Part shown: positions 1 to 37,648 of the stretch, piece after piece
How the letters are laid out: each line of letters begins with the position of its first letter
How positions within the stretch are numbered: the stretch's first letter is position 1
Origin: Oscillospiraceae bacterium
Lineage (GTDB): Bacteria; Bacillota; Clostridia; Oscillospirales; Oscillospiraceae
Assembly (NCBI GenBank): GCA_009781855.1
Contig: WQUY01000019.1
Span: forward strand, 1-37,648
Direction of reading: 5' to 3'
Length of the DNA: 37,648 bases
The notes under the pieces: generated by a model
The model's database searches: none
The model's input: the letters and a program-made list of their open reading frames with translations, nothing else
Told to the model about the DNA's origin: nothing
Program-made: the position numbers and the translations under genes

Positions 1-29
1 CGCATATGAATCAGTAAGAAATTGATGCC

Positions 30-49
30 CCCTCAAGGGTTCTTGAGGG
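30..49 (+). other. Perfect hairpin overlapping tRNA 5' end
   Basis: The eight bases CCCTCAAG (30-37) pair perfectly with CTTGAGGG (42-49) around a GGTT loop. The last three bases of the right arm are the first three bases of the mature tRNA. It may be the terminator of a gene to the left or a 5' processing element. No U-tract follows, so a plain terminator is not a good fit. Confidence 0.5.
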
Positions 50-123
50 CCTTTAGCTCAGTTGGTTAGAGCATCCGGCTCATAACCGGACGGTCCGCGG
101 TTCGAGTCCGTGAAGGCCCACCA
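47..123 (+). tRNA. tRNA with CAU anticodon (elongator Met, or Ile2)
   Basis: A complete cloverleaf is visible: acceptor stem GGGCCTT/AAGGCCC, D-stem GCTC/GAGC, anticodon stem TCCGG/CCGGA with loop CTCATAA, T-stem CGCGG/CCGTG with loop TTCGAGT, discriminator A and an encoded CCA (121-123). The anticodon CAT reads AUG as elongator methionine tRNA. The same anticodon is also used by the lysidine-modified isoleucine tRNA, and sequence inspection alone does not settle which this is. It is not an initiator by appearance, because the acceptor starts with a paired G-C and the anticodon stem lacks the three consecutive G-C pairs of initiators. A long hairpin lies directly downstream. Confidence 0.95.
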
Positions 124-126
124 AAA

Positions 127-172
127 ATATGCCAAACCCTGACGAGAATGTTTTCGTCAGGGTTTGGCATAT
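127..172 (-). terminator. Long intrinsic terminator between tRNA and superoxide reductase
   Basis: A perfect 19-bp stem (127-145 with 154-172) encloses an 8-base loop. On the minus strand the hairpin is followed by TTTTTGG, so it is a canonical intrinsic terminator for the superoxide reductase gene ending at 197. On the plus strand it would also stop tRNA transcription, with a poorer U-tract. Confidence 0.85.
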
Positions 173-196
173 GTATATGACTTGCAAAATAAAAAT

Positions 197-577
197 CTAA
201 AGCGTGGTTTTCCAGAGACCGTGCAAATTGCAATATTCAAATACAGCTATAGGCTTGTCATTGACAAAACTAAATTCTGCAGTTGGTGCTGCTCCGGCTT
301 TGAGGCATTTTCTTTGGCCTCCATTTTCGGTTTCAACATAAATAAACGCAATATGATGCTCTTCTTCCATCGGATGCAAAACACTTCCGACCTGTACACT
401 TATGGAATTGCCTGAAATGTTGACTTGAGGAACATGTTTCTCTGCACTGGCATCAACAGTGTTCGGGACAAGCTCCGCCATCGGCTCACCGCAGCATACA
501 AGTGGCACGCCTTTATCCTGAATAAACCCAATCATATTCCCACAACGCTGACATTTGAAAAACTTCTGCCTGCTCAT
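197..577 (-). CDS. dfx: Superoxide reductase (desulfoferrodoxin, 2Fe type)
   Basis: This 126-residue protein reduces superoxide to hydrogen peroxide in the cytoplasm, a detoxification route typical of anaerobes. The N-terminal desulforedoxin domain has the four iron ligands Cys9, Cys12, Cys28 and Cys29. The catalytic domain shows the expected Fe(His)4Cys ligands: His48, His68, His74, Cys116 and His119 in the C-terminal CNLHG motif. Length matches the two-iron family. The start ATG follows a GGAGG ribosome binding site. The gene is monocistronic, with its own promoter-like sequence and a strong terminator at 127-172. All ligand residues are intact, so it should be functional. Rubredoxin or a rubredoxin-like protein is the usual electron donor, and none is seen in the window. 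Confidence 0.95.
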   Translation of the reverse strand: MSRQKFFKCQRCGNMIGFIQDKGVPLVCCGEPMAELVPNTVDASAEKHVPQVNISGNSISVQVGSVLHPMEEEHHIAFIYVETENGGQRKCLKAGAAPTAEFSFVNDKPIAVFEYCNLHGLWKTTL

Positions 578-606
578 ATAGTTTCCTCCTTAATATGTTA
601 TGTAAC

Positions 607-639
607 TATCATGATAACATACAAAAGCAATGATAGCAA
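607..639 (-). promoter_or_regulatory. Promoter with palindrome at -10, superoxide reductase gene
   Basis: Reading the minus strand, TTGCTA (639-634) and TATCAT (616-611) are separated by 17 bases and lie upstream of the superoxide reductase start. The -10 box lies inside the perfect palindrome TATCATGATA (607-616), a plausible operator. The regulator is unknown, and a peroxide or redox regulator is only a guess. Confidence 0.4.
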
Positions 640-713
640 TTTCTAAATGTAACAGTTATGATACTTTTCCACGATACAATGCCCCATAAAAAATTATATT
701 TGAGGGAGGCTTT

Positions 714-1532
714 ATGTGGGGCAGAAATACAAAAAACAATAATATTGGCAAACCTAACCTCAGGCATCGACTTATAATCACGATTGCACTAGCTGTTATT
801 ATGGCGATTGTAGTTGGGATTTCATTTGCGATGATGCGATTAAGAATTGCGGATATGCATATAATCTTTCCACTTGTGCTGGGCATGTCTGCAATCGTTA
901 TAATATTTATGACCCTTTGGACTCTTGGGGCATCAAATCGATTTGTGCGGTTTGCAAAAATAATGCGCCGCATTTGTATCATAGGCCTTGCGGCAGGATT
1001 TACAGTGTTTCTTGTTTTTCTGGGACTTACAATTTCAGGTGCGCATACTCAGGAAGCTGATATTGATGCGCTTATTGTATTGGGGGCAGGGCTACGTAAC
1101 GATGCGCCCAGCCTAGTTTTGCAAACCCGCCTTGAAGCCGCGATTGCGTATCTGGAGACACGTGAAGATGTGCCCATAATCGTCTCAGGCGGCCTGGGAT
1201 TAGGGCAGAACATCAGTGAAGCAGAGGCGATGTTCCGATATCTACGCGCAAGAGGAATTGACGAAAATCTCATATGGAAAGAAGATGCATCAACAAGCAC
1301 CTACGAAAATCTGAATTTCTCAAGAGCATTGATGGAAGCGCGTGGCATTGATATCGAAAATGCGACTGTTGCAGTTGTTTCAAACGAATTCCATCTGTTT
1401 AGAGCAACGCATATAGCTCGAAATGTAGGGATTTGCGCAGTGGGCGTTGCAGCAGAAACCCCAGGCCTCTCGCTCAGAGCGCTTTATTTTTTCAGAGAAG
1501 CATTTGCACTTGCTGCGCAGATACTGCTTTAA
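714..1532 (+). CDS. DUF218 (SanA/YdcF/ElyC-like) membrane protein
   Basis: This 272-residue protein has three predicted membrane helices (about residues 20-40, 49-72 and 87-108), followed by an extracytoplasmic DUF218 domain (about 115-270). The domain shows the typical DALIVLGAG start, the VSGG motif, the SEA helix start and the conserved EDxSxxTxEN and SNEFHLFRA blocks. Family members are linked to cell-envelope processes such as peptidoglycan precursor or vancomycin-sensitivity phenotypes, but the reaction is not firmly known. The start ATG follows GAGGGAGG. The gene stands alone, and topB downstream has its own promoter. Family assignment is firm; function is not. Confidence 0.85.
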   Translation: MWGRNTKNNNIGKPNLRHRLIITIALAVIMAIVVGISFAMMRLRIADMHIIFPLVLGMSAIVIIFMTLWTLGASNRFVRFAKIMRRICIIGLAAGFTVFLVFLGLTISGAHTQEADIDALIVLGAGLRNDAPSLVLQTRLEAAIAYLETREDVPIIVSGGLGLGQNISEAEAMFRYLRARGIDENLIWKEDASTSTYENLNFSRALMEARGIDIENATVAVVSNEFHLFRATHIARNVGICAVGVAAETPGLSLRALYFFREAFALAAQILL

Positions 1533-1581
1533 TATAAATATTTTCGTGAAAAAAGGCGCATGGCTGACCCCATGTGTTTTT

Positions 1582-1610
1582 TTGACTTTGGCTGTACTAT
1601 ACTGTATAGT
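1582..1610 (+). promoter_or_regulatory. Promoter of topB
   Basis: TTGACT (1582-1587) and TATAGT (1605-1610) are separated by exactly 17 bases, about 40 bases upstream of the topB GTG start. It supports starting topB at 1651 rather than at in-frame codons further upstream. Confidence 0.6.
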
Positions 1611-1650
1611 AAAACGGAAAACAACAAGGCGACAACGGAGGGTAAGCGTA

Positions 1651-3831
1651 GTGGGAAAATCACTTGTATTAGCCGAAAAACCTTCGGTGGGAAAAGACAT
1701 AGCAAGGATACTGGGATGCAGGCAAAGTGGCGATGGCTGCATGATTGGCGACCGACATATAGTTACTTGGGCGCTAGGGCATCTTGTAACGCTTGCAGAT
1801 CCTGAAGTCTACAGCAAGGAATATAAAACATGGAGCCTAGAATCTCTGCCGATGTTACCGGGCAAAATGCAGCTGGTTGTCATGAAAGAAACCTCAAAGC
1901 AATTTAACATAGTTCAAGGACTTCTAAAACGCGCTGATGTATCGGATATCATAATCGCAACAGATGCCGGACGCGAGGGCGAACTTGTTGCCCGATGGAT
2001 ACTGATTAAAGCCGGATGCAAAAAGCCTGCAAAAAGGTTATGGATTTCATCACAGACGGATAAGGCGGTGCGTGACGGATTTCAAAACCTCAAACCAGCG
2101 GCGAACTATTACGATTTATTTCAATCGGCAGAAGCACGCTCTGAAGCGGATTGGCTTGTGGGTCTAAACGTAACCAGGGCGCTGACATGCAAATACAACG
2201 CCAGCTTATCTGCCGGTCGAGTTCAAACACCCACACTTGCTATGATTGTTGCACGAGAACAAGAAATCAAGAGTTTTATTCCAAAGGATTACTATAATAT
2301 AAAAGCACAGTTTCAGGGATTTACAGCGACTTGGACAGGAAACAGCGGGCAGACCCGCATTGCAAACAAGACCGATGCCGAGGCAGTGCTTGAAAGGATA
2401 TCAGGCAAGCAGGGCATTGTGACAACCATACAGAAACAATACAAACACAAAGCGCCACCTGCCGCATATGACCTTACAGAGCTTCAGAGGGACGCTAATC
2501 GCAAATTTGCATATTCAGCAAAAGAGACGCTTTCAATAATGCAATCGCTTTATGAGCATCATAAGCTGCTCACATACCCACGCACCGATTCGAGATATAT
2601 AACAGATGACATCATACCTACCCTGCCTGACAGGCTTAGGAGTATTGCAGTTGGGCCATACAAGGAACATGCAATGGCACTTTTGAAATCACGCCCATTA
2701 TCGACGAAATATATTGCGGATAATAGCAAAGTTAGTGACCATCATGCAATAATTCCGACTGAAGAATCAATAGACTTGATGTTTTTAAGACCGGAAGAGC
2801 GGAATATATATGACTTGGTTGTCCGGAGATTCCTTGCGGTACTGATGCCCGCATTTGAATATGAAGAAACAAAGCTAACGGTGACGATTGGTAAGGAAAA
2901 GTTTGCAGCCAAGGGCAAGATGATCCGCTTTGCCGGTTGGAAAGCCGCATATGGGCAAGGAGTGGCAGATGACGATGACGATGAGGATTCGGATATAAGA
3001 GAGCAAACCTTGCCACAATTGCAGCAAGGAAGCAAGCCAGAAATCAAGTCATGCGCTATTATTACAGGCAAAACAAAGCCGCCGGCACGATACAATGAAG
3101 CAACCTTGCTGACGGCAATGGAAAACCCAAGTGGCAAAGAAATGAGCGCCGATATGCTGGCGATTCTAAAAACAACGAGCGGACTCGGAACACCTGCGAC
3201 ACGCGCCGATATTATTGAAAAACTGTTCTCGTCGTTTTGCATAGAACGCCGAGGTAAGGAAATCGTGCCAACCTCAAAAGGTATGCAGTTGGTTGGTCTT
3301 GTGCCGGAAGATTTGCGCTCGGCAGAACTTACCGCAAAATGGGAACAAGAGCTTGCGCTTATAAGCAAAGGTCAGGCGCAAAAAAAAGTATTTATAGAGC
3401 AAATGCGTGGCTATGCAACGAAACTTGTTTCTGCGGTTGTCTCTAGTGAGGCCAAGTATACGCACGATAATATGACAAAAGACAAATGCCCCGATTGCGG
3501 AAAGTTTCTCCTTGAAGTCAGTGGAAAGAAAGGTAAAATGCTTGTATGCCCGGATCGTGAGTGCGGATATCGCAAGAACCTTTCGATGACAACCAATGCC
3601 AGATGTCCCAACTGCCATAAGAAACTGGAGATGCGTGGAGAGGGAGAAAAACGCATGTTCGTTTGTATTTGCGGACATAGAGAAAGACTATCAGATTTTG
3701 AAAAGCGCAAAAAAGAATCCGGTGCATCAAAGCGTGACACAGAAAACTTTTTACGCAATCAAAACAAACAAGATAATGATAAAGGCAAGTCAGCCTTGGC
3801 AGAGCAGCTTGCAAAATGGATGGAAAATTAA
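1651..3831 (+). CDS. topB: DNA topoisomerase III (type IA)
   Basis: This 726-residue type IA topoisomerase passes single DNA strands and decatenates replication or recombination intermediates. The Toprim domain is at the N-terminus (LAEKPSVGKDIA) with the acidic ATDAGREGEL motif. The catalytic tyrosine is Tyr309 in the LLTYPRTDSRY block. The C-terminus (from about residue 612) carries two zinc-ribbon-like segments with CPDC...CPDREC and CPNC...CIC cysteines. The chosen GTG start follows GGAGGG with an 8-base spacer and lies downstream of a good promoter. The reading frame stays open further upstream, but that segment would overlap the DUF218 gene and lacks family similarity. The gene appears monocistronic. 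Hairpins follow in the convergent gap before the YigZ gene. Confidence 0.93.
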   Translation: MGKSLVLAEKPSVGKDIARILGCRQSGDGCMIGDRHIVTWALGHLVTLADPEVYSKEYKTWSLESLPMLPGKMQLVVMKETSKQFNIVQGLLKRADVSDIIIATDAGREGELVARWILIKAGCKKPAKRLWISSQTDKAVRDGFQNLKPAANYYDLFQSAEARSEADWLVGLNVTRALTCKYNASLSAGRVQTPTLAMIVAREQEIKSFIPKDYYNIKAQFQGFTATWTGNSGQTRIANKTDAEAVLERISGKQGIVTTIQKQYKHKAPPAAYDLTELQRDANRKFAYSAKETLSIMQSLYEHHKLLTYPRTDSRYITDDIIPTLPDRLRSIAVGPYKEHAMALLKSRPLSTKYIADNSKVSDHHAIIPTEESIDLMFLRPEERNIYDLVVRRFLAVLMPAFEYEETKLTVTIGKEKFAAKGKMIRFAGWKAAYGQGVADDDDDEDSDIREQTLPQLQQGSKPEIKSCAIITGKTKPPARYNEATLLTAMENPSGKEMSADMLAILKTTSGLGTPATRADIIEKLFSSFCIERRGKEIVPTSKGMQLVGLVPEDLRSAELTAKWEQELALISKGQAQKKVFIEQMRGYATKLVSAVVSSEAKYTHDNMTKDKCPDCGKFLLEVSGKKGKMLVCPDRECGYRKNLSMTTNARCPNCHKKLEMRGEGEKRMFVCICGHRERLSDFEKRKKESGASKRDTENFLRNQNKQDNDKGKSALAEQLAKWMEN

Positions 3832-3832
3832 A

Positions 3833-3870
3833 GCCGCTGGATAGACGATTGCGTTCGACTTCCGGCAGCT
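3833..3870. repeat. Member of a dispersed GCTGCCGGRAGTCGAA hairpin motif
   Basis: Read on the minus strand, 3869-3853 is GCTGCCGGAAGTCGAAC. This nearly equals the left arm of the hairpin at 28739-28754 and resembles that at 12311-12327. Flanking CCGCTGG and CCGGCAGC can partly pair. It sits between the convergent topB and YigZ genes. Confidence 0.4.
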
Positions 3871-3888
3871 CAAGAGGCTATGTGTAGG

Positions 3889-3929
3889 GCAAAGGCATTA
3901 TAGCACGGTTCGCGCCCTCTAGCCTTTGC
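3889..3929. terminator. Possible bidirectional terminator, topB / YigZ
   Basis: GCAAAGGC (3889-3896) pairs with GCCTTTGC (3922-3929) around a 25-base loop, in the gap between two convergent genes. There is no clear U-tract on either side, so assignment as a terminator rests mainly on position. Confidence 0.35.
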
Positions 3930-3949
3930 GGATCTCTCAGCAATAAGGA

Positions 3950-4567
3950 CTACCTAAAAACACCCATTTTCGTCCCCTCTGCGACCATCTGCACACAACC
4001 TGCAGATAGCTCCACAATCTTTTTTTGCAATATAGCAAAATCATCTGAGGGAAGTGTGCATTGCAAGACAACATCAGCACCAAAGTCCTCAGAGGTTATA
4101 TCTGCACCGAAAGCGGCCAGTTGACGTTTGACCAACTCAAAAAGCGAATACTGCATGGACACAGAACAAAGCGTGAGCTCACGCATACTTCCAACTCCGG
4201 CAGACTCTAGTGCGATAGTTCCGCAGCGGGCATAGGCTCTTACAAGTCCGCCTGCACCAAGCAAAGTGCCGCCGAAATAACGCGTTGCGACACAGCAGAA
4301 GTCATAAACATCTTGCCTTATAAAAGCTTCAAGCAACGGCATTCCGGCAGCTCCGGAGGGCTCTCCATCATCACTGTAGCGAGTGATATTCCCGGATTTT
4401 ACTCGATATGCATAGACATTATGGTTTGCGTCACGGTACTTTGTGCGAATGGAATTTAGAAATGCAAGCGCCTCATCCTCTGATGAAATCGGTGAAATGT
4501 TGCTGATAAACCGGCTTTTTTTCTCGATGAAATCAATCTCGACAGACTGTAATGGAAGTTTATACAT
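3950..4567 (-). CDS. YigZ/IMPACT (UPF0029) family protein
   Basis: The protein (about 205 residues) belongs to the YigZ family, related to the eukaryotic translation regulator IMPACT. It has an N-terminal UPF0029 domain and a C-terminal ferredoxin-like DUF1949 domain. The signature is clear: KKSRFI near the N-terminus, SDDGEPSGAAG, and RYFGG followed by LGAGGLVRAY. A role in translation or stress regulation is suspected for the family, with no defined reaction. I chose the ATG at 4567. An in-frame TTG at 4579 is the alternative, and spacing from the GGGGG ribosome-binding stretch is imperfect for both. It is divergent from the HAD gene and convergent with topB. Confidence 0.88.
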   Translation of the reverse strand: MYKLPLQSVEIDFIEKKSRFISNISPISSEDEALAFLNSIRTKYRDANHNVYAYRVKSGNITRYSDDGEPSGAAGMPLLEAFIRQDVYDFCCVATRYFGGTLLGAGGLVRAYARCGTIALESAGVGSMRELTLCSVSMQYSLFELVKRQLAAFGADITSEDFGADVVLQCTLPSDDFAILQKKIVELSAGCVQMVAEGTKMGVFR

Positions 4568-4712
4568 GTGCGTACTCAAGCCCCCTTGTCCAGGACGATA
4601 ACAAAAATAAGTGCCAAAAGGCAGGGAGAGAGGCGAGTTTAAGGCCGCGCCGTCACCCTATTAGAATAAGAATATATACCAAACCATTAAATTAATCAAA
4701 TGCGAGGTAAAA

Positions 4713-5591
4713 ATGAAACCTATCTACGACGAAACGTTGACTCAAAGCTCCGCACCTGCGGAAAATATTGACCAATCGCATAATGAAAAAGGCTCTCGTT
4801 ATAAAATGATTGCTGTTGATATGGATGGCACACTGCTCAACAAGGAGTCGCAACTCACTGAGCGCACGGAAGCTGCAATAAAAAAGGCGGTTGAGGCGGG
4901 CGTAATTTATGTTCAAGCGACAGGCCGAGCCCCTAAAGGTGTAGAGATTGTAAACAAACTCTTTGACAAAGACTTGCCGTTTATCGTTTATAACGGCGCC
5001 TCGGCCGTTATGGGCAAGTCAAGGAAAGTGCTTTTTAATGAATTTCTGGACGCATCGCTTGCAAAAGAGGTTTTTGATATTGGGCGTACAAGAAATATAC
5101 CGGTTATCACTTGGACAAAAGACGGCATATTTGCGAGTATGGAGTGCCAGCAGGCAGCGGACTACAAAAACCGCTACAATATGGAATTGCCAATTATAAA
5201 CAGCATAAATGAGGTTGACGGTGAGAGCATATTTAAATTATTTTGGATAGACACGCCGGAAGCCGTCAGGAGTCTGCAAAGCGAAATGAATGCGTTCTTT
5301 GGAGATAGGTTAGGCTGTTATTCTTCTCAGCCGGAATTTTTGGAATTTGTTAGCCCAAATGCAGGCAAAGGTGCTGCTTTAGAACGGGTTGGGAAGCTTT
5401 TTGGTATAGACCGAAATGAGATGATTGCTGTTGGTGATGGTTATAATGATATTTCAATGCTCTGTTATGCAGGGTTGGGGGTTGCAATGGAGAATGCCCC
5501 TGATGATGTCAAGGCTGTTTGTGAACATGTAACACTTTCTAATAATGATGATGGTGTTGCGGCTGTTATTGAGCAATTCATTTTAAGATAA
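4713..5591 (+). CDS. Cof-type HAD-superfamily phosphatase
   Basis: This 292-residue protein is a HAD-superfamily hydrolase of the Cof/type IIB (C2 cap) subfamily, which dephosphorylates sugar phosphates, flavin nucleotides or similar small phosphoesters. Motif I is VDMDGT with nucleophile Asp36 and acid/base Asp38. Motif II is the TGR block, and the C-terminal GDGYNDISML block supplies the metal-binding aspartates. An N-terminal extension of about 30 residues precedes the core. A shorter start at Met32 is possible, but the ATG at 4713 has the better ribosome binding site (GCGAGGT). The 3' end overlaps the convergent TauE/SafE gene by nine bases. The substrate cannot be read from sequence. Confidence 0.9.
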   Translation: MKPIYDETLTQSSAPAENIDQSHNEKGSRYKMIAVDMDGTLLNKESQLTERTEAAIKKAVEAGVIYVQATGRAPKGVEIVNKLFDKDLPFIVYNGASAVMGKSRKVLFNEFLDASLAKEVFDIGRTRNIPVITWTKDGIFASMECQQAADYKNRYNMELPIINSINEVDGESIFKLFWIDTPEAVRSLQSEMNAFFGDRLGCYSSQPEFLEFVSPNAGKGAALERVGKLFGIDRNEMIAVGDGYNDISMLCYAGLGVAMENAPDDVKAVCEHVTLSNNDDGVAAVIEQFILR

Positions 5592-6383
5592 ATAATTTAA
5601 CCCACTAATAATATTGAATATAGCAAATGTAGCAACTAAACCCTGCATGACATTAAAGCAGTTTTCGACAACTCTTTCACTTAGTTTTTTATTGAGGATT
5701 GCCCCGATGAAGCCTCCGGCAACCGCCCCAATCATCATTGGTGGGAGCATTTGTAGGTTAAACGCGCCAAAACCCACAGTCAGTGATGCATAGATTGCAT
5801 TTGCTGACTGTGAGAATAATATCACTACTATTGAGCAGACCATGGCGGTTTTGATGTTAAATGAAAACAGGAAAATTACCACGGCTATGTTTATTGGCCC
5901 GCCTCCTATGCCAAGGAACGCTGCGAGAACACCAAGCACAAGCCCGGTGAGCACAATAAGAGGCTTTCCGGATAGATTTTTACTTTCGATAGATGCTCTT
6001 CTTCTCATATACACAAAAACACTGATAGCCATTATAAGGAGTAGTGCATTTTGTATCACCGTGACAGTCTGTCCCATCTCAAGTGCATTTACAATCATTG
6101 TGAGCAAATGCTGACCTAAAGTGCCACCAAGCGCTGCACCTATGGCCAGAGGGAGGACAATCTTGAAGTCGATGACAGTTTTCATCATCAGCTGTTTTCC
6201 TGCGGAAACAAATGACATGACCAAGACTGTTAATGATGAAAGCATACTGATAGACTGAACATCGAAGTCGCCCAGAATGTCAAGAACCGGCCTCATAATG
6301 ATTCCACCGCCTATGCCGGCGATTGCACCGGCGGTTGTTGAGACGATGGCAATTAAAAAGTAAATTATTGGCTGCAATTTCAC
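5583..6383 (-). CDS. TauE/SafE (TSUP) family membrane transporter
   Basis: This 266-residue, very hydrophobic protein belongs to the TauE/SafE family of anion exporters, which handle sulfite, sulfoacetate and other organic acids. It shows the two-repeat architecture: GAIAGIGGG near residue 20 and its counterpart LAAFLGIGGGPIN near residue 160, with about seven to eight membrane spans. The start is a GTG preceded by AAGGAT. Its last nine bases overlap the end of the convergent HAD gene. Substrate is unknown; export of a sulfur oxyanion or a fermentation acid is possible. Confidence 0.88.
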   Translation of the reverse strand: MKLQPIIYFLIAIVSTTAGAIAGIGGGIIMRPVLDILGDFDVQSISMLSSLTVLVMSFVSAGKQLMMKTVIDFKIVLPLAIGAALGGTLGQHLLTMIVNALEMGQTVTVIQNALLLIMAISVFVYMRRRASIESKNLSGKPLIVLTGLVLGVLAAFLGIGGGPINIAVVIFLFSFNIKTAMVCSIVVILFSQSANAIYASLTVGFGAFNLQMLPPMMIGAVAGGFIGAILNKKLSERVVENCFNVMQGLVATFAIFNIISGLNYLS

Positions 6384-6600
6384 TACATCCTTATTCTGTC
6401 GTCATCTTTGATGACGAGATATTTTCTGCAACAAGCGGAATTTGCACAATTGTCCGATTCATGGCAACTTAGCAATCGACGTCTAGTATAACATAATAAT
6501 CTTTTGGGGTGTATAAAATTTAGAAACGCAGGTGTTTTTCTGATGTGAAAACCATTCTGATGCACGTAGCGAGTTGCTATGTAAGTGGAAAAAATAAATA

Positions 6601-6639
6601 TTGACTTTAACAATGTTAAATGTTATATTTAACATTGTT
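6601..6639 (+). promoter_or_regulatory. Promoter with 31-bp palindromic operator, DUF2089 gene
   Basis: TTGACT (6601-6606) and TATATT (6624-6629) are 17 bases apart. The segment from the spacer through the -10 box forms a perfect inverted repeat, AACAATGTTAAAT (6609-6621) with ATTTAACATTGTT (6627-6639), separated by five bases. A binding site overlapping the -10 box is typical of repression. Autoregulation by the DUF2089 protein encoded 27 bases downstream is an inference. Confidence 0.7.
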
Positions 6640-6665
6640 TTTATATTTGTGAAAGGGTAACATAT

Positions 6666-6965
6666 ATGGCTATAGAAGTAGTGCCTGAATGGATGGCAAA
6701 TTTTGAAGACGAAGATGTTGCATTTATCAAGAAATTTCTGATGGCCTCCGGCTCACTAAAAGAAATGGCGTCTCAGTATGGCGTGACATACCCTACAGTG
6801 CGCCTGCGGCTCGACAAATTAATTCAAAAAATCAAAATCAGCGAGGATGTATCCAACGAACCATATGTGGCGCTTATAAAGCGTTTGGTTATAGGTGACA
6901 AAATCGATTTTGACACCGCAAAAATACTGATTTCCGAATACAAAAAGATTGGAGAAAATAAATAA
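6666..6965 (+). CDS. DUF2089 family small helix-turn-helix protein
   Basis: This 99-residue protein is the short form of DUF2089. It has the family block beginning NFEDEDVAFIKKF, followed by a helix-turn-helix-like segment (ASQYGVTYPTVRLRLDKL). That segment suggests DNA binding, so it is probably a transcriptional regulator. The longer family form carries an N-terminal zinc ribbon, which is absent here. The gene is preceded by a promoter containing a large palindrome, and its stop codon overlaps the ATG of the next gene (TAATG). The two are therefore translationally coupled, a regulator/membrane-protein pair. Confidence 0.85.
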   Translation: MAIEVVPEWMANFEDEDVAFIKKFLMASGSLKEMASQYGVTYPTVRLRLDKLIQKIKISEDVSNEPYVALIKRLVIGDKIDFDTAKILISEYKKIGENK

Positions 6966-7369
6966 TGGCAAGAGTTTCTTTTGTGGTAATAGCATTTGTT
7001 TTTGCGCTAATATTTTTTGCAGGAAGTATTCTGCTGCAAATATTTCTATCGAAAAAGGAAAGCAAATGGCCAGGCCTTTTGCTTCCAGCTATAACCGTGT
7101 TATTTTCTGTGCTGGCGATATTGGGCATAGCCATTTACAGCGTAGGCTCAGGTTATGCAACAACACAATTCATGGTCGATGGTGTAGTTGTTGAGGAAAC
7201 AATTATCTGGGCGCATGATTATACAATGTCTGAGCTTGCAAATATAATCAATATTTTTATCCTGATGAATATTCCCACAGCTGTATTGCTTATCATTTAT
7301 GCAGCGTGCAGAGGAAAGCGACGCCGCCAACGCGACCTGGAAAAAATGGCTGCACAGGATTTGGAATAA
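6965..7369 (+). CDS. Small three-helix membrane protein, unknown function
   Basis: This is a 134-residue protein with three hydrophobic segments (about residues 5-28, 38-62 and 93-113), ending in a strongly basic stretch (RGKRRRQRD) and a short acidic tail. The start overlaps the DUF2089 stop codon, so it is probably expressed with it. I do not recognise the family from sequence. The context suggests that the DUF2089 protein controls, or is partnered with, this membrane protein. A long hairpin terminator follows. Confidence 0.8.
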   Translation: MARVSFVVIAFVFALIFFAGSILLQIFLSKKESKWPGLLLPAITVLFSVLAILGIAIYSVGSGYATTQFMVDGVVVEETIIWAHDYTMSELANIINIFILMNIPTAVLLIIYAACRGKRRRQRDLEKMAAQDLE

Positions 7370-7445
7370 AATATCATCAGGGCTTGGAGACTTTGGGTCG
7401 AATTTGTACATTGTAGCAGAAGTGTAAGCTTATACCAACATCATA

Positions 7446-7487
7446 GCGAGAGTCGAGCCTGCCGACAAGCGGTAGAGCTCGACTCTC
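7446..7487. terminator. Bidirectional hairpin terminator
   Basis: CGAGAGTCGAGC (7446-7457) pairs perfectly with GCTCGACTCTCG (7476-7487), and the interior CTGCCG/CGGTAG extends the helix. It lies between the convergent small membrane protein gene and the PEP carboxykinase gene. A T-rich stretch (TCTTATATTCT) follows on the plus strand. Confidence 0.75.
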
Positions 7488-7505
7488 GTCTTATATTCTG
7501 GTATG

Positions 7506-9296
7506 TTAAACCAACCAGAGCCGCAATTCCAACTGAAGCAGCTCTTCGGCAAGCTCCTTTGGAAGCCGATCCTCAAACTGTGCATAAAACGCTTTGACAG
7601 GCGGCAGAATTTCTTTCCAGTAAACACTTCCCACAGAAAGAATAGCTCTGACAGCATCTATATTAAACCGCCTGCCGGGATGGATGTAATACTCCATGTC
7701 TTCAATGTTGATATCCTTTGTTCTGGGCGTATAGCCGATTGCAGTTTCCCTGGCATCGACTTCGCCCTTACAACGTCTGACAATCCAATCAATGACACGG
7801 AAATTGTCGCCGAAACCGGGCCAAATGAAATTGCCACCATCGTCAAGCCGGAACCAGTTGACATTAAATATTTTCGGAGGATTGGAAAGGGCTTTACCCA
7901 TGTCAAGCCAATGCTGCCAGTAATCGCCCATATTGTAGCCGCAAAATGGGAGCATTGCAAAAGGGTCAATCCTTAAAACTCCGGTTTTGCCGGTGGCAGC
8001 AGCAGTCGTTTCAGAAGCCACTATAGAGCCAACGAATACCCCATGCTGCCAGTCACGAGACTGATATACAAGCGGAGCGACCTTGGCGCGGCGACCGCCA
8101 AAAATAATTGCAGATAGTGGTACACCTTTTGGATCCTCCCAATTCGATGCGATGCAAGGGCAGTTTTTGGCAGGTGAAGTAAAGCGAGCGTTTGGATGTG
8201 CGCCCGGCTCACCGGAGTCCGGATCCCAAGGATTACCTTTCCAGTCCAGAGCGCCCCTGGGTGGGTTGTCATCCATGCCCTCCCACCAGACAGTGTTATC
8301 TTTTGTAAGCACCACATTTGTGAAGATTGTATTCTTTTTAGTTGATTCGAGTGCATTTGGATTGGATTTCATGCTTGTGCCCGGTGCAACGCCAAAAAAG
8401 CCGTTTTCCGGATTTATTGCCCAAAGTCTGCCATCGTCTCCGATTCTGAGCCAGGCGATATCGTCGCCGACTGTCCATACTTTGTAGCCTTTTTTTCGGT
8501 AGTATTCCGGCGGTATCAGCATTGCCAGATTTGTTTTTCCGCACTGTGACGGAAAAGCTCCTGCAATGTAAGTAACCTCGCCATCGGGACTTTCTATGCC
8601 GATAATTAGCATATGCTCGGCAAGCCAGCCTTCTTGTTTGCCCTGAAAGGAAGCCATGCGCAATGCAAAGCATTTTTTTCCAAGCAAGACATTGCCGCCA
8701 TAACCGGAGTTCATGCTCCATATTGTATTATCTTCCGGGAAATGCAGTATGTAGCGTTTTTGTGCATCCAATGCGCATTTGCTATGCATACCTCGGACAA
8801 AGTCGTTTGAATCGTCAAGCATGTCCAGCACGCGCTGTCCGATACGCGTCATGATATCCATACTCAGTACAACATAAATGGAGTCAGTCAATTCAACGCC
8901 GACTTTTGAAAAAGGAGAGCCAATCGGCCCCATAGAAAAGGGAACGACATACATTGTGCGCCCCTTCATAGCATCTTTGTAGATATCTTTGGCCATCGCA
9001 TAAGCTTTTTCAGGCGCCATCCAATTATTGCTAGGCCCTGCATCAATCTCGTTTTTGCTGCAAATAAATGTTCTGTCCTCAACTCTTGCGACATCGTCAA
9101 TAGCTGAGCGATGATAATAGCACCCCGGTAGCTTTTCTTGATTGAGCTTGATAAGCTCACCAGTCGAGCAAGCCTCTTGTCTCAATGCTTCAAGTTGTTC
9201 GTGGCTGCCGTCTATCCATATGACATTGTTTGGGTTTGCCAGTTGCTTCATTTCATCGACAAAATGAAGTACCATCTTATTTGTTGTCAGAGCCAT
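7506..9296 (-). CDS. pckG: Phosphoenolpyruvate carboxykinase (GTP)
   Basis: This 596-residue cytoplasmic enzyme interconverts oxaloacetate and GTP with phosphoenolpyruvate, CO2 and GDP. The hallmark kinase-1a loop FPSQCGKTNLAML includes the reactive-cysteine position of GTP-type enzymes. Further family blocks are ARVEDRTFIC, VGVELTDSIY, GDDIAWL, the FGVAPGTS loop, FGGRRAKVAPLVYQ, and NWFRLDDGGNFIWPGFGDN near the nucleotide pocket. Length fits the GTP family (about 600) rather than the ATP family. The start is the ATG at 9296, because an upstream in-frame ATG at 9311 is part of the GGAGGT ribosome binding site. The gene is divergent from the CoA-ester cluster, whose 5S-type subunit would make or use oxaloacetate. 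Confidence 0.95.
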   Translation of the reverse strand: MALTTNKMVLHFVDEMKQLANPNNVIWIDGSHEQLEALRQEACSTGELIKLNQEKLPGCYYHRSAIDDVARVEDRTFICSKNEIDAGPSNNWMAPEKAYAMAKDIYKDAMKGRTMYVVPFSMGPIGSPFSKVGVELTDSIYVVLSMDIMTRIGQRVLDMLDDSNDFVRGMHSKCALDAQKRYILHFPEDNTIWSMNSGYGGNVLLGKKCFALRMASFQGKQEGWLAEHMLIIGIESPDGEVTYIAGAFPSQCGKTNLAMLIPPEYYRKKGYKVWTVGDDIAWLRIGDDGRLWAINPENGFFGVAPGTSMKSNPNALESTKKNTIFTNVVLTKDNTVWWEGMDDNPPRGALDWKGNPWDPDSGEPGAHPNARFTSPAKNCPCIASNWEDPKGVPLSAIIFGGRRAKVAPLVYQSRDWQHGVFVGSIVASETTAAATGKTGVLRIDPFAMLPFCGYNMGDYWQHWLDMGKALSNPPKIFNVNWFRLDDGGNFIWPGFGDNFRVIDWIVRRCKGEVDARETAIGYTPRTKDINIEDMEYYIHPGRRFNIDAVRAILSVGSVYWKEILPPVKAFYAQFEDRLPKELAEELLQLELRLWLV

Positions 9297-9348
9297 TGTA
9301 TTTACCTCCATGCAATAAGCAGCACTTTATAAATAGCATTTTAAAAGT

Positions 9349-9376
9349 ATCATACTACTAATAACCAATAATGCAA
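9349..9376 (-). promoter_or_regulatory. Putative PEP carboxykinase promoter
   Basis: On the minus strand TTGCAT (9376-9371) and TATGAT (9354-9349) are 16 bases apart, about 50 bases upstream of the pckG start. The match is moderate. Confidence 0.35.
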
Positions 9377-9684
9377 CACTGCTGAAAAATTTATATCGAG
9401 CGCTTACAGACAAGCCTGGTATGTGCTTTTGAAAGACATAAACCAGGAAAATTCAAAAAAACGAAAGAATTAGACTATATGCTGACTCGGTAAAATATTT
9501 TTGCAAGCACCTGGGGAAGGTCATTCATAAAATGTGGGCATCAGCGAAAACAGAAATGTAATATTTTTATAAATCAGGCGACGATTTTACAAAACTAATC
9601 AATGTTATGTAGTAAAAGAGTATTTTTCCTGATTATGACAGTCGTTTAATAACGAAATTGAATATATATATACATATAATGTTG
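9377..9684. other. AT-rich divergent intergenic region with one hairpin
   Basis: No gene is supported in this stretch between pckG (-) and the acyl-CoA dehydrogenase (+). The one clear structure is a hairpin, CCTGGTATGT (9415-9424) with ACAT (9436-9439) and ACCAGG (9442-9447), with two unpaired A residues. The remainder is AT-rich and may hold regulator sites for the divergent promoters. Confidence 0.4.
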
Positions 9685-9714
9685 TTGACAAAAGGCTACT
9701 TCTCTCATTATACT
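9685..9714 (+). promoter_or_regulatory. Strong promoter of catabolic unit 1
   Basis: A perfect TTGACA (9685-9690) and TATACT (9709-9714) are separated by 18 bases, upstream of the first acyl-CoA dehydrogenase. The predicted leader is about 85 bases and contains a hairpin at 9739-9761. Confidence 0.7.
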
Positions 9715-9738
9715 GATTGCAATTGCTTGCAGTGGTTG

Positions 9739-9761
9739 GAGCCGGTGGATTTCACCTGCTC
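9739..9761 (+). promoter_or_regulatory. Leader hairpin, unit 1 mRNA
   Basis: GAGC-c-GGTG (9739-9747) pairs with CACC-t-GCTC (9753-9761) around a five-base loop, in the predicted 5' leader. It may be an operator, an mRNA-stability stem or an attenuator. No terminator U-tract follows. Confidence 0.35.
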
Positions 9762-9806
9762 TGAATGCTCAAAAAGCTCAAAATTTTTACTAAAGGGAAG
9801 TTTAAC

Positions 9807-10949
9807 ATGGATTTTAAATTTTCACATGAAGAACAAGACATAGTAGATATGCTTCGCGAATTCTGCATCAAGGAAGTTGCACCGATAGCCGCAGAGATAG
9901 ATGAAAATGAGCGATTCCCACAAGAAACTGTTGAAAGCCTTGCAGAAATGGGAATGATGGGGCTTCCTTTTCCTGAAGAATATGGGGGAGCAGGTCTGAG
10001 TTATGTGACATATATTGCTGCTTGTGAGGAACTTGCAAGACATTGTGCCAGCACGAGCGTTATATTATCTGCGCACTGCTCATTGTGTTGTTGGCCAATC
10101 AATGAATTTGGAACCCATGAGCAAAAAGAAAAATACCTGATTCCGCTGACAACCGGAGAAAAACTCGGAGCTTTCGGACTTACAGAGCCTAGTGCAGGAA
10201 CCGATGCTGCAATGCAAAAGACCATAGCAGTTGATAAAGGCGACCACTGGCTTATCAATGGCTCGAAAATATTCATTACAAATGCCGGTCATGCCGACAC
10301 ACTTGTTATATTTGCAATGACCGACAAGGAACTGGGCAACAGAGGGATAACAGCATTTATAGTTGAAAAGGATTTTCCGGGCTTTAGCATTGGTACACAC
10401 GAGAAGAAGTTTGGAATCAGAGCTTCATCCACATGTGAACTAATTTTTGAGGACATGGTTGTACCAAAAGAAAATATGCTCGGAGAGCTCAACAAAGGAT
10501 TTAGAATTGCGATGGCAACGCTTGATGGAGGGCGCATAGGTATTGCAGCACAAGCGCTTGGCATTGCTGAAAGCGCAATTGAGGAATGTGTCCAATATGT
10601 TAAGCAACGTATCCAATTTGGCAGGTCGATAAGCAAGTTCCAAAACACTCAGTTTGAGCTTGCTGATATGCAGACAAAAGTCGAAGCATCTCGACTCCTT
10701 ATCTATCGTGCCGCACAAGCAAAACAAGATAAAGAATCATACACACACATGGCAGCGCAGGCCAAGCTTTTTGCTGCAGAAACTGCCAGTGATGTCACCC
10801 GCCGTTGCTTGCAGCTGGTAGGTGGATATGGATATACACGCGAGTATCCATTCGAAAGATTCATGCGAGACGCGAAGATAACTGAAATTTATGAAGGCAC
10901 AAACGAAGTTCAGAAAATGGTCATTTCTTCAGTGATGGGATTAAATTAA
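9807..10949 (+). CDS. Acyl-CoA dehydrogenase, short-chain (butyryl-CoA type)
   Basis: This 380-residue flavoenzyme oxidises or forms a short-chain acyl-CoA, most likely the butyryl-CoA/crotonyl-CoA pair, with electrons passing through ETF. It has the full family layout: N-terminal helical domain, beta domain with FGLTEPSAGTDA and WLINGSKIFITNA, and C-terminal domain with RIQFGRSISKFQ, GGYGYTREYPFERFMRDAK and the catalytic base Glu363 in YEGTNEV. The Arg that binds the distal carboxylate in glutaryl-CoA dehydrogenases is absent (STSVILSAH at that place), so a dicarboxylyl substrate is unlikely. The ATG at 9807 follows AAAGGGAAG. It is the first gene of a probable operon with the CoA-transferase subunits. 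Confidence 0.9.
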   Translation: MDFKFSHEEQDIVDMLREFCIKEVAPIAAEIDENERFPQETVESLAEMGMMGLPFPEEYGGAGLSYVTYIAACEELARHCASTSVILSAHCSLCCWPINEFGTHEQKEKYLIPLTTGEKLGAFGLTEPSAGTDAAMQKTIAVDKGDHWLINGSKIFITNAGHADTLVIFAMTDKELGNRGITAFIVEKDFPGFSIGTHEKKFGIRASSTCELIFEDMVVPKENMLGELNKGFRIAMATLDGGRIGIAAQALGIAESAIEECVQYVKQRIQFGRSISKFQNTQFELADMQTKVEASRLLIYRAAQAKQDKESYTHMAAQAKLFAAETASDVTRRCLQLVGGYGYTREYPFERFMRDAKITEIYEGTNEVQKMVISSVMGLN

Positions 10950-10977
10950 GGATATATAAAATAAGGAAGAGGAGCTT

Positions 10978-11628
10978 ATGAAAAATAAAGTAAAGACACG
11001 TGCCGAAGCGATAGATATGATACACGACGGGCAAACCCTCATGATTAGCGGCTTTACATTTGCCGGTACACCCGAGGGGTTAATAGATGGACTCATAGAA
11101 AAAGGAGTCAAGGATATAACACTGATATCCAACGATACTGGCACAGCCGAGTTCGGAATGGGCAAGTTGATTGTCAATAAGCTGGTTAAAAAACTCATAA
11201 CATCACATATTGGACTGAATCGTGAGACAGGTCGCCAAATGACGGCCGGTGAATTAGATGTCACACTGATTCCGCAAGGAACGATTGCAGAGAGAATCAG
11301 GACGGCGGGTGCCGGGCTGGGTGGATTTCTTACTCCGACAGGTGTAGGGACGATTGTTGAAGAGGGCAAGCAAAAGCTGACCATTGACGGCAGGGATTAT
11401 TTGCTTGAGCTTCCGCTTAGAGCAGAAGTAGCGCTCATTAAGGCCTGGAAAGCAGACAAGTATGGCAATCTGACTTATAGGCGCGCTGCAAGAAACTTTA
11501 ATCCTCTTATGGCAACTGCAGCGGATTTGGTTATTGTTGAGGCAGAAGAGATAGTTGAAGTCGGCGAGCTAGATCCGGAGATCGTATTTACACCGGGCTG
11601 CATGGTCGATGTAATTGTGCAGGCGTAG
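10978..11628 (+). CDS. Acid CoA-transferase subunit A (CtfA/AtoD family)
   Basis: This 216-residue alpha subunit of a family I CoA-transferase works with the next gene to move CoA between acyl-CoA and a free acid such as acetate, butyrate, acetoacetate or, in this context, possibly glutarate. Family blocks include [18 protein letters not shown], the TLISNDTG strand and the [18 protein letters not shown] loop. The GGAAGAGGAG ribosome binding site precedes the ATG. It lies 28 bases after the acyl-CoA dehydrogenase and 11 bases before subunit B. The acid substrate cannot be read from sequence. Activating the cluster's entry substrate or releasing butyrate are both reasonable. Confidence 0.9.
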
Positions 11629-11639
11629 GGGGAGAAGTA

Positions 11640-12290
11640 ATGGATAAGCGTGAAATGATTGCAAGAAGGATAGCCGACTATTTTAAGGAAGGTGATCTTG
11701 GAAATCTGGGTATAGGGTTGCCGACTTTAGTAGCCAACTATCTACCTGCTGATAGAAATGTTATGCTGCACTCAGAAAATGGGTTTATTGGTATCGGTCC
11801 GACGCCTAAACCGGATGAAATAGACAAAGACATGGTCAATGCGGGCGGACATGAAGTCACAATATTGCCCGGAGGCTGCTGCTTTGATAGTTCTTTCAGC
11901 TTTTTGTTGGCTCGTGGCGGGCATGTGGATATAACTGTTTTGGGTGCCTTAGAGGTAGACGAAAAAGGCAATCTGGCAAATTGGATGGTTCCGGGAAAGA
12001 TGGTTCCGGGTATGGGCGGAGCGATGGATTTGGTAGTAGGTGCAAAGAAGGTTATCATAGCCATGGAGCATACTACAAAAGACGGTGCACCTAAAATACT
12101 TGCAAACTGCGCATTGCCCCTGACGGCCGTCGGAGTTGTAAAGCATGTAGTTACTGAGCTTGGAGTCATGGACATAACCCCTGAAGGAGTTGTTCTTCGG
12201 GAGTTGGCTCCGGATGTGACTATTGAAGAGATTCAGTCCAAGACTGGGGCAAAGTTGATTATACCCGATAATGTAGGGTGCATGGTTTAA
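11640..12290 (+). CDS. Acid CoA-transferase subunit B (CtfB/AtoA family)
   Basis: This 216-residue beta subunit carries the catalytic glutamate, Glu46 in the HSENGFIG motif, which forms the enzyme-CoA thioester. Other family blocks are GIGLPTLVANYL, the GGHVDITVLGALEVD strand and the GMGGAMDLV loop. It pairs with subunit A directly upstream; subunit lengths match the heterotetrameric CtfAB/AtoDA enzymes. Two hairpins at 12308-12340 and 12366-12386 follow, so this is probably the end of transcription unit 1. Substrate specificity is open; the neighbourhood suggests C4-C5 acids. Confidence 0.9.
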   Translation: MDKREMIARRIADYFKEGDLGNLGIGLPTLVANYLPADRNVMLHSENGFIGIGPTPKPDEIDKDMVNAGGHEVTILPGGCCFDSSFSFLLARGGHVDITVLGALEVDEKGNLANWMVPGKMVPGMGGAMDLVVGAKKVIIAMEHTTKDGAPKILANCALPLTAVGVVKHVVTELGVMDITPEGVVLRELAPDVTIEEIQSKTGAKLIIPDNVGCMV

Positions 12291-12307
12291 CCTCGTACAG
12301 TGATGCT

Positions 12308-12340
12308 TAAGCTGACGGGAGTTCGACTCACGTCAGCTTA
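12308..12340 (+). terminator. Hairpin after CoA-transferase genes
   Basis: TAAGCTGACG pairs with CGTCAGCTTA across a GGAGTTCGACTCA interior that can itself pair (GAGT/ACTC). The left arm GCTGACGGGAGTTCGAC resembles the hairpins at 3853-3869 (minus) and 28739-28754. There is no strong U-tract, so it may be a repeat used as a terminator. Confidence 0.55.
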
Positions 12341-12365
12341 GCCGAATATTCAGATATCACATCGA

Positions 12366-12386
12366 GGGGAGCCGGAGGGGCTCCCC
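12366..12386 (+). terminator. Second GC-rich hairpin after CoA-transferase genes
   Basis: GGGGAGCC (12366-12373) pairs with GGCTCCCC (12379-12386) around a five-base loop. The following sequence is CATTTGAAT, a weak T-run. Together with the previous hairpin it separates units 1 and 2. Confidence 0.5.
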
Positions 12387-12490
12387 CATTTGAATAAATC
12401 TACACCAAACTGATTATTAATTCTGTAGAATTGTTGGAATGTTACAACAACTGCTGAGGCATAGCATAGGAATTATGTAGTATTGTTTTA

Positions 12491-12519
12491 TATACACCGC
12501 TTTTTGTTTCATGTATAAT
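12491..12519 (+). promoter_or_regulatory. Promoter of unit 2 (gcdA onward)
   Basis: A perfect TATAAT (12514-12519) has TATACA (12491-12496) 17 bases upstream. The predicted leader is short and ends in the TAGGAGGGG ribosome binding site of gcdA. It suggests that unit 2 can be transcribed independently of unit 1. Confidence 0.55.
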
Positions 12520-12571
12520 AGCCAAAAAACAAGCGAATTTTACCAAATGTATTATTTATAGGAGGGGAAAA

Positions 12572-14344
12572 ATGAGTACATACGGTTACTCGATGCCAGG
12601 TTATTTCCACAACATGCCGCACATAGGTGCGCCTGTTGACGAACCCAATGTGGATAATGAGGCGGAACTAAGAAAAATTGAAGAAGAAATAAAAAAAGAG
12701 GTCGATTCGATATTGGCCTCTGGGCGAAGTGACGAATCACTCAATGAATCAGGACAAATGACTGCGCTGCAGCGTTTGGAAATGCTTTTGGATCCGGGTT
12801 CATGGTGTCCTCTGAATAGCCTTTATAATCCTGAAAAAAATCCGGATGGAAGCACTGGCGTAATCACAGGTCTTGGGAAAATCCGTGACAAATGGGCTGT
12901 GATTATAGCATCAGATAACAAAAAACTGGCAGGGGCATGGGTTGCCGGTCAGGCATTGAAGCTGACTCGGGCTACAGACATGGCCAAACAACTGAACGTT
13001 CCTCTGGTATATGTGCTCAATTGCAGTGGGGTCAAGATGGATGAGCAGGAGAAAGTGTATGCAGGGCGCATCACCGGAGGCACACCGTTTTATCGTCATT
13101 CTGAGCTTATGCAGCTTGGAATTCCAATAATTTGCGGCATTTATGGCACAAACCCTGCAGGCGGTGGTTATCATGCAATTAGCCCGACAATTCTTTTAGC
13201 ACATGAAAAAGCAAATATGGCAGTTGGCGGTGCGGGCATCGTAAGCGGAATGAACCCCAAAGGATATGTTGATGATGAAGCGGCTGAGGCGCTTATTTCT
13301 GCAACAAAGAACGCGAAGAGGGAAGATCCCCCCGGTTCGGTTTCTGTTCACTTTGGTGTAACGGGATTTTTCCGTGAGTGTTACTCAGGGGAAGAAGGCG
13401 TACTTGAAGCGATAAAGAAATATATGGATGCCATTCCGGCATATAACGAGAACTTTTTCAGAGTGGCAGATCCGGTTGAACCTGCATATCCGGCAGAAGA
13501 CCTCTATACCCATGTTCCATTTAACCAACGCCGTGCATATGATATCCGCAAGGTTTTGGCATGTGTGTTCGACAACAGTGAATTTATGGAGTTTAAACAA
13601 GGGTATGGCCCTGAAATAGTTTGCGGCCTTGCAAAAGTAAACGGTTTACTTTGCGGTGCTGTATCAAACTTCCAGGGAATGATTCCAAGCTATCCGGAAT
13701 ATCTGGAAAACAGTGTCGGTGCAGGAGGCAAGTTATACCGTCAGGGTCTTATAAAGATGAGCGAATTTATAACCCTATGCGCCAGAGACAGAATTCCGGT
13801 GATATGGTTCCAGGATACTTCCGGCATTGATGTCGGTGATCCGGCCGAAATGTCTGAACTTCTTGGACTGGGTCAATCACTGATATACAGTATACAAAAT
13901 GCAAAGATTCCGCAAATGGAAATCACCTTGCGCAAAGGTACCGCTGCGGCACACTATGTCATGGGCGGGCCACAAGGCACAGACAGAAATGTATTCAGCC
14001 TTGGCACAGCAACGACTGAAATCTATGTTATGCACGGAGAAACAGCGGCGGCTGCGATGTTTGCCCGCAGGCTTGTCAAAGAACGAGAGGCCGGAAAAGA
14101 GATTCAGCCGGTTATCGACAAGATGAACAACCTGATTCAAAACTACAATGATACTTCGCGTCCGGCGGCGTGTGCAAAACAAGGTTTTGTCGATGAAATA
14201 GTAAAGTTTTCCGAGTTGCGCAGATATATTTGCGCATTTGTAGGTGCATCGTATCAGAATCCCGAGTCGATATGTGCATTCCATCAGATGCTCACCCCGC
14301 GTGCAATCCGTGAGTGGAACCACTTAAATGGAATTACGGAATAG
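12572..14344 (+). CDS. gcdA: Glutaconyl-CoA decarboxylase alpha-type carboxyltransferase
   Basis: This 590-residue biotin-dependent acyl-CoA carboxyltransferase has two crotonase-fold halves. Length and sequence match the Acidaminococcus GcdA pattern as I know it: the SMPGYFHNMPHIG N-terminus, SDNKKLAGAW, YVLNCSGVKMDEQEKVY, GIYGTNPAGGGYH, YGPEIVCGLAKVNGLL, WFQDTSGIDVGD and LRKGTAAAHYVMGGPQG. In glutaconyl-CoA decarboxylase this subunit moves the carboxyl group of glutaconyl-CoA to biotin, releasing crotonyl-CoA. It is also homologous to the 12S subunit of propionibacterial transcarboxylase and to propionyl-CoA carboxylase beta. The sodium-pump subunit GcdB is not in the window. The next gene is instead a 5S-type subunit, so the CO2 acceptor may be pyruvate (inference). 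Confidence 0.88.
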   Translation: MSTYGYSMPGYFHNMPHIGAPVDEPNVDNEAELRKIEEEIKKEVDSILASGRSDESLNESGQMTALQRLEMLLDPGSWCPLNSLYNPEKNPDGSTGVITGLGKIRDKWAVIIASDNKKLAGAWVAGQALKLTRATDMAKQLNVPLVYVLNCSGVKMDEQEKVYAGRITGGTPFYRHSELMQLGIPIICGIYGTNPAGGGYHAISPTILLAHEKANMAVGGAGIVSGMNPKGYVDDEAAEALISATKNAKREDPPGSVSVHFGVTGFFRECYSGEEGVLEAIKKYMDAIPAYNENFFRVADPVEPAYPAEDLYTHVPFNQRRAYDIRKVLACVFDNSEFMEFKQGYGPEIVCGLAKVNGLLCGAVSNFQGMIPSYPEYLENSVGAGGKLYRQGLIKMSEFITLCARDRIPVIWFQDTSGIDVGDPAEMSELLGLGQSLIYSIQNAKIPQMEITLRKGTAAAHYVMGGPQGTDRNVFSLGTATTEIYVMHGETAAAAMFARRLVKEREAGKEIQPVIDKMNNLIQNYNDTSRPAACAKQGFVDEIVKFSELRRYICAFVGASYQNPESICAFHQMLTPRAIREWNHLNGITE

Positions 14345-14389
14345 AGCTTCAGAGTTTATAATTATGCATTATGAATTAACAATAGTGGG

Positions 14390-15949
14390 GTGATTAACAT
14401 TTCAAGAAAAGTAATTAAGGCTAAAAAGCCGTTGGTAGAAGGCAAAAAGCTCAATGTAATGGATACAATCCTTCGCGATGCCCATCAATCGCAGGCTGCA
14501 ACCAGGATGCGCCTTGAGGACATGCTCCCGGTTTGTGAGGTGTTGGACAGTATTGGGTATTGGTCGCTTGAAGTTTGGGGCGGAGCCACTTTCGACGCAT
14601 GCATTCGCTACCTCAACGAAGACCCCTGGGAGAGATTGCGCGAACTCCGAAAAGCGCTGCCAAATACAAGACTTCAAATGCTGTTTCGAGGCCAAAACAT
14701 CCTTGGGTATCGTCATTACGGCGATGACGTGGTGGATAAGTTCTGCAAAAAATCCATAGAAAACGGTGTCGATGTTGTCCGCATATTTGATGCGCTGAAT
14801 GATGTCCGCAACCTTGAGCGGGCAATGAAGAGTGTAAAGGAATACGGTGGGATTGCCGAACCTGCGTTATCTTACACAGTCAGCCCGGTCCACAACGAAC
14901 AGTACTGGATTGATCTAGCTATGCGGCTCGAAGACATGGGTGCTGATGTAATTGGAATTAAAGATATGGCAAATGTCATGCTTCCGATGGACACGGCAAA
15001 TTTGATTAGGAAACTCAAAAAGCGTGTTAAGGTTCCGCTTCATTTGCACACCCACAACACGGCGGGAACCGGAGATATGAACTACATACTTGCTGCGCTT
15101 GAGGGTGTAGACATTGTGGACACGGCATTGTCTCCGTTGGCAAACGGCACGGCGCAGCCCGCAACAGAGTCGCTTGTGGCGTCACTCAAAGGGCATGAAA
15201 GAGATACCGGATTGGATCTCGTGAAAATGAGCGAGGCTGCGGAACATTTCCGCAAAGTTGCTGACCGATTGTCGGCTGAAGGCTTCCGTGATACACGTGC
15301 TTTGCAAGTCGATGTCAATACGCTGATTTATATGGTTCCGGGTGGCATGATTTCAAATCTGATTTCTCAGCTTAAAGACTTAAATGCCGAGGACAAGTAT
15401 TATGATGTCCTGAAAGAAGTGCCGCGCGTCCGTGAGGAAGCCGGATATCCGCCACTCGTTACACCCACCAGTCAGATAGTCGGGTCTCAGGCTGTTATGA
15501 ATATTGTAGGCGGTGAACGCTACAAGATGGTCACCAAAGAGTTTCGTGCAATGATGCGCGGTGAATACGGCGCATTGCCAGCTCCGGTTAATGAGGAAGT
15601 GCGCAAAAAATGCATTGGTGATGATGAAATAATAACCTGCCGTCCGGCAGACTTGATTTTAGAAGAATTTGATAAGTTGAAAGAAGAAATAGGTGATCTT
15701 GCAACCTCTGAGGAAGATGTCTTGACCTATGCACTGTTTCCGCAGGTCGGCAAAGCATTTCTTGAATACAGGCGCAAAAAGGAACTGGGCATCGAAGATG
15801 AGGAGCTTATCGCTGTCATTACTGCGGCAATAAATGCTTACAGGCAAGAAAATGCAAATGTGCATCCGCTGATAAGAAATATAAGCGGGGTACTTGAAGC
15901 GCAACGAGGTGCCAAGGCAGCAAATCCGCTTGCGAGAAATTGCGGATAA
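14390..15949 (+). CDS. Pyruvate/oxaloacetate carboxyltransferase (5S / PycB / OadA-like)
   Basis: This 519-residue protein catalyses carboxyl transfer between biotin and pyruvate/oxaloacetate. The TIM-barrel active site is complete: metal Asp30 in LRDAHQS, the FRGQNILGYRHY block, the carbamylated-lysine position Lys191 in GIKDMA, and metal histidines His220 and His222 in HLHTHNT. The C-terminal domain contains PGGMISNLISQL and a VTPTSQIVGSQAV block. It ends without a biotinyl domain, like the 5S subunit of transcarboxylase and unlike full-length OadA. The biotin carrier is the next gene. The start is uncertain: GTG at 14390 lies in a GGGGTGAT ribosome-binding-like stretch, which would better serve an ATT codon at 14399. 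A role in transcarboxylation, oxaloacetate decarboxylation or pyruvate carboxylation is possible. Confidence 0.9.
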   Translation: MINISRKVIKAKKPLVEGKKLNVMDTILRDAHQSQAATRMRLEDMLPVCEVLDSIGYWSLEVWGGATFDACIRYLNEDPWERLRELRKALPNTRLQMLFRGQNILGYRHYGDDVVDKFCKKSIENGVDVVRIFDALNDVRNLERAMKSVKEYGGIAEPALSYTVSPVHNEQYWIDLAMRLEDMGADVIGIKDMANVMLPMDTANLIRKLKKRVKVPLHLHTHNTAGTGDMNYILAALEGVDIVDTALSPLANGTAQPATESLVASLKGHERDTGLDLVKMSEAAEHFRKVADRLSAEGFRDTRALQVDVNTLIYMVPGGMISNLISQLKDLNAEDKYYDVLKEVPRVREEAGYPPLVTPTSQIVGSQAVMNIVGGERYKMVTKEFRAMMRGEYGALPAPVNEEVRKKCIGDDEIITCRPADLILEEFDKLKEEIGDLATSEEDVLTYALFPQVGKAFLEYRRKKELGIEDEELIAVITAAINAYRQENANVHPLIRNISGVLEAQRGAKAANPLARNCG

Positions 15950-16016
15950 ATTTTGTCGCCGATATTATCGGATTTCAGATAATTATGAATAAAATTAATG
16001 GAGGAATGAAACAATA

Positions 16017-16421
16017 ATGAAAAACTATAAAGTTACAGTCAACGGCAATACTTATGAAGTAGATGTCGAAGAGGTTGGCGGTGTGGCTGAGGTTAAGTCT
16101 GTTCAGGCTGCCGCTCCGGTTCAAAAAGCTACACTTGCACCAAAACCAGCTCCGGTGTCGAAACCAGCGCCTGCTCCGGCAAAGAAAGCAGATGCTCCTG
16201 CAGGTGCGGCTGAAAATGTATTGGCTCCGCTTCCCGGCGTAGTGCTTTCAGTAAATGTTAAGGTCGGCGATAAAATAAAAGCAAATCAAGTCCTTCTGAT
16301 TTTCGAAGCAATGAAGATGGAAAATGAAATTGTGGCAGACCGTGCAGGAACAATAAAAGAAATTTTTGTAACAAAAGGCGATATGCTCGATAGCGGCACG
16401 CCGGTTGTTTCTATAGCATAG
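16017..16421 (+). CDS. gcdC: Biotin carboxyl carrier protein (GcdC / 1.3S type)
   Basis: This 134-residue carrier has a short N-terminal beta segment (KVTVNGNTYEVDVEEV), a flexible Ala/Pro/Lys linker (about residues 30-65) and a biotinyl domain. The biotinylated lysine is Lys100 in the EAMKMEN motif. It should shuttle the carboxyl group between the GcdA-type subunit and the 5S-type subunit encoded immediately upstream. The arrangement resembles GcdC of glutaconyl-CoA decarboxylase and the 1.3S subunit of transcarboxylase. GGAGG lies 11 bases before the ATG. It is followed 13 bases later by the glutaryl-CoA dehydrogenase, in the same operon. Confidence 0.92.
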   Translation: MKNYKVTVNGNTYEVDVEEVGGVAEVKSVQAAAPVQKATLAPKPAPVSKPAPAPAKKADAPAGAAENVLAPLPGVVLSVNVKVGDKIKANQVLLIFEAMKMENEIVADRAGTIKEIFVTKGDMLDSGTPVVSIA

Positions 16422-16434
16422 GGAGGATTTATTA

Positions 16435-17595
16435 ATGTACTTTGCATATTCAGAAGATATGGAAATGATTGCCGAGATGGCAAGGGACTTCGCAAAAAAA
16501 GAAATAGCCCCGTTTATTGAAGAAGATGAAGAAAACCATCACTATCGTCGTGAAATTCTTTCGCAACTGGGTGAGCTGGGACTTTTAGGGTTCTCAATTC
16601 CGGAAGAATACGGCGGCAATGGATTGGGATGGATGGAAGGTGTTGCAGCCCTTTATGAAATCTCCAAAGTACATACATCGTGGCGACTGAGTATCAGCGG
16701 TAATGTATGGGGGCCGGCGATGACTATTTTGCATCATGGTACGGAAGCGCAGAAGCAAAAGTGGATTCCGGGTCTTTGCAGTGGTGAATTGGTCGGAAGT
16801 TTTGCGATAACCGAGGCAAACTCAGGTTCTGATGTAGGCAGCATGAAAATGACTGCAAAAGATGGTGGCGACCATTGGGTTCTAAATGGCTCAAAGATGT
16901 GGATATCCGGTGGGCACACAGCCGATGTCATGCTGGTCTTTGCAAAAACAGACCCTGCTGCCGGAGCCAGAGGAATTTCCTGTTTTGTAGTTGATTTTAA
17001 CGAAACGACTGAGGGTGTCGAAAGAATACCGATTCATAAGAAAGTTGGTATGTGGCCTGCACCGACATCCGAAATCGTTTTTGAAGATGCTAAGATTCCT
17101 AAGGAAAACCTGCTTGGAGTCGAGAACAAGGGCTTTCAGCTTTGCATGTGGATGCTAAACAATACACGTATGGGCTGTGCAACTGGGGCAGCGGCATTAT
17201 CAGCAGCTTGTCTTGAGGGTAGTGTCCAGTATGCAAATGAGCGCACTCAATTTGGACAGGCTATAGGCAAATTCCAAATGATCCAGCAGCAGATAGCAGA
17301 GATGAAACTTGAAGATGATGCAGCAAAGTTTCTTGTGTTCAGAGCGGCCTGGCTCAAAGAAAATGGTATGCCAAGTCAGCAAGAAACGTCAATGGCAAAG
17401 GTGTTTGCATGTAACTCTGCAGTTCATGCGGCAAATGTTGCAATGAAGATATATGGTTCATATGGTTATTCGGATGAATATCCTTGCGGCAGATGGCTTC
17501 GTGATGCAAAGCAATTTGAGACGCTTGAAGGAACCTCAAATATCCATATGGGAATCATCGCAGGAATTGAGCTAGGATACCAGGCCAACAGATAA
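16435..17595 (+). CDS. Glutaryl-CoA dehydrogenase, probably non-decarboxylating
   Basis: This is a 386-residue acyl-CoA dehydrogenase with catalytic Glu365 (LEGTSNI). Arg84 in TSWRLSISGN aligns with the arginine that binds the distal carboxylate of glutaryl-CoA in characterised glutaryl-CoA dehydrogenases (Arg94 in the human enzyme). Neither other dehydrogenase in the window has it. The residue before the catalytic glutamate is Leu364; decarboxylating enzymes have tyrosine there, and the non-decarboxylating Desulfococcus enzyme has a small hydrophobic residue, as I recall. C-terminal similarity to that enzyme is strong (NNTR, ERTQFGQAIGKFQM, GYSDEYP, QANR end). It should make glutaconyl-CoA, the substrate of the GcdA-type subunit three genes upstream. 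GGGAGG precedes the ATG. Confidence 0.85.
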   Translation: MYFAYSEDMEMIAEMARDFAKKEIAPFIEEDEENHHYRREILSQLGELGLLGFSIPEEYGGNGLGWMEGVAALYEISKVHTSWRLSISGNVWGPAMTILHHGTEAQKQKWIPGLCSGELVGSFAITEANSGSDVGSMKMTAKDGGDHWVLNGSKMWISGGHTADVMLVFAKTDPAAGARGISCFVVDFNETTEGVERIPIHKKVGMWPAPTSEIVFEDAKIPKENLLGVENKGFQLCMWMLNNTRMGCATGAAALSAACLEGSVQYANERTQFGQAIGKFQMIQQQIAEMKLEDDAAKFLVFRAAWLKENGMPSQQETSMAKVFACNSAVHAANVAMKIYGSYGYSDEYPCGRWLRDAKQFETLEGTSNIHMGIIAGIELGYQANR

Positions 17596-17678
17596 TCACA
17601 GCAGACGATGAAAAATATTTTGCAAACAAAGACGGTGTTTTTAATTTGTGATGTGAGATAAGGAGGGGTGTAGTAATT

Positions 17679-18452
17679 ATGAATGTTACATACGAACTCA
17701 AAGATAACATAGCACTGATAACGATAAACAGGCCGGATGCACTCAATGCGCTAAATCTTGATGTATTGGATGAGTTGGATATTGCCGCCATGCGGGCAGA
17801 GAAAGATGAAGATGCGCTTGTTGTGGTTATAACCGGTGCAGGGCGGGCGTTTGTAGCGGGTGCCGACATTGTTCAAATGAAAGACCTGACAGCAGATGAG
17901 GGTCGTGCTTTCGGAACGTATGGCAATAGTGTGTTTTCAAATATTGAATCGCTGAGAAAACCCGTTATTGCGGCGATAAACGGATTTGCGTTAGGCGGAG
18001 GCTGTGAGCTTGCCTTGGCGTGTGACATAAGGATTGCAAGTGAGAAAGCTAAATTTGGCCAGCCGGAAGTGGGTCTAGGGATTACTCCTGGATTCGGTGG
18101 AACTCAAAGATTACCCAGAGTTGTTGGGTTATCAAAAGCAAAAGAACTCATTTTTACGGCAGAAATTATAGATGCACAGGAAGCGCTGAGGATAGGGCTT
18201 GTCAGCCAGGTTGTTGCGGCTGAAGATCTCATGGATGCAGCAATCTCTATGGCAACAAAAATTGCAAGTAACGCTCAGATTGCGGTCAGGCAGAGCAAAG
18301 TAGCAATCAACACCGGTATGCAGTGCGGTATCGAAACGGGGCTGAAAATTGAAGCTCAGGCGTTCGGTCTTTGTTTTTCAACGCATGATCAAGAAGATGC
18401 TATGACGGCATTTATCAACAAGGAAAAACTGACCTCATTTAAAAACATGTAG
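17679..18452 (+). CDS. crt: Enoyl-CoA hydratase / 3-hydroxybutyryl-CoA dehydratase (crotonase)
   Basis: This 257-residue crotonase-family enzyme interconverts crotonyl-CoA and 3-hydroxybutyryl-CoA. Both catalytic glutamates are present, in GGGCELALACD and in GQPEVGLG. The oxyanion-hole segments AGADI and NGFALGGG are intact. Length is that of clostridial Crt. It sits between the glutaryl-CoA dehydrogenase and 3-hydroxybutyryl-CoA dehydrogenase genes, as expected for conversion of the crotonyl-CoA formed by decarboxylation. A strong AAGGAGGGG site precedes the ATG. The TAG stop codon is at the edge of a GTAGGGGCG-type repeat hairpin, so the C-terminus may have been set by that element. Confidence 0.92.
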   Translation: MNVTYELKDNIALITINRPDALNALNLDVLDELDIAAMRAEKDEDALVVVITGAGRAFVAGADIVQMKDLTADEGRAFGTYGNSVFSNIESLRKPVIAAINGFALGGGCELALACDIRIASEKAKFGQPEVGLGITPGFGGTQRLPRVVGLSKAKELIFTAEIIDAQEALRIGLVSQVVAAEDLMDAAISMATKIASNAQIAVRQSKVAINTGMQCGIETGLKIEAQAFGLCFSTHDQEDAMTAFINKEKLTSFKNM

Positions 18453-18472
18453 GGGCGGATAGTATTCGCCCC
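18450..18472. repeat. GTAGGGGCG-type hairpin repeat
   Basis: GGGGCGGAT (18452-18460) pairs with ATTCGCCCC (18464-18472) around a three-base loop, immediately after (and sharing bases with) the crt stop codon. The left part matches the element at 31011-31081, which has the same TGTAGGGGCG start and TTCGCCC arm. It could be an mRNA-stabilising stem or a mobile repeat between crt and hbd. Confidence 0.6.
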
Positions 18473-18515
18473 ACCACCGATTAATGCAAGTGCATAACAG
18501 GAAAGGAAAACATAT

Positions 18516-19358
18516 ATGAAAAAGATTAGCATAATCGGCGCAGGCACAATGGGAACAGATATTGCTCAGGTATTTGCCAAGCAAGGCTTTGAAGTTGTGG
18601 TAAGAGACATGACCGATGACATAATCGGAAAGTCGTCGGGTAAGTTGCAAAAGACCTTAGCAAAGCTCGTTGAAAAAGGGAAGCTAGCAGAAGAATCAAA
18701 GCTCAATATGCTTGGGCTAATTAAGTTCTCTACAGAATTAGGAGACTGTGCTGACGCAGATTTGGTCATAGAGGCAATAATTGAAAATGCAGACATCAAG
18801 AAAGAACTTTTCAAAACCCTAGATGGCATATGCAAACCCGAATGTATTTTTGCGACAAACACCTCGTCTATTTCTATCACAGAGCTGGCAGCATCAATTT
18901 CCCGTAAAGACAAATTCATCGGGATGCATTTCTTCAATCCGGCATCGATAATGAAGCTTATTGAAATTATCAGGGGTATCGAAACCTCGGACGAAACTTT
19001 CGCAAAGATAAAAGAACTTTCACTGCAAATCGGTAAAGAGCCGGTTGAGGTCAAAGACAGTCCGGGATTCATAGTGAACAAGATACTTATTCCTATGATT
19101 AATGAAGCGGCTACAGTTTTGATGGAAGGTGTTGCAAGCGCAGAGGACATAGACAAGGCCATGTGTCTTGGGGCGAACCATCCGATGGGGCCTCTTGCAC
19201 TTTCAGATCTTGTCGGCAACGACACCGTTTTGAACATTATGAATGTGCTCTATAATGAAACCGGCGACCAAAAGTACAGACCCTGCCTGCTACTGAAGAA
19301 TATGGTTAGGGGCGGAATGCTCGGCAGGAAAACGGGCAAGGGCTTTTATAGCTATTAA
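18516..19358 (+). CDS. hbd: 3-hydroxybutyryl-CoA dehydrogenase
   Basis: This 280-residue NAD(P)-dependent enzyme interconverts 3-hydroxybutyryl-CoA and acetoacetyl-CoA. The Rossmann motif GAGTMG is at residues 7-12. The catalytic block MHFFNPA has the active-site histidine, and further family motifs are [10 protein letters not shown] and [13 protein letters not shown]. Length is typical of Hbd (about 280). It is downstream of crt, separated by a repeat hairpin, with GAAAGGA before the ATG. With crt it links crotonyl-CoA to acetoacetyl-CoA. No thiolase is present in the window, so cleavage to acetyl-CoA must be encoded elsewhere. Confidence 0.94.
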
Positions 19359-19380
19359 TAAATAACACGGAGGGATAGGA

Positions 19381-21504
19381 ATGTTTTTTAACGAAGATCA
19401 TAATGACATTCGCGAACTTGCGAGGGAGTTTGCCGAAAAAGAGCTTGCTCCGATTGCAAACGAGATAGATCATAATGACGCGGTTCCACAGGCGATTTAC
19501 GATAAAATGGCACAAATGGGATTTTTCGGACTCAAAATTCCTAAAGAATATGGTGGGATAGGACTTGATGTGCGCTCATATGTATCCGTTATGGAAGAGA
19601 TATGTAAAAAAAGCATCACATGCAGTCTTACATTTTCGTCAGCAAACTCACTTTCAACCGCACCGATTCTTCTTGCGGGTACAGAAGAACAAAAACAAAA
19701 ATATGTTCCTGGCATAGCAAGTGGCAAGGAATTCATGGCATTTGGGCTCACAGAGCCCGGTGCGGGCAGTGATGCAGGTGCCATGACAACAAAAGCTGTT
19801 GAAGATGGAGACTACTACATACTTAATGGCAGAAAGACATTTATAACAGGTGCTCCCTTTGCAAAAAATACGGTGGTATTCGCAAAAACCAACCCGGATA
19901 AAGGGCCTAAGGGCATCACGACGTTCATCGTTGACATGACGCTTCCCGGCGTTTCTATCGGCAAGCATGAGGAGAAAATGGGACTGCGTGGCGTTGCGAC
20001 GAGCGATGTTGTTTTAGAAGATGTGCGCGTGCATAAGCGCGAAATTCTTGGTGAGATTGACAAAGGCTTTACCACTGCGATGAAAACCCTTTCAATCGGA
20101 CGCATTGGTGTCGCATGTCAAGGTATCGGTGTTGCGCAAGGTGCGTTGGAAGAAGCTGTAAAGCACATAAAAGAGCGCAAACAGTTTGGTCAATTCCTTT
20201 CTGAATTTCAGGCGCTTCGATTCATGATTGCAGATATGGAAACAAAAATCAATGCGGCCAAACTGCTCGTATATAATGCAGCATACAAGATGGATATGGG
20301 TGAGGATGTCACAAAGGATTCCTCAATGGCAAAATATTTTGCCACTGAAATGTCGCTTGATGTTGTAAGCAAAGCGCTGCAAATGCATGGTGGATATGGA
20401 TACTCAAAGGAATATCCGATAGAGCGCATGTATCGCGATGCCCGCGTGCTGACCATTTTTGAAGGAACATCTCAAGTTCAGCAAATGGTTATAGCAGGGG
20501 CAGTACTCAGTGACAAAAAGATGAAAAAGGAAGAGATAGAAAAGCAGCAGGCGGCGCCCGCAGCTCAGGCAAAAGCAGCTCCGGTTGCAAAAACCGCTGC
20601 ACCTGCAGCCGCAGCAAGACCGAGTGTTGCCCAAGCGGCACAGGCACCGGTGGCAACGCCGGCAGCTTCCGTAGCCGCAAAACCACAGCCGACGAATCAG
20701 GACGGTAAAAGCATGAACATACTTGTTTGTGTCAAACAGGTTCCAAATACCGAGGAACTAAAAGTCGATGCTGCCGCCGGAACATCAAATCTCGAAACAA
20801 TCCCGAAAGTACTGAGCACATTTGATGCTTGTGCTTTAGAGACTGCTGTAAGAATGAAAGATGCTAACCCGTCGGTCAAAATCGTTGTTGTAACAGTCGG
20901 TTCAGATAAAGCAAAAGATGTTTTGAAAGCTTGTGTTGCAGTGGGTGCAGACAAGGCGTATCATGTTAATGACCCTGTCTTTGAGGATGTTGACTCACTT
21001 GCTGTGAGTTATGTATTGTCACTTGCGGTGCGCAAAATAGAAGAACTTGAAGGTGCCTTTGACCTCGTGTTCTTAGGCCGCCAGGCTAATGACACCGATG
21101 CCGGACAGGTTGGGCCACAATTGGCTGAATACCTTGGCTATCCGGGGCTTTCTTATGCTCGCGAAGTATCTGTGGTTGATGGGAAAGTACGCGCAACTCG
21201 TGAAACCGAAGATGGCTATGTGGTTATGGATGCGGACATCCCTGCAGTCGTAACTGTTACAAAAACAGAGTATGATTTGAGATTCCCCTCGGTTAAATCA
21301 AAAATGGCAGCAAATCGTGCGGAAATCCCGGTATTTACTGCAGCAGACTTTGGAGATGATGCTGTATCTATTTGGCAGCCGACAAAAACGCTCAAGACAT
21401 ATATCCCTGAACGCAAATCAGGCGGCATAAAAATTGAGGAAGAGACAGGCGAGCTTTCCGCCGAAAAACTGACGGCGCTGCTCAGCAATGCCGGAGTCAT
21501 ATAA
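19381..21504 (+). CDS. Acyl-CoA dehydrogenase fused to EtfB
   Basis: This 707-residue fusion has two complete parts. Residues 1-380 are an acyl-CoA dehydrogenase of the butyryl-CoA type, with FGLTEPGAGSDAG, GGYGYSKEYPIERM and catalytic Glu361 in FEGTSQV. Residues 391-440 are a low-complexity Ala/Pro/Lys/Gln linker. Residues 445-707 are a full EtfB, beginning MNILVCVKQVPNTEE and containing GRQANDTDAGQVGPQ. The internal Met445 (position 20713) is preceded by a GGACGG stretch that could be a relic or active ribosome binding site. The partner EtfA follows 13 bases after the stop. In characterised clostridial Bcd/EtfAB complexes these are separate proteins. The distal-carboxylate Arg is absent, so butyryl/crotonyl-CoA is the likely substrate; electron bifurcation is possible but unproven. 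Confidence 0.92.
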   Translation: MFFNEDHNDIRELAREFAEKELAPIANEIDHNDAVPQAIYDKMAQMGFFGLKIPKEYGGIGLDVRSYVSVMEEICKKSITCSLTFSSANSLSTAPILLAGTEEQKQKYVPGIASGKEFMAFGLTEPGAGSDAGAMTTKAVEDGDYYILNGRKTFITGAPFAKNTVVFAKTNPDKGPKGITTFIVDMTLPGVSIGKHEEKMGLRGVATSDVVLEDVRVHKREILGEIDKGFTTAMKTLSIGRIGVACQGIGVAQGALEEAVKHIKERKQFGQFLSEFQALRFMIADMETKINAAKLLVYNAAYKMDMGEDVTKDSSMAKYFATEMSLDVVSKALQMHGGYGYSKEYPIERMYRDARVLTIFEGTSQVQQMVIAGAVLSDKKMKKEEIEKQQAAPAAQAKAAPVAKTAAPAAAARPSVAQAAQAPVATPAASVAAKPQPTNQDGKSMNILVCVKQVPNTEELKVDAAAGTSNLETIPKVLSTFDACALETAVRMKDANPSVKIVVVTVGSDKAKDVLKACVAVGADKAYHVNDPVFEDVDSLAVSYVLSLAVRKIEELEGAFDLVFLGRQANDTDAGQVGPQLAEYLGYPGLSYAREVSVVDGKVRATRETEDGYVVMDADIPAVVTVTKTEYDLRFPSVKSKMAANRAEIPVFTAADFGDDAVSIWQPTKTLKTYIPERKSGGIKIEEETGELSAEKLTALLSNAGVI

Positions 21505-21517
21505 GGAGGAGAGCAAA

Positions 21518-22513
21518 ATGAGCGAATATAAGAATGTATGGGTCTATGTCGAAGTGTTCGGCGGCAAGGCAAAGAATGTCGGCCTTGAAATAATCGGAGC
21601 GGGCAAAAAAGTTGCTGCGTCCGGGGAGCAAGTTGTTGCGGTTCTGGTTGGAAATAACCTGGACGATGCATGTAGTGCTGCTGCTTCATTTGGCGCAGAT
21701 CAAATCATTACAGTATCTGGTGAAGACTATCAGGACTATTCTCTTGAGGGATATACATATGCACTGAAAGCGTTGGTTGAAAAGCATAAGCCTGCAGCGT
21801 TTCTGTTCGGTGCAACCAGTAACGGGCGCGAATTGGCACCGCGCCTTGCAGCGCGACTGAAAACAGGTTGTGCATCAGACTGCATTGGTGTTGAAGTTGG
21901 TGAAAGCGGAGCGATTAATTTTACGCGTCCTGTATACTCAGGTCGTTATCTGAGTGTTGTTGAAATGCCGGAAGCGCGTCCGCAAATCGGCACCATTCGC
22001 CCGGGCATCTTTAAACGAGGAACGCCGGACGCAGGGCGCACAGCCCCAATCGTGAGCGAATCAGTAGCCGTTCCGGCTGATGTTGTTCGCACGGCGCTGA
22101 TTGAGCGGGTTGCTGAGGCGGCAGAGGGTGCGGTTAAACTTGAAGATGCTGAAGTCATTGTTTCTGGTGGGCGTGGACTTGGAAAGCAGGAAAGCTTTGA
22201 ACTTCTAAAAGAGCTTGCTGACTTGTTGGGAGGCGTTGTTGGTGCCTCACGTGCAGCCGTTGATGCGGGTTGGATAAATCATGTGCATCAGGTGGGTCAA
22301 ACCGGCAAGACTGTAGGGCCTAAGTTGTACATAGCATGTGGCATATCCGGAGCAATCCAGCATATGGCGGGAATGAGTGGCTCGGATATAATCATTGCGA
22401 TAAACAGAGATGGTGATGCACCTATATTTGAAATCGCTGACTACGGAATTGTGGGCGATCTCAAAACAGTTGTTCCAGCACTTACGGAGTCAATAAAGAA
22501 ACTCAGAGCATAA
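21518..22513 (+). CDS. etfA: Electron transfer flavoprotein alpha subunit
   Basis: This is a 331-residue EtfA. The C-terminal FAD domain is clear: VSGGRGLGKQESF, the GASRAAVDAGW segment, QVGQTGKTVGPKLYIACGIS and INRDGDAPIFEIADYGIVGD. The N-terminal domain contains GATSNGRELAPRLAARL. The ATG at 21518 is preceded by AAGGAGGAG; an in-frame ATG at 21488 overlaps the fusion gene and includes that site, so it is unlikely. It should form a heterodimer with the EtfB half of the preceding fusion protein and pass electrons between the acyl-CoA dehydrogenases and NADH, ferredoxin or a membrane oxidoreductase. It is the last gene of unit 2. Confidence 0.95.
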   Translation: MSEYKNVWVYVEVFGGKAKNVGLEIIGAGKKVAASGEQVVAVLVGNNLDDACSAAASFGADQIITVSGEDYQDYSLEGYTYALKALVEKHKPAAFLFGATSNGRELAPRLAARLKTGCASDCIGVEVGESGAINFTRPVYSGRYLSVVEMPEARPQIGTIRPGIFKRGTPDAGRTAPIVSESVAVPADVVRTALIERVAEAAEGAVKLEDAEVIVSGGRGLGKQESFELLKELADLLGGVVGASRAAVDAGWINHVHQVGQTGKTVGPKLYIACGISGAIQHMAGMSGSDIIIAINRDGDAPIFEIADYGIVGDLKTVVPALTESIKKLRA

Positions 22514-22530
22514 AGAAATAATTTAAAAAA

Positions 22531-22566
22531 GCGGGCGGTTTTGCTGTTAAGCGGCGAATCGTCCGC
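22531..22566 (+). terminator. Probable terminator of unit 2
   Basis: GCGGGCG (22531-22537) pairs with CGTCCGC (22560-22566), followed by TTTG. It lies 17 bases after etfA. The long loop and short U-run make it moderate evidence. Confidence 0.5.
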
Positions 22567-22618
22567 TTTGTGCCACAACACGTTGAAAACAAAATATTCT
22601 TTAAATAAGCAAAATTGC

Positions 22619-22648
22619 TTGACAAATTAAAAGTTACGAACTAATAAT
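22619..22648 (+). promoter_or_regulatory. Promoter of the LuxR-family regulator
   Basis: A perfect TTGACA (22619-22624) is followed after 18 bases by AATAAT (22643-22648). It precedes a possible 11-codon leader frame and the regulator gene. Confidence 0.5.
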
Positions 22649-22662
22649 GAAAGGGAGGTGAA

Positions 22663-22698
22663 GTGCAAAAGGTGGGTTGCAACTGCTTGGAGGAGTAG
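22663..22698 (+). CDS. Possible 11-residue leader peptide upstream of the regulator
   Basis: A GTG at 22663, five bases after GGGAGGTG, opens a short frame encoding MQKVGCNCLEE and stopping at TAG (22696-22698), three bases before the regulator ATG. The regulator's own ribosome binding site GGAGGAG lies within the end of this frame, so translation of the two could be coupled. With no comparative data this may be chance. Confidence 0.3.
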   Translation: MQKVGCNCLEE

Positions 22699-22701
22699 AC
22701 G

Positions 22702-25206
22702 ATGCATGCAACACGAAACAGAATCAACCACACCGAGAAAGACCTTGGTCGCCCCGGGGCAGCGGGTAGGGGTATCCCCAATTACTTTTCTGAACGCCTG
22801 CTTAGGAAGCTCGATGTCTTTGCCAGATCGAAAGCTGCAATTGTTGAAGCGCCTACCGGATACGGAAAAACCACAGCCATGCGCAACTACCTTAAGCGCG
22901 CAACTGCACACGGTGAAAAAGTTTTTTGGTTTAATTCAGTAGATGAAGCGCCTGTAGCGCTATATAGAAGACTTTGCCGCGAAATAGAGAAAATTGACGG
23001 ACAAGCAGGAGCGCAATTGCAAGAAATAGACTTTCCAAATGCCTTTACGATAGGGGAAGTCTGCGATGTTTTTCGCTCTATAGAATGCGACGCTATAACA
23101 TGGCTTATCATTGATGATTTTCACTTTCTATTAAAAGCGTTGCCAATGTCAACTCTTGTTGCTTTGCTTAGTCATGATAAAGCAAACTTGCATATAGTTG
23201 TGTTGACCCAACAGACCGGGCAAGACTTTCGGTCTGCTGTTGCAAGTATCGGGATTCCAGATATAGATGCAACTGATTTGCAATGGGATGCCGGGGATAT
23301 TCTCAGATATTTTGATATGGCAGGCGAGGAGATATCGTTTGATACTGCCGTTGAGATAGAAAAAAATACGAATGGCTGGGCTATTGCCATACACTTGCAA
23401 TTATGTGCATGGATGGAAACAGGGGCACTTTCAAACAAAGCTGTTTATCAACTTATGGAACAACTCATATGGAACCGAATGTCGAAAGAGCAGCAAACTT
23501 TCTTTATGAAAGTGTCTCCGTTTATTTCGGGGACGACATCGCAACTCTGTGCGATGCTTGGATGTGATAAGCTCCCAGACTATGCGATAGAGAGCCTTTC
23601 TATTCCCTTTGTCAGGTATATTGCAGAAGGGCAGAGATATGAGGCGTATTCGGTCTTGCATGAGCTTATAAGCAATAAGCGCCGCGAGGCTGGCGAGGAT
23701 TTTGATAGAGACTGTTTAAGAAAAGCAGGGGACTTGTGCCGTGATGAGGGTCAAATTGCAGAGGCACTGGAGTTTTATGCCCAAATAAAGGACTACAGCA
23801 GAATATTATCGCTCGACCTATCGGGTTTCATTTGTGCTGAATTCGGCGGCAAGACTTTTTACGACATCGCTTTGAACATTCTCGACCACTGCCCCGAAGA
23901 AATTCGGAGTGAACATCCGCACTCCATGTTGTGTCTTGCATGGGCTATAAGGCAGATGGACAACCACAGTGTTTTTAAAGAACTTATGAAGACGCTTGAC
24001 GGAACGCTTCCTAAAACGGGTGTGTTGCGGGCAGAATGGCAGCTTTTGTCAGTATATCTTCATTTTCCTAAATTGGATAAGATGTTGTCTGCGGCGTTGG
24101 AGGCAGCAGACATGTTTGATGGCAAAATCTCAACTGTGATTTTGCCGCAGGCGCCGTGGGCGATATACGAATATTTACAGGTAACTGCATTCCATCTCAC
24201 ACCCGGAGCGGCCGATATGGAAGCAGACTTGCTAGAGCGGTTTCTTGACATATATTCTAAACTTACAGATGGTCATGGCAAAGGGGCAGATGCCTTGTTT
24301 CGCGCCGAACTCGCGTTTTTGAGATGTGAGACAGCCAAAGCGGAAATTTATGCTTATAAGGCTGCATTTTTGGCAGAGCGTAAGAAGCAAAAAATCATAC
24401 AAATCGGAGCGGTTAGATTACTTGGTGTTATTGCAATATTAAAAGCAGACTCAAAGGGTTGGCAGCAAGCACTGTCTGCATTAGAGAACGCGGCGCATGG
24501 ATCAACTCAAAACACCGAGCTATTCCGGGCAGTACTCGATGTGGTTCGTGGCACACTTTTGGCAGAACTTCGGGATTTTTCGCGCCTTGAACAATGGCTT
24601 CAAGACTATGACTCCGGGAACAATCGTCCAATGCCTGAATCGCTGGAGAAAAATGCCCGAGGGGTGAATGGGCTGCATCTTATTGGGAAGCTCGATTTTG
24701 CGCAGCTTATTGGAAGAGGTCAAGCGAATACGCGTGATAACTTTACAGCATATACAGAACATGTCTTTTTCCTTATGATGGCATCCGGATGTGCGCTTCT
24801 TGGAGACAAGGAGCAGGCCGAGCGGTATTTAAGAATCTCAGCTGAAAAAGCACTTCCGGATGGATTTATTCACTATTTTGCTGGGTTTTCACCATTGTTG
24901 CAGGGTTTAGCTGATGCTTTGATTGAAAACGAATATCCGCAATTGGCGGCGAAATTTAATGAGTACAAAGAACAGTACATAGCAGGGTGGAAAACACTGC
25001 ACAATGCCATTGTAGAAAATGAACTTCCCTCCGGCCTCACTGAACGTGAATTGGAGGTTGCTGAACTTGCGGCAGATGGATTGCGAAATCATGAGATTGC
25101 GGAAATGCTATATGTCAGCGAAAATACCGTGCGAGCACACCTGAGATCAATTTATCAAAAGCTGGATATAGATCGAAGGGCAAAGCTGGCTAGGGCACTT
25201 AAATAG
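22702..25206 (+). CDS. Large ATP-dependent LuxR-family regulator (MalT/LAL type)
   Basis: This 834-residue regulator has the MalT-like architecture. An N-terminal STAND-type ATPase has Walker A in EAPTGYGKTT (Lys56) and a Walker B-like WLIIDDFHFL. A long alpha-helical, TPR-like middle region (about 330-770) follows. The C-terminal LuxR helix-turn-helix (last about 58 residues) has LTERELEVAELAADG and SENTVRAHLRSIYQKL. Such proteins are activated by a small inducer with ATP and then bind promoters. Its place directly after the CoA-ester cluster suggests it activates units 1 and 2, perhaps in response to a pathway acid or CoA ester (inference). It has its own promoter and terminator. GGAGGAG precedes the ATG. 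Confidence 0.9.
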   Translation: MHATRNRINHTEKDLGRPGAAGRGIPNYFSERLLRKLDVFARSKAAIVEAPTGYGKTTAMRNYLKRATAHGEKVFWFNSVDEAPVALYRRLCREIEKIDGQAGAQLQEIDFPNAFTIGEVCDVFRSIECDAITWLIIDDFHFLLKALPMSTLVALLSHDKANLHIVVLTQQTGQDFRSAVASIGIPDIDATDLQWDAGDILRYFDMAGEEISFDTAVEIEKNTNGWAIAIHLQLCAWMETGALSNKAVYQLMEQLIWNRMSKEQQTFFMKVSPFISGTTSQLCAMLGCDKLPDYAIESLSIPFVRYIAEGQRYEAYSVLHELISNKRREAGEDFDRDCLRKAGDLCRDEGQIAEALEFYAQIKDYSRILSLDLSGFICAEFGGKTFYDIALNILDHCPEEIRSEHPHSMLCLAWAIRQMDNHSVFKELMKTLDGTLPKTGVLRAEWQLLSVYLHFPKLDKMLSAALEAADMFDGKISTVILPQAPWAIYEYLQVTAFHLTPGAADMEADLLERFLDIYSKLTDGHGKGADALFRAELAFLRCETAKAEIYAYKAAFLAERKKQKIIQIGAVRLLGVIAILKADSKGWQQALSALENAAHGSTQNTELFRAVLDVVRGTLLAELRDFSRLEQWLQDYDSGNNRPMPESLEKNARGVNGLHLIGKLDFAQLIGRGQANTRDNFTAYTEHVFFLMMASGCALLGDKEQAERYLRISAEKALPDGFIHYFAGFSPLLQGLADALIENEYPQLAAKFNEYKEQYIAGWKTLHNAIVENELPSGLTERELEVAELAADGLRNHEIAEMLYVSENTVRAHLRSIYQKLDIDRRAKLARALK

Positions 25207-25229
25207 AATACCGGGGCTAAACCTTGCAG

Positions 25230-25255
25230 GGCGGGCATTTTGTCCGCCTTTTTTA
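25230..25255 (+). terminator. Intrinsic terminator of the regulator gene
   Basis: GGCGGGC (25230-25236) pairs with GTCCGCC (25242-25248), immediately followed by a run of T residues (TTTTTTTATTTT). This is a canonical intrinsic terminator about 25 bases after the stop codon. Confidence 0.9.
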
Positions 25256-25446
25256 TTTTCAAATGCTGTGTGAAATCCTAATCAACTTAGCCTAGTCCGG
25301 ATAGACGAGCAATCAAAATAGTCTGCATAGCCGATTTACAAATCGCCAGCATTGACTAAAATGTGTTTAGAAATAGTTTAAATTTAATGCAAATAAATGA
25401 TGTAATTTTATCAGTCGGATGAAGTAATTTTGAGGGATAGGTTTCG

Positions 25447-27246
25447 ATGAAAAACTTAAAAGTGTCAGTTAAGTTAATAGCAGGATTTCTGGTGATTGCA
25501 GTCATGACAGCGGCAGTTGGAATAGTTGGGATCGTAGGAATGCAGCGAATAGATGCATATATGGACGATATGTACCAAACACAAACTGTGCCTTTGCAGG
25601 AATTATCAAAAGTCATTGAGATGATTCAGCGCCAGAGAGCCTGTATGAGAGAGTTCATAATAGGTGCAGCAGTTGAAGACGTAGCGTTAATTCAAGATGC
25701 ATATGAAAGGGTTCAAAGGTATCGTATAATTCTATCCGCGGCCATGGACGCATATGAAGCATCTATCACCGATCAGGAAGCGCTCAACCTTTTCCATGAA
25801 GCCAGCGAAATATATGCTAACGAATTCAGCACAGCTCTGGACAAGATACATGAAGGCGCATTGGCAGGAGTAGACCCATATGAGCTTTATGTGCTGCTGA
25901 GAGAGTATACGGATATAGCCAACAAGATAGTAGACAATTTGGACAGATGTATGAGCATCAAAATAGGCACTGCAGCAGGGGCAGCTCAAAGCTCATCCGA
26001 AATGTCAAACTCCCTTTTGATTCTAATCATAACGGTTCTGGCAATATCAATAGTATCCGCAGTCTTGCTGGCACTATATATATCAAGCCTTATAAGCAAA
26101 CCATTGATTACACTATCTGCGTTCATGAAGAAAGCCGGAACAACCGGAGACCTTGTGTTAAAGCCAGAGGATACTGAAATCATATCGAAATATGAGAAGG
26201 TCAAGGACGAAATAGGGGAAACCATAGCCGGAGCTGCCGCATTTGTAAAACATGTAACGATGATTTCCAGCGAAATCGAAAGGATTGCAAACGGCGACCT
26301 CTCCACAGATATTAAACTGCTTTCTCCGTCGGATGTTATGGGAAATTCGCTTGCGAAAATGCATGAGAATCTGAATAAAATGTTTTTAGATATCCACACA
26401 TCCACATACCAGGTCTCGTCCGGAGCAAAGCAAGTCGCAGACGGAGCACAAGCGCTGGCAAAAGGGGCGACAGACCAAGCAGCATCCATACAGGAACTTT
26501 CGAGTTCCATAACAGATATAGCATCAAGAACAAAAACCAATGCATTGACTGCTGAAAGGACATCAGACTTATCCATATCTATCAAAGGAAATGCCGAAAA
26601 GGGAAGCAGGCAAATGGACGATATGATTGTTGCGGTCCAAGACATCAATGAAGCAAGTCAGTCAATCAGCAAGATTATCAAAACGATAGATGATATAGCT
26701 TTCCAGACAAATATTTTGGCGCTCAATGCTGCGGTAGAAGCCGCCCGAGCCGGGCAGCATGGAAAAGGCTTTGCGGTGGTGGCAGAAGAGGTTCGTAATC
26801 TGGCATCAAAGAGTGCGGCGGCGGCAAAAGACACCGGAAACATGATACAAAACTCTATGGATAAAGCCGCTTTAGGATCACAAATTGCAGGAGAAACCGC
26901 TGCAAGTTTAAAAGAAATTGTAATAGGCATCAATGAAACCAGCCAGCTTGTAGCAGAAATCGCAAAGGCTTCCGAAGAGCAGTCGGCCAGTATTGAACAA
27001 ATAAATATTGGTATAGATCAAGTTGCCCATGTCGTTCAGCAGAACACTGCAACAGCAGAGCAAAGTGCTGCCGCATCAGAAGAGCTCAGCAGTCAATCCA
27101 CAATGCTTGAAGAGCTTATAAAAAACTTCAAACTCAAAAAAATCGAAACACAAGGGTTTGGGTTGTCGATTCCTAAGGAAATAAGCTCATCATTTCAATC
27201 AATACGAACCCCGGGAATGGATGATAAATCCTACGGAAAGTATTAG
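25447..27246 (+). CDS. Methyl-accepting chemotaxis protein
   Basis: This 599-residue chemoreceptor has TM1 (about 9-31), an extracytoplasmic four-helix-bundle sensor (about 32-188), TM2 (about 189-213) and a HAMP region. A long cytoplasmic signalling coiled coil follows, with the highly conserved tip at about residues 419-460 ([18 protein letters not shown], then [13 protein letters not shown]). The sensor lacks an obvious Cache/PAS motif and its ligand is unknown. No other chemotaxis gene is in the window. It could sense a substrate of the neighbouring catabolic clusters, but nothing in the sequence shows that. The ATG follows GAGGGATAG. Confidence 0.93.
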
Positions 27247-27254
27247 TAGTCATA

Positions 27255-27450
27255 GCCACTTCCGTGGCGCAATCCTGCCGCCGGTGAACGATCCCTCTCT
27301 AGTGTGTTTGACACCGTCCGTCCTCAACGGTGCAACACAGTCCACATAGCTTACGCGAAACAATTGAGCTAGTGGTGGCAGGACATGTCGCCTTTCTATA
27401 TCTTCGGTGAACCCTTCGCCTAGCAAACTTTGTTGCAGTCTGGTTTCACC
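27255..27450 (-). ncRNA. Candidate structured RNA or structured repeat
   Basis: This 430-base gap between the chemoreceptor and the sortase holds a compact set of stems. CCTGCC (27274-27279) with GGCAGG (27377-27382) closes two hairpins: TGTGTT/AACACA plus CACCGT/ACGGTG (27303-27339), and CCAC-a-TAGCT with AGCTAGTGG (27342-27375). Outside are GCCAC/GTGGC (27255-27268) and GGTGAA/TTCACC (27406-27450). Read on the minus strand the small hairpin has a GGAA (GNRA) loop, so I favour the minus strand. I see no open frame or known riboswitch motif. It could be a non-coding RNA or an inactive mobile element. Confidence 0.35.
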
Positions 27451-27608
27451 ACAATATCAGTCAATCGCTGCCGGGGCTTGAGCAATCATAAACATCTCCC
27501 CACCTTATTGCGCGCATCTCCCCGCGCATATCCCATATCGAGTTCCGGCGGCTTGACAAATAAATCTCACCCCAAATGCATATTATAAGTCATTAATGCA
27601 CAAAACGC

Positions 27609-27637
27609 TTCACAAGTCGGTAAAAATAATGTACAGT
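27609..27637 (+). promoter_or_regulatory. Promoter of the sortase gene
   Basis: TTCACA (27609-27614) and TACAGT (27632-27637) are 17 bases apart, about 40 bases before the sortase ATG. Confidence 0.45.
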
Positions 27638-27676
27638 GAGTAAGACTGATACCGAAAAAGCATTTGAGGTGGGCGC

Positions 27677-28519
27677 ATGAGAGTAATTTTTGGAAATAAG
27701 AAAGCAACCAAGCAAAGCGGCATCGGGAGAATAGTTTGTCTGGCCATTATAGTAGTAGGCCTTGGCCTGATAGGGTTTGCGTCATACAGGTTGATAGATG
27801 CTCATATCGAATACGCAGCAGCCAGAGCTGAGTATGAAGCGCTGCGGGATATTTTTTCGGGATTTGCAGATTCAAGAAGTTTTTTGGGTAATAACTTTAC
27901 GGGAACAGATAGACAATCTCAGCAGTCGGATGTTGAAGAACCAAGCGCACCACTATCAGAGGAGACTCCACTTGAAGGGGCGTACCTTGGAAATGCGGAG
28001 TTTGCAGACCCTATGATAGAATTAAGTGAGATTAATCCAGACTTTGTTGCATGGATAACTATTGATAGTTTGATTGATTATCCTCTAGTGCAGGGAAGAA
28101 ATAATAACCGATATTTATCTGTAACATTCAGAGGGGAAAGAAACTCGTCGGGCGCAATTTTCCTAGACTACCGCAATAGCGCGGATTTTACAGATCAAGT
28201 CAGCATAATTTATGGGCACAATATGAGGGACGGTTCGATGTTTCGCCCGCTGCACCAATTACGTGACCCAGACTTTTTGGCAGAACACCAATATATTACA
28301 GTAATTATGCAAAACTGGGAGATTTTAGTATATCGCATATTTGCGGCAAGGATAGTTAACGCATGGGATACAGAAAACAATCCAAAGGTGATGACTGCCG
28401 CTGCAATTTCAAGAGCAATTATAGATGCTCCTGCAAATGCCGAACGAGTTCTCATTCTTTCTACATGCACAAACAACTCTGATGAAAGACTTAGAATCTA
28501 CGCGGCACTGGTAGATTAA
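27677..28519 (+). CDS. srtB: Class B sortase
   Basis: This 280-residue membrane-anchored transpeptidase has a cytoplasmic basic N-terminus, one membrane span (about residues 17-37), a linker rich in Ser/Glu/Pro, and a sortase domain (about 105-280). Catalytic residues are His181 in IYGHNMRDGSMF, Cys264 in ILSTCTNN and an Arg shortly after (Arg271, possibly Arg273). The extended DYPLVQGRNNNRYL segment and the HNMRDGSMF form are typical of class B. It attaches surface proteins to peptidoglycan. No protein with a recognisable sorting signal is encoded in the window. GAGGTGGG precedes the ATG. Confidence 0.93.
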   Translation: MRVIFGNKKATKQSGIGRIVCLAIIVVGLGLIGFASYRLIDAHIEYAAARAEYEALRDIFSGFADSRSFLGNNFTGTDRQSQQSDVEEPSAPLSEETPLEGAYLGNAEFADPMIELSEINPDFVAWITIDSLIDYPLVQGRNNNRYLSVTFRGERNSSGAIFLDYRNSADFTDQVSIIYGHNMRDGSMFRPLHQLRDPDFLAEHQYITVIMQNWEILVYRIFAARIVNAWDTENNPKVMTAAAISRAIIDAPANAERVLILSTCTNNSDERLRIYAALVD

Positions 28520-28532
28520 AATTCTAAATCTG

Positions 28533-28700
28533 CCGATTGAGGACTCTGCGACCGACTACTCGTTTCTGGGTCGTAGAAACTAATTTTGCCGGGTTCTTGC
28601 AATCGGATGTCTCGGTAACGCTTGCAAGCTCCGGATGGGGGGCGACAGCTCAGCTAGGTCCCAGCATCGCAAATACCCATGGGAACTGAGTTTCGCCCCC
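28533..28700. ncRNA. Candidate structured RNA downstream of the sortase
   Basis: CCGATTG (28533-28539) pairs with CAATCGG (28600-28606) and encloses TGCGACC/GGTCGTA (28547-28553 with 28569-28575). After the palindrome GCTTGCAAGC (28620-28629), a strong second arm follows: GGGGGCGA (28638-28645) with TCGCCCCC (28693-28700), with CTCAG/CTGAG inside (28649-28653 with 28686-28690). There is no supported reading frame. I do not recognise a known RNA family, and the strand is undecided. Confidence 0.35.
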
Positions 28701-28736
28701 TGCCAATTGATTGATGTCGGAATAAAACAAGAAAGC

Positions 28737-28782
28737 AGGCTGCCGGGAGTCGAAACAGATGTGGTTCGACTATCGACAGCCT
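28737..28782. repeat. Hairpin with GCTGCCGGGAGTCGAA arm
   Basis: AGGCTG (28737-28742) pairs with CAGCCT (28777-28782), and AGTCGAA (28748-28754) pairs with TTCGACT (28765-28771). The left arm shares the GCTGCCGGRAGTCGAA motif with 3853-3869 (minus strand) and resembles 12311-12327, so it looks like a dispersed intergenic hairpin. On the minus strand a T-rich stretch follows. Confidence 0.5.
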
Positions 28783-28816
28783 CAATCAAAAGATTTTAGT
28801 TCAGATTGAAAGAAAC

Positions 28817-28856
28817 ACAAACGGCTAAAGATGCAAAAACAACTTTAGCCGTTTGT
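28817..28856 (-). terminator. Terminator of the CoA-transferase/BKACE cluster
   Basis: A perfect 14-bp stem (28817-28830 with 28843-28856) lies 17 bases beyond the CoA-transferase stop. On the minus strand it is followed by GTTTCTTTC. It closes the minus-strand cluster. Confidence 0.85.
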
Positions 28857-28873
28857 TTATGTGCGTTAAGGCA

Positions 28874-30463
28874 CTAAATCTCCATCAAACCATCTTTGAA
28901 CAAACGCTTGTCCATGAGCTTAAGGTCTGGACTGACCAGAGGTTTGAATTCCATTTTATCAAGAACGTCTTTTTGCAGATCAACTCCCGGAGCAATCTCT
29001 GTGAGCATCAAGCCATCTGGAGTCAGTTTAAACACTGTGCGTTCGGAGATATAGGTGATATCCTGCCCACTCTTGACGGCATACTCACCCGAGAAAGTAA
29101 TTTGCTGAACGTTCTTTACATACTTCATTTCGCTGCCATCTTTGTGGATATTAAGACCGTCACCCGTGATTTCGATATCCGGCTTAGGTTTTCCGGCAGT
29201 GAAGTTACCTAGGAAATAAACTTTCTTGGTGTTTTGAGAAATATCAATAAATCCGCCTGCACCGATGCAGCGTCCGGCAAATTTAGAAACATTTACGTTA
29301 CCCTTTTCATCTATCTCAGCAGCGCCTAAAAAAGCAATGTCGAGTAAACCGCCGTCATACATATCCAGCGTGTCTGTTTGCGTGAATATTGCATCGGCAT
29401 TTGCAACGCCAGGGAAAGACAAGCCTTCTTGAACCTGCCCTCCCATAGGGCCGGATTCGACAGAAGCTGTCAGACCATGGCCAAGCCCCTCTTCTGCTGC
29501 GACACTGCCTATTCCTGATGGAATGCCGCTGCCGAAGTTAATGATTAAATCGGGCAAAAGCTCAAGTGCCGCTCTGCGGGCAATTACCTTGCGAAGCGTG
29601 AGTGGTAGCTTTTTGGTGGCGCCACGGGCAAGCTTTACTTCACCGGAAAGCTCTGGGCGGTGTTTCGAAGTTGCATAGCATTGGCGATGGTTGTCGGGAT
29701 TTTCCGCTTTGACAATATAATCGACAAATTTCTCGTGAAGCCTGATTTCTTTGGTCTGCAAAGTTCCACGACGAACGATATCTTGTACTTGTACAATAAC
29801 GATACCGCCGCTGTTGCGTGTTGCTATAGCAATCTCAAGCTCTGTGCCATGCAGCCCCTCTTGCGCCATTGAAATATTGCCGTCTTCATCGGCATAAGTG
29901 CCGCGCAAGAAGCAGACATTTGGTTTGAAACCATTATAGAAGAGATATTCTTCGCCATCAATTTCCATCAGTCTGACGATTGAGCCTAGCTCGCGAGCTT
30001 TGTCATTAACAGCACAACCTTCATTTCTGGGGTCGCAGAAAGTTCCAAGCCCGACCTTTGTGATAAGCCCGGGACGACCACCGGCGACAGCTCTGAACAA
30101 GTTTACCATGACACCCATCGGTGGAAGATAACCAGCGATTTTATTGTCACCGACAGCATAGGCAATCGCACGGGCATCAGTTAGGTTTCCGCATCGGATT
30201 GTTGATATAAGCCCCTCTGCTCTGAGCCTGTTTACACCAAGGTTATATCCTTTGCCTGGTTCATCGGTTGCTTCGAGTTTATCGCCTGGGGTGATGCCGC
30301 AAAGGACTGTGAGATTTTTTGGATGAGCGTCTTTCTCATATCTTTCGGCAAGACCCTCCAGTAATTCCTCCGGGCTGCCAAAAGAGCCAAAGCCGCCAAC
30401 GACGAGCATATCATCGTCTTTAATATGACTGACAGCCTCTTCAAGAGATACAAATTTAGCCAT
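28874..30463 (-). CDS. Acyl-CoA:acid CoA-transferase, fused alpha/beta type
   Basis: This 529-residue family I CoA-transferase has both halves in one chain, like propionate CoA-transferase and its relatives. The N-terminal half has MLVVGGFGSFGSPEELL and LPPMGVMVNLFRA. The C-terminal half has INFGSGIPSGIGSVAAEEG and the catalytic Glu336 in SVESGPMGG. It transfers CoA between short acyl-CoAs and free acids. It is the last gene of a cluster with a cupin, a 3-hydroxyacid/acyl-CoA dehydrogenase and a beta-keto acid cleavage enzyme. It may recycle CoA from the acyl-CoA product to acetate or acetoacetate (inference). GGAG precedes the ATG, and a strong terminator follows. Confidence 0.92.
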   Translation of the reverse strand: MAKFVSLEEAVSHIKDDDMLVVGGFGSFGSPEELLEGLAERYEKDAHPKNLTVLCGITPGDKLEATDEPGKGYNLGVNRLRAEGLISTIRCGNLTDARAIAYAVGDNKIAGYLPPMGVMVNLFRAVAGGRPGLITKVGLGTFCDPRNEGCAVNDKARELGSIVRLMEIDGEEYLFYNGFKPNVCFLRGTYADEDGNISMAQEGLHGTELEIAIATRNSGGIVIVQVQDIVRRGTLQTKEIRLHEKFVDYIVKAENPDNHRQCYATSKHRPELSGEVKLARGATKKLPLTLRKVIARRAALELLPDLIINFGSGIPSGIGSVAAEEGLGHGLTASVESGPMGGQVQEGLSFPGVANADAIFTQTDTLDMYDGGLLDIAFLGAAEIDEKGNVNVSKFAGRCIGAGGFIDISQNTKKVYFLGNFTAGKPKPDIEITGDGLNIHKDGSEMKYVKNVQQITFSGEYAVKSGQDITYISERTVFKLTPDGLMLTEIAPGVDLQKDVLDKMEFKPLVSPDLKLMDKRLFKDGLMEI

Positions 30464-30486
30464 AAAAACTCCTTAACAATAAATTT

Positions 30487-30951
30487 TTATTTATATACGT
30501 CTTTTGCTTCTGCGTACTCAGCATTCATTACAACTGAGAAATGGAATACCGGACGATCAACAGATACAATCCGAACAGGGCCGTGCGTCGAATCTTTTGG
30601 ACAAAATATCATTGTTGACTTGGTTAGCCTGTGCATTTCACCGTTGAGACCGAATTCAATCACCGCACCAAGATCATCCGGATTATCTGGGTTTGAGCCA
30701 AAGAAGCCAACGATTTCTGTGTATGGATGTGAATGTTCCGGGAAGATAGGGTCACGCTCTGGGACGGACTTATACCAAGCAGTGTTCATTTGGAAAGCTC
30801 CGGGGCAAACATTGTTGTCCATCCATAAAATGCGTTGTGCAAAACTGCTGTAAAGCGCTTCAAATTCAGGAGTAAGCATACCCGGAGGGGTTTGAAGCTC
30901 CTGAACAAAGTTAGCGGCAAATTCACCGCTTTTATTATTATCGTGTACCAT
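30487..30951 (-). CDS. Cupin-domain protein, unknown function
   Basis: This 154-residue protein has a single cupin barrel with a complete metal site: His73 and His75 in EHSHPYTEI, Glu79, and His123 in STHGP. About 50 residues precede the barrel (including ILWMDNNVCPGAFQMNTAWY). Single-domain cupins include isomerases, decarboxylases, lyases and dioxygenases, and I cannot assign a reaction. It lies 23 bases before the CoA-transferase gene on the same strand and is separated from the dehydrogenase by a repeat element. The context suggests a role in handling the substrate or product of the beta-keto acid pathway. It is not the hot-dog-fold 3-aminobutyryl-CoA lyase (Kal) expected in lysine fermentation. 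Confidence 0.85.
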   Translation of the reverse strand: MVHDNNKSGEFAANFVQELQTPPGMLTPEFEALYSSFAQRILWMDNNVCPGAFQMNTAWYKSVPERDPIFPEHSHPYTEIVGFFGSNPDNPDDLGAVIEFGLNGEMHRLTKSTMIFCPKDSTHGPVRIVSVDRPVFHFSVVMNAEYAEAKDVYK

Positions 30952-31010
30952 AATGTAATATACCTCCTAATGTGTTGGGGTGTATCAAAATTGTCATTGT
31001 GTAAAAAATG

Positions 31011-31081
31011 TTGTAGGGGCGAACACAGTTCGCCCGGAAGGTTTTTTCATTCTTGTGGGCGAACACAGTTCTCCCCTACAA
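31011..31081. repeat. 71-bp inverted-repeat element (GTAGGGGCG family)
   Basis: The ends TTGTAGGGG (31011-31019) and CCCCTACAA (31073-31081) are perfect inverted repeats. Inside are two copies of GGGCGAACACAGTTC, each able to fold as a hairpin. Outside the element GTATCAAA and TTTGATAC form a further inverted pair. It looks like a small non-autonomous repeat inserted between the dehydrogenase and cupin genes. Related hairpins are at 18450-18472 and 36383-36420. Confidence 0.7.
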
Positions 31082-31118
31082 CGGTACGTTTATATTTGAT
31101 ACAACCGCGAACAATTGT

Positions 31119-32075
31119 TTATTCCGTGGGCAAATCCCAGTTGACGTAGCGCCAGTAAGGAGCGTTAACTCTCTCCTGATAAGCTTTCATGTCAACGCCA
31201 TTCCAATCATAAAAGCCTTTTTTGTTTTCAGAACGAGCACCTAACTCGCCGCGAGCAATGCGGTCGGTGACATATGGTGGTGCGCTTGTGATATTGCTCA
31301 AATGTGGGAATGTGCCATTGCAGCCCGCTTGATTCAATATTAAGCCGCCATTGTCAAAATGCTCATAAATACCTATTGATGTATAGCGTGGGCAGAAGCT
31401 GTAGTTGAGGCAAGTATCTACGTCACGAGGTTCGCAGATGCCGCTGTCAACGAGACTAAGCGCCTCTCTCCACAGCGCAAATTGCAGTCTGTTGCCGATA
31501 AAGCCCGGTGTTGCTTTTTTCAAAACGACAGGCTTGCGTCCCATTGCACTCAAAAAGTCTACGGCAAAGTCGAGCACTTTAGGGTCAGTGTCTGCACCAC
31601 CGCAGCATTCGAAGAACGGAACCATATGTGCAGGGTTAAATGGATGTGTGACGATAAGGCGATCCTTATATTTGGTCATCTTCTGACCCATTGTGTCTGG
31701 TGTTAGCGTGGAGCTGACAGAGCAAATAGCTTTGACATTATGACATTTCTCTTCGATTTTTGCCAATATATCAAATTTTAGCTCCAGATTTTCGTTGACG
31801 CACTCAAAAATGACTTCACAGTCAGCGATTGCATCATAGTCAGTTGTGTAGCTTAGATATTTCTCGCAAATTGAACGTTGGTTTTCAGGCACAAGCCCTT
31901 GTTCAACCAATTGAGCAAAGTAGTTGTCGTAAGTCTTTTTGTATTCGGGAATCATCTCAGGACGGCGGCATATGCAAGTTGTTTTATAACCATGGCCGGT
32001 TGTAAGAACCGCAAGACTGTCGCCAATCATGCCAAGACCGATTATACCGATATGTGTTACACCTTCAAGCTTCAT
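31119..32075 (-). CDS. 3-hydroxyacyl-CoA / L-carnitine-type dehydrogenase
   Basis: This 318-residue NAD-dependent dehydrogenase belongs to the 3-hydroxyacyl-CoA dehydrogenase superfamily. It has GLGMIG at residues 13-18, a THPFNPAHMVPFFE block with the catalytic histidine, and a TPGFIGNRLQ segment. The HPFNP-type block and length of about 320 are closer to L-carnitine dehydrogenase and lambda-crystallin/gulonate dehydrogenases than to the 280-residue Hbd elsewhere in this window. It lies 15 bases after the BKACE gene, so it probably oxidises a 3-hydroxy acid to the 3-keto acid that BKACE cleaves. Carnitine is one candidate substrate; others are possible. It is probably co-transcribed from the promoter at 33070-33098. 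Confidence 0.85.
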   Translation of the reverse strand: MKLEGVTHIGIIGLGMIGDSLAVLTTGHGYKTTCICRRPEMIPEYKKTYDNYFAQLVEQGLVPENQRSICEKYLSYTTDYDAIADCEVIFECVNENLELKFDILAKIEEKCHNVKAICSVSSTLTPDTMGQKMTKYKDRLIVTHPFNPAHMVPFFECCGGADTDPKVLDFAVDFLSAMGRKPVVLKKATPGFIGNRLQFALWREALSLVDSGICEPRDVDTCLNYSFCPRYTSIGIYEHFDNGGLILNQAGCNGTFPHLSNITSAPPYVTDRIARGELGARSENKKGFYDWNGVDMKAYQERVNAPYWRYVNWDLPTE

Positions 32076-32090
32076 TCTAATTACCCCGCA

Positions 32091-33005
32091 CTATGAAAGG
32101 GGTTTAAGGCCAATCATTGCCCTGGCTTCGTCTGGTGTAGCGACTTCCATTTCAAGCTCTTCGATGATACGAACCATACGCTCAACAAGCTGTGCATTGG
32201 ACTTTGCAAGTTCGCCGTAGCGATAGTAGATGTTATCTTCCATGCCGGTTCTAACATGACAGCCTTTGAGCAGACCATAAGTAACACCATGAAGCTGATG
32301 CACTGCAATAGCCATAGTTGACATATTTACATTTGCTGTGCCTCTGTTTTGGTTGACCAAGTCGATGATATAATCGTGGTTCTTTTGTGTATAGCTGATT
32401 GCACCCTGACTGACCTTGTTCATACCCATAACAAAAGTGAGGTTGATTGGCTCGTTGGGATCGTCTGTGAGTCTGCAAACACCTGCGGGGATGAGATGTT
32501 GGAACACATCTTCGATAGATTCCATGTTGAATGCTTCAATTTCAGGCTTAATGCCGAGTTCTTTCATGCGCAGACCATGCTTAATCAGCCAATCGCGCTC
32601 CCAACGGTAGATAAAGGAGAGGTCTTCCCATACAGTAGTGATGAGGGAAGTGTCCAATGAGCACATTTCAGGAAGCGCACCCTTGATGCTATCATCATAT
32701 AAAAGCGCAACGCCATCATCAGCCTCGGCGCCAGGACGTGTGCCCGGAGCAGTTGAGTTTTGTGTGATAATGTTACATTTTGCACGTACACCACTGTTGA
32801 TTTCGGCAAATATCTTTGGATCGTTGCAGGATTTTCCTTCTTTGTTACGCGCATGAATATGGACTATTGAAGCACCAGCATTATAGCAGTCATATGCGGA
32901 CTGGATAACCTCGTGAGGCTGCTCTGGCAGACCAGGATTTTGCGCTTTACCTTGGAAATTTCCAGTTTGGGCTACGGTAATTATTACTTTCCTCTTTTTA
33001 GACAT
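32091..33005 (-). CDS. Beta-keto acid cleavage enzyme (BKACE, DUF849 family)
   Basis: This 304-residue zinc-dependent TIM-barrel enzyme belongs to the family founded by the 3-keto-5-aminohexanoate cleavage enzyme Kce. Members condense a beta-keto acid with acetyl-CoA, giving acetoacetate and a new acyl-CoA. Zinc ligands His49 and His51 (VHIHAR) and Glu256 are present, as are Arg252 and Asp257 in HVRTGMEDN. The substrate side chain cannot be read directly. The neighbouring carnitine-type dehydrogenase, and the lack of lysine aminomutase, Kdd or Kal genes, argue against the classical lysine route. AAAGGA precedes the ATG. It is the first gene of its operon, behind a near-consensus promoter. Confidence 0.9.
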   Translation of the reverse strand: MSKKRKVIITVAQTGNFQGKAQNPGLPEQPHEVIQSAYDCYNAGASIVHIHARNKEGKSCNDPKIFAEINSGVRAKCNIITQNSTAPGTRPGAEADDGVALLYDDSIKGALPEMCSLDTSLITTVWEDLSFIYRWERDWLIKHGLRMKELGIKPEIEAFNMESIEDVFQHLIPAGVCRLTDDPNEPINLTFVMGMNKVSQGAISYTQKNHDYIIDLVNQNRGTANVNMSTMAIAVHQLHGVTYGLLKGCHVRTGMEDNIYYRYGELAKSNAQLVERMVRIIEELEMEVATPDEARAMIGLKPLS

Positions 33006-33069
33006 ATTTAGGTTCCTTTCAAAAATAGTTTTATTATTTACTTAATTATTTTGATACAAATCGACCCCA

Positions 33070-33098
33070 ATTATATAGCAGCTATTTATATATATCAA
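33070..33098 (-). promoter_or_regulatory. Promoter of the BKACE cluster
   Basis: On the minus strand TTGATA (33098-33093) and a perfect TATAAT (33075-33070) are separated by 17 bases, 65 bases upstream of the BKACE start. Confidence 0.7.
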
Positions 33099-33205
33099 CA
33101 AAGTTTTTCAATTTCAGTAGGCCTGACAAGGGTTTGGAGATTCCATTGTGACATATGACAATGAAAACGAGGCAGATGGACAGAATGTATATGCTCATTT
33201 GCAGA

Positions 33206-33787
33206 TTACTTTTTAAGCCCCATAAGCGCATCGTTGAAAACCCGCAAATCCATATACCTCATCGCGATTATGGTTCGCTCAAACAATTCGTCAAGAGTCC
33301 AGCCGAGCATATCTGCACCTTGCTTTACAACATCGCGTGAGCATCCGGCAGCAAACTTCTTATCTTTGAATTTCTTTTTGATACTGCTTACTTCCAGATC
33401 CATAGCAGATTTTGAAGGCCGCATAAGTATTGCAGCGCCGATAAGACCTGTCAGCTCATCACAGGCGAAAAGAATTTTTTCCATAAATAATTGAGGTTCA
33501 TGCTTGCTCCCGGTCATACCCCAACCATGCGACAATGCCGAGCGAATGATATCCTCATCAACGCCCTCGTCACGAAGGATTTCCTCACCCTTGACGCAGT
33601 GCTCCTCTGGGTATTTGCCAAAATCCACATCATGAAGCATTCCGACAATTGCCCAATGCTCCTCTTGGCCGGGGTCATACTCGGCGGCAAAATATTGCAT
33701 AACACCGCTCACGACTGCCGCATGTTGCAAATGAAAAGGCTCTGAATTATATTTTTTTAAAATCTCCTGAGCTTTGTTTAAAGTCAT
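33206..33787 (-). CDS. HD-domain phosphohydrolase
   Basis: This protein (about 193 residues) has an HD metal-binding core: His near residue 22 (HLQHAAVV), the His-Asp pair in GMLHDVDFG, and a downstream ALSHG. HD proteins of this size hydrolyse nucleotides or other phosphoesters; the substrate is unknown. The ATG at 33787 is chosen because AAAGGA lies 11 bases before it, and a TTG at 33796 would be too close to that site. It starts 17 bases after the end of the threonine aldolase-like gene and is probably co-transcribed with it. Confidence 0.85.
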   Translation of the reverse strand: MTLNKAQEILKKYNSEPFHLQHAAVVSGVMQYFAAEYDPGQEEHWAIVGMLHDVDFGKYPEEHCVKGEEILRDEGVDEDIIRSALSHGWGMTGSKHEPQLFMEKILFACDELTGLIGAAILMRPSKSAMDLEVSSIKKKFKDKKFAAGCSRDVVKQGADMLGWTLDELFERTIIAMRYMDLRVFNDALMGLKK

Positions 33788-33803
33788 GGTATACAAAATC
33801 CTT

Positions 33804-34838
33804 TCACTCTTTTATGGATAAATCTGCAATAAACTGATCTACGACATGCTCTGGCGTAGCCCAGGATGTGACAAGGCGGACTGCCATTTTGTCGCCCATA
33901 TCCTCCCAGTCGTGAAAAACATAGGATTCACGCAGTTGCGCAACAAGTTTTTTGGGAAGCACAGGAACAAAAAGGTTTGTCTCAGGTGGATAAAGAAAGT
34001 CAAATCCCGCATTTTTTATCCCATCAGCGAGCTTTAAAGCCATATTTACGGAATGGGTGGCAAGTTTGTCATACAAACCATTTTTAAATAGGGCTTCAAA
34101 CTGAATGCCTGTAGCAGCGCCTTTGGCAAGCATAGCGCCTCGTTGCTTTATGAGGAACCGAAAATCCTCTTTGAATTTATCGTTACATATGACGATTGCT
34201 TCACCAAACATAGCACCGTTCTTAGTGCCGCCAATATAAAAAGCATCTGTTAGCGCGGCGATATCGCCATAAGTCAAATCACATGCCGGACTATTGACTG
34301 CAGCACCAAGGCGAGCGCCATCAATATACAGGTAAAGGCCGTTTTTTCTGCAAAATACTGACAAATCAGTTAGCTCTGATTTTGAGTAAATGCCGCCGCA
34401 TTCAGTTGACAGCGAGATATAAACAAGCTTAGGCTTTACCATGTGTTCATCGCAATGCTCTGTAATGATAGCCTCAACATCAGCGGGTTTTAATTTGCCA
34501 TTTTTGCTGTTTGCAGTACATATTTTATGGCCTGTAGCTTCAATGGCGCCAGTTTCATGGACAAAAATATGCCCAGTTTTCGGTGCGATGACGGCTTCGT
34601 GAGGACGTAAAACAGAGGAGATAACGACCAGGTTTGCATGTGTGCCACCTGCAATGAAATGGATGTCTGCGTTCGGCATCTTGATAAGCTCGCGCACAAA
34701 CGTTGCCGCTCTTGCTGAAAATTCATCCAGCCCATATCCTTCAAATTGAGTGCTTTGGGCGGCGGCAAAGGCTTCCAGTACAGACGGATGTGCTAACTCA
34801 CAATAATCACTTTGAAAATTATACTTCAAAAAACTCAC
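33804..34838 (-). CDS. Threonine aldolase / beta-eliminating lyase-family PLP enzyme
   Basis: This protein (about 344 residues) is a fold-type I PLP enzyme of the low-specificity L-threonine aldolase family, which cleaves L-threonine or allo-threonine to glycine and acetaldehyde. Key features are the NFQSDYCELAHPSV start, FIAGGTHANL, YIDGARLGAA with the cofactor-binding aspartate, and YIGGTKNGA with the Schiff-base lysine. I chose the GTG at 34838, which follows AGGGAAAGAA; a TTG at 34871 has no ribosome binding site. It shares an apparent operon with the HD protein. Specificity for threonine is not certain. Confidence 0.88.
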   Translation of the reverse strand: MSFLKYNFQSDYCELAHPSVLEAFAAAQSTQFEGYGLDEFSARAATFVRELIKMPNADIHFIAGGTHANLVVISSVLRPHEAVIAPKTGHIFVHETGAIEATGHKICTANSKNGKLKPADVEAIITEHCDEHMVKPKLVYISLSTECGGIYSKSELTDLSVFCRKNGLYLYIDGARLGAAVNSPACDLTYGDIAALTDAFYIGGTKNGAMFGEAIVICNDKFKEDFRFLIKQRGAMLAKGAATGIQFEALFKNGLYDKLATHSVNMALKLADGIKNAGFDFLYPPETNLFVPVLPKKLVAQLRESYVFHDWEDMGDKMAVRLVTSWATPEHVVDQFIADLSIKE

Positions 34839-34949
34839 TTCTTTCCCTGTATTTATTTTGAAATTTATCAATTAATCTGATAATCTATAGGTAGGCGCAA
34901 AATAGCTGCAAAAACTTCAATGACCAAGGGTTTCACTTAGAGGAGCACT

Positions 34950-36257
34950 ATGAAACAATCAATGATAAAAATAATGGCCAGTATTCTGTCAGTAATAATA
35001 GTTGCAGGTATGATTGGTTGTCAGGACTCGCCACTGCGTGTGCTACACCCGGACGCTGAGGCAAATAGCCGATTGCAAGCAACGGAAAATATCCTGTCGG
35101 AAGAATCTGACAAACAACACTTGCCAATTTTGGCAGAAGACAGACCTTTAGAGGTCGAGAGCATAATGGTTATGCTTGATGCTGTGAGGGTCGCCAGAGG
35201 GGCGCATGTTACTCCGGAAGTTATTATACTTCCATATGATGCAGCAGACAAGTCTTTTACACTAACTTCCAGTGATAACAACATAATAAGGAGACGGAGC
35301 GGACATTGGTCGGCAGTTGGTGAGGGAACTGCGCAACTTATCGCCACGGCACCGAATGGTGTCACAGGATTTGCAACGGTTATTGTCTATGTTGCTGCCG
35401 AAGCCATCGTTGTGGATGCAGACGAAATTATAATTCATCGCGGAGAACATGCGGTTATTGCGCCGCAGGTGCTTCCGGAAGACACCACAGACAAAGTCAT
35501 GCGATTTTTTTCTGCAGATGAGACAATCGCAGAAATATCTGAAGATGGAACGATTTACGCTGTTTATGAAGGAAGCGCACTCATAAGCATTTATGTCGGG
35601 GACATAACAGAAACAATGAGTGTTACCGTCATAGAGCCTGTCTCAGCAATAAATGTAAGCACAGACCGGCGATTGTATTTAGTTGGAGAACAGGGTAGAT
35701 TCCATCTGCGAATCACTCCGGCTGGGGCATCAGACGCTGCCCTGACTGTAAGTGTCAGTGGAGATGAGATTGTGCTTACAGGGGAAAATGCATTCTCTGC
35801 AGAAACGCCAGGGGATGTAACCCTAACAGTCACTGCTGCAAATGGTATTTCAGGAAGCCAATTGATCTCTGTGATAGATCTTGAGGCTTTTGCGCAAGAA
35901 GTGTTCAGACTGACAAATGCGGAGCGGGAAATGGCAGGGCTCCACCAACTAACCACTTCCGACCCACTGACACAAACGGCGCTGGTCAGAGCTGAAGAGA
36001 TCACAGAATATTTCTCTCATACAAGGCCGGATGGACGGGATTGCTTTACAGCATTTACTGAAAATGGCGTTGAATATCTGACCGCAGGTGAAAACCTTGC
36101 TGCCGGACACAGAACCCCATATGATGTAGTTTATGGATGGATGAGGTCGCCCAGCCATCGTGAGAATATTGTAAATGCCGCATTCAACAACATGGGAATC
36201 GGTGTTGTTATGGATGAAGACGGTAGGCTGTATTGGGCGCAGGCATTTACGGATTAG
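34950..36257 (+). CDS. Secreted CAP-domain (SCP/PR1) lipoprotein with Ig-like repeats
   Basis: This 435-residue exported protein starts with a basic-hydrophobic signal ending in GMIGC. Cys24 is a plausible lipobox cysteine, so it is probably a lipoprotein. Residues about 65-310 look like three bacterial Ig-like (Big-2 type) segments, with repeated valine-rich strands such as GFATVIVYV, TMSVTVIE and DVTLTVTAANG. The C-terminal CAP domain (about 315-435) has FRLTNAERE, FSHTRPDG, GENLAAG and SPSHRENI, including the conserved His/Glu positions. CAP proteins are common on clostridial surfaces and spores, and their biochemical role is unclear. There is no LPXTG-like sorting signal, so it is not an obvious sortase substrate. 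AGAGGAG precedes the ATG. Confidence 0.9.
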   Translation: MKQSMIKIMASILSVIIVAGMIGCQDSPLRVLHPDAEANSRLQATENILSEESDKQHLPILAEDRPLEVESIMVMLDAVRVARGAHVTPEVIILPYDAADKSFTLTSSDNNIIRRRSGHWSAVGEGTAQLIATAPNGVTGFATVIVYVAAEAIVVDADEIIIHRGEHAVIAPQVLPEDTTDKVMRFFSADETIAEISEDGTIYAVYEGSALISIYVGDITETMSVTVIEPVSAINVSTDRRLYLVGEQGRFHLRITPAGASDAALTVSVSGDEIVLTGENAFSAETPGDVTLTVTAANGISGSQLISVIDLEAFAQEVFRLTNAEREMAGLHQLTTSDPLTQTALVRAEEITEYFSHTRPDGRDCFTAFTENGVEYLTAGENLAAGHRTPYDVVYGWMRSPSHRENIVNAAFNNMGIGVVMDEDGRLYWAQAFTD

Positions 36258-36382
36258 CCATCTGCAAGTTATTGTATTTAATCTGCTATCATTGTTTGCA
36301 CAGACTCAAATTCGTGAAAAATCTTTTTTAGCACAATTGCGCTAAATGTCAATGTGATTATATCCTTTATGGAGAAATGCAA

Positions 36383-36420
36383 TTGTTAGGGGCAGGGTGG
36401 AGATTTGCATCTCCCCACAA
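36383..36420. repeat. GTTAGGGGC hairpin repeat / terminator
   Basis: TTGT (36383-36386) with ACAA (36417-36420) and GGAGAT with ATCTCC form a hairpin directly after the DUF3788 stop codon. The TTGTTAGGGGC start resembles the TTGTAGGGGC elements at 31011 and 18449. It may end transcription of the DUF3788 gene. Confidence 0.45.
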
Positions 36421-36786
36421 CTACCGAGCCTTTTTTTTGAAACTTATTTCCTCTTTCCTGACTTCTACAGCCCGCTTAACATCGCCCACAGTTTCTGCGT
36501 TTCTCACTTCAAAGTGTTTGCCGGGAACTAATACTAATAAATAATCTTGTTGTGGGTAAATAGTGCAAAATGATTTGCCACTTTTTTGATATTTGATATT
36601 CCACCCACGCCATATATTTCTATCCATTGCACAACTTGAATAAGCAAACTTAGGCTTGATATTATAGCGCTCTCGCATGTGGTTATCTAAATCAGTGTAA
36701 AAAGCAAAAATTTCAGTTCCGACAAAATCTTTGATTTCGGCTTCTGTTGGTTGTGTTCCTTTGTCAAATAATTCATAGTTAAGCAT
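36421..36786 (-). CDS. DUF3788 family protein
   Basis: This 121-residue protein resembles DUF3788, with WRGWNIKYQKSGKSFCTIYP and a short hydrophobic strand LLVLVPGKHFEV. The function of the family is unknown. As I recall, family members are usually somewhat longer at the C-terminus, and here the protein ends in a lysine-rich tail (ISFKKKAR), so a slightly shortened version is possible. GGGAGGG lies nine bases before the ATG. It follows the MazEF genes on the same strand, with a hairpin between, so it is likely a separate unit. Confidence 0.75.
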   Translation of the reverse strand: MLNYELFDKGTQPTEAEIKDFVGTEIFAFYTDLDNHMRERYNIKPKFAYSSCAMDRNIWRGWNIKYQKSGKSFCTIYPQQDYLLVLVPGKHFEVRNAETVGDVKRAVEVRKEEISFKKKAR

Positions 36787-36901
36787 TGCAAAACCCTCCC
36801 AATCTCTTTCTAATCATCATAACCCCTGCTCTCTGTACAAAGGTCATCAAGCAAGCCTGTGTCCAGTATTTGCCGTTTCAAATGCTCTTGGACTCAAAAT
36901 T

Positions 36902-36918
36902 TAGCCGCAGAGCGGCTA
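36902..36918 (-). terminator. Terminator after mazF
   Basis: TAGCCG/CGGCTA forms a 6-bp stem with a five-base loop just after the mazF stop. On the minus strand it is followed by AATTTTGAG. Short but well placed. Confidence 0.6.
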
Positions 36919-36920
36919 CT

Positions 36921-37265
36921 TTACACTTGGTTCGGTTGAAACACCAAGACAACCTTTTCCAAAAGCTCATTTATCATACCCTGCGGCACACGCTCTACAA
37001 AGTCAAAACCTCTGGTGGTATAATCTATCGTCACAAGTTGGTCAAGCAACACCGCTCCTGTTGTTTTCGTGTCGGTGAGCTTGATATACAGCGGATAGTT
37101 GTGCTTAGTGTTGCTGATGGGTGCAAACACAGCAATATTGGCTATATCGCTAATAACCTTGTTGCTGAGACAGATATAAGGGCGATAGCCTGCCTGTTCG
37201 TATCCGTGTTTTGGGTTTAGGTTAATCTTGATAATATCGCCCTGCACAGGTACACCATTTACCAT
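36921..37265 (-). CDS. mazF: MazF-family toxin (endoribonuclease)
   Basis: This 114-residue protein is a MazF/PemK-type endoribonuclease that would cleave mRNA when not bound by its antitoxin. It shows the VQGDIIKINLNPKHGYEQAGYRP start (family GDI and PxxGxEQxxxRP features) and the PISNTKHNYPLYI strand. The TTGAVLLDQLVTID segment carries the usual Gln-rich core. It begins six bases after the end of the MazE-like gene, the usual antitoxin-first order. Sequence gives no clue to the cleavage site. Confidence 0.9.
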   Translation of the reverse strand: MVNGVPVQGDIIKINLNPKHGYEQAGYRPYICLSNKVISDIANIAVFAPISNTKHNYPLYIKLTDTKTTGAVLLDQLVTIDYTTRGFDFVERVPQGMINELLEKVVLVFQPNQV

Positions 37266-37271
37266 TTTTCG

Positions 37272-37517
37272 TTACCCACCGTTTCTACCCAAGTCAATCA
37301 GTTCTGTCTTAAATGAGCCGCCGTCATAATCCTTGAAAAGATACTCCAATGTTCCCTGCTTCGGTGTCGGAGCTTTTGTTAAAATAATCCTCTTATCATC
37401 ATCAACCTCAAAGAACAACTTGTCGTTAAGATCTACTTGGGCTTTTCTTAAAATTTCCACAGGCACACGAATACCTTTACTGTTGCCCCATTGAGATACA
37501 ACCGTTGCTTCTTGCAT
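37272..37517 (-). CDS. mazE: MazE-family antitoxin (AbrB/SpoVT fold)
   Basis: This 81-residue protein has an N-terminal swapped-hairpin DNA-binding domain (VVSQWGNSKGIRVPVEIL), typical of MazE. The acidic C-terminal tail (LEYLFKDYDGGSFKTELIDLG) should wrap around and inhibit MazF. It is the first gene of the two-gene module and probably represses it. GAGGGG lies about eight bases before the ATG. About 130 bases follow to the window end with no supported gene. Confidence 0.9.
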   Translation of the reverse strand: MQEATVVSQWGNSKGIRVPVEILRKAQVDLNDKLFFEVDDDKRIILTKAPTPKQGTLEYLFKDYDGGSFKTELIDLGRNGG

Positions 37518-37648
37518 ATCATCAGCCCCTCTTCTAAATTAGTATGTATATCTCTCTCGTACTCGCTTATTCGCAGTATTTCGCAATATTTCATTTTTCT
37601 GTTTGTGAGATTTTAGTTAATGACGCATTGCGAAGCCTTGAAATTCAC

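Follow-up and report, generated by a model that had tools for sequence, protein, structure and literature searches.

A row of genes in the window (the whole stretch of 37,648 nucleotides analysed, contig WQUY01000019.1 of the Oscillospiraceae draft genome GCA_009781855.1, here G000) combines an acyl-CoA carboxyltransferase, a pyruvate carboxyltransferase and a free biotin carrier in one operon (Table 1). The bacterium bearing the locus is a gut bacterium. The GcdA-type, 5S-type and carrier genes singled out in the preliminary description are present as intact, collinear ORFs separated by 45 and 67 bases, and the glutaryl-CoA dehydrogenase gene it placed after the carrier lies 13 bases downstream. 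The row contains no pump beta or gamma subunit, in line with the earlier statement that GcdB is absent here, and no biotin carboxylase.

Table 1. Features of the gene row and its surroundings in the window
Feature	Position	Strand	Evidence and remarks
GTP-dependent PEP carboxykinase	7506..9311	-	divergent to the row; 860.7 bits, cut-off 504; uses or makes oxaloacetate
Acyl-CoA dehydrogenase	9765..10949	+	head of the row; domain/family models
Two-subunit CoA-transferase (AtoDA/CtfAB type)	10978..12290 (10978-11628, 11640-12290)	+	candidate for glutarate activation, substrate inferred
gcdA, GcdA-type carboxyltransferase (12S role)	12572..14344	+	590 aa; 866 bits to 1pix; GcdA tree
5S/OadA-type carboxyltransferase without biotin domain	14390..15949	+	519 aa, GTG start; PYC_OADA + HMGL-like
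Predicted GcdD-type docking segment in the 5S gene, residues 469-497, EDEELIAVITAAI...HPLIRN	15794..15880	+	
NPLARN at residues 512-517, a possible repeat of the NPxxRN end motif	15923..15940	+	tail alignments
Free biotin carrier (1.3S/GcdC role), biotin site Lys100, Ala/Pro-rich linker	16017..16421	+	134 aa; PF00364, alignment
Glutaryl-CoA dehydrogenase, probably non-decarboxylating kind	16435..17595	+	best solved relative 3mpi; Arg84 motif
Crotonase (short-chain enoyl-CoA hydratase)	17679..18452	+	domain/family models
3-Hydroxybutyryl-CoA dehydrogenase	18516..19358	+	domain/family models
Acyl-CoA dehydrogenase-EtfB fusion	19381..21504	+	domain models; separate stretches in relatives
EtfA	21488..22513	+	

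Judged by structure matches and phylogeny, the acyl-CoA subunit is a genuine alpha subunit of glutaconyl-CoA decarboxylase, as first proposed. Its best solved relatives are the GcdA structures 1pix and 3gf3 (866 and 859 bits), against 147 bits for the next non-GcdA chain and 102 bits for transcarboxylase 12S. An identity as MmdA or propionyl-CoA carboxylase was ruled out by these matches together with a score of 144 bits under an MmdA model cut-off of 999. The tree against 12S, GcdA and MmdA that the preliminary description had called for nests the protein within true GcdA, apart from the methylmalonyl-CoA enzymes. One GcdA clade (98/98) holds the window protein and the 5S-linked loci (14 among the best 80 of 130 relatives); three gcdA-gamma-BCCP-OADB operons join it at 100/100, and ordinary sodium-pump operons of the Oscillibacter type form its sister. 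Only three positions (77, 511 and 569) separate the clade from its sister, and they carry no clear message. GcdA would shift the carboxyl group of glutaconyl-CoA to the biotin of the carrier, leaving crotonyl-CoA and carboxybiotin.

The 5S protein, by its position in the tree, descends from the OadA of sodium-pumping oxaloacetate decarboxylase. It is nested within OadA, and its four nearest OadA proteins, 67-72% identical, sit in oad operons. The domain search found PYC_OADA and HMGL-like domains alone, in agreement with the earlier reading of a complete subunit without its own biotin domain. Aligned with the transcarboxylase 5S, the protein shares 216 of 444 residues, and D30, K191, H220 and H222 are kept at what we take, from the literature numbering, to be the metal ligands of 1rqb (Asp, carbamylated Lys and two His). 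It scores under the 5S equivalog cut-off (540 bits of 827) and above that of the NCBIfam pyruvate carboxylase subunit B domain model (704 bits vs 402). The free carrier had likewise been recognized correctly: it has a Biotin_lipoyl domain, and Lys100 in the motif EAMKME is invariant in the six aligned proteins, the window included. The charged carrier would swing to the 5S, where carboxybiotin and pyruvate would yield oxaloacetate and biotin.

The C-terminal tail of the 5S, a new feature absent from the preliminary description, is homologous, according to profile comparisons, to the C-terminal end of the membrane subunit GcdD, which ties GcdA to the pump. This C-terminal segment is the only part of GcdD found in the operon. 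The first match of the tail HMM outside 5S proteins was GcdD (E 4.9e-9), the reverse search also links the two, and hhalign gave 97.2%. OAD_gamma was the top Pfam model, under its cut-off, in all six 5S tails tested and in none of five OadA C-termini; the nearest OadA proteins have no GcdD-type tail. A second short HMM domain lies at the 5S end in L011, L014, L017 and L058, not in the window, and the second NPxxRN copy is absent in L056. An initial, strict GcdD-tail motif matched L093 alone among 31 loci, and the tails were instead listed directly and compared by HMMs. Three weaker tail-HMM matches, in L132, L023 and L021/L196 (E 0.07 to 1), are at most candidates; a match in L071 (456-aa ORF, E 0.51) was taken for chance. 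The AlphaFold2 model of the 5S (11 sequences; mean pLDDT 53, pTM 0.55) was too poor for use; the helix it predicts for tail residues 472-486 has pLDDT values mostly below 50. GcdD is understood as a small membrane subunit joining GcdA to GcdB in the sodium pump, and the C-terminus of GcdD or gamma is described as linking to, or being needed for binding, the alpha subunit in the passages available to us (PMC7145394; PMC7274780). A GcdD-type tail on the 5S therefore gives a physical reason to expect one GcdA-5S complex, in which the tail would hold the 5S to GcdA. In oxaloacetate decarboxylase, however, the partner of the gamma tail is considered to be the association domain of OadA itself (PMC7274780, same passages), and in the fusion the tail might therefore fold back onto the 5S. 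Because the nearest OadA proteins lack such a tail, its presence suggests that pump and anchor were lost and the docking segment moved to the carboxyl acceptor.

The pairing of gcdA with the 5S gene recurs across genomes. In a set of 60 related genomes including G000, gcdA occurs in eight, with the 5S gene beside it in all eight. Among the named gcdA loci, defined as the best 80 of 130 relatives (the 50 more distant may hold Geobacter-type pairs), the 5S adjoins gcdA in 14 and in none of the other 66 within the available flanks. A search of 394 genomes of the order recovered gcdA in 9; G000 and G025 already belonged to the set, and the other seven loci had no 5S near gcdA within 1.5 kb flanks. 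A gene order recurring in 8/8 gcdA genomes and 14/80 loci (best 80 of 130 relatives) is therefore not due to chance. Within the same best 80 of 130 relatives, glutaryl-CoA dehydrogenase follows the carrier in 12 of the 14 5S-linked loci, the contigs of the remaining two ending within 168 bases of the 5S, and is the best match in none of the 66 loci without 5S.

We consider it likely that gcdA, the 5S gene and the carrier gene encode a soluble glutaconyl-CoA:pyruvate carboxyltransferase, and gene content, ancestry and tail homology support the transcarboxylase interpretation of the preliminary description. OAD_beta (PF03977) and OAD_gamma (PF04277) had no match in the 92% complete draft of G000, nor in its congeners G004 (98% complete), G018 (96%), G013 (64%) and G016 (69%). 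The fifth operon-bearing congener, G015, has OAD_beta beside gcdA, together with OAD_gamma, and OAD_beta (OadB) occurs somewhere in 11 of the 14 named operon-bearing genomes (11 of 16 such genomes). The absence of gcdB and oadB that the genome search was to establish thus holds for the G000 draft and four of five congeners, but not for G015 or the other named genomes with OadB, where a sodium pump is possible. GcdA and the OadA-like 5S might accordingly be alpha subunits with a common carrier, both serving one sodium-pumping OadB encoded elsewhere, so that a single pump would decarboxylate two substrates. We regard this arrangement as unlikely. It would suit the four genomes in which OAD_beta has no alpha subunit of its own next to it (G066, G067, G073 and, divergent beside gcdA, G062/G015), but the five genomes without either pump family argue against it, as do the OAD_beta genes accompanied by a carboxyltransferase or OadA of their own (G064, G065 and G068), the divergent orphan types (G063, G069, G070 and G071), and a GcdD tail joined to the 5S rather than to a membrane helix.

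The glutaryl-CoA dehydrogenase is probably of the non-decarboxylating kind and would supply glutaconyl-CoA, glutaryl-CoA being the presumed feed of the complex. By structure-chain score it is closest to the non-decarboxylating Desulfococcus enzyme (330 bits to 3mpi; 210 and 161 to other glutaryl-CoA dehydrogenases), yet it stays under the NCBIfam cut-off (398 of 470 bits). The motif with Arg84, which we take to be the arginine for the substrate carboxylate, is present in all 12 full-length glutaryl-CoA dehydrogenases, the window included. 2-Hydroxyglutaryl-CoA as a general feed was rejected, the HGD-D family being unmatched in G004, the most complete gcdA congener, and below cut-off in G018. 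Contig C18 of G000 has HGD-D matches of 205 and 46 bits, of candidate function, adjoining ORFs that by eye resemble activases and a CoA-transferase.

The favoured direction would run from glutaconyl-CoA to oxaloacetate and then to PEP by PEP carboxykinase. This kinase, in two unrelated forms, lies near 4 of the 14 5S-linked loci against 0 of the 66 others (best 80 of 130 relatives), and the one-sided hypergeometric value of 6e-4 overstates the link because the loci are few and related and the flanks unequal. No such kinase occurs in L054, L056, L059, L060, L061, L063 and L070, whose sequence covers 10 kb ahead of gcdA and 4-8 kb beyond the 5S gene. The complex is a candidate oxaloacetate route for bacteria without PEP carboxylase (none in 7/7 genomes searched) and often without a full-length pyruvate carboxylase frame (none in 6/8 gcdA-bearing genomes; G016 and G020 have one); G000 has no PYC_OADA protein besides the 5S. 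Methylmalonyl-CoA transcarboxylase is known to run in both directions, and the complex encoded in the window could work in reverse: PEP carboxykinase would make oxaloacetate from PEP and CO2 with a gain of ATP or GTP, and crotonyl-CoA would pass through glutaconyl-CoA to glutaryl-CoA, with glutarate excreted. Both decarboxylations release about 30 kJ/mol (each about -30 kJ/mol in the portions available of sources including PMC7145394), so the carboxyl exchange would be near equilibrium, and PEP carboxykinase adjoins the row. This reversal nevertheless seems rather improbable, with no sign of glutarate excretion and with a crotonase, a hydroxybutyryl-CoA dehydrogenase and a CoA-transferase in the row, as expected for breakdown. 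Very improbable is a two-part pyruvate carboxylase of carrier and 5S in which the fatty-acid AccC loads the carrier using ATP and bicarbonate, GcdA carboxylating crotonyl-CoA from the same carboxybiotin or working alone: the subunit B model score, the lack of another PYC_OADA protein and a biotin carboxylase in G000 would fit, but the proposed genome search found only that one, in a fatty-acid (fab/acc) operon with AccB-, AccD- and AccA-like ORFs (read from the ORFs), and the 5S tail points to GcdA docking.

Returning to the soluble transcarboxylase, we on balance favour its origin from a sodium pump by subunit swap, in which GcdB and the GcdD helix were lost and an OadA gained from another pump received the GcdA-binding tail of GcdD. 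Such an enzyme, a second origin of the plan with glutaconyl-CoA as donor, would form oxaloacetate with no need for ATP, bicarbonate or PEP carboxylase and, coupled to PEP carboxykinase, would serve sugar synthesis on glutarate or aromatic acids. If so, decarboxylase pumps are modular, decarboxylation energy can be stored in oxaloacetate rather than as a gradient of sodium, and shifting one short docking tail can rewire a multi-enzyme complex.

The pairing had been thought undescribed, which holds in part. Genes for glutaryl-CoA dehydrogenase, gcdA and oadA lie side by side in Geobacter bemidjiensis (Gbem_1452-1454), whose authors in 2010 reported no other Gcd subunits and suggested that the two decarboxylases may cooperate (PMC2996986). 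The same three enzyme types adjoin in the window, as compared by description; the Geobacter OadA reportedly carries two biotin domains, whereas the window 5S has none, and the part of that text available to us names no transcarboxylase (PMC2996986). Na+-translocating OadABG provides the type of OadA from which the 5S derives (67-72% identity), but the window operon has no OadB or OadG, and its 5S would work next to GcdA. Like Na+-translocating GcdABCD, for example of Acidaminococcus and Clostridium symbiosum, the operon encodes GcdA, a biotin carrier and the C-terminal segment of GcdD, but an OadA-type subunit stands in place of GcdB and the GcdD membrane helix. The transcarboxylase of Propionibacterium consists of an acyl-CoA carboxyltransferase, a 5S subunit and a free biotin carrier, without a biotin carboxylase or membrane part, and methylmalonyl-CoA is, to our knowledge, the only textbook acyl-CoA donor for biotin transcarboxylases. 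Compared with this methylmalonyl-CoA carboxytransferase (EC 2.1.3.1), the window shows the same subunit plan with the 5S metal ligands kept; its acyl-CoA subunit, however, is GcdA (866 bits, 102 bits to 12S) and not the methylmalonyl-CoA-type 12S, and its 5S is nested in clostridial OadA, carries a GcdD-type tail and reaches 540 of 827 equivalog bits. With the proposed glutaconyl-CoA transcarboxylase, this subunit plan probably arose a second time.

The three genes of the gcdA-5S operon follow one another in the window, with 45 bases between gcdA and the 5S gene and 67 bases between the 5S and carrier genes. The preliminary description had read them as a glutaconyl-type acyl-CoA subunit, a 5S subunit without a biotin domain and a free carrier with Lys100, followed by a glutaryl-CoA dehydrogenase, and the ORFs, domains and alignment bear this out. 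The window GcdA matches the two solved GcdA structures with 866 and 859 bits, compared with 147 bits for the next solved chain and 102 bits for transcarboxylase 12S. The 5S protein carries HMGL-like and PYC_OADA domains, a domain search found no biotin domain in it, and 216 of 444 aligned residues are identical to the Propionibacterium transcarboxylase 5S. Four metal ligands (D30, K191, H220, and H222) are kept, placed by the ligand numbering of the transcarboxylase 5S metal site; the numbering offset also agrees with two chains of the same structure-match list, presumably point mutants. The carrier contains the motif EAMKME with Lys100.

Genes of the gcdA-5S operon in the window
Feature	Position	Strand	Basis
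gcdA	12572-14344	+	ORF
5S/OadA-type gene	14390-15949	+	ORF
Free biotin carrier gene	16017-16421	+	ORF

The 5S gene adjoins gcdA in all eight genomes, from three genera, that carry gcdA among 60 (own included); in G018 gcdA is split across two contigs. Among the best 80 of 130 GcdA relatives in named genomes, 5S is next to gcdA in 14 and absent beside it in 66, contig ends cutting some flanks. The 14 loci are labelled as Oscillospiraceae, Sporobacter or unclassified Clostridiales; one of them, L057, is from Sporobacter termitidis DSM 10068. The operon is thus present in 16 distinct genomes, namely the 14 named ones (6 common to the 60-genome set), the window's genome and G018, and no 5S was found within 1.5 kb of 7 further gcdA loci from 394 sampled genomes of the order. 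All 15 5S-linked proteins form one group in a tree of 81 GcdA, with support of 98/98 in a more rigorous tree limited to 35 of the 81. Their sister, joined at 100/100, comprises the proteins of L067-L069, loci of two Oscillibacter and one Clostridia bacterium with the order gcdA-OAD_gamma-carrier-OadB. The tree upholds the GcdA-like assignment, and this sister relationship to gcdA of sodium-pump operons is most simply explained by a single origin of the 5S form, out of an ordinary pump operon. In a 45-row tree of 5S, OadA and pyruvate carboxylase, the 5S group sits within OadA from the order's other families; the four nearest OadA (L196-L199; 67-72% identity) lie in carrier-OadB-OadA operons.

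The C-terminus of the GcdA-linked 5S resembles that of GcdD. Past the last OadA-shared motif, 39-61 residues follow (14 tails; that of L055 is cut), and the same region in the four nearest OadA has 19-35 residues with unrelated letters. The 14 tails were made into an HMM, with which 19,494 six-frame ORFs from the collected loci were searched, some duplicated by overlapping loci. Its best matches outside 5S are membrane proteins of roughly 100 residues (E of 4.9e-9 in L067, 1.6e-5 in L069, 6.9e-5 in L131, 2.5e-4 in L200, 6.3e-4 in L068, 4.2e-3 in L093, and 0.018 in L202), all seven of which pass the Pfam cut-off as OAD_gamma (GcdD/OadG); the best match to reversed ORFs was 0.11. In the reverse search, with a model of three sister GcdD tails, 5S proteins rank first after the model's own sequences (best 2.6e-6; window 3.3e-4), some at no better than 0.01 to 0.2. 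Alignment of the two tails by hhalign gave 97.2% probability and 52% identity over 29 columns. OAD_gamma is the top Pfam model for 6/6 tails tested out of the 14 (E 1.5e-4 to 0.026), below the Pfam cut-off because the match covers only the last 16-22 of 76 positions, and it is unlisted for 5/5 OadA C-termini. The motif after the tail helix is HPLIRN-like in 5S versus NP[FM][IV]RN in sister GcdD. The predicted 5S structure is of too low quality to inform on the tail. According to excerpts of earlier work, the C-terminal part of GcdD is taken to link the pump to GcdA (PMC7145394), and in oxaloacetate decarboxylase without the gamma tail, recovery of alpha with beta-gamma is severely reduced (PMC7274780). 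The simplest reading of these sequences is that 5S acquired the GcdD docking segment and would thereby have replaced GcdB beside GcdA. Separately, a second NPxxRN/NPxxRS-like motif lies at the extreme 5S C-terminus in the window (15923-15940), L054, L057, L059, L063, and L070, as if the docking-tail end were duplicated; L056 is without it.

Neither OAD_beta nor OAD_gamma was matched in the window's genome G000 (92% complete) or in its congeners G004 (98%), G018 (96%), G013 (64%), and G016 (69%). For the window's draft genome, the suggested search for gcdB/oadB thus gave no match. Of the 14 named operon-bearing genomes, 11 have OAD_beta and three do not. In G064 and G065 OAD_beta has its own carboxyltransferase alongside; it adjoins OadA in G068, and is a divergent orphan in G063, G069, G070, and G071. 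In G062/G015, G066, G067, and G073 it has no alpha subunit of its own in the fetched stretch, and the pump may there be shared with the operon's proteins; the divergent copy of G062/G015 lies beside gcdA, accompanied by OAD_gamma. Orphan divergent OAD_beta of L178 and L180-L183 form one clade (47-49% identical to the query copy) with neither alpha nor biotin carrier alongside, and weak OAD_gamma matches occur nearby in some of these genomes. At L174 (G067 C23), gamma-BCCP and OadB are flanked by two ORFs of 533-549 aa matching CoA-transferase subunits, and an alpha subunit is absent. The search for biotin carboxylase genes found only one in G000, within a fatty-acid operon. G000 has no PYC_OADA protein besides 5S. 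Two of the genomes with the gcdA-5S operon also have a biotin carboxylase ORF next to a protein of roughly 500 aa, part of which shows 31-32% identity to 5S (L185, G063 C10; L186, G015/G062 C2), possibly a two-subunit carboxylase.

The flanking genes suggest a pathway from glutaryl-CoA. The glutaryl-CoA dehydrogenase gene starts 13 bases after the carrier gene, and crotonase, 3-hydroxybutyryl-CoA dehydrogenase, an acyl-CoA dehydrogenase-EtfB fusion and EtfA follow; upstream of gcdA are an acyl-CoA dehydrogenase, a two-subunit CoA-transferase and a divergent GTP-type PEP carboxykinase. The best solved relative of the glutaryl-CoA dehydrogenase is 3mpi (330 bits; other glutaryl-CoA dehydrogenases 210 and 161), the non-decarboxylating Desulfococcus enzyme; this agrees with the name of the NCBIfam model GlutCoADH_Des (398 bits, below the cut-off of 470). 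An arginine presumed to hold the substrate carboxylate is kept in 12/12 full-length dehydrogenases. Among the best 80 of 130 relatives, this gene occurs in 12 of the 14 loci with 5S (in L058 as a piece of 33 residues), the contigs of the other two ending within 168 bases of 5S, and is the best match in none of the 66 gcdA loci without 5S. PEP carboxykinase lies in the available flanks of 4/14 5S loci versus 0/66 others; of these four, L055, L065, and L066 have the GTP type and L057 the ATP type. The GTP type is also that of the window and G018. PEP carboxylase was unmatched in all seven genomes searched. The favoured direction is that glutaryl-CoA would be oxidized to glutaconyl-CoA, whose carboxyl group would pass to pyruvate; the resulting oxaloacetate would yield PEP, and crotonyl-CoA would go to butyryl-CoA or acetyl-CoA. 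The reverse direction is possible: the carboxyl exchange should be near equilibrium, since glutaconyl-CoA and oxaloacetate both release ~30 kJ/mol when decarboxylated, according to excerpts of PMC7145394 and PMC8473912.

Further genes of acyl-CoA metabolism were observed. An Ala/Pro-rich linker joins acyl-CoA dehydrogenase to EtfB in one protein (window 19381-21504), the two parts of which match separate stretches in L011, L013, L015, and L017. The reverse strand at 28874-33005 encodes a 529-aa CoA-transferase (an 88% identical copy adjoins the gcdA-5S operon in G004), a protein resembling 3-hydroxyacyl-CoA dehydrogenase and a beta-keto acid cleavage enzyme. Among their below-cut-off NCBIfam matches are models for 3-keto-5-aminohexanoate cleavage and for 3,5-dioxohexanoate:acetyl-CoA transfer, so these genes may serve a breakdown route of the lysine or phloroglucinol type. 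Elsewhere in G000 (L193, C18, 6000-20000), an HGD-D family protein (205 bits) has, read by eye, activase-like ORFs on both sides, then CoA-transferase- and flavoprotein-like ORFs, a set like 2-hydroxyacyl-CoA dehydratase or benzoyl-CoA reductase.

The preliminary description knew of no enzyme with this pairing. In the open-licence literature searched, glutaconyl-CoA transcarboxylase, glutaconyl-CoA carboxytransferase and similar terms did not occur, and we found no mention of the subunit set, its probable single origin by subunit exchange, the GcdD-type tail of 5S or the PEP carboxykinase link; the idea of cooperation, however, is already in print. In its excerpted text, the nearest precedent, the Geobacter bemidjiensis genome paper, reports glutaryl-CoA dehydrogenase, gcdA and oadA as adjacent and other Gcd subunits as absent, and suggests possible cooperation between the two decarboxylases (PMC2996986). 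That oadA is described as having two biotin domains, whereas the window 5S has none. Similar parts are proposed as a methylmalonyl-CoA transcarboxylase in an excerpt of a Clostridium genome paper (PMC7764203). The Propionibacterium transcarboxylase shares its 5S metal ligands with the window 5S, but its 12S scores 102 bits against the window GcdA. By its genes, the gcdA-5S-carrier set looks like a variant form of transcarboxylase, built to work like one.
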